DNA of 47,831 nucleotides. Source: Planctomycetaceae bacterium (lineage in GTDB: Bacteria > Planctomycetota > Planctomycetia > Pirellulales > Pirellulaceae). The position numbers were made by a program, and so were the translations under genes. This document shows, in pieces, positions 1 through 47,831 of this stretch; position 1 is the stretch's first letter; the number at the start of each line of letters is the position of its first letter. The stretch covers positions 1 to 47,831 of the forward strand of contig PBOG01000211.1 in assembly GCA_002724245.1 (NCBI GenBank), written 5' to 3'. The notes under the pieces are model-generated. The model made no database searches. It was given only the letters and a program-made list of their open reading frames with translations, and was not told where the DNA came from.

Positions 1-34
1 AGCGGGCGGAGTACATCAAGGTCGCTACCTGCGC

Positions 35-81
35 GTGAAGTGGCTCAGTGAAGTGGCTCAGTGAAGTGGCTCAGTGAAGTG
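35..81. repeat. 13-bp direct tandem repeat, three copies plus a partial
   Basis: The unit GTGAAGTGGCTCA occurs exactly at 35-47, 48-60 and 61-73, followed by the first eight bases of a fourth copy at 74-81. The copies are identical, which points to recent slippage or expansion. The unit is not a multiple of three, so the array is unlikely to be coding. Confidence 0.95.
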
Positions 82-125
82 CGGGTTAAGGATGGAGGCC
101 GAACGTGGGTGCAACGCTGGTCACG

Positions 126-188
126 CCGGCCAACCTTTTCAAACCGGCCAACCTTTTCAAACCGGCCAACCTTTTCAAACCGGCCAAC
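126..188. repeat. 18-bp direct tandem repeat, three copies plus a partial
   Basis: The unit CCGGCCAACCTTTTCAAA occurs exactly at 126-143, 144-161 and 162-179, then a truncated copy at 180-188. It is unrelated in sequence to the 13-bp array 45 bases upstream. There are no spacers between copies, so this is a minisatellite-like array rather than a CRISPR. Confidence 0.95.
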
Positions 189-256
189 AAAGTCCGGCAA
201 CCAAAATAGTACTTGAGAAGTACCTGGCTGGCAAAAGGGCAGGTTGCCAACAGTAA

Positions 257-298
257 GCCAGGCGGGGCTCGCGAAAGGCCAGGCGGGTCTCGCGAAAG
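257..298. repeat. 21-bp direct tandem repeat, two copies
   Basis: Two 21-base copies lie head to tail at 257-277 and 278-298, beginning GCCAGGCGGG and ending CTCGCGAAAG, with a single G-to-T difference. This is the third distinct tandem array within 300 bases. Confidence 0.9.
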
Positions 299-465
299 AT
301 AGCCAGGAAGCAGGAACGCACACGGGACGAGCGGACCCAGTGGCCAGCGGTCGACATCGATGTGTTACAGTAAGCACCCAATGTGCCGTGGCTGGCTTGC
401 ATCCGGAGTCGCCGGCAGCTCTGCACCACTTCTTTTGTTTTTTTGGCCACATTCGGAGACCAGCG

Positions 466-2847
466 ATGCCAAGCGAGAGTCAATCACCGCGTCAGGGGCC
501 TGTTACGGAGCGGCGGAGATTTCTGGACCCTCAGTTCTTTGACATCACCGAACGGGATTGTGCATTGTACGATCGCATCATCGGCAGCTTTGTCCCCCCG
601 GACGCCTTTGATGCGCACGGACACTGGTACGATCTGCGCCATCTGTTCGAAAGCTCTGCTGCGGATCCCCCGCTCGAGCAGCCGCGGGTGGGCTACCAGG
701 CGATGGTGGACAGTATGGGGCGTTGGATGGGGGAGCACCTGATTACCCGAGGGTTGTATTTTCCATTTCCCGCGCGCGACCTGGATTGCGAGTCCGCGAA
801 CGCGTTTTTGGCCGAGGAATTGGCTGCCCAGCCGGCGAGTCGTGGTCTGATGATGATCCGGCCTCAGGACGACCCAGACAAAGTTTTGGACGTCCGTCGG
901 CGATCGGGGTTTGCGGGATTCAAGGTCTACCATCTATTTGCCGAGCGGGCGGATACTCCGCAGGCCGAACAGGGTGAGTTTTTGCCAGAATGGGCCTGGG
1001 AAGCCGCGGATCGTGATGGTTTGTGGATCACCATGCACATGGTTTTGTCCCGTGCTTTGAGCGACCCTCGTAATGCGCAGTACATTCGCGACCATTGTCT
1101 CCGGTACCCAGGTGCCCGACTCGTGTTGGCACATGCAGCACGCGGTTTCAATGCGGCCGACACCGTGGATGCGATTGATGAAGTCCGCGGCCTGGACAAC
1201 GTGTTTTTCGATACCTCGGCGATCTGTGAACCTGCTGCGCTGGAAGCCATTTTGCGCACCACGGGGACCACGCGTCTGATGTATGGCAGCGATTTTCCGA
1301 TTTCCGAGACGCGGGGTAGGCCCGTATCGCTGGCCAATGGGTTCATGTGGATTTACTCGCATAACGTCACCTGGGAGGGTTGGGAGGAGGGGGGGCCTAA
1401 CCCGGTGGGACTTGAGGCGCTGCTTGCGCTGCGGCAGGCCTGTCGGACTTTGTCCCTGCGTGACAGGGACATCGAACGGATTTTCAGAGTCAATGCCGAG
1501 CAACTACTGGGCGTTCAGCCACCTCCAGACGGAGGGCAGGTGCAGCGTCAGTACCAACGGGCAAAAGAACTGATTCCGGGTGGTACGCAGCTGTTATCGA
1601 AACGACCTGAATTGTTTGCTCCCGGCCATTGGCCGGCGTATTACGAACAGGCGATTGGCTGCGAGGTCATCGACACGGCAGGCAGGCGGTTTGTCGACAT
1701 GACGTCCAACGGGATCCTCGCTTGCATTCTTGGATTTGCAGATCCGGATGTGAATGCGGCTGTGATACGTAGGGTGCATCTGGGGTCCATGGCCACCCAA
1801 CAGACCCACGATGAAGTGGAATTGGCCGCCAGGCTACTCGACATTCACCCCTGGGCGGACATGGCACGGTTTCCCCGGACCGGGGGAGAATCCATGGCGG
1901 TCGCCGTACGGATTGCCCGGGCCGCGACCGGACGCGACAAGGTGGCCATTTGCGGGTATCACGGTTGGCATGACTGGTACCTGGCCGCCAATCTGGGATC
2001 CGGAGTGGATCCGCTGGCAGGTCACCTGTTACCTGGCCTGGAACCGGCGGGAGTACCCACTGGTTTGCGAGGTACGACGTTGCCATTCGCCTACAACCAA
2101 CTCGACGAACTGGAGGCGATTGTGGCTTCGCATGGGGATGATCTGGCTGCCATCGTGATGGAGCCTACGCGGCAAATCGATCCACAACCCGGATTTCTGG
2201 AAGGGGTACGCGACATCGCGACGCGGTACGGGGCGTTACTGGTGTTTGATGAAATTTCGATTGGCTGGCGGCTGTGCCTGGGAGGGGCCCATCGGCTGTT
2301 TGGAGTGGATCCCGACCTGGCGGTGTTTGCCAAAACGATCAGTAACGGGTTCGCCATGGGGGCGGTGATAGGAACCGAACGGGCGATGGATGCGGCGCAG
2401 TCCACGTTCGTCTCCAGTGCGTACTGGACTGAAGCGATCGGTCCCGCCGCCGCGCTGGCGGCGGTGGGCAAGATGCAGCAACTCGATGTGCCGGCACACC
2501 TGGCGCGGATTGGGGGACAGATGTTATCCGGTTGGCAGGAACTGGGGAGTCGCCTGGGGGTTCCGGTGCGCACGGGGGGGCGGCCGGAAATGGTGGCCTT
2601 GGGCTTCGAGCACCCGCAAGAAGCCGCCTTGATGACATTGTTTACGACCCGCATGCTCGATCGAGGCTATCTTGCCGGTGGTGGTTTCAATCCGACGATG
2701 GCGCATCAGCCGCGGCACGTTTCCGGCTGTTTGGCCGCCGCGGCGGAGGTGTTTCCAGAGATGAGCGAGGCCATTGCTCGTGACGACGTCATGCAGCGCA
2801 TTGGCGGTCAGGTCAAGCATGCGACCTTTGCCCGTTTGACGGGGTGA
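466..2847 (+). CDS. fused amidohydrolase / class III aminotransferase
   Basis: The predicted 793-residue protein joins two enzyme domains. Residues about 30-350 look like an amidohydrolase_2 TIM barrel: an HxH metal motif at H51/H53, a later His at H223 in LAHAARG, and the C-terminal Asp D276 in YGSDFP. From about residue 357 it becomes a class III PLP aminotransferase of the glutamate-1-semialdehyde aminomutase type. It opens with the family-typical YQRAKELIPGGTQLLS, carries a YHGWHDWY segment, has a DE pair in LLVFDEIS, and the expected Schiff-base lysine is K623 in FAKTISNG. ATG 466 is chosen because GGAG at 455-458 precedes it and the upstream frame translates repeats. The substrate is unknown. 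A hydrolase and an aminotransferase or aminomutase acting in sequence on a small nitrogen compound is an inference. Both active sites look intact. Confidence 0.85.
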   Translation: MPSESQSPRQGPVTERRRFLDPQFFDITERDCALYDRIIGSFVPPDAFDAHGHWYDLRHLFESSAADPPLEQPRVGYQAMVDSMGRWMGEHLITRGLYFPFPARDLDCESANAFLAEELAAQPASRGLMMIRPQDDPDKVLDVRRRSGFAGFKVYHLFAERADTPQAEQGEFLPEWAWEAADRDGLWITMHMVLSRALSDPRNAQYIRDHCLRYPGARLVLAHAARGFNAADTVDAIDEVRGLDNVFFDTSAICEPAALEAILRTTGTTRLMYGSDFPISETRGRPVSLANGFMWIYSHNVTWEGWEEGGPNPVGLEALLALRQACRTLSLRDRDIERIFRVNAEQLLGVQPPPDGGQVQRQYQRAKELIPGGTQLLSKRPELFAPGHWPAYYEQAIGCEVIDTAGRRFVDMTSNGILACILGFADPDVNAAVIRRVHLGSMATQQTHDEVELAARLLDIHPWADMARFPRTGGESMAVAVRIARAATGRDKVAICGYHGWHDWYLAANLGSGVDPLAGHLLPGLEPAGVPTGLRGTTLPFAYNQLDELEAIVASHGDDLAAIVMEPTRQIDPQPGFLEGVRDIATRYGALLVFDEISIGWRLCLGGAHRLFGVDPDLAVFAKTISNGFAMGAVIGTERAMDAAQSTFVSSAYWTEAIGPAAALAAVGKMQQLDVPAHLARIGGQMLSGWQELGSRLGVPVRTGGRPEMVALGFEHPQEAALMTLFTTRMLDRGYLAGGGFNPTMAHQPRHVSGCLAAAAEVFPEMSEAIARDDVMQRIGGQVKHATFARLTG

Positions 2848-2898
2848 GGCCTGCCTTTGGGGGGGATGCTGGGCTCCTCCTCTCCTGCTGAAATGTGT

Positions 2899-2904
2899 TA
2901 GAAT
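2899..2904 (+). promoter_or_regulatory. candidate -10 box (TAGAAT) just upstream of a start codon
   Basis: TAGAAT lies seven bases before the ATG at 2912, and no Shine-Dalgarno sequence is visible in between. If used, transcription would start at or next to the start codon, giving a leaderless mRNA. No good -35 element is seen, so the call rests on one hexamer. Confidence 0.25.
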
Positions 2905-2911
2905 TGTGGCT

Positions 2912-5900
2912 ATGTTGAGAACACTTTCGATGATTTTCGTGTGCCTGGTCGTGGTCGGCTTGTCCGTGACGGCAGGGCTTTGCGACGAACCACCCAAGCA
3001 GGAGCGAATCCTTTTTGAACGGGATGTGTTTCCCCTGCTCAAGGCCCGCTGCGGAGTCTGCCATTTCGGTGATCAACCGAAAGGGGGCCTGGACCTGTCC
3101 CGACGGGCTACCATTGTCCGCGGTGGGCAGTCGGGCCCGGCGATTCGTATTGCCGCTGCGGAGACGAGCTTGCTCTTTGAGGTGTTGAGCAGCAACCGGA
3201 TGCCGTTGCGTGGGCCCCGCTTGACCGCGGAGGAGAAGGGGCTGATCCGCAGCTGGATCAATGAAGGCGCCGAGAGCGAGTCAAAGGACGTTGAGTCCGT
3301 CGATGAGGCGGAAGCGACGTATGCTGCCGCGGAATACAATTATTGGTCATTTCAACCGCCGCAACGCCCGGCCATCCCGATGGTTGCTACGCCACAGGAC
3401 GCTGAGGGGGCCATCGATCGTTTTCTGCTGCAGCGGTTGGCACAAGAGCAGCTGCATTACGCGCCCGCGGCATCCCGGACGACACTAATACGCCGACTTT
3501 ACATGGACCTGGTGGGATTGCCACCCAGTCCTGCCGCAGTCCGGCACTTTGTGACGGACAGGTCGCCGACGGCGTACGAGGAACTGGTCGATCGGGTGCT
3601 GGCCAGTCCGCAGTTTGGTGAACGCTGGTCACGGCATTGGCTGGATGTGGCGGGTTATTCTGACTCGGCGGGTGTGCTTTCTTCAGATGAAGAAAGGCAA
3701 TTGATCTGGCGTTACCGCGATTACGTGATTCGAGCGATGAACCGAGACGTTCCCTATGACACGTTTGTCCGTGAACAACTGGCAGGTGACGAGCTGTCGG
3801 GCTATTGGGAGGAGTACCACGCGGAGGAGCGGTTGTCGGAGAAGGTCGTCGAGGCGCTGGATGCCACAGGATTCCTACGCACCGGCCCCGACGCCAGCCG
3901 TCCGGACTTCAATACGATTAAAAATGTCAAAGGCCTCTATTATTACCCGACGATTGATGCGCAACTCAATATTCTCACTTCGGCGCTAATGGGAATCACG
4001 GTCAAGTGTGCCAAATGTCATAACCACAAGTTCGATCCCTTGACCCAGCGGGAATACTACCGACTGCAGTCGATCTTGATGTCGGCTTACAATCCAGACG
4101 AATGGGTTCCCTTTCGCCGCCGGAACCGGCCGATCGCCACCCGCAAACAGGTGGAGTTTGCTGAGCAGCGTGCTCAGGAAATTGAAACGCGTGTGGCTGC
4201 GTTAAAGCAGGAGCAGCAGGCGCTCCAGAAGGAACAGAGGGAGAAGCTCTATCAACAGCGTGTGACCGGAACACCGGAGGCGATGCGGGCCGACGTGCTG
4301 GCGGCGATCGCTACGGCACCCGAGCGTCGCAATGCGGTGCAAAAGTACCTGGCCGACAAGTTCGCAAGCTATTATCGTCCGCCGGAGGATCAACTAGACG
4401 CGGTGCTTTCAGGCGTGTTTGCCGATTACAAGAAGGCGGTGGCGACGAATGCTGAGGCGATTGCCGCAGAGCAGCGTCGTCGTGTGTACTTTGACTACAG
4501 CTACGCGACGTATGATGTACCCGGCACGCCGCACACGCCGCTGTTGCGGCGCGGCGATGCACAGACCCCTGGTCCCGTTGTTCAGCCAGGGGTTCCAGAG
4601 ATGATTCGTGCGCGGCTGCCGTTCTCGTGGCGTCCGCCAGCTGAAGGGGCGCACTCGTCTGGACGTCGTTCGGCGCTTGCCGAGTGGCTCACTCAGCCGC
4701 GGCATCCGCTCACAGCCCGGGTGATCGTGAATCGCCTGTGGCTGCACCATTTTGGTGAAGGGATTCTTTCCACGGTAGACGACTTTGGCTGGGCCGGGGA
4801 AGACCCGACGCACCGCACACTGTTGGATTGGTTGGCCGTCGAGCTGGAGGATGGTGGCTGGAGTCTGAAACGCTTGCATCGCAGCATGGTAACATCGGCG
4901 GCTTATCGACAACGCTCGTCGGACGGGCATCCCGATGCGGAGCGTGCGGAGCAGATCGACCCTCAGAACCGTCTGTTGTGGCGACAAAACTTGCGTCGAC
5001 TCGAGGCGGAACCATTACGAGACAGCATCCTCGCGGTCTCGGGTGGTTTGCTGACGAACATGTACGGGCGCCCGATTCCGGTGGCTGCTCGATCGGATGG
5101 GGAGGTGGTTGTCAACGACGGCAAGCTGCCGCAGCGGCGGTCGATCTATTTGCGCAATACGCGTTCCGCACCGTTGTCGATTTTGCAGCTTTTCGATCAG
5201 CCGGATATTGAGACGAATTGCGCGCGGCGCTCCCAGTCGACGGTTCCGCTGCAAGCGTTGTCGCTGATGAACAGCGATATTGTCAGCAATGCCGCGATTG
5301 GGTTTGCCAGTGTTGCGGTAGTGGAATCGCCAGAAGATCCGGTAGCATGGGCGTTCGAAGCGGCGCTCAGCCGGCAACCAGACACCACGGAACTGGCGAC
5401 ACTCAACGGGTTTGTTGCGCAACAGACGCAACACTGGCTGGCTCAAGCCGAGACGCAGCGTATCTGGGAATACGGTTATTGCGGCCCGGCCAGTGACGAA
5501 CAGACGTTGCTCACGTTTACCGCGTTTCCTCATTTCGGCGATCAGCAGTGGCAGCTTGGCAGGGATTATCCGTTTCAAGGTTCGTTCTGGGCAGGATTGC
5601 ACGCGACCGGCGGGCATCCTGGCGCGGGCAAACCCGTCGCACTTAAATGGACGGCGCCGGCGGCTGGCATCCTGCGGCTGAAAGGTCGCATTGAACACCC
5701 ATCACCGGGAGGTAATGGGATTCGCACCAGGTTCGCGACCCGTCGGCAAGGCGTGTTGCAGGAGTGGGGCGTAGCACATGGTGCGAAGGATGTGGTGAGC
5801 AAGCCGGTTTCCCTGCAGGCAGGGGAAGAGGTTCTACTGATCACGGACATGATGGGCGATTTAACATCGGATGGTTTTCACTGGGCGTTCGATCTGGAAT

Positions 5901-6064
5901 TGGTCGATGGGGAGCAACAGGTTGTCGGCCGCTGGAATTCACAGCGTGGGTTCCACGGGCCGGGGGCTGGGGCGGAGGGCGGACAGATGGCTGCCCGCAG
6001 GAAAGCGCTCGTCGATCTCTGTCACGTGTTGTTGTCCAGTCATGAGTTTTCGTATGTCGATTAA
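2912..6064 (+). CDS. PSCyt1/DUF1549/DUF1553 cytochrome-like exported protein
   Basis: The 1050-residue protein belongs to the planctomycete PSCyt1-DUF1549-DUF1553 family, whose function is not established. A Sec-type signal peptide covers about residues 1-24. A c-type haem motif CxxCH (C47, C50, H51) begins the PSCyt1 region. DUF1549 follows at about 160-400, with a second CxxCH (C366, C369, H370) and the typical HNHKFDP continuation. A charged, Gln/Glu-rich coiled-coil-like stretch at about 410-460 leads to DUF1553. Just before the family's usual C-terminal helix (ALVDLCHVLLSSHEFSYVD) an extra block of about 175 residues (about 850-1024), rich in Gly and aromatics, is inserted; the second copy of this family in the window lacks it. 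ATG 2912 gives the cleaner signal peptide; an in-frame GTG at 2906 is the alternative. It is followed 45 bases later by a DUF1501 gene, the usual partner. Confidence 0.9.
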   Translation: MLRTLSMIFVCLVVVGLSVTAGLCDEPPKQERILFERDVFPLLKARCGVCHFGDQPKGGLDLSRRATIVRGGQSGPAIRIAAAETSLLFEVLSSNRMPLRGPRLTAEEKGLIRSWINEGAESESKDVESVDEAEATYAAAEYNYWSFQPPQRPAIPMVATPQDAEGAIDRFLLQRLAQEQLHYAPAASRTTLIRRLYMDLVGLPPSPAAVRHFVTDRSPTAYEELVDRVLASPQFGERWSRHWLDVAGYSDSAGVLSSDEERQLIWRYRDYVIRAMNRDVPYDTFVREQLAGDELSGYWEEYHAEERLSEKVVEALDATGFLRTGPDASRPDFNTIKNVKGLYYYPTIDAQLNILTSALMGITVKCAKCHNHKFDPLTQREYYRLQSILMSAYNPDEWVPFRRRNRPIATRKQVEFAEQRAQEIETRVAALKQEQQALQKEQREKLYQQRVTGTPEAMRADVLAAIATAPERRNAVQKYLADKFASYYRPPEDQLDAVLSGVFADYKKAVATNAEAIAAEQRRRVYFDYSYATYDVPGTPHTPLLRRGDAQTPGPVVQPGVPEMIRARLPFSWRPPAEGAHSSGRRSALAEWLTQPRHPLTARVIVNRLWLHHFGEGILSTVDDFGWAGEDPTHRTLLDWLAVELEDGGWSLKRLHRSMVTSAAYRQRSSDGHPDAERAEQIDPQNRLLWRQNLRRLEAEPLRDSILAVSGGLLTNMYGRPIPVAARSDGEVVVNDGKLPQRRSIYLRNTRSAPLSILQLFDQPDIETNCARRSQSTVPLQALSLMNSDIVSNAAIGFASVAVVESPEDPVAWAFEAALSRQPDTTELATLNGFVAQQTQHWLAQAETQRIWEYGYCGPASDEQTLLTFTAFPHFGDQQWQLGRDYPFQGSFWAGLHATGGHPGAGKPVALKWTAPAAGILRLKGRIEHPSPGGNGIRTRFATRRQGVLQEWGVAHGAKDVVSKPVSLQAGEEVLLITDMMGDLTSDGFHWAFDLELVDGEQQVVGRWNSQRGFHGPGAGAEGGQMAARRKALVDLCHVLLSSHEFSYVD

Positions 6065-6109
6065 TGGTTGACCTGCGTGTTTACGAGTCACAGATCTGAG
6101 AGCAGAGCG

Positions 6110-7546
6110 ATGGAATACACATCTGCGGAACATTACCGGATCTCACGTCGACAGACCCTGCAACAAGTGGGCGCGGGTTTTGGCGGATTGGTGTTGGCAG
6201 ATCTCCTTAAATCTGAGGAGGCGGAGACGAGACGCATCCACAATTTGCTTCCTCAAACGCCCGCCCGCCTTCCTAAGGCGCGGGCCGTCATTCAATTGTT
6301 TATGCATGGTGGCCCCAGCCAGGTTGATCTACTGGATCCCAAGCCGCAATTGAATCGGTACGATGGTTCGACACCTCCGGCGGAAGTGCGGGATGATGAA
6401 CAGCGGACGAAGTATCTGCTGGGAACGCCCTTTAAATTCCACAAGAGCGGCGAAAGTGGTGTTGAATTTTCGGACCGCTTGCCCCACATCGCCCGGCATG
6501 CCGACCGGATCGCTGTGATTCGCTCGATGTTTACCGAGCATCGAAATCACGAACACGCGATCTGGATGGCGCAGACAGGCCTGATCGTACCCGGCCGACC
6601 GACGCTGGGAGCCTGGGCAGCCTACGGGCTCGGGACCGTGAACCAGAATCTGCCGGCGTACGTGGCGTTGCCTGATCCCCAGGGGCAATCGGTCGACGGG
6701 ATTCGCAACTGGTCCAGTGGGTGGCTGCCACCGATTTACCAGGGCACGGCGTTTCGTAGTCAGGGCACACCGGTACTGAACCTGAAGCCGCGGCAGGAGA
6801 AACCGGCTGCGGTCGAGGCCGGAAAACTCAATTTACTGCGGACGCTGAACGCCGGTCACAAGGAACGTCACTCAGGGGAACTGGAGCTGGATGCGCGCAT
6901 TACAAACCTGGAGCTGGCGGCCCGTATGCAATTGGCGGCGACCGATGCGATGGACATTACGCACGAATCGCTGGTGACACAGGAAGCGTATGGGCTCACA
7001 GAGGAGACCACCGCGTCGTATGGGCGGCGGTGTTTGATGGCACGCCGCCTGGTCGAACGCGGTGTCCGCTATGTGCAAATCATGATGAAGGGGCAACCCT
7101 GGGATACGCACCAAAGCAACGTAGCGAATACCACGAGTTGTTGTGCACAGACAGATCAACCCATCGGTGCGTTGTTGACGGATTTAGCGCAGCGGGGGCT
7201 GCTGGACAGCACTCTAGTGCTGTGGGGTGGGGAGTTTGGGCGGACGCCTGCTGCGGAGTTACGCGGAAAAGATGCGGGACGCGGAAACGAGGGACGCGAC
7301 CATCATCCCTACGGGTACAGTGTCTGGATGGCCGGTGGCGGGGTCCGGGGTGGGCAGACGTATGGTGAAACCGATGAATTTGGTTACCGCGCGGTCGTCA
7401 ATCGCACTAAAGTATCGGATTATCACGCCACAATCCTGCACTTGCTCGGATTGGATCACGAAGAGCTTGATTACCGCCACAATGGTCGCAGTGAGCGACT
7501 GACCGACGTCTATCGCGCACAAGTCATCCGCCAACTTGTCGGTTGA
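6110..7546 (+). CDS. DUF1501 family protein, Tat-exported
   Basis: The 478-residue protein matches the DUF1501 family, which is generally grouped with alkaline-phosphatase/sulfatase-like folds; its activity is not known. The N-terminus carries a twin-arginine signal (SRRQTLQQVGAGFGGLVLADLL). Family hallmarks visible in order are the FMHGGPSQVDLLDPKP segment, the HRNHEHAIWM region, the ERGVRYVQI segment with a downstream WDTH, and GGEFGRTP followed by GRDHHPYGYSVWMAGGGVRGG near the C-terminus. ATG 6110 is chosen over a TTG at 6068 because it places the RR motif at the usual distance. It lies 45 bases behind the PSCyt1/DUF1549/DUF1553 gene and is almost certainly co-transcribed with it. Confidence 0.9.
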   Translation: MEYTSAEHYRISRRQTLQQVGAGFGGLVLADLLKSEEAETRRIHNLLPQTPARLPKARAVIQLFMHGGPSQVDLLDPKPQLNRYDGSTPPAEVRDDEQRTKYLLGTPFKFHKSGESGVEFSDRLPHIARHADRIAVIRSMFTEHRNHEHAIWMAQTGLIVPGRPTLGAWAAYGLGTVNQNLPAYVALPDPQGQSVDGIRNWSSGWLPPIYQGTAFRSQGTPVLNLKPRQEKPAAVEAGKLNLLRTLNAGHKERHSGELELDARITNLELAARMQLAATDAMDITHESLVTQEAYGLTEETTASYGRRCLMARRLVERGVRYVQIMMKGQPWDTHQSNVANTTSCCAQTDQPIGALLTDLAQRGLLDSTLVLWGGEFGRTPAAELRGKDAGRGNEGRDHHPYGYSVWMAGGGVRGGQTYGETDEFGYRAVVNRTKVSDYHATILHLLGLDHEELDYRHNGRSERLTDVYRAQVIRQLVG

Positions 7547-7804
7547 ACGGGCCTCTGTCGCTGGCAGTAGTGTTGCTGTGAGACGCGGATCCGGCGTGGC
7601 AGATATCCGTACGGGTTGGGTGCTACTGGCGTCCGGAGGTGGCCTCCGCTGCCAATCCACAGATTCGCGGCGTGGTCCGTCGGCGTGGACTGATCAGGCA
7701 GTGTCCGAGATGGTATGATCGACTGTCGGGCCATCGAATTTGGCGATCGCGATCGTGCCACAGGTCCACTCGAGACGCAGGTCGCCGTACCCCTTAGCCA
7801 GAAT
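7547..7804. other. intergenic stretch with no supported gene
   Basis: These 258 bases between a DUF1501 gene and an MFS gene hold no recognisable coding sequence or terminator. A TATGAT at 7714-7719 could be a -10 element for the downstream gene but has no matching -35. The MFS reading frame stays open upstream to an ATG at 7715; that extension would add 30 polar residues in front of the first membrane helix and is considered less likely. Confidence 0.4.
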
Positions 7805-9193
7805 ATGCCCGCCAAGAATTCTCGCGCTCGTTATCCCACGCCTCGGCTTTGGTTGCGGTGTTTCAAGCCGTTTCTCTCGACGCTGCAGCGGATGCCTCCA
7901 AGTTGCCGTCCGGCACTCTTCTACGAGACGTTCTATAACATCGGGTCCGGGGCGTTTGTGGCATTGTTCGGTCTGGCGCTGGCCACGCTCAAGAGCGAGG
8001 TCTTCACACCAGGTGGGACGAAGGAACACTTGATGTTCGTGGCGGCCATGTTCGGTGGCAGCAGCTTGCTGAGTCCGCTCGTCGGTTACTGTGGCAAGAA
8101 TGTCTCCATGCGGCTGATGGTAATTGTCCCCAACCTAGTGGCAGCGGGGATCCTCTTTGCGACCTGCACGCTGCAGAACGCGGGATTTTTTGCGGCGATT
8201 ATCGGGGTGGCCTTTATCATCCGTGTTTTTCCGCGGGTGGCCGAAATGAACATGTTTCGCGTGCTTTATCCGGCGACCCATCGTGGTACGGCGGTGGGCT
8301 GGGTCAAGGCGGTCGCTGCGGTGTCCGGTCTGTGTGTGACTGTCGCCGCGACATTCTGGGTCATGTGGCGGCCAGCACTTTATTTCGTACCGTACTGGGC
8401 GGTCGGTATTGCGCTGGCTTGTTCCGCATTTGCCTATGCCAGGATTCCCGTGCGGCAACGTCTGTTGTTCCGGTCGGGTGAGGACCGGCCTCCGCACCGC
8501 GCCTTCTGGTCCGGTGCACGTGTTTTCCTCGCGGATCGGCGATTTGTGCTGTATCAGATTGGTTTCTTTTTTGCGGGTTTCGCCAATCACATGGCACATG
8601 CTTTTGTGGCGGAGTCACTTAAGGTGAATGCGTTGGCCTCGGATCGTGCAGTGTTCTGGATCGTGGCGGTCATACCGGCGCTTTGTATGGCGGGGTCCGC
8701 ACCCCTGTGGGGGCGTCTGCTGGACCGGATGAATCCGATGTCTGGCCGTGCGCTGTTCAATTCGATTCAATGCGTCGCCTACGGGTTTCACTGTTATGGA
8801 GGATTGACCCAGCAGGCCTGGCCGTTTTTGATCGGTTCGATTGTGCACGCCGTTGGGATGGGCGGCAGTACGATCAACTGGTTGACCGGAAGCCTCTATT
8901 TCGCCGATCGCGAACGCGTCACGTTGTACAACAGTATCCACGTGGCGTTGACCGGTCTGCGAGGGCTGTTAGCGCCGCTCGTAGGCGTGTTGATTTACGG
9001 CGGGACTGTCGTTCTTGGCCCCTGGGCGGTTCCAGGCCTGGGCCTTGGTCCCTGGCTATTCGGACTCTCTGCGGCGCTCTCCCTGTGTGGGTCGGTGTAT
9101 ATGGTATGGATGACCCGTTGGGACCAGGGGTCTTCTGAGGAAACCCGCCTGGAGAGGGGTGTGCCGCCAGGCGCTCAGGCTATTTCTTCTTGA
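7805..9193 (+). CDS. major facilitator superfamily transporter
   Basis: The 462-residue protein is almost entirely hydrophobic, with about twelve predicted membrane segments in two halves separated by a basic loop near residues 215-235 (RQRLLFRSGEDRPPHR). This is the layout of MFS carriers, and the length is normal. The second half carries a short cytoplasmic loop of the MFS kind (WGRLLDRMNP). The substrate cannot be told from sequence. ATG 7805 is chosen because it begins a short basic N-terminus before the first helix; an upstream in-frame ATG at 7715 exists and no strong ribosome-binding site distinguishes them. The next gene is a DUF1501 protein 136 bases downstream, so the transporter may import a product of that exported protein, but this is inference. 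Confidence 0.75.
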   Translation: MPAKNSRARYPTPRLWLRCFKPFLSTLQRMPPSCRPALFYETFYNIGSGAFVALFGLALATLKSEVFTPGGTKEHLMFVAAMFGGSSLLSPLVGYCGKNVSMRLMVIVPNLVAAGILFATCTLQNAGFFAAIIGVAFIIRVFPRVAEMNMFRVLYPATHRGTAVGWVKAVAAVSGLCVTVAATFWVMWRPALYFVPYWAVGIALACSAFAYARIPVRQRLLFRSGEDRPPHRAFWSGARVFLADRRFVLYQIGFFFAGFANHMAHAFVAESLKVNALASDRAVFWIVAVIPALCMAGSAPLWGRLLDRMNPMSGRALFNSIQCVAYGFHCYGGLTQQAWPFLIGSIVHAVGMGGSTINWLTGSLYFADRERVTLYNSIHVALTGLRGLLAPLVGVLIYGGTVVLGPWAVPGLGLGPWLFGLSAALSLCGSVYMVWMTRWDQGSSEETRLERGVPPGAQAISS

Positions 9194-9329
9194 TTCACCG
9201 GGATTATCTGGTCGATTTAGAGCGTATGGAAGACGCAAGGTGAGTCGGCCTGCCAAGTCAGGTTGACACACCAGTGCTTCCCAAAGGAAAATAGAACCGT
9301 TCAGAACACAGAATCCATGGAGATGTCCC

Positions 9330-10673
9330 ATGTTAACAATTACTGGCGGTCAAGCGGGGCGTGGTGCGTATTGTGATGGTGTTTCGCGCCGCAGTTTTTT
9401 GAAGATTGGGTCCTTGGGCGTGGGTGCCATGGGACTCAACCTCGCAGATCTGTTTCGAGGCGAGGCCTCCGGTGCGGTGACGCAAAAACACAAGTCGGTG
9501 ATTAACATTTTCCTGGGTGGTGGTCCCCCGCATCAGGATATGTGGGAGATCAAGACGGAAGCGCCTAAAGAGATCCGCGGACCTTTCCAGCCCATCGCTA
9601 CGAATGTTCCCGGAATCCAGATTGGTGAGTGTTTCCCGAAAATCGCGCAGATCATGGACAAGTCAGCTGTCTTGCGCGCCGTCGTCGGCTGCGAGGGTCG
9701 GCACGACTCGTTCCAATGCATGACCGGTTGGCGGCACGCCGATCTCCGCGCCATGGGAGGACGCCCGGCGATGGGCAGCGTGCTACACAAGCTGGAAGGT
9801 CCGGTCCACAAGAGCGTGCCTCCCTACGTCGGGATGGTTACCGCGGGCGTGTGGCGCGATCCAGGCAAACCTGGGTTTCTTGGGGCCAGCTATGCTCCCT
9901 TTAAACCGGAAGGACAGGGCCTGGCTGATATGAAGCTCAGCGGGATTTCGCTGGATCGCCTGGGTAACCGCAAAGCGCTGCTGACCAGTGTCGATCGCTT
10001 GCGTCGAGAAGCGGATTCGAGCGGCCAACTGCGAGCCCTGGACGCGTACGAACAGCAGGCCTTTGACGTGCTCGCTTCCAGCAAAATGGTCGACGCGCTT
10101 GACGTTTCAAAGGAAGATCCAGAAATTCGGGCCCGTTATGGTACGGGCAAACCGTATCAGTACCAGTATGACGGAGCCGCGACAAACAACGAACAGATTT
10201 TGATGGCGCGTCGGCTCGTGGAAGCGGGAGTTCGCTGTGTGACCCTGACCTACGGACGGTGGGACAGCCACGGAAATAATGAAGGCCTGGTGCGGCATCA
10301 CGGAGTTCGGATTGATCAGGCTGTGGCAGCCCTGGTCACCGACCTGGAAGAACGCGGGATGCTCGACGATGTGACGGTACTGGTGTGGGGTGAGTTTGGT
10401 CGAACACCGCGTATCAACAAGAGTGCGGGACGCGACCACTGGACGCAAGTCAGCTGTGCTTACATGGCCGGCGGTGGCATGCAGACCGGACAAGCGATTG
10501 GAAGTACCAATCGTCTTGGTGAACACGCCCATTCGCGACCTGTCCACGTTCAGGAGATCTTTGCGACCGTCTACAAGAACCTGGGCATCGATACTCGCAA
10601 TGCCACGATTGCAGATCCTGCTGGTCGTCCACAGTATCTGACTGAAAAAGAACCGATTGCCGAACTGGTGTAG
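9330..10673 (+). CDS. DUF1501 family protein, Tat-exported, unpaired
   Basis: The 447-residue protein is a shorter DUF1501 member. The start ATG 9330 is preceded by GGAGA at 9319-9323. A Tat signal is seen at about residues 19-42 (SRRSFLKIGSLGVGAMGLNL). Later hallmarks are FLGGGPPHQDMWEIK, the GVRCVTLTYGRWDSHG segment, and VWGEFGRTPRINKSAGRDHW. Unlike the other two DUF1501 genes in the window it has no PSCyt1/DUF1549/DUF1553 partner next to it; its neighbour is an MFS transporter. It ends 33 bases before the stem of a strong intrinsic terminator, which closes this plus-strand block. Confidence 0.9.
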   Translation: MLTITGGQAGRGAYCDGVSRRSFLKIGSLGVGAMGLNLADLFRGEASGAVTQKHKSVINIFLGGGPPHQDMWEIKTEAPKEIRGPFQPIATNVPGIQIGECFPKIAQIMDKSAVLRAVVGCEGRHDSFQCMTGWRHADLRAMGGRPAMGSVLHKLEGPVHKSVPPYVGMVTAGVWRDPGKPGFLGASYAPFKPEGQGLADMKLSGISLDRLGNRKALLTSVDRLRREADSSGQLRALDAYEQQAFDVLASSKMVDALDVSKEDPEIRARYGTGKPYQYQYDGAATNNEQILMARRLVEAGVRCVTLTYGRWDSHGNNEGLVRHHGVRIDQAVAALVTDLEERGMLDDVTVLVWGEFGRTPRINKSAGRDHWTQVSCAYMAGGGMQTGQAIGSTNRLGEHAHSRPVHVQEIFATVYKNLGIDTRNATIADPAGRPQYLTEKEPIAELV

Positions 10674-10704
10674 CCAGCGTCAGTGATTGAATGAGCTAGT
10701 TTGC

Positions 10705-10741
10705 AAACCAGCGGCAATTCGATTTGCCGCTGGTTTTTTTT
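10705..10741 (+). terminator. rho-independent terminator after the DUF1501 gene
   Basis: A perfect 11-bp GC-rich stem (10707-10717 with 10724-10734, left arm ACCAGCGGCAA) closes a six-base loop and runs directly into a tract of eight T residues (10734-10741). It terminates rightward transcription from the DUF1501 gene and also separates it from the convergent dioxygenase operon ending at 10764. Confidence 0.92.
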
Positions 10742-10763
10742 GCGCTCAGATACTGGTCACGGA

Positions 10764-11543
10764 TCAGCACGACGGATCGGAGAACGGCTGCAGTGGTGAG
10801 AAGTCGCGTTCGTTCTGGTACCAGGGGCGTTCCGTTTTTGTGCAGGCATTGCTGACGGCATTGTAGATCAGGTAGGCAATGGCGCGGCGCCAGGGTGATA
10901 CGTTGTTCGCGGATCCGTGGACCAGGTTGCAATGGACGAAAGCCACTGAGCCAGCGGGGCCGATCAGAGGTTCGATTCCGTGCTCGCCCGCTAGTCGGAT
11001 CAGTGTCGGGTTATCAAGGTGGTGGAGCTCGTAGCCGCGCCCGTCAGCGTCCTCGTGCAAACGCGAGTCGAGTAATCCGTGGCGGTGTGATCCGGGAAGT
11101 ACCAGGAGCGGAGAGTTGACCGTCGTGCAGTCGTCGACGAAGACGGAAGCCATGACACAATGAGGCATCGGCATTCCGTCAATCGTGTGCCAGGGGGGAT
11201 AATCCTGATGCCAGGCCCAGGAGTCTCCGTGACCGAATCCGTATTTCGGATTGAGGCGGCTCTGGTGGAGATAGACGTCGTCGCGCAGTAGTTGCTGCAC
11301 AGGGTGAAGGAGTTGCGCACTGAGTGACAGCTTGCGGAACACGTCGTCGTAGTGATGCGCTCCGAACACGAGTCTCGCGGTGTCTGGCTGGTCCTTTTCT
11401 GGCACCACTTCCGGCCCCTTGCGACGCAGCAATTCTGGCAGGGTAGCTTGAAGCTCCTCGACCAGACCGGCCGGCAGCAACGAAGGCAGGAAGACGAAAC
11501 CTCGGTGCTCAAACTCCTGGAGTTGGCTTGATGTGAGTTGCAT
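10764..11543 (-). CDS. phytanoyl-CoA dioxygenase (PhyH) family, EctD-like
   Basis: A 259-residue non-haem Fe(II)/2-oxoglutarate-dependent dioxygenase. The iron-binding facial triad is visible as H112-x-D114 (WAWHQDYPPWH) with the distal H209 (HCNLVHGSANN), and a 2-oxoglutarate-binding Arg at R219 or R220 (SPWRRAIAYLIYN). The stretch after the HxD, with DGMP and LLVLPGSHRHG, and the C-terminal ERDFSPL resemble the ectoine hydroxylase-like branch of the PhyH family, but no ectoine synthesis genes are in view, so the substrate is open. It is the last gene of a three-gene minus-strand operon, 14 bases behind a Gfo/Idh dehydrogenase. AGGA about nine bases upstream supports the ATG at 11543. Confidence 0.85.
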   Translation of the reverse strand: MQLTSSQLQEFEHRGFVFLPSLLPAGLVEELQATLPELLRRKGPEVVPEKDQPDTARLVFGAHHYDDVFRKLSLSAQLLHPVQQLLRDDVYLHQSRLNPKYGFGHGDSWAWHQDYPPWHTIDGMPMPHCVMASVFVDDCTTVNSPLLVLPGSHRHGLLDSRLHEDADGRGYELHHLDNPTLIRLAGEHGIEPLIGPAGSVAFVHCNLVHGSANNVSPWRRAIAYLIYNAVSNACTKTERPWYQNERDFSPLQPFSDPSC

Positions 11544-11557
11544 CTCGGATGTTCCTG

Positions 11558-12634
11558 TTACGGTTGTTTGATCGAAATCGGACGGCCTTGGGAGGCCGAT
11601 TCTAGTACCGCCAGCGCCGTGGCCAGCGATCTGCTGGCATCATAGGCGTCACTCAAAGGCGTTTCCTGCTGTTGGATGACCTGGCAAAAATGTTCGAGTT
11701 GAAGGCTCAGCGGGTCTGCGGTTCTGGCGGTCCATTGGCGATGTGCCAGAGGGTGCTGCCAGCCCCGTGGACTGCCCTCAGGGTAGCTCCACGTGGTCAA
11801 CTGTGGAAAGGCAAGTGACCCTCGGACTCCGCAGAAGTGGTAGCAGTTTTCGGAGACGTGATCATAGGTGGGGTTTTCTCCTGTGGTGGCTTCGTACGAC
11901 CAGGGCGCGGGGGTGGTGTCGGAAGCGAAAATCGATCCGAGCGCGCCGTTTTCGAACCGGAGCGTGATGGACAGGGAGTCCTCTACCTCCAGCTGACGAG
12001 TGGCAGAACTGGTGTGGGCGAAAACTTCACTGATGTCACCGCACCAGTAACGCAGGCTGTCCAGATCATGTATCAAGTTAATGAGGGTGGGTCCGCCAGC
12101 CGGTGGAATGCATCGCCATGCTTGTTGGTAGTATTCGTCGGGTTTGCAGAGGGTCCAGAGGACGGAGACACCGACTAGCGGACCGACGGTGTCGCTTTGC
12201 AGGATTGCGTGGGCTTGCCGAACGAGTGGATTGTGGCGGCGGTGATGGCCGACCAGGACGGCGGTTTTTGTCGCGTCGCTGGCATCGATGATTTGGCGAG
12301 CGGCTTCGAGCGTGTCCGCAATCGGCTTTTCGATCAGCACCGGCACGCCTTGCTGAAGGCAGTGTACGGCCTCGCGGGCGTGTTCCGCGTTCGGTGTGGC
12401 AATGATTGCACCGTGTATCCGCTCGCGTTCCAGTAGTTCAGGTAGTGTGCGATAAAAGGAAACTCCAAAGTGATCTGCGACGGAGCAAGCCGTCGGGTTG
12501 ACATCGCAAATCGCGGCCAATGAGCAAGCTTTCTGTCCAGTGATGAGGGCGGCGTGCTGCCGTCCCATCTGACCGGCACCAATCACGGCCAGGGAGATAC
12601 GATCGGGTGCGTTGGTCATCCAGGCTGCTTTCAT
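11558..12634 (-). CDS. Gfo/Idh/MocA family NAD(P)-dependent oxidoreductase
   Basis: The 358-residue protein has the family's N-terminal Rossmann fold with the dinucleotide motif GAGQMGRQH near residues 19-27, then LIEKPIAD (the conserved EKP that positions the cofactor and substrate), and the C-terminal alpha/beta domain typical of sugar and inositol dehydrogenases (WRCIPPAGGPTLINLIHDLDSL with its HD pair). These enzymes oxidise or reduce hydroxyl groups on sugars and cyclitols using NAD(P). The start at 12634 is uncertain: an ATG five codons in (12619) is equally plausible and neither has a good ribosome-binding site. It lies between two PhyH dioxygenases with gaps of 20 and 14 bases, so all three probably act on one pathway. 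Confidence 0.88.
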   Translation of the reverse strand: MKAAWMTNAPDRISLAVIGAGQMGRQHAALITGQKACSLAAICDVNPTACSVADHFGVSFYRTLPELLERERIHGAIIATPNAEHAREAVHCLQQGVPVLIEKPIADTLEAARQIIDASDATKTAVLVGHHRRHNPLVRQAHAILQSDTVGPLVGVSVLWTLCKPDEYYQQAWRCIPPAGGPTLINLIHDLDSLRYWCGDISEVFAHTSSATRQLEVEDSLSITLRFENGALGSIFASDTTPAPWSYEATTGENPTYDHVSENCYHFCGVRGSLAFPQLTTWSYPEGSPRGWQHPLAHRQWTARTADPLSLQLEHFCQVIQQQETPLSDAYDASRSLATALAVLESASQGRPISIKQP

Positions 12635-12654
12635 CGAGGAGATTACGGGGCTAG

Positions 12655-13425
12655 TCAGGATGACGCATCACGGGGCTTGAGTCCGAAGCCCATGTGCTGG
12701 CGGTTGACTGAACTCTGGTGCCGTTCTTTGGCATCGGCGTCTACATGCGCGCTGACACCTCGATAGACCAGGGCAAAGGCCCGGCGCTGTCGTGTCGATG
12801 AATGGTTGGCATCTGCGAGGTGAATGGTTTCTCCGTGGTGCACGGCCAGGTCACCGGGGTGCAGAGTAACAGCGGATTCGCGGGCGGCATCATCAGGGCC
12901 ATAGTCCGTAATCCCCTGGGAGAACCCCAGCACCTGGGTTTCGGCATGGGATCGCAGACCCCGCTGATGGGACCCGGTAACGTACCGGAGACAGCCGTTC
13001 TCTTCGTCGGTGGGATCGAGCGCCAGCCAGGCGGTGATCACCTGTGGCGGGGAGAGCTTGAAGTAGAAGTTGTCCTGGTGGGGTGGAGTGGGGTGTTCGA
13101 CGCCAGGTGGTTTGTTGAACCACTCGGGGCCCATAGATACGGCCGGTTCACCGAGCAAGCCGGCCGCCATTGCCAGCCACTCGTCCTGCAACGGGTAGTC
13201 GGTAAGAAAAGGAGCCCGCTGGAAGTGCTGCATTTGTTTTAGCGTTTCGGGGCGTGCGCGGTCGTGGTAGAACGCGCTGCTGTCTGGTAATCCGGGCACT
13301 ACTTCGCGGATGTAACGTTCGAGAGCATCCGTGAGTTCCCGGAGGCCGGTCGGCGACAAGAATTGGCGCAGGACCACAAAGCCGTCTCGGTTCAGCGTCT
13401 GGCGAGATTCTTCGTAAACGTTCAT
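12655..13425 (-). CDS. phytanoyl-CoA dioxygenase (PhyH) family protein
   Basis: A 256-residue Fe(II)/2-oxoglutarate dioxygenase. The HxD iron ligands are H116 and D118 (PPHQDNFYF), the distal His is most likely H202 (HHGETIHLADANHSS), and R215 in RQRRAF is the expected 2-oxoglutarate anchor. The segment ITAWLALDPTDEENGCLRYVTGSH is characteristic of the family. ATG 13425 is preferred to an upstream in-frame start at 13482 because the protein then opens with the usual YEESRQTLNRDGFVVL. It is the first gene of a minus-strand operon with a Gfo/Idh dehydrogenase and a second PhyH protein. The two PhyH proteins differ clearly, so they are not a recent duplication. Confidence 0.85.
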   Translation of the reverse strand: MNVYEESRQTLNRDGFVVLRQFLSPTGLRELTDALERYIREVVPGLPDSSAFYHDRARPETLKQMQHFQRAPFLTDYPLQDEWLAMAAGLLGEPAVSMGPEWFNKPPGVEHPTPPHQDNFYFKLSPPQVITAWLALDPTDEENGCLRYVTGSHQRGLRSHAETQVLGFSQGITDYGPDDAARESAVTLHPGDLAVHHGETIHLADANHSSTRQRRAFALVYRGVSAHVDADAKERHQSSVNRQHMGFGLKPRDASS

Positions 13426-13581
13426 GCGCAGGTGCCTGGGAAAAGGTTGGCAGGCGAGAGTTTCAATCGTCTTGAACGCCAACTCGCCGGGAAAAGTACT
13501 CTACGACACGGGCGGTGTCGGGCTCAAGCGGACACGTGGGGAATTCTGGTTCAGGCAGGAAGTCTGTTGGTGTTGTGGCAA

Positions 13582-13609
13582 TTGACGTGACCGGAATGAC
13601 CTGTATTGT
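13582..13609 (+). promoter_or_regulatory. candidate sigma70-type promoter for the YgiQ-like gene
   Basis: TTGACG at 13582-13587 and TATTGT at 13604-13609 are separated by 16 bases, in the gap between the divergent dioxygenase operon and the radical SAM gene. This would give a leader of about 75 bases before the ATG at 13693. The match is good at -35 and moderate at -10. Confidence 0.35.
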
Positions 13610-13692
13610 CGGGAATGCGTGTGGACTGGCGGACGAGTTCTCCCGACACCTACAATGAAGCCTCACACTCCTTGCAACGGGCCGTACTTCCC

Positions 13693-15735
13693 ATGGCGCA
13701 GTCTTTTCACGAATTGCCGATCCTTAATCAACCGAGTGACAGCCCTGGCGCACTGGAGAGCCTGGTGGCGGCCTCGGGGATTGAACGGGCAACCCGGCCG
13801 CTACCCATGAGCGCGGAGGAAATGCGCGACTGGGGGTGGACCGAAGTCGATGTGGTGTTCGTGACTGGCGACGCCTACGTGGACCATCCCAGTTTTGCCA
13901 TGGCGATTCTGGGCCGGGTACTGGTGGCCGCGGGCTTTCGGGTGGGGATCGTCAGCCAACCAGACTGGCAAAACTGTGAGGCTTGGCGGCGGTTTGGAAA
14001 ACCGCGTCTGTTCTACGCGATCAGCGCCGGCAATATGGACTCAATGATTAACCACTACACTGCGAACCGGAAGGTTCGTAATGACGACGCGTACTCACCC
14101 GGCGGGAGGATTGGATTGCGGCCGGATCGGGCGACGTTGTCGTATTGCCAGCGGGCGCGGGAGGCTTATAAGGGTGTACCGGTCATCGCCGGTGGAGTCG
14201 AAGCGTCTCTGCGAAGATTGGCGCACTACGATTATTGGAGCGACAAGGTCCGGCGTTCTATTCTGCTCGATTGTAAAGCTGATTTGCTCGTGTTTGGGAT
14301 GGGAGAAGAGCTGATCCTGGAGATCGCGCGACGATTGGATGCAGGTGGCGCAGTCCGTGACTTGCGGGAGTTGCGAGGTGTTGCGTATGCGATGGGTGCG
14401 TCGGAGACGCCGCCGGAGGATGCCCTCACGCTGCCGAGTTACGAAGACGTCAGCGCGGACAAACGATTGTTTGCAGAAGCCACTCGGATGATTCACAACG
14501 AGACAAATCCGCACAACGCGCGGCGTGTTGTCCAGTGGCACGATCGGCAGGCCGTGGTGGCAAATCCACCTGCTTTGCCCGTTTCCCAGGAAGCCATGGA
14601 TACGATCTATGGTTTGCCTTACACCCGCAAACCGCATTTCAGTTATCAGGAGTCGATCCCCGCATACGAGATGATCAAGGACTCGGTGACGATCATGCGG
14701 GGATGTTTTGGTGGGTGTACTTTCTGTTCGATCACGACACATCAGGGGCGGATTATCCAGTCGCGGAGCCAGGGTTCGATTCAGTCAGAGATTGATGGTC
14801 TGGCTGCGGACCCCGACTTCAAGGGGGTGGTCAGCGACATTGGCGGACCTACCGCGAATATGTATCAGATGCGTTGCCGGAAACCGGAAGTCGAAGCCGT
14901 GTGTCGGCGCCAGTCGTGCATTCACCCCACAATCTGCAAATTACTGGACACCGACCACGCGCCGTTGATTGAATTAATGAAGAGTGCGCGGGAGACCCCG
15001 GGCATTAAGAAAGTCTTTGTGGCCAGCGGCATTCGCATGGATTTGGCCAGGCGGTCACCAGAGTATATGCGGGATTTGACAACCCACCACGTAGGTGGGC
15101 ACCTCAAGGTAGCGCCAGAACACACCGACGAGAAGGTATTGAATCTGATGCGCAAGCCGGCCAACGATGATTTCGAGAAGTTTGCGGAAACGTTTGAAAA
15201 GGAGTCACGCGACGCGGGGAAGAAGCAGTATCTGGTGCCGTACTACATCGCGAGCCATCCGGGCAGCGACCTCAAGGCGATGATCGAGCTGGCGGTGTTT
15301 TTGAAGCGTAGTGGTTATCGCCCCGACCAGGTCCAGGACTTCATTCCGGCACCTTTTGATGTGGCGACGGCTATGTACTACACCGGACTGGATCCGTTTA
15401 CACGCAAGCCCGTCTATGTGGCGCAACATCTGCGCGACCGGAAGTTGCAACGAGCACTGCTGCAGTTTTTTGCGCCGGCGAACTATTTTGACGTTCGGAA
15501 GGCTTTGGAAAAGGCCGGCCGGCAGGATTTGATCGGTACGGGTTGTGATTGTCTGATCCCCGAGAAACCACCACGCGAGGCAATTCAGGAACGCCGAGAC
15601 CGAGCGAACCGATCCGTGCGCGGCGGCAAAAAGCGGGAACGCAGTGGTGGCAAAAAGAAGGGAAAAGGCAGACGCCAGAGTCGGAATCAGGCGGGGCAAG
15701 GGGATCGCCCCGGTCGGTCTTCCTTAAACGGGTAG
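13693..15735 (+). CDS. ygiQ: YgiQ family radical SAM protein
   Basis: The predicted 680-residue protein matches the YgiQ (UPF0313) family. It opens with a B12-binding-like region containing the family segment DVVFVTGDAYVDHPSF, then EASLRRLAHYDYWSDKVRRSIL, and a radical SAM CxxxCxxC cluster (C338, C342, C345 in RGCFGGCTFCSIT) that binds a 4Fe-4S cluster and SAM. Downstream are family features such as GGPTANMYQM and HLKVAPEHTD. The last 50 residues form a Lys/Arg-rich tail (GGKKRERSGGKKKGKGRR) that could bind nucleic acid; this is inference. The reaction of YgiQ proteins is unknown. ATG 13693 is preferred; the frame is open back to 13606, but that part overlaps the putative promoter. The gene converges on speA with a 33-base gap. 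Confidence 0.9.
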   Translation: MAQSFHELPILNQPSDSPGALESLVAASGIERATRPLPMSAEEMRDWGWTEVDVVFVTGDAYVDHPSFAMAILGRVLVAAGFRVGIVSQPDWQNCEAWRRFGKPRLFYAISAGNMDSMINHYTANRKVRNDDAYSPGGRIGLRPDRATLSYCQRAREAYKGVPVIAGGVEASLRRLAHYDYWSDKVRRSILLDCKADLLVFGMGEELILEIARRLDAGGAVRDLRELRGVAYAMGASETPPEDALTLPSYEDVSADKRLFAEATRMIHNETNPHNARRVVQWHDRQAVVANPPALPVSQEAMDTIYGLPYTRKPHFSYQESIPAYEMIKDSVTIMRGCFGGCTFCSITTHQGRIIQSRSQGSIQSEIDGLAADPDFKGVVSDIGGPTANMYQMRCRKPEVEAVCRRQSCIHPTICKLLDTDHAPLIELMKSARETPGIKKVFVASGIRMDLARRSPEYMRDLTTHHVGGHLKVAPEHTDEKVLNLMRKPANDDFEKFAETFEKESRDAGKKQYLVPYYIASHPGSDLKAMIELAVFLKRSGYRPDQVQDFIPAPFDVATAMYYTGLDPFTRKPVYVAQHLRDRKLQRALLQFFAPANYFDVRKALEKAGRQDLIGTGCDCLIPEKPPREAIQERRDRANRSVRGGKKRERSGGKKKGKGRRQSRNQAGQGDRPGRSSLNG

Positions 15736-15768
15736 CCAGGCCAACCGCATGTGGTGAGACGAGGGCGA

Positions 15769-17727
15769 TTAACTGGAGAAATAGGTGTCGCCGCTGAGAC
15801 TCTGCTGGTAGGTGGCGACCATCTTTGTCGCCTGCTGGCTGTTCAGCTTGCCCTCTTGAACCGCGGAAGCGGCGAGATCCCGAACGCGGTCAACGAGGTG
15901 GGAAGGGTCGTAGGCAACATAGCCCAGCACCTCGGCGAGAGAATCGCCACGACAGTGTGTGAGTGAATGGCCGTTTCCGGCGAGTTGTATACTGATCACA
16001 TTGGTGTCACCCAGCAGGTTGTGCAGGTCTCCCAGCGTCTCCTGGTACGCACCTACCAGGAATACACCTAGGTGATAGGGAGTCGTGGAGTCGATGGTGT
16101 GTAGGGGCAAGCAGGGACGGCGTTGTCCATTTACAACGAATTCATCCAGTCTTCCATCACAATCACAGGTGATGTCTGCCACGATGGCGTTTTGTGTAGG
16201 CCTTTCATTGAGGCGATGAATGGGCATCATGGGAAACCACTGGTCGATTGCCCAGCTGTCGGGGAGGGATTGGAAGATGCTGAAATTGCCGTAATAGACA
16301 TCGTGACCGTCGGGAAGCGACTCCAATCCTTCCGGGACGTGGCTGAGGCCCTTCAGGCGACGTTGCAGGCGAGACAAGATCCCACGAAAAAGGTAATCCG
16401 CATGAGCCCGCTCCCGGAGGGAAATGCGGCCGTGATTGAATAGTGCGAGAAGCTCGCTGCGGTAATAGACGGCGTCGTTGTAACACTCCTGCATGTTGTG
16501 ATCGTTCAATCGTGCTTCGACTGCGTGCAGGCTCTTGAGAAAGTTATGCGACGGCGCGTTGACGGTCTGAGGAGAGGTGGGGCCATGGAAGCGGTTGACT
16601 TCCAGGACATTGAATATCAGGGCCGAGTAATATGCGGTTAACGCACGACCGGACTCGCTGACAATGTCAGGATGTGCCTGTCCGGTCTCGGCACAGACGG
16701 TGCTGATTGCCTCGACGACGTCAAAGGCGTATTCCAAGGTGCCGTAGTTGCGGCTACTTGTGCTGTTGGTCTGTGACCCATCGTAGTCGACAGCCAGCCC
16801 GCCACCGATGTCCAATAAGCCCATTGCCGCACCCTCACGCGCCAGTTCCACGTAGATGCGTGATGCTTCCATGGCCGCATCGCGGATCGCTCGAATGTCC
16901 GGGATCTGCGATCCCTGGTGGTAGTGGAGCATGCGGAGTGACGAAAGGTTGCCGGTGGAACGGAGCGTCTCTACGACCCGTAAAATCTGTTCCGCGCTGA
17001 GGCCGAATACACTGCCGTCCCCACTGGATCGTGACCATTGCCCTTCGTGCCGGGTAGCGAGTTTAGCACGCACACCAAGAGCCGGAGTCACGCCCAGACG
17101 CGCCGCTCGATCGAGAATCAGCTCCAGCTCGCCGGGCATCTCCAACACCAGGATAACTTGCAAACCCAGTTGCTGGGCGCTAAGTGCGAGGTCGACAAAC
17201 TGGCAGTCCTTGTAGCCGTTGCAGACGAGTAAGGCTTCCGGGTCACGCAGGTACGCCAGGGCCGCCAACAGCTCAGGTTTGCTGCCGACTTCCAGTCCGA
17301 AATGATAGCGTTTTCCACAGCGGGTTACCTCTTCGAGAACCTGACGCTGTTGATTGACTTTGATGGGGTAGACGCCGCGGTAGCAACCTTGGTAGTCGCA
17401 CCGCTGCATCGCGTTGTGGAAGGACTGGTTGAGTCGGTCCAGTCGCGCAGCCAGCAGATCGGGGAAGCGGAGCAGGAGTGGGGTGTTCAGGCCTCGGCGT
17501 TGGGCTTCGTCCACAATGCCAGGAAGGCCCAGTGAAATACGTTGGCCCTCGCGATCCAGATAGACTTCCGCTTCGCCGCGGGGGGAGATACCGAAGAACC
17601 CATTCGACCAGCTGTCGACACCGTAGGCTGCCAGGGAGTCGACGATGGTCCAGTCTGGAGAGCCGGTCGACAACCGGGGCTCGATTGTTGGGCGAACGTC
17701 GCGGAGATGGGGGGGGCGGAGGTCCAT
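15769..17727 (-). CDS. speA: biosynthetic arginine decarboxylase SpeA
   Basis: The 652-residue length fits the SpeA class of fold-III PLP decarboxylases, which convert arginine to agmatine and CO2 for polyamine synthesis. The cofactor lysine is K123 in YPIKVNQQ. Further hallmarks are LEVGSKPELLAAL, the cofactor-phosphate region LLDIGGGLAVDYDGSQ, VSESGRALTAYYSAL, and near the end LFLVGAYQE-like FLVGAYQETLGDLHNLLGD. ATG 17727 begins the segment that matches the family; the frame is open upstream to 17841 but that part is low-complexity. It is divergent from a nitrilase-family gene 272 bases away that could act later in agmatine breakdown. No agmatine deiminase or spermidine synthase is in the window. 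Confidence 0.95.
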   Translation of the reverse strand: MDLRPPHLRDVRPTIEPRLSTGSPDWTIVDSLAAYGVDSWSNGFFGISPRGEAEVYLDREGQRISLGLPGIVDEAQRRGLNTPLLLRFPDLLAARLDRLNQSFHNAMQRCDYQGCYRGVYPIKVNQQRQVLEEVTRCGKRYHFGLEVGSKPELLAALAYLRDPEALLVCNGYKDCQFVDLALSAQQLGLQVILVLEMPGELELILDRAARLGVTPALGVRAKLATRHEGQWSRSSGDGSVFGLSAEQILRVVETLRSTGNLSSLRMLHYHQGSQIPDIRAIRDAAMEASRIYVELAREGAAMGLLDIGGGLAVDYDGSQTNSTSSRNYGTLEYAFDVVEAISTVCAETGQAHPDIVSESGRALTAYYSALIFNVLEVNRFHGPTSPQTVNAPSHNFLKSLHAVEARLNDHNMQECYNDAVYYRSELLALFNHGRISLRERAHADYLFRGILSRLQRRLKGLSHVPEGLESLPDGHDVYYGNFSIFQSLPDSWAIDQWFPMMPIHRLNERPTQNAIVADITCDCDGRLDEFVVNGQRRPCLPLHTIDSTTPYHLGVFLVGAYQETLGDLHNLLGDTNVISIQLAGNGHSLTHCRGDSLAEVLGYVAYDPSHLVDRVRDLAASAVQEGKLNSQQATKMVATYQQSLSGDTYFSS

Positions 17728-17953
17728 GCTGGACAGGCGTGTTGGGGCGGGAGGACTGCGGGCAGGCAGCGACCGGTGCAGGGTCTTACCCGCGAAGCCT
17801 GACCAGAATGCGAATACAACAGAGAATCGCAGCCAAGTCAACCCGAACTGGTTGGGCCCGCGTGGAGGGTGGTCCCCCCACTGGCTGACGACGGTCGACG
17901 GACCCTCTATGCTGGCGATAGGGTTTCAGGTTGCTGAGGGGATCGAGCGGCGT

Positions 17954-17980
17954 TTGCCTCATATCGAGTTTGGGTATTGT
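17954..17980 (+). promoter_or_regulatory. weak candidate promoter for the nitrilase-family gene
   Basis: TTGCCT at 17954-17959 and TATTGT at 17975-17980 are separated by 15 bases in the speA/nitrilase divergent gap. The spacer is short and the match partial. The -10 hexamer is the same as in the candidate upstream of the YgiQ-like gene. Confidence 0.22.
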
Positions 17981-17999
17981 TTTTCCATAAGGTGAGCTT

Positions 18000-18878
18000 G
18001 TGAAGACACTCCGTGTGGCCACGTGTCAATTTTCGGTGGAACCCGACGTCGAGCACAACTGCCATTGGGTGCTCAAACAGATGGCACAAGCTGCCCGGGA
18101 AGACGCCCAGATTGCGCATTTTTCGGAATGCGCGTTGTCTGGATATTTGGGTGTCGATTTGCCGGGCGAAGGGCAACTGGATTGGGCGGCCTTGCGGCAT
18201 GCAACCGAACGTATTCAGGAGGCGGCGCGGCGGCTGAAAATGTGGGTGGCGCTCGGGTCGACGCACCAGTTGTCGCCCGGGGTTCGGCCGCATAATTCGG
18301 TCTACGTGATCGATTCGCGTGGTCGGATTGTGGGCCGTTATGACAAACGTTATTGCACTGGGGAAATGCGCCCCGCACCGACATTTGATCTGGCGCACTA
18401 CTCTCCGGGAGGGCATTGCACGACGTTCAAGATCGGAGGTGTACGATGTGGAATATTGATTTGCTACGACTATCGATTTCCCGAATTGTACCGTGAGTAT
18501 CGCAGGCTCGGTGTGGAAGTGCTCTTGCAGTCATTCCATAATGCGCGGGCGACTGTGGTGGATGACCCGAAATACAACATCTGGAAGACGATTGTTCCGG
18601 CCACGATGTCGTGTCGCGCGGCCGAAAACTATTTCTGGATTAGTGCCAATAACAGTACCACGCGCCCTTCCAGATGGGCCAGTTTTGCGGTTCGCCCGGA
18701 TGGGCAAGTCGTCGGTCGCTTGAAGCTCCATCGGTCAGGTGTTTTGCTCACCGAGATGCAGGTGGGTCCTGGGTATTTTGACGCGGCTGGCCCCTGGCGT
18801 GACAGCACCTTGAAAGGTCAGTTGCACAGTGGCCAATTAGTTGACGACCCCAGGTCGCGTGATGTGACGTGCTTGTAA
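18000..18878 (+). CDS. carbon-nitrogen hydrolase (nitrilase superfamily)
   Basis: The 292-residue cytoplasmic enzyme has the Glu-Lys-Cys catalytic triad of the nitrilase superfamily: E43 (FSECALSGYL), K116 (YDKRYCTGE) and C155 (GILICYDYRFPELYREY). Members hydrolyse amides, carbamoyl groups or nitriles. Translation starts at GTG 18000, four bases after AAGGTGAG. It is divergent from speA. N-carbamoylputrescine amidase (AguB) is one member of this superfamily and would fit beside an arginine decarboxylase, but the sequence around the catalytic Cys (YDYRFPEL) is of the general amidase type rather than specifically AguB-like, so that assignment is only a possibility. It converges on the aldo/keto reductase gene with an eight-base gap. 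Confidence 0.85.
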   Translation: MKTLRVATCQFSVEPDVEHNCHWVLKQMAQAAREDAQIAHFSECALSGYLGVDLPGEGQLDWAALRHATERIQEAARRLKMWVALGSTHQLSPGVRPHNSVYVIDSRGRIVGRYDKRYCTGEMRPAPTFDLAHYSPGGHCTTFKIGGVRCGILICYDYRFPELYREYRRLGVEVLLQSFHNARATVVDDPKYNIWKTIVPATMSCRAAENYFWISANNSTTRPSRWASFAVRPDGQVVGRLKLHRSGVLLTEMQVGPGYFDAAGPWRDSTLKGQLHSGQLVDDPRSRDVTCL

Positions 18879-18886
18879 TCCGGTGG

Positions 18887-19858
18887 TCACCAGACCGTCA
18901 ATTCGACGCGATGTTGATCGAGCGCTGCGAGCTCCTGTTCGTTGAGAGACCACCCGAATGCTCCGAGGTTATCGTCGAGTTGAGTGATCGTGTCCGCACC
19001 TGTGATGGCCACGCTCACGTGCGGTTGGGAGAGGACCCAGTTGAGAGCCAGTTGAGGCATGGTGACACCGCGGGCCTGGGCGGTGTGGCGAGCGGCCTCC
19101 AGCAGGTCGGCGGAAGGACCTCGCATGATGGTATCGAATTCGGGACGCCGAGCGTCCCACAGCGACCCCGCGGGAGGTGCGGTGCCCGGTTGGTAGTTGC
19201 CACTCAACAAGCCAACAGCAAGTGGGCTATAGGCCATTAATCCGAGTCGCTGGTCTTCGACCAGCGGTAGCATTTCACGTTCGATCTGGCGGTTAAGGAG
19301 ACTGTAGTTGTTTTGTGAGCAGATGGGGCGCGTGATCGCTTGCCGCTCACATGTCCAAAGCGCTTTGCAGAGTTGCCATGCCTGGTAGTTGCAGCACCCG
19401 ATGTGCCTCACCTTGCCGCTTTTTACCAGTTGGTCCAGCGCGGCGAAGGTCTCCTCCAGGGGGGTGAGGTGGTCAAAGACGTGCAGCAGGTACAGATCGA
19501 TTGTGTCGGTCCGCAAACGCCGCAGAGACTGTTCGGCTTGCAATACGATGTTGGCTCCACTGCCACCACCGCCATCGAACCCGAGTCCGACTTCGGCACC
19601 CACTTTGGTGGTAATCACGACCTCCTGGCGGTGCTGGGCCAGAACCCGCCCGAGAATTTCTTCTGAGCTGCCATGTTCATTTGGCGCCCCAGTCAGGAGG
19701 CGGTATTTGTTGGCACAATCAATGAAATTGATTCCTGAGGCGATGGCGTGTTCGATCAGGCGCTGCGCCTCGCGTTCAGAATCCTGCCCGCGGAATCCAA
19801 GTCCCAGTGCGAGACGCGAAACACGTAAATCGGTGTTGCCCAGATTGGTATACTGCAC
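18887..19858 (-). CDS. aldo/keto reductase
   Basis: A 323-residue (alpha/beta)8-barrel oxidoreductase of the aldo/keto reductase superfamily, using NADPH to reduce carbonyls. The catalytic tetrad is visible: D47 and Y52 in FIDCANKY, K85 in TTKVG and H126 in YLLHVFDH. The motifs IGCCNYQAWQ and QNNYSLLNRQIEREMLP, and the cofactor-binding C-terminal segment ALNWVLSQPHVSVAITGA, are typical. The usual DTA-x-x-YG around the catalytic Asp/Tyr is altered to DCANKY, with a longer loop behind it (RLLTGAPNEHGSSEEILG), so the substrate may differ from standard members. The start is GTG 19858 with a GAGAG about six bases upstream. No functional link with the neighbours is obvious. Confidence 0.88.
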   Translation of the reverse strand: MQYTNLGNTDLRVSRLALGLGFRGQDSEREAQRLIEHAIASGINFIDCANKYRLLTGAPNEHGSSEEILGRVLAQHRQEVVITTKVGAEVGLGFDGGGGSGANIVLQAEQSLRRLRTDTIDLYLLHVFDHLTPLEETFAALDQLVKSGKVRHIGCCNYQAWQLCKALWTCERQAITRPICSQNNYSLLNRQIEREMLPLVEDQRLGLMAYSPLAVGLLSGNYQPGTAPPAGSLWDARRPEFDTIMRGPSADLLEAARHTAQARGVTMPQLALNWVLSQPHVSVAITGADTITQLDDNLGAFGWSLNEQELAALDQHRVELTVW

Positions 19859-20057
19859 GGGTTGCTCTCGAAATCAGGGGCGTGCCTCCGCAGGATGCCC
19901 AGCGGGCTCCCTATCATAACCGGGCAAGGGCCGAGGACCTGGCAGGTCGCCAGTTGATGGGACGGGTGCGTAGCGGGTGTTGCCAAGGTACGGCAACGGC
20001 CGGGCAGAGAAGAAGGTGAGATCCGCAGCCAGGTGGCCATGCGGCCAGCTCTCCGGT

Positions 20058-20453
20058 TCAGGCCGATTCGGAAGCGGCTTTCTCGGCACGACGGGCGCGT
20101 CCAGCAGCCCGGAAGGACTGAATACAGGCCACCACATAGGAGGCGCTGAGGATTCCCATGACAACTGTCATCGTCAGGCCCAGATAGCTGGGGCTTTTTT
20201 CGCTGGCCAGGGCGCGGGCAAGATTGCCCAATGCGCCCAGCACGCCGATCAGGCCCACCAGGGCAGAGATGTGCATGGCGTGCATGCGTGCGGATTCCTT
20301 GACGGCCGAGATCACGCCACAGAGCACCAGCAGCACACCGACCACTGAAGGGATGAAGGCGGTGAGGCTTTTACTGTCGGCGTCTGCCATGAAATAACCG
20401 GCAGCCCCGTTGAGGATCAACAGAATTCCGAAAACGTAAGCATAGGTCACCAT
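20058..20453 (-). CDS. small four-helix membrane protein, unknown function
   Basis: A 131-residue protein with about four hydrophobic segments (YVFGILLILNGAAGYFM, SVVGVLLVLCGVISAV, ALVGLIGVLGALGNLA, LTMTVVMGILSASYVVA) and a short Arg/Ala/Glu-rich cytoplasmic tail. It has the look of the small TMEM14-like family, but that is a resemblance of topology only. ATG 20453 is chosen over 20504 because it begins directly with the first helix; the longer form would add 17 polar residues. It sits alone on the minus strand with no clear operon partner. Confidence 0.65.
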   Translation of the reverse strand: MVTYAYVFGILLILNGAAGYFMADADSKSLTAFIPSVVGVLLVLCGVISAVKESARMHAMHISALVGLIGVLGALGNLARALASEKSPSYLGLTMTVVMGILSASYVVACIQSFRAAGRARRAEKAASESA

Positions 20454-20625
20454 AGTGTCGTTCCCACAAAGGTCAGCAGGGTACGGGGGCGGCCGACAAG
20501 CCAACGTGTCGACGCTGAATCCACTATAGGGAGTGGGGATCGCTACGGGAAGGTCGGCAGTACGTCTGAAGGGGCGGGCACCTGCCCAGCCGGTGCTTGG
20601 CTCGTCGATATGTGGGCTGGTGTTC

Positions 20626-20631
20626 TATAAT
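20626..20631 (+). promoter_or_regulatory. perfect -10 hexamer TATAAT directly upstream of a start codon
   Basis: TATAAT ends eight bases before the ATG at 20640. No Shine-Dalgarno sequence lies between. With the usual -10 to +1 distance, transcription would start at about the A of the ATG, suggesting a leaderless transcript for the phosphodiesterase-like gene. The -35 region (about 20603-20608) is poor. Confidence 0.35.
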
Positions 20632-20639
20632 CAGATCCT

Positions 20640-21995
20640 ATGAATAAATCGTTGTTGATTATCAATATTGCTGGGCTCGGCGCGGAGGCAATCACCTCGG
20701 CGACGCCGAATCTGCTGGGACTGAGTGAAGTGGGAGGCCGACTGGCGGTTCAGCCGCCGGTACCGGCGTTGACGAGTGTTTCCCAGGCCACACTTTTGAC
20801 CGGAACAAGACCGGTTCAGCACGGGATCGTAGCGAATGGGTGGTATTTTCGCGAATTGGCAGAGGTGCTTAACTGGCAGCGTTCCGCGCGGCTCCTGACG
20901 GGTGCCCCGCTGTGGGAGGCCTTTCGCGAACGCGATCCAGGGGTCCGCTGCGCGAATCTGTTCTGGCGTTATGCGACGCATGCGTCGGCAGACCTCAATG
21001 TTACGGAACGTCCTACGTACTGGGCGGATGGGCGGAAGTCGCCTGACATCTACACAGAACCATCCACGGTGCGCGATGAACTGGTTGAACGTTTGGGACC
21101 ATTTCCTTTGTTTCGCTTCTGGGGCCCCGCAGCGGATATCACTTCGTCGCGTTGGATTGCCGATGCGACGCTCCATGTCCTGGGCCAGCAACAGTACGGC
21201 GTGATCCTGACGTATTTGCCGCACTTGGACTACGATCACCAGCGTTATGGGCCCGAGTCGCCGCAGGGTTCTGCAGCGCTTCAGGCCGTCGATCGGGAAG
21301 CGGGACGGTTGATTGATGCCGCACAGGCGGCTGGCCTGCGGGTGGCGGTGTTGTCGGATTATGCCTTCGAAAAGGTGTCGCAACCGGTCTACCTCAATCG
21401 TGTATTGCGTGCGGCCGGTTGGTTACAGGTTCAGCGTGCCGAAAATGGGGAACTCCTGGAACCGGGTGCTTCGACCGCATTTGCCGTCTGCGACCAGCAG
21501 GTAGCGCACATCTACGTGAATAAGCGGTCTGCCGTTGGGGAAGTCCGTAAATTGCTGGCGAACACAGACGGCGTCGAGCGGGTAATGCATGGTGAAGAAA
21601 TGCGCGAGGCCGGGATCGATCACGCGCGTGCGGGCGAAATGCTGGCATTGGCGGCTCCCGACCACTGGTTCGCGTACCCTTACTGGCTCGAAGAGCGACT
21701 GGCTCCGGATTTCGCAGGCTGCGTCGCGATTCATGACAAACCAGGTTTTGATCCAGCTGAGTTGCTGTGGACTCCAGGCTGGCAAGGAAAGCTGAAGGTG
21801 GGCTGGCGGTTGGTGCAGAAATCGCTGGGGTTGCGCGCGCCCTTTGATTTGATCCGCCGGGATCCAACACCAATACGGGGCGCCCACGGCCGCGTTCCGA
21901 CGACAGATGCGAATCGTCCAGTTCTGATTACGAGTTGGCCGATTGAAGCCACACAACCAGTGCCCATGGAGTCGGTCCGGGCACTACTCATCTAG
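20640..21995 (+). CDS. type I phosphodiesterase / alkaline-phosphatase-like protein
   Basis: The 451-residue protein belongs to the alkaline phosphatase superfamily, in the nucleotide pyrophosphatase/phosphodiesterase group, which hydrolyses phosphate mono- or diesters with two metal ions. The nucleophile region is PALTSVSQATLLTG with T45 as the probable catalytic Thr, followed by HGIVANGWYF. The second metal site is seen in YLPHLDYDHQRYGPES, and later VLSDYAFEKV and VCDQQVAHIYVN. The position expected to hold the first metal-binding Asp reads N9 (IINIAGLG), which I recall as common in one bacterial subfamily sometimes found in ebo clusters, but no other ebo-type gene is present here. No signal peptide is seen, so it is probably cytoplasmic. 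The substrate is unknown. A TATAAT lies just upstream of the start. Confidence 0.85.
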   Translation: MNKSLLIINIAGLGAEAITSATPNLLGLSEVGGRLAVQPPVPALTSVSQATLLTGTRPVQHGIVANGWYFRELAEVLNWQRSARLLTGAPLWEAFRERDPGVRCANLFWRYATHASADLNVTERPTYWADGRKSPDIYTEPSTVRDELVERLGPFPLFRFWGPAADITSSRWIADATLHVLGQQQYGVILTYLPHLDYDHQRYGPESPQGSAALQAVDREAGRLIDAAQAAGLRVAVLSDYAFEKVSQPVYLNRVLRAAGWLQVQRAENGELLEPGASTAFAVCDQQVAHIYVNKRSAVGEVRKLLANTDGVERVMHGEEMREAGIDHARAGEMLALAAPDHWFAYPYWLEERLAPDFAGCVAIHDKPGFDPAELLWTPGWQGKLKVGWRLVQKSLGLRAPFDLIRRDPTPIRGAHGRVPTTDANRPVLITSWPIEATQPVPMESVRALLI

Positions 21996-22203
21996 GGCAC
22001 AGGCAGGGGTGGAAAGGGTGATCGATGGTTGCGTGCTGTCGTGACCTGCCTGAAAACGCGATGATGTGCAGGCCGGAATGTTGTGTTCCAGCGGGGCGCA
22101 CCAAGGCGCCTGTGGCGGAGGTGGGATTCCAGCGACGGAGCCAATGTCTGGTATGATGACCGCGCCAGGTGTGAGGATCATTGTCGCGTGTTTCAGGTGA
22201 ACG

Positions 22204-23457
22204 ATGCGTATCTTGCGGGAGGATGTCGGTTGTGTGGTGCTGCTGGTGGCGGTGGCGGTCTCGTCGGCGCCAGCCCAGCGCGTGGCGCTGCAGACGCAAC
22301 GGACATGGCGATTTGAGTCGGATCATGTCTGTATTACGAACGCCTTTCCGGGAGCGCGGCTCAGCGATTGTCAGCGCGTGGCGCGCCACGAGTATCGGCT
22401 GGTCGTACGTCCGGAAAACCAGCCGGTGAATAACAGTGCGTGGTATGCGTTTCGCGTCGACGTTCAGGAAGCGGTGACCCTCACCGTCCACCTTGTCTAC
22501 GAAGGGGGCCGCCACCGCTACCATCCACACCTCAGTCCGGATGGCCGGGTGTGGCATGTGCTTTCCGCGGAACGGTACCGTCACGACCGTGCACAACACT
22601 CTGCCACGTTGACCCTGGCTGCGGTCGTGGAGCACCCGTTATGGGTGGCTGGGTCGGCACTGATTGGCGTAGCCGATCTGGATAAGTGGTGCCAACAGCT
22701 GGCGAACGATCGCTTTGTACAACGTGCGGTGGTTGGGCAATCTCTGGGTGGAAGACCCTTGCACATGCTTACGATTGGAGAAACCACTGCCGCAAATCTG
22801 GTATTCATCATCAGCCGGCAACATCCTCCGGAAGTTGCCGGAACGATGGCGCTGCAAGCATTTGTCGAAAGGCTCTGTGCGAAAGAGTTATTGGCACGCC
22901 AATATCGGCAGGCATTCACCACAGTGGTCGTCCCGTTAATGAATCCGGATGGTGTGATGCAAGGGCACTGGCGGCACAACAATAATGGTGTCGATCTGAA
23001 TCGCGACTGGCGTCTGTTTGCGCAACCGGAAACGCGGCAGGTCCGCGACGCACTTCTTAAGGTTGCGGCCGTAGCAGATGCTCGACCTTTCCTGTTTCTC
23101 GATTTCCACGCTACGCATCGCAACTTGTTCTATACCCAAGCCGACCAGCACGAGACGTTTCCGAAGGATTTTACGCGGCGGTGGCTCGTCGGGCTGCGAC
23201 AGCGTTTCCCGGAATATGAATTTCGCCGGCATGGTTCTCACAATCCGAGGGGAGGCACATCAAAATCGTGGGCGTATGAGCAATTCGGGATTCCTGCGAT
23301 TACCTATGAAGTGGGTGATCGAACCCGACGGGAGTTGATTGATCGTTTCGCGGCGGGTGCGGCTGAGGGCGCGATGAAGCTGCTGCTTGCCGCGTTGGCG
23401 GGTCGTGCCGGCGCAGCGGCGGACAGTTCGCCGTGCGGCGGCGGTGTCTGCCATTGA
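22204..23457 (+). CDS. secreted M14 zinc carboxypeptidase, cytosolic-carboxypeptidase-like
   Basis: A 417-residue metallopeptidase of family M14. Residues about 1-24 form a signal peptide ending near SSAPAQ. An N-terminal beta-sandwich domain (about 30-160) precedes the catalytic domain, the arrangement seen in the cytosolic carboxypeptidase (CCP) branch that in eukaryotes trims polyglutamate. Zinc ligands are H207 and E210 (SRQHPPEVAG) and H302 (LFLDFHATH); the catalytic Glu is E369 (AITYEVGDRT). NNNGVDLNRDW holds the substrate-binding Asn-Arg pair. AGGTGA lies three bases before the ATG, a short spacing. The signal peptide indicates an exported enzyme. Its stop overlaps possible upstream starts of the next gene. 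Confidence 0.88.
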   Translation: MRILREDVGCVVLLVAVAVSSAPAQRVALQTQRTWRFESDHVCITNAFPGARLSDCQRVARHEYRLVVRPENQPVNNSAWYAFRVDVQEAVTLTVHLVYEGGRHRYHPHLSPDGRVWHVLSAERYRHDRAQHSATLTLAAVVEHPLWVAGSALIGVADLDKWCQQLANDRFVQRAVVGQSLGGRPLHMLTIGETTAANLVFIISRQHPPEVAGTMALQAFVERLCAKELLARQYRQAFTTVVVPLMNPDGVMQGHWRHNNNGVDLNRDWRLFAQPETRQVRDALLKVAAVADARPFLFLDFHATHRNLFYTQADQHETFPKDFTRRWLVGLRQRFPEYEFRRHGSHNPRGGTSKSWAYEQFGIPAITYEVGDRTRRELIDRFAAGAAEGAMKLLLAALAGRAGAAADSSPCGGGVCH

Positions 23458-23513
23458 CGAACAGGGCGCAGGTAGCGGAGACGCCGGCGTTGGTCCAGCA
23501 GGAGGGAGTGGTA

Positions 23514-24677
23514 GTGATTGGGACAGCGGACATTGTGATTGTCGGGGGCGGAGTCCATGGCTGCAGTCTTGCTTTCCAACTTGCCGTAGCGGGCGCAGGC
23601 AGCGTGGTGCTGCTGGAGCGGAGTTGCGTCGCAAGTGGCCCCACCGGGCAATCGGGCGCGATGATACGGCCGCTGTTTGACCAGCGGGTTTATGTAGAGC
23701 TGGTGATTGCATCGACACGGATGTTTGAGCAGTGGGACCAGATTGTGGGTGGGGACGCTGGATTTGTACAGCAAGGATTCCTGCGTATCACCAATTCACT
23801 GGATAGCGCGGAGATTGGCGGTGATCTGGCACTGACACGGTTGCTGGGTGAACCTGTGGAGATTCTCGATACAGCACAGTTGGCGGAGCTGGTGCCGATG
23901 GCCAACTTCCGGGACGGTGAGCTGGGAATTCTGTTTCCGCGCGGTGGCTATGCGGATCCCTACCAGGCGACGGTTGACCTTGCTGCTGCGGCAGTCCGTC
24001 ACGGCGCCCAGATTCTAGAGGAAACCCAGGTCACGGGATTGCGGACGAAGTCGGGTCGGATGACAGGGGTCGAGACGACCGATGGGCTTATCGCGACTTC
24101 CGTGGTGGTGAATTGCGCGGGTCCCTGGTCGGACCGGATTGCCCGGATGGCGGGTGTGGAGCTGCCGATTGAGGTACAGCCCGCACCGACCTGCTTGTTT
24201 CGCAGGCCACGAGAAATGGCGACGGTGGGACCGGTACTCTCCGATGGGGTCCACCAGGTGTACTTGCGGGCGGTCGGTGATGCCGTTTACCGCGCGGCGC
24301 ACTTCGGCCGTGCGGAAAGGACGCTGGATCCGGATCTGTTTGACAGGTCGGTGCCGCCGGAGCAACAGCAAATGCTGCGTGACGGGATTGCGCAACGTTA
24401 CGACGCGATGCGACGGACACCCTCACTGGGTGGGTTTACGGCCATCTACGATATGAGTCCAGATGGCCATCCGATGGTCGGTCAACTGGAGGGGGCGGAC
24501 GGGTTCTGGTCGGATTGTGGTTGGAGTGGGAACGGCTTTGCGCCGGCGCCCGCCGCAGGGCGAGCTTTGGCCGCGTTGATTCTTGGACGCGAACCGGACG
24601 TTTCCCTGGCTGGATTTAGTTGGCCTAGAACGGTCGACCTGGGAAGCCGTCTTTATCCGGATTGGATCCACCGGTAA
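23514..24677 (+). CDS. FAD-dependent oxidoreductase (DAO family)
   Basis: The 387-residue protein resembles D-amino acid / sarcosine / glycine oxidases: an N-terminal ADP-binding Rossmann motif (DIVIVGGGVHGCSLA), ASGPTGQSGAMIRP where FAD is often bound in this family, and a C-terminal FAD-contact region GFWSDCGWSGNGFAPAPAAGRALA. It probably oxidises a secondary or alpha-amine with FAD. The start is set at GTG 23514 because GGAGG at 23501-23505 sits eight bases before it and the dinucleotide motif then falls about eleven residues in. The frame is also open from GTG 23433 and TTG 23454, which overlap the end of the M14 gene, but would add a low-similarity tail. The gene converges on a methyltransferase gene with 13 bases between. 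Confidence 0.85.
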   Translation: MIGTADIVIVGGGVHGCSLAFQLAVAGAGSVVLLERSCVASGPTGQSGAMIRPLFDQRVYVELVIASTRMFEQWDQIVGGDAGFVQQGFLRITNSLDSAEIGGDLALTRLLGEPVEILDTAQLAELVPMANFRDGELGILFPRGGYADPYQATVDLAAAAVRHGAQILEETQVTGLRTKSGRMTGVETTDGLIATSVVVNCAGPWSDRIARMAGVELPIEVQPAPTCLFRRPREMATVGPVLSDGVHQVYLRAVGDAVYRAAHFGRAERTLDPDLFDRSVPPEQQQMLRDGIAQRYDAMRRTPSLGGFTAIYDMSPDGHPMVGQLEGADGFWSDCGWSGNGFAPAPAAGRALAALILGREPDVSLAGFSWPRTVDLGSRLYPDWIHR

Positions 24678-24690
24678 AGACTCGGTGAGG

Positions 24691-25734
24691 TCACGGCGCC
24701 ACTTTCCGATAGGCGGCAATACCACCGATTTCGGGTAAGATTTCAACCCGGTCGTGGAAACGCCGTGGACGTCGGTTGGAAATCAAGACGGCGCCCACGC
24801 GGAGCCGCTCCAGGACCGCGTCCGCTGTAATCACATCGATCCCCAAGGGCGAGTAGACGTAGCAGAGATCGTAACGACTGAGATCGATGACCTCCGGCTG
24901 AAATGCGTTTCCCGTTTTCAAACTGACGCGAGCAGGGGAATAGGCTTTCAGTCGGGACAGCTTTCTCAACAGGCAGTGCGCGAGGCGGTTGAGGCCAGGG
25001 TGCTGCTCGATACCCGTTGCGTGCGCTGGACTGTAGTAGTGCACCGTCGCGATCATCGTCCCGATGCCGCTGCCGAAATCGAGGAAACGTGTTCCCTGGT
25101 TCAATAGCTTCTGCCTGAGCAATTGCTGAACGAAATGGATGGCAAAAGAGGTGCCACGGGAGTCGAGGACGTAGTGGCCCCGGGTTTTATCCCACAACTC
25201 GGGATGCCGGTGGCGGGCCTTTGCCATGGTGTTGCGGTGACAATGTCCCAGATAGGCTGAGAATTCCTCCACCCGGGCCGGGGTCACGCAGCGCGCGTCA
25301 CGCCGCGCTGCCATGCGTGTCAACTCCATGAAATAGTGCGCGTAAGGAAGGCTGGCTGGAAGTTCGCGGGTGATCGATTGCTCGGCGAGATCGCGGCACT
25401 GGTCACCGGCCTGATCGGTGGGTACGGAGCTCGGCACGTCGACCGTGGTGACGAATTCGGTGGGAAGCGAGGGGATCAGCCTCCTCGCCAGGAACGTCTG
25501 CAGTTCGTTGGTCGTTTCTGCCCCAGCGCTGCGACAGAGGTGGCGAATGAGGGCCCGTTCCTGCACCCGGACCTTCAGGTGAATACCGTATTTGTAGGTG
25601 CTCCCCAGGAAACGGGCTGACTCCTCCGTGTAGATATAACGCCGCAAAAATGCGCTATCTGCCAAGGCCTGTCGCAGCTCGAGGAAAACCCTGGCGGTGG
25701 TCTGGGGGGCGGTTCGCGGCGAGGGTTCCGGCAT
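24691..25734 (-). CDS. class I SAM-dependent methyltransferase-like protein
   Basis: The 347-residue protein has a C-terminal Rossmann-type methyltransferase domain: the SAM-binding motif FLDFGSGIGTM near residue 215, the acidic end of the next strand in ATGIEQHP, and YDLCYVYSPLG at the motif IV position. The first 200 residues match no family I recognise; they are largely helical with a short basic stretch. ATG 25734 is preceded by AGGA at a spacing of about nine bases and follows the stop of the upstream hypothetical gene by 49 bases; the frame is open further upstream but runs over that gene. The substrate is not evident. Confidence 0.75.
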   Translation of the reverse strand: MPEPSPRTAPQTTARVFLELRQALADSAFLRRYIYTEESARFLGSTYKYGIHLKVRVQERALIRHLCRSAGAETTNELQTFLARRLIPSLPTEFVTTVDVPSSVPTDQAGDQCRDLAEQSITRELPASLPYAHYFMELTRMAARRDARCVTPARVEEFSAYLGHCHRNTMAKARHRHPELWDKTRGHYVLDSRGTSFAIHFVQQLLRQKLLNQGTRFLDFGSGIGTMIATVHYYSPAHATGIEQHPGLNRLAHCLLRKLSRLKAYSPARVSLKTGNAFQPEVIDLSRYDLCYVYSPLGIDVITADAVLERLRVGAVLISNRRPRRFHDRVEILPEIGGIAAYRKVAP

Positions 25735-25783
25735 AACAGGTCTTCCTGTAACGGGGAACGCAGCAGGACTTGCCCGGGCGCAG

Positions 25784-26533
25784 TCAGGGATTGCGCGTAC
25801 CGGGTGCGAGTGCTTCATCCACGGCCTTGTCAAATTCGTCAGCGAAATTGATCTCGGGGACCTCCGTGGCGACTCCGGCCTCGTTGGCTGCCTCCGTCGC
25901 GGCGACCACAAAACCTCGCAGTTCCTCATCCGTGAGCGATTGCCGAAACGTCCGTGGGCCCTCCGGGCTCTCACGATCACTGATCGTATCCAGCACAGCA
26001 CTGACCGTGTCAGGTGAAATCGATTCGTCCAGTGAGCCATATGCGAACCGCTGGATCTCGCGGCGCGCGGCCTCTTTCTCGTCGGCGTTCAGTCCCGATT
26101 GATCGAGGTACTGGCGTTCCACCACGAGTGCGGAGGCTGCCGGCAGTAAGGGGCTCTCGCTGATCACCTTGACGATTTGACCGAGTTCTTCGGCGCTGAG
26201 GTCGCCGTCCGCGTATTGTTGCGCTAGCTGATCCAGACGCCGGTCAATCCGTTGGCGTTGTTCCGCTGGAATCCGTAGTTCTCGGATGGCCCGCTTGATG
26301 ACCAGGCTGCTAGTTTCCGCCGCCAGGAAACGCCAGTTGCTCACGACCCAGAACGAACCAACGGTCGCGATCACAAAGCCCACAGCGGTCAGGCAACCGC
26401 ACCCTAGTAGCAGGTTTCGGCAGCCTTTTGATTGAGTAGGAGGCGTTGCGGCCGGGGAAGCCCCGTTGGGGAGGGGGATTTGACGGGGGGGAGGCGGGTG
26501 GCTTGTCGAATCCACGGTTGGGTCATCAGACAT
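25784..26533 (-). CDS. hypothetical protein with one membrane segment
   Basis: The 249-residue protein starts with a Pro-rich cytoplasmic segment (HPPPPRQIPLPNG), then one hydrophobic helix at about residues 44-66 (LLLGCGCLTAVGFVIATVGSFWVV), then a mainly helical, charged domain rich in Glu, Arg and Gln. No known family is recognised. The start is uncertain: ATG 26533 and GTG 26545 are both possible and neither has a clear ribosome-binding site. It lies between the PLP decarboxylase gene (84-base gap) and the methyltransferase gene (49-base gap), all on the minus strand, so co-transcription is likely. Confidence 0.7.
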   Translation of the reverse strand: MSDDPTVDSTSHPPPPRQIPLPNGASPAATPPTQSKGCRNLLLGCGCLTAVGFVIATVGSFWVVSNWRFLAAETSSLVIKRAIRELRIPAEQRQRIDRRLDQLAQQYADGDLSAEELGQIVKVISESPLLPAASALVVERQYLDQSGLNADEKEAARREIQRFAYGSLDESISPDTVSAVLDTISDRESPEGPRTFRQSLTDEELRGFVVAATEAANEAGVATEVPEINFADEFDKAVDEALAPGTRNP

Positions 26534-26617
26534 AAGGTAATCCACGGCGACCAGTGCTCAGGCAGGGGCATCATAGCAGCTGATGGGGGGGCGACAATAC
26601 ATACGGTCTGCCAGAGG

Positions 26618-28063
26618 CTATAGGGTGAGTTGGTGGATTTGTGCGACGCTGCGTTGGATTTCTTCCGCCGTGGTTCGATGGTTCATCACGACCAGCCTGA
26701 GAGTGGTACGGCTTGCGAGTGTGGTGGTGGACAACATCAACTCGCCGCTGGCGAGCGTGGCTTCCATCAGCTTTGTGTCTCGTAGTGCGCGGTCGACTTC
26801 CGTTTCGTGAGGTTGTTTTCGATGTCCAAAAGTGACGATGGACAGGACTGGATCCTGGACTTCCAGTCGCGGGTTCTTACGCAGCAGGTCAGCGGCAAGT
26901 TGCGCCAGTTCCATATCGTGTTCAATCTGCCTGGCTAGTTCCTTGCGTCCTGCCGAGCGCAATAACATCCAGACTGCGATGACGCGGGCGGGCCGTGACA
27001 GCTCGGGTCCGTGGTCAAGGAAGTTGACTTCGTCGCGTGGCAGGTCGGCGAGGTATTCGCCATCGGCGGAGAACGTCCGTTTGAGTATCTCAGGATCTCG
27101 GACTAATGCGCAACCTATGCCCATGGGGCAATAGAGCCATTTGTGGGGATCGAGGGTCAGGGAGTCGGCGCGGTTCAGACCCTGCAGCAGCTGTTTGCCG
27201 CGCGCACTAATCGCCGCAAATCCGCCGTATGCGGCATCGACGTGGAACCAGATGTGTTCCCGCGCGCAGAGGTCCGCAATGGCTGCGAGCGGGTCGATCG
27301 CGCCAGAATTGGTGGTGCCGGCGGTCGCGGCAACGGCCAATGGCAGACGGCCACCGCGACGATCTCGAGCGATGCACGCCTGCAACGCGTCAACGTCCAT
27401 TTGGAAATTGGCGTTGGTGGGAACGTTGCAGATGGCGGCGCTTGGAAATCCAAGGACGGCTGCGGATTTCCGCAGGGACGCGTGGCCTTCAGGGGAAACA
27501 TAAACAACACCGCGTTCCAATGCCGCGGTTCCCGCGCGTGTTCTGGCGGCAGCCAGACCAACAAGATTTGCCAGCGAACCACCACTGGTAAAAATTCCTC
27601 CAGAGTGGAGTGGGAAGTCGAGCATTTGTTTGATCCAGCGGAGGACGGTCAACTCGAGTGCGCAAACGGTCGAGCCACCAAGCCAACTACCGGAGAACGG
27701 GTTCGTCCCAGCGGCAAGCATACCGCCGAGGGCACCTGCGAAACTGGAGGGACAAGGGATATAGCCGTGGAAACGCGGGTGGTTTACCAAGGTGAGGTCG
27801 GGGATGACCCGATGGAAAAAGAACTCCAGGCAGTCGTCCAGCGCATGGGGATCTTCCGGAAGTGCCTCATCGACCAGGGAGGCGAATTCGGTGCGTGTCC
27901 CACGCCTGGCAACCGGTTGGTCGGGGAGCGTAGTGTGATGTGCAACGAGACGATCGATCAGGGCGTAACCGACCCGACGCATCGTCTCCGCGTCCGGGTC
28001 CAGGGCGGGGCGCGCTGCGGTACCGTAAATCGTATCGTCCTGTGGTGGGGGTAATTCGGGCAT
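26618..28063 (-). CDS. group II PLP-dependent decarboxylase (aromatic amino acid / glutamate type)
   Basis: A 481-residue fold-I PLP enzyme of the group II decarboxylases, which remove CO2 from aromatic amino acids, glutamate or related substrates. Hallmarks in order are FFHRVIPDLTLVNHPRFHGY, the GGIFTSGGSLANL region that holds the cofactor phosphate, WFHVDAAYGGF with the Asp that contacts the pyridine nitrogen, and the Schiff-base lysine K308 in TLDPHKWLYCPMG. The C-terminal domain is complete. ATG 28063 is chosen; the frame is open to 28192 but that would translate sequence with a different look and overlaps the opposing decayed gene. The 5' end of the gene abuts the start of that decayed gene at a CATG shared by both strands. 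The exact substrate cannot be told. Confidence 0.88.
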   Translation of the reverse strand: MPELPPPQDDTIYGTAARPALDPDAETMRRVGYALIDRLVAHHTTLPDQPVARRGTRTEFASLVDEALPEDPHALDDCLEFFFHRVIPDLTLVNHPRFHGYIPCPSSFAGALGGMLAAGTNPFSGSWLGGSTVCALELTVLRWIKQMLDFPLHSGGIFTSGGSLANLVGLAAARTRAGTAALERGVVYVSPEGHASLRKSAAVLGFPSAAICNVPTNANFQMDVDALQACIARDRRGGRLPLAVAATAGTTNSGAIDPLAAIADLCAREHIWFHVDAAYGGFAAISARGKQLLQGLNRADSLTLDPHKWLYCPMGIGCALVRDPEILKRTFSADGEYLADLPRDEVNFLDHGPELSRPARVIAVWMLLRSAGRKELARQIEHDMELAQLAADLLRKNPRLEVQDPVLSIVTFGHRKQPHETEVDRALRDTKLMEATLASGELMLSTTTLASRTTLRLVVMNHRTTAEEIQRSVAQIHQLTL

Positions 28064-28118
28064 GGTGGTGCTCGCGGAGTCAATGGCGGTGTTGGTGTAC
28101 TTGACGGGATCGGCGGTA

Positions 28119-29326
28119 GCGACCGAGCCGCTGCGGGCCCTTGAGCGTTTCCCGGAGTTGGCGGAAACCTTTCCGTTCGGGTTCTGGTACACGCAGGCAC
28201 CAATGGACGAGCAGCTGGCTGGAGCGTTCCAGGAAACGTATCAAGAACGACGTGGGAAATTGTTCCACCTCTGGCCCGCCACTATACCAATGCGCTGATC
28301 ACGGCCCATCCGGCTGCCAATACGGAATCGCTGGATGTCGCCGGTCAGTACGGGATGAAGCTGATTTCCTCCGCTGAATTTCTACACGGACATATCAATC
28401 ATGCCTGGGCAAGTGACTGGGAATTCCGCCATGCAGCAGGTACTTCAGCTGGCGGCGGGGCATGCTAGCCAGGTCAAGTCGCACCTGCAGTTGCTGGCCT
28501 ACCTGGTATTTGATGAACCACGCGCTGCGGCCGCTGGGAAGATCCAGAGAGTCTCTGACAGATTCTTCGAGAGCGACTCTGGCCACCCTGCGATTTATAC
28601 GCATTCGGACGTACCTCTGGGTCCGCTGAAGCAGAAGGCGCAAGGGAAGTTCTTACAAACCCGGGATGTGATTTTGTCCGATTGTTACAGGGTCACAGCG
28701 CAGAGCGGCCGGGATCCTTGGCTCTATGGGGACGTCTATCTTTCGGAGTTGCGGTGTTCCAATCCGCATGCATTGCAATGGCCCATCATTCAGGCGTTTA
28801 AGAAACCGTACACTATTTCGGCGCTCCCTACGCCGGCGGAATTGCGTGTCATGGTTTATCACACGGGTGGCCCAGGGAGCCAAAGGAGCATTTTTTTTTA
28901 CTACGCACCAGGCTTACCTCGGGTCCTGGGCGAGGCGACATTGGTTTTATCGGGGCAGTGGGACTCCCTGGTTCGGGCGTGAACCATTGATGGAGTAAAT
29001 TGGCCGTATCGGCGCCCATCTGACGACGGCCGGTTCGCTCTTGGTGCCGTTACATTACGCGCCGGACTATCCGGTTCATGTCGGTACCATCGGTGCGCCG
29101 TTTTGGCCTGAACAGGGGCAGGTGTTGGCTGGGTACTGGGCCGCTGGCCTGGAGTTGCCTTCTGACTACGCAGCCGTCGTGGAATACCCGCCGCAGGAAC
29201 GCGGCCGGGGAATCGTCTGGCGGGGGGGCGTTTGACCCGCGCGTCAGCACCGAACGCGTGCGGCGCGGCATGCACTATGCTCTCCTGATCAGAAATCTCG
29301 TCGAATACATGTCGTCAGCCCCTTGA
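28119..29326 (+). pseudogene. decayed TIM-barrel glycoside hydrolase-like gene, multiple frameshifts
   Basis: Fragments of one protein appear in succession in different frames. The order is FPFGFWYTQAP to about 28270; ARHYTNALITAHPAANTESL to about 28430; QLLAYLVFDEPRAAAAGK through GRDPWLYGDVYLSELRCSNP to about 28864; GAKGAFFFTTHQ to a TAA at 28996-28998 and, beyond it in the same frame, LLVPLHYAPDYPVHVG to about 29228; then MHYALLIRNLVEYMS to the stop at 29324-29326. That makes four frame changes and one nonsense codon in 1.2 kb, while every other gene in the window is intact. The pattern of a tyrosine-rich barrel, a YLVFDEP-like strand and HPAIYTHSDVP suggests a glycoside-hydrolase-like fold, possibly beta-galactosidase-related; that naming is tentative. 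Its true N-terminus is not visible. Confidence 0.85.
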
Positions 29327-29503
29327 CGGAGGACCCCGCTAGCGGTGGGTTGGAGAATTTCTGTTGGCTGTCGCAGGATCGGCCGATCCATAGAGGAGGT
29401 ATCGTTTCTGCGCTCCGCGGGAGGACGGTGTGGCATCCGCCGGGCAGGCAGGAAGCGGGAGCGGCAATCTTAGGCCGCGGAAACTGCAGAAGGGACTCGC
29501 GAG
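29327..29503. other. gap between decayed gene and transporter
   Basis: No gene or terminator is supported in these 177 bases. A purine-rich GCAGAAGGGACTC at about 29486-29498 provides the ribosome-binding site of the transporter gene that starts at 29504. Confidence 0.4.
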
Positions 29504-31288
29504 ATGACCAACGATCAGGCGATTGCGTTCGGCGTGTTGTCGATGACACTCGTCCTATTTGCCTGGGGGAAATGGCGTTACGACATCGTCGCTGCAGCCG
29601 CCCTGTTTACATTGGTCGCAGTGGGCATTGTGGATGCGCAGGAGGCTTTGTTGGGTTTTGGTCACCCGGCGGTCATTACGGTCGCTGCGGTCCTGGTGAT
29701 TAGTCGCGCACTGCGCAACTCCGGCGCGGTGAGTCTGTTGGCACGCCAGTTGAAGCCGCTGGCAGTGAATCCTACGGCGCACGTGCTGAGCCTCTGTGTG
29801 GTGGTGGCCGTCTGCTCGGCCTTTATGAACAACGTTGGGGCGTTGGCGCTGCTTTTGCCAGTGGCGCTCAAGTCGGCTGCAGAGAGAAAATGTTCGCCGG
29901 CGATCATCATGATGCCACTGGCATTCGCCAGTATCCTGGGGGGCATGGTGACGATGATCGGTACACCGCCGAACATCATTATTGCGACGTATCGCGGGGA
30001 AATGGCTGGTGCGGATAGTGCCTTTGGGATGTTTGATTTTTCACCCGTTGGTGGAGTCGTGGCGATTGGCGGCGTGTTGTTTGTTGCCTTGGGAGGGTGG
30101 CGGTTGATTCCCCGCCGCCGGGACGAGTCTCCAGCGCATGAAGCGCTGGCGGGGATTGGCGAATACATTACCGAAGTCAGGATTCCCGAAACCAGCAAAC
30201 TGATAGGTGAGCGGGTTGGGCAGGTTGAGGAACTCTCTGGCGAGCGTCTGGAGTTGATTGGACGGATCGACCGCGGCGGACGTTTCTCAAGAAGCTCGCC
30301 ACGACACGCGATTGAGCCGGCCGAGGAATTTCTGGTGAAGGCGGATCCCGCCCATCTGAGTGACCTTTTGAATGAGTACGGGTTGGAGTTGACCAAGTCG
30401 ACCCAACGCCGCATCGACAATCTGGAAACCCGGGATCACTCATTTGTGGAAGCGGTGGTGACCCCCGGATCGCTGCTAGTGGGACGTGACCGGAAATATC
30501 TCCGGCGTCGTAGTGCAGGTGCGGCGGTACTCCTGGCCATTGCTCGGCAGGGGCGTCCGATTCGACGACGCATGGCCGATGTTCGGTTTCGAGCTGGCGA
30601 CGTTCTGTTGTTGCAAGGTGAGGAAGAAGACCTCGATCTGATGTTTGGCAGGCTGGGACTGTTGACGCTGGAGGGACGCGATCTGGCGGTGGTGCGTTTT
30701 GGACGGATTGCTGAGGCCTTGGCGATCTTTGCGGTGGCGATAGGTCTGGCGATTGCCGGTTGGTTGTCGACGCCGATCGCGTTCCTGGGGGCCGTGCTGG
30801 CGTATGTGGTCACGGGCATCCTGCCGGCGCGAGAGATTTACCGTGAAATTGATTGGCCGATCATTGTCCTGCTGGGTGCGCTGATTCCCGTGAGTGGAGC
30901 CTTGTCCTCGACGGGCGGTTCGGCGTTGATGGCGAATGGAATCCTGCAGCTCACGAGTGGGCTACCCGCCGTGATGGTGGTCGGGTTGGTCATGGTGGCT
31001 ACCATGTGTTTGTCTGATGTCATCAACAACGCAGCGACGGCGCTAGTGATGGCACCCGTGGCCGTACAGATTGGCACGGCATTGAATGCCTCCCCCGATC
31101 CATTCTTGATGGCGGTCGCTGTCGGGGCGAGTTGCGCATTTCTGACCCCGATCGGACACCAGTCCAATGCTCTGGTGATGGGGCCAGGTGGGTATCACTT
31201 TGGCGACTATTGGCGCATGGGATTGCCTTTGGAGATTCTGATCGTCATGGTTGCCACGCCCCTCATCCTGGTGGTGTGGCCACTCTGA
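29504..31288 (+). CDS. SLC13-type anion transporter with RCK_C (TrkA-C) domains
   Basis: The 594-residue membrane protein has two hydrophobic halves, about residues 1-205 and 395-594, with roughly eleven helices. Between them lies a soluble part of about 190 residues holding two RCK_C-like regulatory domains (IPETSKLIGERVGQVE and TPGSLLVGRDRKYLRRR each open one). Signature loops MIGTPPNIIIATYRGE in the first half and INNAATALVMAPVA and TPIGHQSNALVMGPGGY in the second place it in the SLC13/DASS superfamily, whose members carry sulfate, dicarboxylates or similar anions with Na+. The exact anion is unknown. An AGAAGGGA about nine bases upstream supports the ATG. It stands alone on the plus strand next to a decayed gene. 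Confidence 0.88.
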   Translation: MTNDQAIAFGVLSMTLVLFAWGKWRYDIVAAAALFTLVAVGIVDAQEALLGFGHPAVITVAAVLVISRALRNSGAVSLLARQLKPLAVNPTAHVLSLCVVVAVCSAFMNNVGALALLLPVALKSAAERKCSPAIIMMPLAFASILGGMVTMIGTPPNIIIATYRGEMAGADSAFGMFDFSPVGGVVAIGGVLFVALGGWRLIPRRRDESPAHEALAGIGEYITEVRIPETSKLIGERVGQVEELSGERLELIGRIDRGGRFSRSSPRHAIEPAEEFLVKADPAHLSDLLNEYGLELTKSTQRRIDNLETRDHSFVEAVVTPGSLLVGRDRKYLRRRSAGAAVLLAIARQGRPIRRRMADVRFRAGDVLLLQGEEEDLDLMFGRLGLLTLEGRDLAVVRFGRIAEALAIFAVAIGLAIAGWLSTPIAFLGAVLAYVVTGILPAREIYREIDWPIIVLLGALIPVSGALSSTGGSALMANGILQLTSGLPAVMVVGLVMVATMCLSDVINNAATALVMAPVAVQIGTALNASPDPFLMAVAVGASCAFLTPIGHQSNALVMGPGGYHFGDYWRMGLPLEILIVMVATPLILVVWPL

Positions 31289-31327
31289 CGCAGGGGTTCC
31301 GGACGGCACATCCGGCAGGCTCTTTGC

Positions 31328-32674
31328 TCAGGAGAATAGATCTCCTGGCAGAGCGCCAGTGGAATCGGAGTACCGGGTCGTGGTCACGTCGAGCGTGTTG
31401 AGCATGCTGACGAACAAGTTGGTCATGGGGATATGGTTTCCGTAAATGCGGTAACTGCCATGATTCACACCGAGCTTTTTTCCACCGGCAAGAATAAGTG
31501 GATAGTTTCTTGCATTGTGGGTGGTGCTGCAGGCGCTGCCAAACAAAACCAGGGTATTGTCGAGCAGCGGTCCGGATTCGTCGTGTACGGTTTTGAGACG
31601 CTCCAGGAAATAGCCGCAGTGGCTGGCCAGCCAGCGATCGTAATTGCTCCAGTTCTCCCATTCGGTTGAGTGACTGATACTGTGGTGGCCTCGTTTGATC
31701 CCGCAGGCCAGCTTGGGGAAGTGGTCGGCGAAACCGATGCCATCTTCCCGGCCAAGCATGTACGTCATTACGCGGGTCATGTCCGTCTGCAGCCCGAGAA
31801 CCATGATGTCGAGCATCGACCGGATATAAGCCTCGGGATTCCTGGTGGCGTCTACCTCAAAATCAATGTGATCGGCGGTTACGTCGGGATGCGGGGTATT
31901 TAACCACTTCTCATTACGCTGGATTTGTTGTTCAACGCGGCTTAAGGATGCCAGGAATTCATCCAGTTTGCGGCGGTCGGTATTGCCCAGTTGGCGACTG
32001 AGCCTGCGACTGTCTTCCAGGACTAGGTCGACGATTCGCCGGCCACGTTGCAGCTGGGCCTGCCGTTCGCGGGTGGTGGTACCGCCTGCGGGTGAGAAAT
32101 ACCGCTCGAAAATGGCGCGGTGCCGATGCTCCGCCGGTATCGGTTTTCCGGAGTCGTCAAAGGACAACGTTGAGACGCGCGATTGATAGCCCACACCCCC
32201 ATCGACGGAGAGTGTCAGTGAGGGGTATCGCGTACTTTCGCCCAGTTTGCGGGCGGCAACCTGGTCGATGGAAATATTGTTCCGATAGTTGCTTCCCGAC
32301 ACGTCTCCTCCGGTGAGCCATGAGTCGCCAGCGATGTGACCGAGTAGCTCGCGGCTTCGTGGGTGGCTGAGCTCGCCGAGAATGGACATGTCTTGTCGGT
32401 GGTCACCAAGAACGGAGAGGGTGTTGGTGAGTTCGTAGTCGCGTCCCTCCCCCAGAGGGAACCAGCTCCACTGGGAGTGCGCGGCGGCATCCTTGTCTCG
32501 ATTGGGGATTCCGCATCCGTTAGGGAAATAGAGGCAGCAGAGACGCTTACGCGCTGTGTCGCTCTCAGTTTGGTTGACCGTCGTGCCCATCGCTTCCAGA
32601 TAGGGAAGTGTGAGTGTGACGCCGACCCCGTGCAGGAAGCTGCGTCGGTTCAGGTGCCAGGAGCGGTGTGACAT
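31328..32674 (-). CDS. DUF1552 family protein, Tat-exported
   Basis: The 448-residue protein matches DUF1552, a planctomycete-enriched family of unknown activity that is related in layout to DUF1501. It begins with a twin-arginine signal (HLNRRSFLHGVGVTLTLPYL), followed by LCCLYFPNGCGIPN, LLGHIAGDSWLTGGDVSGSN, and a C-terminal segment with DNTLVLFGSACSTTHNARNYPLILAGGKKLG. ATG 32674 is chosen because GGAGA lies about nine bases upstream and the RR motif falls at residues 10-11; an upstream in-frame start at 32716 would delay it. It follows a DUF1592-type gene by 60 bases on the same strand, the standard pairing for these families. Confidence 0.9.
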   Translation of the reverse strand: MSHRSWHLNRRSFLHGVGVTLTLPYLEAMGTTVNQTESDTARKRLCCLYFPNGCGIPNRDKDAAAHSQWSWFPLGEGRDYELTNTLSVLGDHRQDMSILGELSHPRSRELLGHIAGDSWLTGGDVSGSNYRNNISIDQVAARKLGESTRYPSLTLSVDGGVGYQSRVSTLSFDDSGKPIPAEHRHRAIFERYFSPAGGTTTRERQAQLQRGRRIVDLVLEDSRRLSRQLGNTDRRKLDEFLASLSRVEQQIQRNEKWLNTPHPDVTADHIDFEVDATRNPEAYIRSMLDIMVLGLQTDMTRVMTYMLGREDGIGFADHFPKLACGIKRGHHSISHSTEWENWSNYDRWLASHCGYFLERLKTVHDESGPLLDNTLVLFGSACSTTHNARNYPLILAGGKKLGVNHGSYRIYGNHIPMTNLFVSMLNTLDVTTTRYSDSTGALPGDLFS

Positions 32675-32734
32675 CGGGTTGATTCTCCACGGTATGCAAT
32701 TGGGTGCGCACTTCACAGGAGTGACGCGAGGTGT

Positions 32735-35700
32735 TTACTGTTTTTGCAAAAAGAGAGGGCTGTTGACGATCTCTTCGATAACAACGGCCAGGCGATCTTC
32801 GCGGTGGGCGACGCGGTGGGCAATTTTTTCGATCGCGGGTTCATCTGCAAACGAAAGGTCGCGCCCAAGTGCGTAGGTCATCAGGTGTTCAATCAACGAG
32901 CTGCGAAACGCGTCGCGTTTCTCGCTAAGTATATGTTGTTTCATCTCGCGGACACCGTTGACGGTCTGCCCGCCTGGCAAGACGACTTGTGTGTCGTCGC
33001 TGCTGCCAGGTTTCCGGTGCAGCAGGCCGGCTCCATTATAATCTTCGAAGACGAGTCCGTAGGGATCGAGTTTTTTGTGGCAATTGCGGCAGGATATGTT
33101 ATTGCGGTGCTCTGCCAATTGCTCGGCGATGCTCTGTTTCCGCTGGCTGTTGTTTTCCGAGGGAAGTGCGGGGACGTTGGGCGGGGGGGGAGGGGGGGAT
33201 TGCCCGAGAATTCTCTCCATGAGCCATACCGCGCGTTTTACCGGGTGTCCCAGGACGCCATCGGAGTGCCCGCTCAGGAAAGAAGCCTGGGTGAGCAGGC
33301 CGCCACGTTGCATCGCGGGTTTTACCGGGACGACGCGAAATTCGGTACCTCGCACGCCGGTCAGTCCGTAGAACTCGGCCAGGTTCTGGTTGACGATCAC
33401 AAAGTCAGAGTCGATCAGCGTGAAGAGATTCAGGTTTTCACAGAGTGCGTGTCGCACGAAATGGTAGGTTTCTCGCGTGAGATCCGCTTTGACGAAGCGC
33501 GTGAAACTGGGGTGCTTGCGGACGTCAACACGCATGTCCTCATGGCGATCGATCCTGAGCCATTGATCGCAGAAAGCTTCTATGAAATTCCAGGACCGAG
33601 GGTCTTTGAGAAGCCTGGGAAGTTCCTCCGACAGCCCGCTTTGCAGGGCCTGTTGCTGGGCGAGGGTTTTCAGTCTCTGGTCAGGTGGACCATTCCACAG
33701 GAAATAAGAGAGCCGAGATGCCAGTTCGAGTTCTTCCTGGATTGGCGTCTTTGCGGCGTCTGCCGCTTCGGTGAGGTAAAGGAACTTGGGAGAGCAAAGA
33801 ACCGCGACGAGAACTTCCTTGATGCTTTCTTCGAAATGATCGTACTCCGTACGGATCGACTTCCAGAAATTCAGGTAGGGAGTGACTTCGTCGGCATACA
33901 GTGGACGTCGAAATGCCGCGCCCATGAATCGGCTGAGGATCTCCTCTGCATAGACTTCAGGGCGATTTTTGTGAGGGGAATCGAAGAAGATGTGTGTGTG
34001 GCTGAGGGGGGGCCAGGTGGGGAAATAGGGAGCTTCGAATTCAACCTGGCGGACTTGAATCCTGGTTCCGGGACGGTCACGCTGTTTAACGAAATCGCCG
34101 TTCCAGACAGCCAGCACCAGGATGTTGGCCAGACTGCTCTGTTCGTTAAGGTCGACTTGCGGAACAGGCAAATTCTCCAGCCTGCCCACGAACTGGTACG
34201 TGTCAAACTGGTTGAATGGGGTTGTGAGCCGGCGCACTTGATCGAAAGACTCGGAGTCCATTCCGTCATCGGTTCGATTTCCCAATGCCACTTGCAGTAC
34301 CGGTTGCTGTTGTTTCTGGTCGCGTCGTTCTTGCTGGTAGCGCTCGAGTTGCCGGCTGCGTTGTTTGCGGATCGGGTGGTCCGCTGGCAGACGAGATAGG
34401 TGAATGCTTGTGATCGCTAGTGGACCTGCCCAGGTTAATGTGCAGGTACGTGGTCCTGCAGGTAAGGCGACGATTCCTGGGCTCGCGGTGAACGTCGCGC
34501 CAGAGACGCTGGGCGAGGTGTGCAATTTCTTTGTGTCGACCTTGAGCGCCGGGTCGGTCACCGCGACGGTAAGCTGAACGGCCCCGTCCGCTTGCAAACG
34601 TCGGCAGACAATGTCCCATTGGTACAAATCATCGTCGCGGACGGTGAAGGAGAACTGCGCTGAACTGTTGGTATTCTTGTCGGTTGGTTTGGGATGCAGC
34701 TGCCCGTCGATCAGTTCCGTGCGTTGTCTGGAGATGGAATCTGCGGCCTGTTGGATCAACGCGTCGGACGGCGGTGGGGCAACGGCGGGGCCAGGTAATA
34801 CTGCCAGTGGCTTGGCTGCGCGGTAGGTGGTGGGAAGTTGCCGTGTGCGGCTGGCAACACGGGCTGCAGTGACGCGCAGGGCAAAATCACCTCGATCAGG
34901 AAAATCTCGGCGAATCAGCAGTTTGAGGTTAGGTGACGGGCCGTGCCAGGATCCGGGCGCGACTTCCTGGTGGGGAACCGCCGAGTCGAGCAACATACCT
35001 TGCGGATGCATGCGGTAGCGTTCTTTATCCGAACCTCGCATGCCAATGCCCAAATTGCGCAACACGTTTGCGTAGCGGCCGTGTCGCTGTGAGGGGTCGA
35101 TATCGACGGGGTGGCCTTGGGGGTCGAGCACCTCGGCGACGAGGTGGCGTGGTTCCACGGGTTGGGAAACGTAGCCGGTAAAACGGCCCGCGATTTTGTC
35201 CTTGGGTAGCTCTTTCCCGAGGTCGGTGCCTAGCGTAATGCGGTAACGGGTGATTGGCGGTTTCTCAATGAAGATAGCCTGGTTGAGCGCTTGCCGAGCG
35301 ATTTTCTGGTAGTACTCAAGGTGCAACGATGTGGTCTGGAGTACTGCACCGTTATTGGTGAAACCGGTGCGCGATTTGGCATCGTCGGGAAGGGCGGTTC
35401 CAAAATCGATGGGTAGACGCAGTAACTCCTGCAAACTGCGGGTGTACTGGCTGCGGGTCAGGCGGCGGAGCACTTTGCGGTGGGATGTCTGGCGGGCTTG
35501 GATCGCGCGATTCAGTTCACGTTGAATCGCATTGACAAGCACATCAAGCGTGGCGGCATCCGGTTGCGGCGCGTCGGCGGGTGGCATGTCGCCGCGGTTG
35601 ATAAGGTTAAGTGCCTGGTGCCAGCGTTCGGCGTCGTTGCCGGCCACCATATCGGGATCGAGTTGATCGAGTCGGACATCGCCCTCCTGCTTTTGGGGAC

Positions 35701-35860
35701 CGTGACAACCGACGCAGAATTCAGTCAGGATGGGTTGTACCTGGTCGGAAAAACCGGGCGGAGCAGCTGGGGCTGTGGCGCTGGCCAGACAGACACACAA
35801 GGCTGCGCCGACGAGGTGGGTTGCGGCGGTAGTCGATGGGGTGAGGCGGGCCAAGTGCAT
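32735..35860 (-). CDS. planctomycete cytochrome C-like protein (PSCyt/DUF1587/DUF1592/DUF1588/DUF1585)
   Basis: The 1041-residue exported protein has a signal peptide (about 1-32), an N-terminal cytochrome motif CxxCH (C49, C52, H53 in FCVGCHGPQ), then the multi-DUF architecture seen in planctomycete surface proteins, including DUF1587-like RRLTRSQYTRSLQELLRLP and the DUF1592 region with ELELASRLSYFLWNGPPDQ. The DUF1588 region carries GLLTQASFLSGHSDG and the usual poly-Pro run before NVPAL. A second CxxCH (SCRNCHKKLDPYG) opens the C-terminal DUF1585 domain. The role is unknown; haem binding is predicted from the motifs only. AGGAGT four bases before the ATG is a strong ribosome-binding site. 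It is the first gene of a two-gene unit with DUF1552. Confidence 0.92.
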   Translation of the reverse strand: MHLARLTPSTTAATHLVGAALCVCLASATAPAAPPGFSDQVQPILTEFCVGCHGPQKQEGDVRLDQLDPDMVAGNDAERWHQALNLINRGDMPPADAPQPDAATLDVLVNAIQRELNRAIQARQTSHRKVLRRLTRSQYTRSLQELLRLPIDFGTALPDDAKSRTGFTNNGAVLQTTSLHLEYYQKIARQALNQAIFIEKPPITRYRITLGTDLGKELPKDKIAGRFTGYVSQPVEPRHLVAEVLDPQGHPVDIDPSQRHGRYANVLRNLGIGMRGSDKERYRMHPQGMLLDSAVPHQEVAPGSWHGPSPNLKLLIRRDFPDRGDFALRVTAARVASRTRQLPTTYRAAKPLAVLPGPAVAPPPSDALIQQAADSISRQRTELIDGQLHPKPTDKNTNSSAQFSFTVRDDDLYQWDIVCRRLQADGAVQLTVAVTDPALKVDTKKLHTSPSVSGATFTASPGIVALPAGPRTCTLTWAGPLAITSIHLSRLPADHPIRKQRSRQLERYQQERRDQKQQQPVLQVALGNRTDDGMDSESFDQVRRLTTPFNQFDTYQFVGRLENLPVPQVDLNEQSSLANILVLAVWNGDFVKQRDRPGTRIQVRQVEFEAPYFPTWPPLSHTHIFFDSPHKNRPEVYAEEILSRFMGAAFRRPLYADEVTPYLNFWKSIRTEYDHFEESIKEVLVAVLCSPKFLYLTEAADAAKTPIQEELELASRLSYFLWNGPPDQRLKTLAQQQALQSGLSEELPRLLKDPRSWNFIEAFCDQWLRIDRHEDMRVDVRKHPSFTRFVKADLTRETYHFVRHALCENLNLFTLIDSDFVIVNQNLAEFYGLTGVRGTEFRVVPVKPAMQRGGLLTQASFLSGHSDGVLGHPVKRAVWLMERILGQSPPPPPPNVPALPSENNSQRKQSIAEQLAEHRNNISCRNCHKKLDPYGLVFEDYNGAGLLHRKPGSSDDTQVVLPGGQTVNGVREMKQHILSEKRDAFRSSLIEHLMTYALGRDLSFADEPAIEKIAHRVAHREDRLAVVIEEIVNSPLFLQKQ

Positions 35861-35953
35861 GTGACTCCTGAAAGCTGGTAGCGTACGTCGACCGCAATTT
35901 TAATCGTTCCAGGCAGCAAGGGCGATCGCAAAATGTGCGACGGGGATCTGAGA

Positions 35954-38191
35954 TTACGTTGCCGTGATGCCGTCCACGATCGCATTGAAGGTGGGGCTGG
36001 GGCGCATGGCGCTGGTGACCTTCTCGCGATCCGGCTGATAGTACCCACCAAGATCGACCGGGTTACCCTGGGCCGCGTCTAATTCTGTCAGGATCGTTTC
36101 CTCCGCATCGGCCAGTTGCTGGAAAATTGGGGCGAACCGGGCCTGTAATTCAGTGTCTTCTGTCTGGTTGGCCAATGCTTCAGACCAATACAAGGCAAGG
36201 TAAAAGTGGCTGCCTCGGTTGTCGAGCTCGTTCACCTTGCGCGAGGGCGACTTGTTTTGGGTGAGTAGTTGTCCGGTCGCCCGATTGAGTGCCTCGCCGA
36301 GGAGACGTATTTGGGCGCTGCCCGCTTGCTCTGCAAGCGTCTCCAGGGAGACCGCGATGGCGAGAAACTCTCCAAGCGAATCCCAACGCAGATGGCCTTC
36401 TGCGACGAACTGCTGGACGTGTTTGGGCGCTGACCCGCCGGCACCCGTTTCGAACAATCCGCCCCCTGCCAGCAAGGGTACGATCGAGAGCATCTTGGCA
36501 CTCGTACCCAGCTCGAGGATGGGAAACAGATCGGTCAGGTAATCGCGGAGTACATTTCCAGTTACCGAGATGGTGTCGAGGCCGTCGCGGGCTCGCGTGC
36601 AGGTCTGGCGGGTGGCCTCAACCGGGGAAAGGATCTGGATGTCGAGGCCATCGGTATCGTGCTCTTGCAAATATTGCCCGACTTTGGCGATAAGTTGTAC
36701 ATCATGCGCACGTTGGGGATTGAGCCAGAAGATGGCCTGAGAACCGGTAGCGCGGGCTCGGTTTACTGCCAATTTAACCCAGTCGCGTATGGGAGCATCT
36801 TTTGTCTGGCACATGCGCCAGATGTCTCCGGATTGAACGGGATGCTCGAGGACCACGTTATCGGTGTGGTCGATGACCCGGACGATACCGGCCTGGGGTA
36901 TCTCGAACGTTTTGTCATGGGAGCCGTACTCTTGGGCTTTCTGCGCCATCAGCCCGACGTTTGAGACATTGCCCATCGTGGCAACATCGAAGGCGCCGTG
37001 TGTCTTGCAGAACTGGATCGTTTCCTGGTAGATGCCGGCGTAACAGCGGTCGGGGATTAACGCGAGCGTATCTTGTAGCGTTCCGTCGGGACCCCACATC
37101 TGCCCGGATGCACGAATGGCGGCTGGCATCGAAGCGTCGATAATGATGTCACTCGGGACGTGGAGGTTGGTGATCCCGCGGTCCGAATCGACCATCGCCA
37201 AAGCAGGGCGGTGTTCTGAGAGAGCGGCCAGGTCTGCCCGTATCGCAGCTTGTGTGGTGGTGGGTAAACGCTCCAGTTTGGTTTCCAGGTCGCCGAGTCC
37301 ATTGCGCGGGTCGAAACCGATCTCGTCCAGTTCGCTGGCGTAGGCGCTTAGTACTTTTTCGCAATAGACGCTGACGGCATGGCCAAAGAGGATGGGGTCA
37401 GAGACCTTCATCATGGTCGCTTTCAAATGGAGCGACAGGAGCACGTCGTCGGCTCGAGCTTCATCCATTGCTGCGGAGAGGTAGGACCGCAGTGCGGTAC
37501 AGGACATGACCGCCGCGTCGATCACTTCACCCGCCTGCAATTCCACTGGGTCTCGCAGCGCGGATACACTTCCGTCTTCTGCTGTCAATTCGATGCGGAC
37601 CTGAGTTGCTTCGGCGAGCGTGTGGGATTGCTCACTACCGAAAAAGTCACCGTCGTGCATGTGCGCCACACGCGACCTGGAGTCGGCATTCCAGGCCCCC
37701 ATTGAGTGCGGGTTGTTGCGGGCATATTCTTTGACCGGCGCGGCCACGCGACGATCCGAGTTGCCTTCGCGCAAGACAGGGTTCACGGCACTTCCCAGTA
37801 CCTTGGCGTACCCCTCTCGGATCGCACGCTGCGTTTCGTCGCTGGGTTCTGTGGGAAACTCAGGAACCTGATAGCCATGTTCCCGCAATTCGGCGATGGC
37901 GGAAGTTAATTGAGGTATCGATGCGCTGATATTCGGGAGTTTGATTATGTTGGCGACTGGGGTCTTGGCCAGGTCGCCGAGCTCTGCGAGGGCGTCGTTC
38001 TGGGTTTGCTGCGGCTGCAGGTGATCGGGGAACTGAGCCAGGATGCGGCCGGCGAGAGAGATGTCCGCAAGCTGCAGGTCGACGCCGGCCGGGGCGGTAA
38101 ATGCACGCACGATCGGGAGCAGCGACTGGGTAGCCAGCGCTGGTGCTTCATCGGTATGTGTGTAGACAATGGTGTGTGGTGAGGCCGGCAT
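35954..38191 (-). CDS. icd: monomeric NADP-dependent isocitrate dehydrogenase
   Basis: The 745-residue protein matches the monomeric (about 740-residue) class of NADP isocitrate dehydrogenase, a TCA-cycle enzyme converting isocitrate to 2-oxoglutarate with release of CO2 and NADPH. Telling features are the N-terminal [37 protein letters not shown] with its substrate-contacting residues, [29 protein letters not shown], and [29 protein letters not shown]. The full expected length is present, so it should be active. It sits alone on the minus strand between a multi-DUF cytochrome gene and an aminopeptidase P-like gene; the relation to them is probably chance. 2-oxoglutarate feeds the window's dioxygenases only in the general sense. 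Confidence 0.95.
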
Positions 38192-38344
38192 GGCTGGTGC
38201 TCTCTGGGGTCAGGTGCGGACATGGCGTGCTGCCTGCACGGGTGCGGTCTATTGGGATGACTTGGAGGTTTGTGGATTTCTTCCCTACAGCATGCGCGTG
38301 ACAAGCGATGGCAGCAAGGGTGGAGGCGGTGTGGTGGGCAGTGG

Positions 38345-39721
38345 TTAAAGCAGCAAATCAGGCCGGGCTGCCAGCAGTCCCGGTTCCTGCATCACGCGCT
38401 CGACGTCAACCAGTTCGAGGGGCGCGTCCGCGGTCAGGTTTTCGACGCCTGTTTCGGTGACGACCACGGTGTCTTCCACCCGCACATAGATCTTCTCATC
38501 AGGGATCCACAACTGGGGATCCAGCGCCAGGACAATACCTGGACGGAGTGGCTCTTCGTGGTAATCCCCCACATCGTGAACGGCCATGCCGACAGGATGG
38601 GTGAGGTGGCGGTTATAGACAAGGACTTCAAGGGCGGCTTTCCGGAAGGAGGGGCGAGACCAGGTCGTGTTTTCGACGCGAGGGCGGAGCTGTTGGTCCG
38701 CTTCCCGATAGATCATGGCGGCGGTAACACCGGGTCGGATCAGCGAGAGCAGGACTTTGTGGTAATCGACCATGAACCCGTAGAGTTCGCGCTGCCAGGG
38801 GGTATAAGAACCGCTGACGGGCCACATGCGGCCGATATCGCTGGTGTAATTGCGGACGTCTGGTGCGTAGTCCATCAGCACCCAGTCACTGGCACCGACT
38901 GCTGCGTCATTGCGGTAGTAGTGCGGATTCCAGATGTTGTCGCCGCTGGCGACGATCGGCCGATAGCCACCACCGCGGGCTCCGTTGACTTGAAAGCAGT
39001 AGTCCGCAACGGCCGCCAGCTGGTATTCGTAAAGACCAGGTCGCGTGCAACGCATTGCTTCAGTGACTGCCAAAGCGGTGAGCTTGCCGGCGATCCGCAT
39101 GACCGCGACTTCGGTCGCACTTTTGACCAACCTCAGGGCGTCGAGGATTGGTGATAGATCGGAAATGCGGGCGGAAGGTAGCAGTTCTTTCAGACGGTTT
39201 TCGAAACGCGTTTCCAGAGAGGGACCCCCATCCCAGGGGTCGGCTTCAATCATCCGACGAGCGTGCTGCAGTGTGTCGCGGCAGGCCAGGTATGCTTCGG
39301 CCGGTGACCGGGGAGTGTAGACGTGGACGGCCTGTCCGAGGTCGTGTTCCAGGGCGGGCAACGGTTGGACGTGATCAACACCTGAGAGCTGGCAAAGTGC
39401 GGGGGCGTCATCCGCCGAAAGGGTACGGCCCTCGCTACGCTCGTGGTGCGGGTCACGAGGGGGCAGGTAGAGCGTTGTCTGCCGGGTGCGTCCGTCCAGC
39501 AACAGGTAGGCGTGCGGCACTTCCAGTCCGCAGAGGTAGTAAAAGTCGTTGTGTTGCCGGAAGAGATCGAAAGCACCGCTTGCGGGCATCCCTCGCAGGA
39601 CGCCGATTGCGTCCGGCTTCATCGCATCGTATACACGGCTGCGGCGGTCGCAGAACTCACTGGCTGCGAAATCGGTTTGATAATAGTCGGCCGTTGGTGA
39701 GGCTGAGATGGGGGTGGTCAT
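38345..39721 (-). CDS. M24 family Xaa-Pro aminopeptidase-like protein
   Basis: The 458-residue protein has the pita-bread fold signatures of aminopeptidase P (creatinase family): an N-terminal domain to about residue 180 (VLRGMPASGAFDLFRQHNDFYYLCGL), then the catalytic domain with the metal Asp pair in MDYAPDVRNYTSDIGR, a His in HPVGMAVHD, and a final Glu in VRVEDTVVV. The position that normally holds a metal-binding Glu (EPG in typical members) reads D401 in ALDPQLWIP, so the metal site may be altered. Active members remove N-terminal residues before proline using Mn or Co. GGGAG seven bases upstream supports ATG 39721. It is divergent from a PSCyt1/DUF1549/DUF1553 gene with a 237-base gap. 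Confidence 0.85.
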   Translation of the reverse strand: MTTPISASPTADYYQTDFAASEFCDRRSRVYDAMKPDAIGVLRGMPASGAFDLFRQHNDFYYLCGLEVPHAYLLLDGRTRQTTLYLPPRDPHHERSEGRTLSADDAPALCQLSGVDHVQPLPALEHDLGQAVHVYTPRSPAEAYLACRDTLQHARRMIEADPWDGGPSLETRFENRLKELLPSARISDLSPILDALRLVKSATEVAVMRIAGKLTALAVTEAMRCTRPGLYEYQLAAVADYCFQVNGARGGGYRPIVASGDNIWNPHYYRNDAAVGASDWVLMDYAPDVRNYTSDIGRMWPVSGSYTPWQRELYGFMVDYHKVLLSLIRPGVTAAMIYREADQQLRPRVENTTWSRPSFRKAALEVLVYNRHLTHPVGMAVHDVGDYHEEPLRPGIVLALDPQLWIPDEKIYVRVEDTVVVTETGVENLTADAPLELVDVERVMQEPGLLAARPDLLL

Positions 39722-39958
39722 GAGGGGCTCCCTGAATCGGGTCCGGTGGCGTGGCAGCTTCGCGTTTGCTGGGCGAATCCATCATAAGGTGAGTACGCGA
39801 TTCGGGGTATGCAGGCGGAACGATCCTGGGTGTGGCGCTAGGAGAAGCTGCTGGCAGCCAGTATGATGGCTGCCGATCAGAGACGAGTCACGTAGCCGCG
39901 CGTTACGATAGCGCGCGCACCGTTCTACGGCACCGGATTTGGTTGGGGAGGCGAAGCA
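39722..39958. other. divergent intergenic region
   Basis: These 237 bases separate the minus-strand M24 gene from the plus-strand PSCyt1 gene and should hold both promoters. No clear -35/-10 pair, hairpin or repeat was recognised. GGGGAGG at 39945-39951 is the ribosome-binding site of the plus-strand gene. Confidence 0.4.
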
Positions 39959-42430
39959 ATGCGACTTGGAGTTCTCGTCGGGCTGATGCTCACAGCATGG
40001 AACGGGCTTGGAGTGGCGCCAGCGTCGGCGGCTGAACCCGTCAATTTTAATCGCGACATCAGGCCGCTTTTGTCGGACCGATGTTTCCAGTGTCATGGGC
40101 CGAACAAGGCCAGTCGCCAGGCGCAGTTGCGGTTTGATACGGCACTCACAGGTGAGGGGTTAGGGGAAGAACGCGACGGAAAACCTGTCGTGCGTGCCGG
40201 AGACCTGGAAGGGAGTGCACTCTGGCGTCGGGTGACGTCTGTTGACCCGGACGAGGTCATGCCACCACGGGACTCACACAAGCCGCGATTGAATGATGAA
40301 GAGACGGAACTGGTTCGCCGTTGGATTCTGGAAGGAGCGAAATACGAAGAGTTCTGGGCGTTTGTGGTGCCCCAACCGACGGCACTGCCAGAGGTAAATG
40401 ATGACACCTGGAGTTCGCAGCGAATCGATCAGTTTGTGCTTTCGCGCCTTGAGCAGGAGGGATGGAAGCCACAGCCAGCTGCCGAACGACGTAGCCTGTT
40501 ACGCCGCGTTACACTCGACTTGACCGGGCTGCCGCCAACCCGCCAGGAAATTGCCGACTTTCTGGGCGATCCATCGGACAAAGCGTATGAACGTGCCGTG
40601 GATCGGTTACTGGGGCAGGTCCAGTACGGAGAACACATGGCACGCTATTGGCTGGATCTGGTGCGGTTCGCTGATACCAACGGCATTCATCACGATCATT
40701 TCCGCGAAGTGACGCCGTATCGCGATTGGGTAATCCGGGCATTCAATGACAATCTTCGATTTGACCGTTTCATTGAGCACCAGGTCGCCGGAGATCTGTA
40801 CAAAGACGCGACACTTGATCAACAGATCGCGTCCGGGTTCAACCGCTTGCACCTCGTGATCGATAGGGGCACCGCACTGCCTGCGGAGAGTTTTGCTCGC
40901 AATGTGATCGATCGTGTCACTGCATTTGGGACTGCGTTCCTGGGTTTGACGTTACAGTGCGCAGTTTGTCATGACCACAAATACGATCCGATTACGCAAC
41001 GTGACTTTTATCAACTCTACGCCTTCTTCAACAATATTGACGCACCGCCGGAGACACCAGGTTCCGGGATTCATGCGCCCTTCATACGGGTTCCCACGGC
41101 GGCGCAGTCAGCCGAATTGCAAGGGTTGCAAACGGCAAAGGGGAAACTAGCTGCCGCCGGCACCGCCTTGCAGAAAACGTTGGCTGATTTGGGTGGCGGC
41201 GAGGGAGACAATGGGCCGATTGGTGCGGCTGCAACCGCGGTCAAGGATGCCTTGGCTGTAGTTGAATCGGCAGGCGCGAAAAATGGTGAGCAGATAGCGG
41301 CACTCCAGAAGCGGATGACCACCACGCTGGTGATGCGGGAGCGGAGCGAGATCCGGCCGACTCATATTCTGATACGGGGGGCCTACGATCAGCCCGGTGA
41401 ACAGGTCTTTCGAGGAACGCCTGCGTTTTTGCCTAAATTGCGAAAGTCGGCCGAAACGCCCACGCGATTGGATCTAGCGGAATGGTTGACTGATGGCGCC
41501 AATCCGCTGACAGCGCGTGTGGCGGTAAATCGTTTCTGGCAACAACTGTTTGGTGTCGGACTTGTAAAGACGTCGGAGGATTTCGGTGCCCAGGGTGAAT
41601 GGCCCAGCCATCCGGAGTTGTTGGACGATCTTGCCAGACGGTTTGTGGCGTCTGGCTGGAATGTGAAACAGCTCATGCGAGAGATCCTTCTTTCGCAAAC
41701 GTATCGGCAATCATCGGCGGCCGGTGAGAAAGCGTACCGGGCCGATCCAGATAACCGGTTGCTGGGCAGAGGCGCACGTTTTCGATTGGACGCGGAGACG
41801 GTGCGGGATCAAATTCTGTTCGTCAGTGGCTTGCTGAACCCACGGATGTACGGCCAGAGCGTCAAGCCGCCCCAACCTCCGAATCTTTGGAAATCGGTCT
41901 CCATGGTCTCATCCAGTACCTATGCCTTCCAGGCGGACAGCGGCGATAAGATCTTTCGTCGCAGCGTGTACAGTTTCTGGAAAAGGGCAATGCCACCTCC
42001 GCAGATGACCATTTTCGACGCGCCCACAAGAGAACGCTGTATCGCGCGACGCGAGCGAACCAACACACCCCTGCAGGCGCTGGTGTTGATGAATGAAACT
42101 GAGTATTTCCGCGCAGCTCGGGTCTTCGCGGAACGGATTCTTGGGCATCCGGACGAAGCGAGTCGACTGCGGGTTGCCTACGAGATGGTGACATCGTTGT
42201 TGCCGAACGATGGAGAATTGCAGGCGTTGCGAGGCGGTTTGGCTGCATTTCGGAGTGTCTACCAGGATGACCCTTTGGCGGTGGCTGTGTTGGAGAAGGG
42301 AGGCGTCTTGTCGGCGGAAGAGCAGGAACGAGTCCAGGGGCCTGCGGACCCAGCACAGGTCGAGTTGGCGGCCTACACCATGTTGATGCATTCGCTGCTG
42401 AACCTGGATATCACGAAAACGAGGCAATAG
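39959..42430 (+). CDS. PSCyt1/DUF1549/DUF1553 cytochrome-like exported protein (second copy)
   Basis: The 823-residue protein is the second member of this planctomycete family in the window. A signal peptide covers residues about 1-25 (ending ASAAEP). The first CxxCH is C42, C45, H46 (RCFQCHGPN), the second C334, C337, H338 (LQCAVCHDHKYDP), the standard DUF1549 position. After an Ala/Gly-rich, helix-like linker (about 385-450) comes DUF1553, with NPLTARVAVNRFWQQLFG and RRSVYSFWKRAMPPP. It is 227 residues shorter than the copy at 2912 mainly because it lacks that copy's C-terminal insertion. GGGGAGG seven bases upstream supports ATG 39959. The DUF1501 partner starts two bases after its stop, implying translational coupling. 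Confidence 0.92.
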   Translation: MRLGVLVGLMLTAWNGLGVAPASAAEPVNFNRDIRPLLSDRCFQCHGPNKASRQAQLRFDTALTGEGLGEERDGKPVVRAGDLEGSALWRRVTSVDPDEVMPPRDSHKPRLNDEETELVRRWILEGAKYEEFWAFVVPQPTALPEVNDDTWSSQRIDQFVLSRLEQEGWKPQPAAERRSLLRRVTLDLTGLPPTRQEIADFLGDPSDKAYERAVDRLLGQVQYGEHMARYWLDLVRFADTNGIHHDHFREVTPYRDWVIRAFNDNLRFDRFIEHQVAGDLYKDATLDQQIASGFNRLHLVIDRGTALPAESFARNVIDRVTAFGTAFLGLTLQCAVCHDHKYDPITQRDFYQLYAFFNNIDAPPETPGSGIHAPFIRVPTAAQSAELQGLQTAKGKLAAAGTALQKTLADLGGGEGDNGPIGAAATAVKDALAVVESAGAKNGEQIAALQKRMTTTLVMRERSEIRPTHILIRGAYDQPGEQVFRGTPAFLPKLRKSAETPTRLDLAEWLTDGANPLTARVAVNRFWQQLFGVGLVKTSEDFGAQGEWPSHPELLDDLARRFVASGWNVKQLMREILLSQTYRQSSAAGEKAYRADPDNRLLGRGARFRLDAETVRDQILFVSGLLNPRMYGQSVKPPQPPNLWKSVSMVSSSTYAFQADSGDKIFRRSVYSFWKRAMPPPQMTIFDAPTRERCIARRERTNTPLQALVLMNETEYFRAARVFAERILGHPDEASRLRVAYEMVTSLLPNDGELQALRGGLAAFRSVYQDDPLAVAVLEKGGVLSAEEQERVQGPADPAQVELAAYTMLMHSLLNLDITKTRQ

Positions 42431-42432
42431 AG

Positions 42433-43905
42433 ATGGAACTGGCTCAACAGCTTTCGACTCTGGCGGAGCGGCGGCACTTTCTCAGGCAGACGGGGGTTGG
42501 CCTCGGTGCGATTGCCATGAACCGTTTGTGTGGACGAGAGGCGCAGGCCGACAACAACGCGCTGCCACATTTTGTCCCTAAGGCGAAACGCGTGATTTTT
42601 CTTTTCATGGCGGGTGCTCCGAGTCAGTTGGATCTTTACGACTACAAGCCAGGCCTGGCGGAGAAATTCAAACAGCCATTACCGGATGATGTAAGAGACG
42701 GGCAGCGTTTGACGGCGATGACGACTGGTAAGACGCATCTGGTGCAGCCGAGCACATTCCAGTTCGCACAGCAAGGCGAGAGCGGGTTGTGGATGAGCGA
42801 ACTGTTGCCGCACTTGTCGACCGTGGCCGATGACTTGTGCTTTATCAAGTCGATGCATACCGACGCGATCAATCACGATCCGGGAAAAACATTGATTTGC
42901 ACGGGTTCGGAGATTCCCGGTAAACCGAGCTTGGGTGCCTGGTTGAGTTACGGGCTGGGTGCGATGAATCGTGATCTACCGGACTTCATCGTACTCAACT
43001 CGGCGTTCTGGTCCGGCGATAAAGTGAACGTTCAGGCACTGTATAGCCGGCTGTGGGGTACGGGTTTCCTGCCTTCGCGGCATCAGGGGGTACTGTTTCA
43101 GGCTGCCGGTGACCCCGTGCTGTTCCTCTCGAATCCAAGAGGCGTAAGTCGGCGTGGTCGGAAAGCCATGCTGGACCTGGTGGGACGGCTTAATGCGAGG
43201 CATGCAGAGGAAATCGGTGATCCTGAGATTCAGACAACGATTGCGCAGCAGGAAATGGCTTTTCGGATGCAAGCGTCCGTACCGGAACTGACCGATATCA
43301 GTGGCGAACCGGATCACGTTCTCGACCTGTATGGTGCGGAAGTCCACAAGAGCGGATCGTTTGCCCGTAACTGTTTGCTGGCGCGACGGATGGTAGAACG
43401 CAATGTCCGTTTCATTCAGTTGTATCATCGAGGTTGGGATCATCATTCCAATTTGCCACGTAAAATGCGTGCGCAGGCTGCGGACATTGACCGGCCTGCG
43501 GCCGCCTTGTTGAAGGATCTCAAGAACCGTGGTTTACTGGCAGATACACTGGTCGTCTGTAGCGGAGAATTTGGTCGCACCGTCTACTGCCAGGGGAAAC
43601 AGACGCGCGAAGATTATGGCCGCGACCATCACCCTCGCTGTTTTACGGCATGGTTGGCGGGGGGAGGGATTCGAGGTGGTGTCAGCCACGGTCAGACCGA
43701 CGAGTACAGTTACAATATCGTTGATCGCGACGGGAAAAAGACAAATCGTTTTGAAGATGACGCGGTACATGTGCGTGATTTGAACGCCACAATTCTTCAT
43801 CAGTTGGGTATCGATCACCAGCGTTTGACGTTCCCCTTTCAGGGGCTTGATCAGAAATTGACAGGCGTGGTCGAAGCGCACGTCGTCAAGAAGATTCTGG
43901 CCTGA
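42433..43905 (+). CDS. DUF1501 family protein, Tat-exported (third copy)
   Basis: The 490-residue DUF1501 protein follows its PSCyt1/DUF1549/DUF1553 partner by two bases, with GAGG at 42421-42424 inside the upstream gene serving as ribosome-binding site. The N-terminus has a Tat-type RR motif (ERRHFLRQTGVGLGAIAM). Family features are FLFMAGAPSQLDLYDYKP, the HTDAINHDPGK segment, HRGWDHHSNLP, and CSGEFGRTVYCQ followed by GRDHHPRCFTAWLAGGGIRGG. It is complete, and is of similar length to the copy at 6110. A secreted alpha/beta hydrolase gene starts 26 bases later and is likely in the same transcript. Confidence 0.92.
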   Translation: MELAQQLSTLAERRHFLRQTGVGLGAIAMNRLCGREAQADNNALPHFVPKAKRVIFLFMAGAPSQLDLYDYKPGLAEKFKQPLPDDVRDGQRLTAMTTGKTHLVQPSTFQFAQQGESGLWMSELLPHLSTVADDLCFIKSMHTDAINHDPGKTLICTGSEIPGKPSLGAWLSYGLGAMNRDLPDFIVLNSAFWSGDKVNVQALYSRLWGTGFLPSRHQGVLFQAAGDPVLFLSNPRGVSRRGRKAMLDLVGRLNARHAEEIGDPEIQTTIAQQEMAFRMQASVPELTDISGEPDHVLDLYGAEVHKSGSFARNCLLARRMVERNVRFIQLYHRGWDHHSNLPRKMRAQAADIDRPAAALLKDLKNRGLLADTLVVCSGEFGRTVYCQGKQTREDYGRDHHPRCFTAWLAGGGIRGGVSHGQTDEYSYNIVDRDGKKTNRFEDDAVHVRDLNATILHQLGIDHQRLTFPFQGLDQKLTGVVEAHVVKKILA

Positions 43906-43931
43906 ATTCCGGTGTACCAGGGAGTGGATCA

Positions 43932-45671
43932 GTGGGGCGATACACGGTTGGCTATCGTTTGGTGTTGCTCGTCTGGCTGCTGACTGGCTGGCTGGCCAGT
44001 CATCTCGGTGCTGCTGAAGATGTCACGATACCACAGTCCTGGCGAGGCGTTCTCGATGCCGGCGGCGTAAAGTTGCGCCTGCGTTTTGATATATCGCGGG
44101 CAGCCGAAGGCCGATTGCGCTGTGACTTGATCAGCGTCGACCAAGGAAACGCACGCGTCCAAATGGATACCTGCCAGATCAAATCCGGTCGGCTTGTTTG
44201 CCGATCGAAACGCTTGGGAATCGTACTGGATGGAGAATATCAGGCGGGCAACCAGCAAATCGCCGGGACGTTTACCCAGGCGGGACAGTCGTTTCCACTT
44301 GAACTGGAAGCTACCGCACCACCAGCCCCACGAAAGCAGGTGGAGACCTGGCATGGGACGATGAAGGCCGGTGCGAGGGAATTCGAATTCCAGTTTCGTG
44401 TGTTCTTGGATACGGAAAACAAACGCTCAGTGGAATTGGATAGCTTGAGTGAAGGTTTGGGTGGACTGCATGTTGATCCCATGTTCAACGGAGCTGAGGT
44501 GGAGTTTGAGATTGGTTTGACCAAGGCCCGGTTCGAGGGGCGTTATAACGCGGACCGAAACAGGATCGTCGGTCATTGGATACAGAATGGTGGGCGTTTT
44601 GATCTGGTACTTCGGCGGGTAGCGGTGGCGGAAACGAAATCGATTCTGCCCCCGGCTCGCCCACAGACGCCGCGCGGGCCGTTTTCCTACCGGGTAGAGG
44701 ATGTTGAATTCTCGGGCGCCGGTGAGGGGGTGCGTTTGGCGGGAACGCTCACATTGCCTCGGCTGGGGAGGGCTTTTCCTGTCGCGGTCTTGATTTCCGG
44801 ATCGGGGCCGCAGGATCGGGATGAGACGATTATGGAGCACAAGCCATTCCTGGTTCTGGCGGACCATCTCACGCGTCAGGGGATCGCGGTACTGCGTTAC
44901 GACGACCGCGGTGTCGGTGCCTCGACGGGAAGCTTCGGCCAGGCCAATTCGCGGGATTTTGCAGCTGATGTTGAAGCCGCCATGGACTATTTGCGGAGTC
45001 GGCCGGAAATTGATCCAGGCCGGGTTGGTTTGATCGGGCACAGCGAAGGTGGTTATATCGCTCCCATGGTCGCGGCGCGACGCGATGATGTGGCCTGGAT
45101 CGTCCTGTTGGCCGGGACGGGGGTTCCGGGGGATCAGATTTTGCTGAACCAGGCTGAACGAATTGCGCGCGTGGCAGGGACACAGGCCGCGGACATCGCT
45201 TTGAATCGGCGGGTGCAACAAGTTGTGTTTGCAGCGATCAAAAAGAGCGGGGTGCCGGGTGAGGTCCGTCAAACGTTCGAAGCGTTTGTGGCAACGCTCA
45301 AGCCCGAGGAACAACAGCATGCGATCGTGGCGGCGTCGCGGGTCGAGGTGTCCCGGCTGCTGGGGCCGTGGTTCCGGTTTTTCCTGACGTACGATCCTGG
45401 CACGGCGCTGGCACGCGTGCGTTGCCCAGTGCTGGTGCTCAATGGTAGCAAGGATCTGCAAGTCGATCCGGACTTGAATCTGCCTGCCATTCGCGCTGCG
45501 CTGGACAAGGGGGGCAATGAGCAGTACGAGATCCATCGGTTACCGGGGTTGAATCATCTCTTTCAACAATGCAAGACGGGTTTGCCGGCTGAGTATCGGC
45601 AGATTGAAGAGACGTTTGATGGGCGCACGCTGGATCGCATTGCGAAATGGGTAAAATCGGCTCGGGAGTAG
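43932..45671 (+). CDS. exported alpha/beta hydrolase
   Basis: The 579-residue protein has a signal peptide (about 1-27), two repeated beta-rich N-terminal segments (about 30-225, each opening with a W-x-G pattern: SWRGVLDAGGVKLRLRFD and TWHGTMKAGAREFEFQFR), then an alpha/beta hydrolase domain. The catalytic triad is visible: S371 in GHSEGG, D508 in NGSKDLQVD and H542 in GLNHLF, with VLISGSGPQDRDE as the oxyanion-hole region. This resembles large exported esterases of the type often annotated as dipeptidyl aminopeptidase/acylaminoacyl-peptidase relatives; the substrate is unknown. The start is GTG 43932, with AGGGAG seven bases before it. It is the third gene of a unit with a PSCyt1/DUF1549/DUF1553 and a DUF1501 gene. 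Confidence 0.85.
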   Translation: MGRYTVGYRLVLLVWLLTGWLASHLGAAEDVTIPQSWRGVLDAGGVKLRLRFDISRAAEGRLRCDLISVDQGNARVQMDTCQIKSGRLVCRSKRLGIVLDGEYQAGNQQIAGTFTQAGQSFPLELEATAPPAPRKQVETWHGTMKAGAREFEFQFRVFLDTENKRSVELDSLSEGLGGLHVDPMFNGAEVEFEIGLTKARFEGRYNADRNRIVGHWIQNGGRFDLVLRRVAVAETKSILPPARPQTPRGPFSYRVEDVEFSGAGEGVRLAGTLTLPRLGRAFPVAVLISGSGPQDRDETIMEHKPFLVLADHLTRQGIAVLRYDDRGVGASTGSFGQANSRDFAADVEAAMDYLRSRPEIDPGRVGLIGHSEGGYIAPMVAARRDDVAWIVLLAGTGVPGDQILLNQAERIARVAGTQAADIALNRRVQQVVFAAIKKSGVPGEVRQTFEAFVATLKPEEQQHAIVAASRVEVSRLLGPWFRFFLTYDPGTALARVRCPVLVLNGSKDLQVDPDLNLPAIRAALDKGGNEQYEIHRLPGLNHLFQQCKTGLPAEYRQIEETFDGRTLDRIAKWVKSARE

Positions 45672-45728
45672 GCATTCGTTTCCACAGAGTTCGACCGCAG
45701 GTTCGTCTGGTGATCTGGAGCGGTTGTG

Positions 45729-47021
45729 TCACGAACCCCGTCGCGGGTTACCGTTCCGGTAGCGGAAGCTTGAATACTCGGCAGGTGTCAGGCCATTGCC
45801 AAGGCGCGTGCCTGACCAGATCTCGACAAATCCAATTTCGCCACGAAAGCCATGCTCTCCAAAGGCGCCGATGCAGAGCGGCGCGGTGTTGCGAATCGAT
45901 CCTGATGACAGGGCTCCAAAGGGCCAGCCCACCAGCGGCAGGGGTTCTTTGCTGCCGTCAATGTAAACCGATCCATCACGCTGGCCGCTCCCAGTGAAAT
46001 GGACGATGAAACAGTGGAAATGGCCGTCTTTCACGTTCAGACGTGCGTTACTCTGTCCAGCCAGCCCGGGAAAGCCGTTGATCGTACGCTGCTCGCGATT
46101 GGATTGCTGGAAGGTGGTCACGCGGTCCAGGCCAAATTCATCCATGATCAGGCCCACTGACCAGCCGCGTTGTTGCGAGGAGGCAAGTTTGTTGACGATT
46201 CCCGGACCGGATAGACCGTCGGTCAGTTTCGCATAGAAAACAACAGTAAATGGGTCGCCGTTTCCGGGGCCCGCAGCCGTGTCGGTCTCAAAGTCGAAGG
46301 CCGCGCTATCTTGGCGGGCACCACAACACCGCGCGCCACCAGCTGCAAAGACATAACTCGGTCGATCCGCTGCGTAGCGGACTCCTTTACCGATCGTGAA
46401 GTCGCCGTTGCGTCCGCTAAGGTCGCGCCAGTGTGTTGTGGGACGAGGGCCTGGCTTGGCTGCGTCGAGGGACAGGAGCAACGTGGCAGCACGTACGCTC
46501 AGTGCCGGTGCGTGGACCATGGCAGTGCCTTGTGCCGCGACCAGGCGGATTTGCGCCAGCGACATGTCGGCAGGTTTGCGGAAGGTGACACGGAGCGTGT
46601 GGGTGCCTGATAATAGTGGCGCTGCTTTGTGCAGGACCATGCGATGCGGTGCCGCGGGCAGGCCATCTGGCTTCCAAGCCAGCAGTTCAATAGAAAAGGT
46701 CGCGTTGCCGGCAACGTCGGTTTGGAACTGATGTTGAGTCGCGGGGGCCAGGGATCGCGGAGCGGAGTCCAGGAAAACTGTGCCGCCTGCAAGAGTGACA
46801 GTGGCTGAGTCAGGTGTCGTGGTCACCTGGCAGGGGGTATGAATGCGTTGCCAATACCACCCGAGATCCGGCAGTTCGAGTTGGAGTTCGTGGACGCGGC
46901 GGAAGTTGGGGTCGGTGAGTAGATTGTCGGCGGTGTCCGCCTTTTGGCCTTGGAGAAAGATGAGCACCGAGAGTGCAAACCTGACGGCCAGCAGGCGGCG
47001 TTGTATCCTGCTCAATTCCAT
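45729..47021 (-). CDS. secreted LamG/concanavalin A-like domain protein
   Basis: The 430-residue protein has an N-terminal hydrophobic signal (LLAVRFALSVLIFLQG), then a beta-rich domain of about 150 residues, then a concanavalin A-like (LamG) domain of about 220 residues. The latter shows LLLSLDAAKPGPRP, TVVFYAKLTDGLSGPGIVNK, and GEIGFVEIWSGTRLGNGLTPAEY, a pattern common in planctomycete surface proteins. Binding of a glycan is the likely role, by family only. The ATG at 47021 shares its A with the TGA of the upstream DUF4838-type gene (TGATG), a tight translational coupling; an overlapping GTG at 47024 is the alternative start. It converges on the alpha/beta hydrolase gene. Confidence 0.75.
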   Translation of the reverse strand: MELSRIQRRLLAVRFALSVLIFLQGQKADTADNLLTDPNFRRVHELQLELPDLGWYWQRIHTPCQVTTTPDSATVTLAGGTVFLDSAPRSLAPATQHQFQTDVAGNATFSIELLAWKPDGLPAAPHRMVLHKAAPLLSGTHTLRVTFRKPADMSLAQIRLVAAQGTAMVHAPALSVRAATLLLSLDAAKPGPRPTTHWRDLSGRNGDFTIGKGVRYAADRPSYVFAAGGARCCGARQDSAAFDFETDTAAGPGNGDPFTVVFYAKLTDGLSGPGIVNKLASSQQRGWSVGLIMDEFGLDRVTTFQQSNREQRTINGFPGLAGQSNARLNVKDGHFHCFIVHFTGSGQRDGSVYIDGSKEPLPLVGWPFGALSSGSIRNTAPLCIGAFGEHGFRGEIGFVEIWSGTRLGNGLTPAEYSSFRYRNGNPRRGS

Positions 47022-47831
47022 CACAGGGACTCCCCGGATTGCAGTCCGTAATAACCACGGATGGCATCCCGTGCTCGTTCCAGTTTGCCGCCTTCATAGT
47101 ACATGGCCATGCCGTGTTTAGCGGCCAGGGCGAACAGTTCACGGACCAACGTACGATACCGTTGCAGCTGGGCGGGGGTGAGCGATACCCGCTCTTCCGC
47201 GACTGATGTCTTCAGAATGCGGGCGCGCCGTGGTGCCTCGATGGCATTCCACCAGACAGGTTCCACGGCCAGCCGCAACGCGGTCACGGAAACCTTCTCA
47301 ACCCGACGTTTGAGTTCCGGCGTCCTCGCAAGTTTCATGGCCTGTTGGAACAGCCGCATCCCCTTTTCGCCTAGTGGGGCATCGAGACCATACCCTTGAG
47401 CCGGCGAATTAATGTTGCTCATTTTCCCGGAAGCCAACGCCTGGTCGTGGAAGAGGTCGATCCACTGACGAATTGGTGGCGCAGCTTGTTGGTAGTACAA
47501 CGTGAGGAACTCATCGATGAGGGTGTCGATATCGCGCGATGGATCCCAGATGAGCGAGGTCATGACGTAGACGCGCAGGTCGCTCAGTTCAGTGTTCTCA
47601 GCGCATCCTTGCATGAAGATGCCACGTCCGTTACTGCGGGCGAAGGTCCTGAAGTTGGCGGGCTGTGCGCGCAGGTTGGGGAACGGTAACCAGTATTCGC
47701 GGGGGTTCATGTCGTAATGCCAGATCAGCAGGTGGTCACAGGTTTTGCGCCAGCCGGCGAGATATTTTCCAAACTCAACGTTGTCGGGACTGCGTGAATC
47801 GTCGAGTCCATAGAGAATACTGCAGTGGTAG
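47021..47831 (-). CDS. DUF4838-type protein, partial, cut by the right edge
   Basis: The frame stays open to the window edge, so only the C-terminal 269 or so residues are seen and the start lies outside. The visible part opens with HCSILYGLDDSRSPDNVEFG, then a LLIWHYDMNPREYWLPFPNL stretch, GIFMQGCAENTELSDLRVY and SLIWDPSRDIDTLIDEFLTLYY. This matches the DUF4838 family, large proteins with a carbohydrate-active TIM-barrel look, common in planctomycetes. Function is unproven. Its stop TGA overlaps the start of the LamG-like gene, so the two are probably made together and both exported. Confidence 0.8.
   Translation of the reverse strand, partial: YHCSILYGLDDSRSPDNVEFGKYLAGWRKTCDHLLIWHYDMNPREYWLPFPNLRAQPANFRTFARSNGRGIFMQGCAENTELSDLRVYVMTSLIWDPSRDIDTLIDEFLTLYYQQAAPPIRQWIDLFHDQALASGKMSNINSPAQGYGLDAPLGEKGMRLFQQAMKLARTPELKRRVEKVSVTALRLAVEPVWWNAIEAPRRARILKTSVAEERVSLTPAQLQRYRTLVRELFALAAKHGMAMYYEGGKLERARDAIRGYYGLQSGESL

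Follow-up and report, generated by a model that had tools for sequence, protein, structure and literature searches.

A conserved amidohydrolase-aminotransferase fusion in Planctomycetota and other bacteria, with a possible role in amino-sugar catabolism

Gene and domain organization

In the 47,831-nucleotide stretch of DNA analyzed here (the window), a gene on the forward strand (466 to 2847), located at the left edge of contig C180, encodes a fused amidohydrolase-aminotransferase of 793 codons plus the stop, as supported by its translation, Pfam, 58 fused loci, and an AlphaFold2 model. The genome comprises 7.79 Mb in 287 contigs. A GGAG sequence on the same strand (455 to 458), seven bases 5' of the ATG at 466, is a likely ribosome-binding site. 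The frame upstream of 466 is open as far as position 217 and includes a possible TTG start at 244; the ATG at 466 is the better start.

The N-terminal part of the protein is an Amidohydro_2 domain with a TIM barrel (586 to 1515, forward strand, residues about 41 to 350), as indicated by Pfam, models, fold match, and conservation. Its profile (PF04909) covers residues 49 to 349, with an E value of 6.6e-13 and a score of 49.5 bits (cut-off, 26.4), which places the domain in the family. A linker follows (1516 to 1533, forward strand, residues about 351 to 356), which in the alignment of 58 rows is variable and, in some species, longer. The remainder (1534 to 2844, forward strand, residues 357 to 793) is a class III aminotransferase domain, recognized by Pfam, by matches to solved structures and folds, and by conservation; Aminotran_3 (PF00202) covers residues 390 to 735 (E value of 3.3e-35, 122 bits against a cut-off of 30.5), and together with the pyridoxal phosphate (PLP) lysine this establishes membership. 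The AlphaFold2 model of the whole protein reached a mean pLDDT of 88.2 and a pTM of 0.86, with the predicted metal-site residues at the ends of the barrel strands. The sequence-only reading had proposed a single two-domain protein with a continuous frame and both active sites intact, and the 793-residue translation, the Pfam scores above the curated cut-offs for both domains, and the conservation over 58 loci bear this out. The product of 466 to 2847 is thus an authentic, conserved, and widespread two-domain enzyme, which combines in one protein two kinds of enzyme that are each already known.

Active-site residues and selection

In the amidohydrolase half, H51 and H53 are kept in 57 of the 58 fused loci, the remaining row having a gap there, and K153, H191, H223, and D276 are kept in all 58. 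The models place H51 and H53 on strand 1 of the barrel, K153 on strand 4, H191 at the end of strand 5, H223 after strand 6, and D276 at the strand-8 position. An HxH motif, two His, and an Asp on strands 1, 5, 6, and 8 form what we take to be the Amidohydro_2 metal-site pattern, and H51, H53, H191, H223, and D276, at the corresponding strand ends, match it as a predicted metal site. The position of K153 is presumably the one where some amidohydrolases hold a carboxylated lysine between two metals. The four ligands listed in the sequence-only reading (H51, H53, H223, and D276) are therefore conserved, but that list omitted H191 on strand 5 and K153 on strand 4.

The aminotransferase half features D595, a Y-H-G-W-H-D-W-Y motif at residues 498 to 505, and the PLP lysine K623, already named in the sequence-only reading, which is invariant in all 40 rows of alignment A1. 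When the gene was compared with its same-genus homologue, changed codons were synonymous in 116 cases and nonsynonymous in 39 in the amidohydrolase half, and synonymous in 149 and nonsynonymous in 33 in the aminotransferase half; purifying selection acts on both halves. Since the active-site residues are kept and the changed codons are mostly synonymous, both halves look functional.

Distribution of the fusion

Full-length fused matches were found in 7 of 60 genomes of relatives (own genome counted) and in 18 of 392 genomes of Planctomycetota (own genome and the divergent G331 protein counted). Furthermore, a scan of named genomes returned 584 candidates, from which 80 loci were kept, with the fusion in 34 of them. 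These counts argue against a chance occurrence. The 58 distinct fused loci collected include no two identical proteins; three of them (L103, L117, and L130) are truncated by contig ends. Of the loci studied, L100, L104, and L120 share a single genome. According to the tree labels, many of which belong to metagenome assemblies, the fused rows span nine phyla: Planctomycetota, Verrucomicrobiota, Lentisphaerota, Bacteroidota, Spirochaetota, Armatimonadota, Hydrogenedentota, Acidobacteriota, and Bacillota.

It could be argued that a frame error or a chimeric assembly merged two neighboring genes, given that the gene sits at a contig end and that relatives carry the halves as separate neighboring genes. 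However, the same fusion recurs at 58 loci, some of them in genomes listed as a single contig (e.g., G021, G042, and G348); it is also present in the records of the Bacteroidota strains Membranihabitans marinus DP5N28-2 and CZ-AZ5 and of Chitinophaga alhagiae T22; and the G002 homologue shares 90% identity across residues 3 to 793. We regard such an error as ruled out by the fused loci and the single-contig genomes, its residual probability being vanishingly small. The case that would have undone the proposal, a frame error or a lack of profile support, thus fails, and the separate neighboring genes, which do exist, are found beside a widespread fusion.

Evolutionary coupling of the two halves

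The pairwise distances of the two domains are correlated, with a Mantel r of 0.88 over 54 rows (without L044 and three truncated rows) and none of 2,000 permutations as high; r is 0.82 once L044 is added. Trees were built for each domain with 57 of the 58 fused rows, short rows being dropped. In the tree of the N-terminal domain, 56 of the 57 fused rows fall in a single group (bootstrap 94, SH-aLRT 90), and the fused G331/L044 protein groups with a different amidohydrolase lineage, which places it as a second, independent fusion. In the tree of the C-terminal domain, no single group unites the fused rows: the starred branches force at least four changes in a quick tree of 130 rows and at least five in a careful version of 67 rows drawn from these, with L107 left out. 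Because the fused rows are scattered in this way, fission, loss, or re-pairing must also have occurred.

The halves also occur as adjacent separate genes (L093, L133, and L158), as separate genes on opposite strands (L126), as planctomycete pairs lying a short way apart (e.g., L047, L048, and L049), and as more diverged pairs. Since the halves recur as neighboring genes, the G331 fusion is independent, and the distances are correlated, the pairing looks functional and not accidental. Moreover, separate neighboring genes beside a widespread and conserved fusion argue for functional pairing and against error. Most likely, the two halves act together.

The aminotransferase half and its subfamily

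The locus scores 181 bits (179.1 for the protein) on the HemL model TIGR00713, whose equivalog cut-off is 527.3, and thus lies outside that family, whereas a separate HemL gene of the same genome, on contig C153, scores 610.1 bits. In addition, 44 positions are more than 90% conserved in both the 57 fused rows and 23 single-domain rows chosen from 73, and differ from the genome's own HemL. These three observations exclude an identity with HemL, the heme-pathway aminomutase. The earlier description of the domain as glutamate-1-semialdehyde (GSA) aminomutase-like therefore stands for the fold and not for the identity. By the rule used, one position alone tells fused from single rows, and from this and the 44 common positions we infer that fused and single-domain aminotransferases probably handle similar substrates.

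By sequence, the C-terminal domain falls in a subfamily that, in its single-domain form, is frequently encoded within gene clusters for the biosynthesis of nonulosonates (sialic-acid-like sugars). In fact, the neighbors of the single-domain loci included NeuB at 15 of 42, CTP_transf_3 at 24 of 42, DegT at 16 of 42, and Polysacc_synt_2 at 14 of 42, representatives being confirmed by Pfam. In L009, L040, and L157, the aminotransferase is fused to a putative SpsF-like cytidylyltransferase, a family judged from sequence.

The closest solved-structure sequence matches of the domain are mostly GSA aminomutases. Among fold matches, FumI (6hbv) gave Z 40.2 (rmsd 2.2 over 392 residues, 23% identity) and GSAM (2hp1) gave Z 38.9.

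Gene neighborhoods

Neighbors were counted at 46 fused and 42 single loci, with short-contig loci and the split pairs L093, L133, and L158 excluded. L107, which runs off the end of its contig and is possibly a fused gene, was counted as single, and the mean stored flanks, 17.4 kb for fused and 13.3 kb for single loci, favor the fused counts. NeuB, CTP_transf_3, and DegT each occurred near the fused gene at 0 of 46 loci, and the genome carrying the window had no match to NeuB; on the grounds of both NeuB results, a role in nonulosonate biosynthesis was rejected.

The neighbors more frequent at fused than at single loci were BNR_2-type or c1-cluster genes (15/46 vs 2/42), SSF or MFS transporters (11/46 vs 2/42), and PhyH (6/46 vs 0/42). 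No enrichment was seen for HpcH/HpaI (7/46 fused vs 3/42 single), SDR (10/46 vs 9/42), Gfo/Idh (9/46 vs 15/42), or aldo-keto reductase (5/46 vs 9/42). The clearest gene rows are those of L106 and L114 (Chitinophagaceae), with a transporter, an HpcH/HpaI aldolase, an aldo-keto reductase, Gfo/Idh, and SDR; Pfam identified those of L106 and, in L114, the transporter, the other L114 genes being assigned by clustering. The single relatives L118 (on the same contig as L008/L081) and L119 occur with an ordinary Amidohydro_2 gene and HpcH/HpaI or DHDPS genes, and both, L118 as L008, fall among fused rows in the 130-row aminotransferase tree. Since the fused contexts are without NeuB, CTP_transf_3, and DegT and have transporters and aldolases, they look catabolic.

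The BNR-type, transporter, and aldolase neighbors lie chiefly outside the relatives of the window, whose own neighbors (PSCyt/PSD1, DUF1501, MFS, PhyH, and Gfo/Idh genes) give no pointer to the substrate. Among the 17 fused loci from the Planctomycetota genome set, BNR_2-type neighbors numbered 0 by search and one (L075) by looser clustering, and c1 was found in 4; some Planctomycetota (e.g., L086, L087, L097, and L102) are also present among the 29 named-genome fused loci. Of the 12 planctomycete split-lineage loci, counted apart, 4 had c1 and 6 had SSF neighbors, so that such genes do not in themselves distinguish the fusion. Because BNR genes are absent from the window and scarce in the 17 loci of the phylum, and because the genome itself contains 45 BNR_2 matches, the BNR or sialidase-like context was rejected as functional proof. 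A by-eye call of c1 neighbors as sialidase-like was likewise unsupported by Pfam: of the 16 members scanned, none reached the cut-off, 14 giving no family and two only weak matches below it, and a search with two members for solved relatives returned none. Separately, one c4 member matched sialidases weakly and an uncharacterized solved protein strongly.

The amidohydrolase half and alternative chemistries

The aminotransferase filled the fold list of the whole model, and the N-terminal domain was therefore folded alone for the fold comparison. The tied best matches were the COG3618 amidohydrolase 4do7/4dlf (Z 21.3; rmsd 3.3 over 247 residues, 17% identity), 3cjp (20.9), and IDCase (20.6), followed by ACMSD, 2-pyrone-4,6-dicarboxylate hydrolase, and 5-carboxyvanillate decarboxylase, which trail the best by at most about 3 Z units. 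At the sequence level, the match to 4do7/4dlf is very weak (E value of 0.0019 over 26 positions). A profile search found no close solved relative (best E value of 2.4e-7, partial), and an NCBIfam search with four of the amidohydrolase domains returned no family, the general Amidohydro_2 model being the sole match. With no close solved relative, amide, lactone, and decarboxylase chemistry are indistinguishable, and comparison of the modeled fold does not separate a lactonase from a decarboxylase.

It is possible to envisage a sugar-lactone or sugar-acid route without nonulosonates, in which both domains would serve one pathway, the N-terminal one as a lactonase similar to L-fucono-1,5-lactonase and the C-terminal one as an aminotransferase for a keto acid or aldehyde formed further along. 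The tied best fold match, 4do7/4dlf, which we take to be the L-fucono-1,5-lactonase of Burkholderia multivorans, is in line with this, and neighbors such as HpcH/HpaI, SDR, Gfo/Idh, aldo-keto reductase, and 3HCDH suit oxidative sugar-acid routes. However, that match exceeds those to decarboxylases and hydratases by no more than about 3 Z units, the fused locus L070 and the split pair L158 carry a further Amidohydro_2 gene that is a possible lactonase, and the aminotransferase comes from a subfamily found in sugar clusters; we hold this route to be possible, though rather unlikely. The fold list also accommodates a metal-dependent nonoxidative decarboxylase or hydratase of the ACMSD or LigJ type, with which the enzyme would decarboxylate or hydrate and transaminate: the matches with Z 18.2 to 20.6 take in ACMSD, 5-carboxyvanillate decarboxylase, IDCase, and LigJ, and the HxH, H, H, D set is also the metal-ligand pattern of ACMSD-type enzymes. 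This we judge quite unlikely, since K153 on strand 4, which presumably lies outside the ACMSD metal site, is invariant in 58 of 58 loci, the COG3618 matches are slightly better, and no identified neighbor points to aromatic acids.

As to the second half, the prevalence of GSA aminomutases among the best solved-structure sequence matches would agree with an internal aminomutase like HemL instead of a deaminating aminotransferase. Against this, part of the HemL F-E-A-V-F motif aligns to a gap and S-P-A-R is replaced by S-K-R-P-E, both motifs holding substrate contacts of the mutase, and the deaminating FumI is slightly nearer in fold (Z 40.2 vs 38.9). An aminomutase is thus very unlikely. Hydrolysis of an amide or lactone followed by the moving of an amino group, as suggested by the sequence-only reading, is plausible, with deamination likelier than an internal move.

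Proposed function and significance

Our preferred reading, which we hold tentatively and at slightly short of an even chance, is that of a bifunctional catabolic enzyme that would hydrolyze and deaminate an acidic amino sugar; we infer its substrate, its reaction, and the order of its steps. The planctomycete control and the neighbors that were not enriched weaken the context argument and therefore lower our confidence in this catabolic amino-sugar reading. In the N-terminal domain, a bound divalent metal, held by H51, H53, H191 or H223, D276, and perhaps K153, would activate a water molecule for the hydrolysis of an acidic or amino sugar at its amide or lactone bond. With K623 forming the aldimine, the C-terminal PLP domain would then act as an aminotransferase and remove the amino group of the product, and the resulting keto sugar acid could pass to aldolases, e.g., of the HpcH/HpaI or DHDPS type. 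The role would be one of catabolism or salvage, and neither of heme synthesis nor of nonulosonate synthesis. The fusion of the halves would keep the two steps at a fixed stoichiometry, and a reactive intermediate may be handed on from one half to the other.

The substrate may be a nonulosonate-type amino sugar, as suggested by the relatives of the aminotransferase and by neighbors in other genomes and not by this window. A more specific version, which we consider unlikely, makes the protein the breakdown counterpart of the nonulosonate-cluster aminotransferase: the amidohydrolase would free the N-acyl- or lactone-bound amino group of an unusual sialic-acid-like sugar, and the aminotransferase would remove that amino group. 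If this were true, Planctomycetota, Verrucomicrobiota, Bacteroidota, Spirochaetota, and others would eat amino nonulosonates from microbial surfaces, and one aminotransferase subfamily would make the sugar in some bacteria and unmake it in others with nearly the same active site. In the literature searched, which covers few subscription journals and so does not prove absence, we recognized no description of the fusion or of such a nonulosonate breakdown route.

The fusion, the neighboring genes, and the separate fusion together offer a Rosetta-stone clue to a pathway, in that the product of the hydrolase should be the substrate of the aminotransferase. They would also give a handle on the true role of the nonulosonate-cluster class III aminotransferase, which in the available part of one report bears the name of the heme-pathway aminomutase (PMC3694923). 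The species-named genome records, Membranihabitans marinus and Chitinophaga alhagiae, make the fusion testable.

Comparison with known systems

An L-fucono-1,5-lactonase of COG3618 from Burkholderia multivorans is on record in the available part of PMC13406643. The COG3618 protein 4do7/4dlf has the barrel fold in common with our N-terminal domain, which is fused to an aminotransferase, whereas the former stands alone. The ACMSD-type decarboxylases and hydratases also have this fold (Z 18.2 to 20.6), a likeness that does not imply equal function. HemL is likewise a class III PLP enzyme and differs from the C-terminal domain by its score and by the 44 family positions.

The nonulosonate-cluster class III aminotransferase belongs, by its sequence in the genomes examined, to the same subfamily as our C-terminal domain; it occurs as a single domain or as an SpsF-like fusion, often in biosynthesis clusters, whereas ours is fused to an amidohydrolase. 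A cluster of Legionella pneumophila serogroup 6 contains a gene annotated as glutamate-1-semialdehyde 2,1-aminomutase together with PseG, a cytidylyltransferase, DegT, CapD, and NeuB, as given in the available part of the report (PMC3694923); we liken this gene to the single-domain loci by the make-up of the cluster.

The best fold match of the C-terminal domain is FumI, an aminopentol aminotransferase that, according to the parts of the reports available, works after the carboxylesterase FumD (PMC2933618, PMC4810229) and takes the amino group off hydrolyzed fumonisin B1 (PMC2933618). The logic of a hydrolase followed by a deaminating aminotransferase would be common to both systems, and FumD and FumI may serve, by analogy, as a precedent for hydrolysis and then deamination in two proteins. 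They are separate proteins acting on a mycotoxin, with a carboxylesterase for the hydrolytic step, whereas the enzyme described here joins its two halves in one chain.

Genomic context of the fused gene

The gene encoding the amidohydrolase–aminotransferase fusion (466 to 2847, plus strand) is adjoined downstream by two genes, one of the PSCyt1/PSCyt2/PSD1 type and one of the DUF1501 type, followed by an MFS transporter and then by another member of the DUF1501 cluster, assigned by clustering; this gene order, within 2906 to 10673, is also present in G002, a genome of the same genus. Further along, on the minus strand, opposite to the fused gene, three consecutive genes code for PhyH, Gfo/Idh and PhyH proteins (10764 to 13482), and both families also occur as neighbours of some fused genes in other genomes. 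An arginine decarboxylase gene and an adjoining carbon-nitrogen hydrolase gene lie on opposite strands at 15769 to 18878, a pair that may represent a polyamine route.

Immediately 5' of the fused gene, we could also notice three short tandem arrays (35 to 298), with periods of 13 bases (3.6 copies, 35 to 81), 18 bases (3.5 copies, 126 to 188) and 21 bases (2.0 copies, 257 to 298).

Fused and unfused arrangements in other genomes

At locus L070, on the minus strand, genes for an SDR, a separate Amidohydro_2 protein, an additional class III aminotransferase, a D-serine-dehydratase-like protein and an SSF-type transporter are all located 5' of the fused gene and codirectional with it. It follows that the unfused and fused versions are adjacent at this locus.

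Other partners were observed for the aminotransferase subfamily to which the fused protein's C-terminal half belongs. At L009, L040 and L157, the aminotransferase is joined to a cytidylyltransferase, SpsF-like as judged from its sequence, in an alternative two-domain protein. In contig C209 of genome G331 (L044 and L080), the aminotransferase is fused to an amidohydrolase from a different lineage, the N domain being 26% identical, and this fusion is a second event, independent of the one represented in the window.
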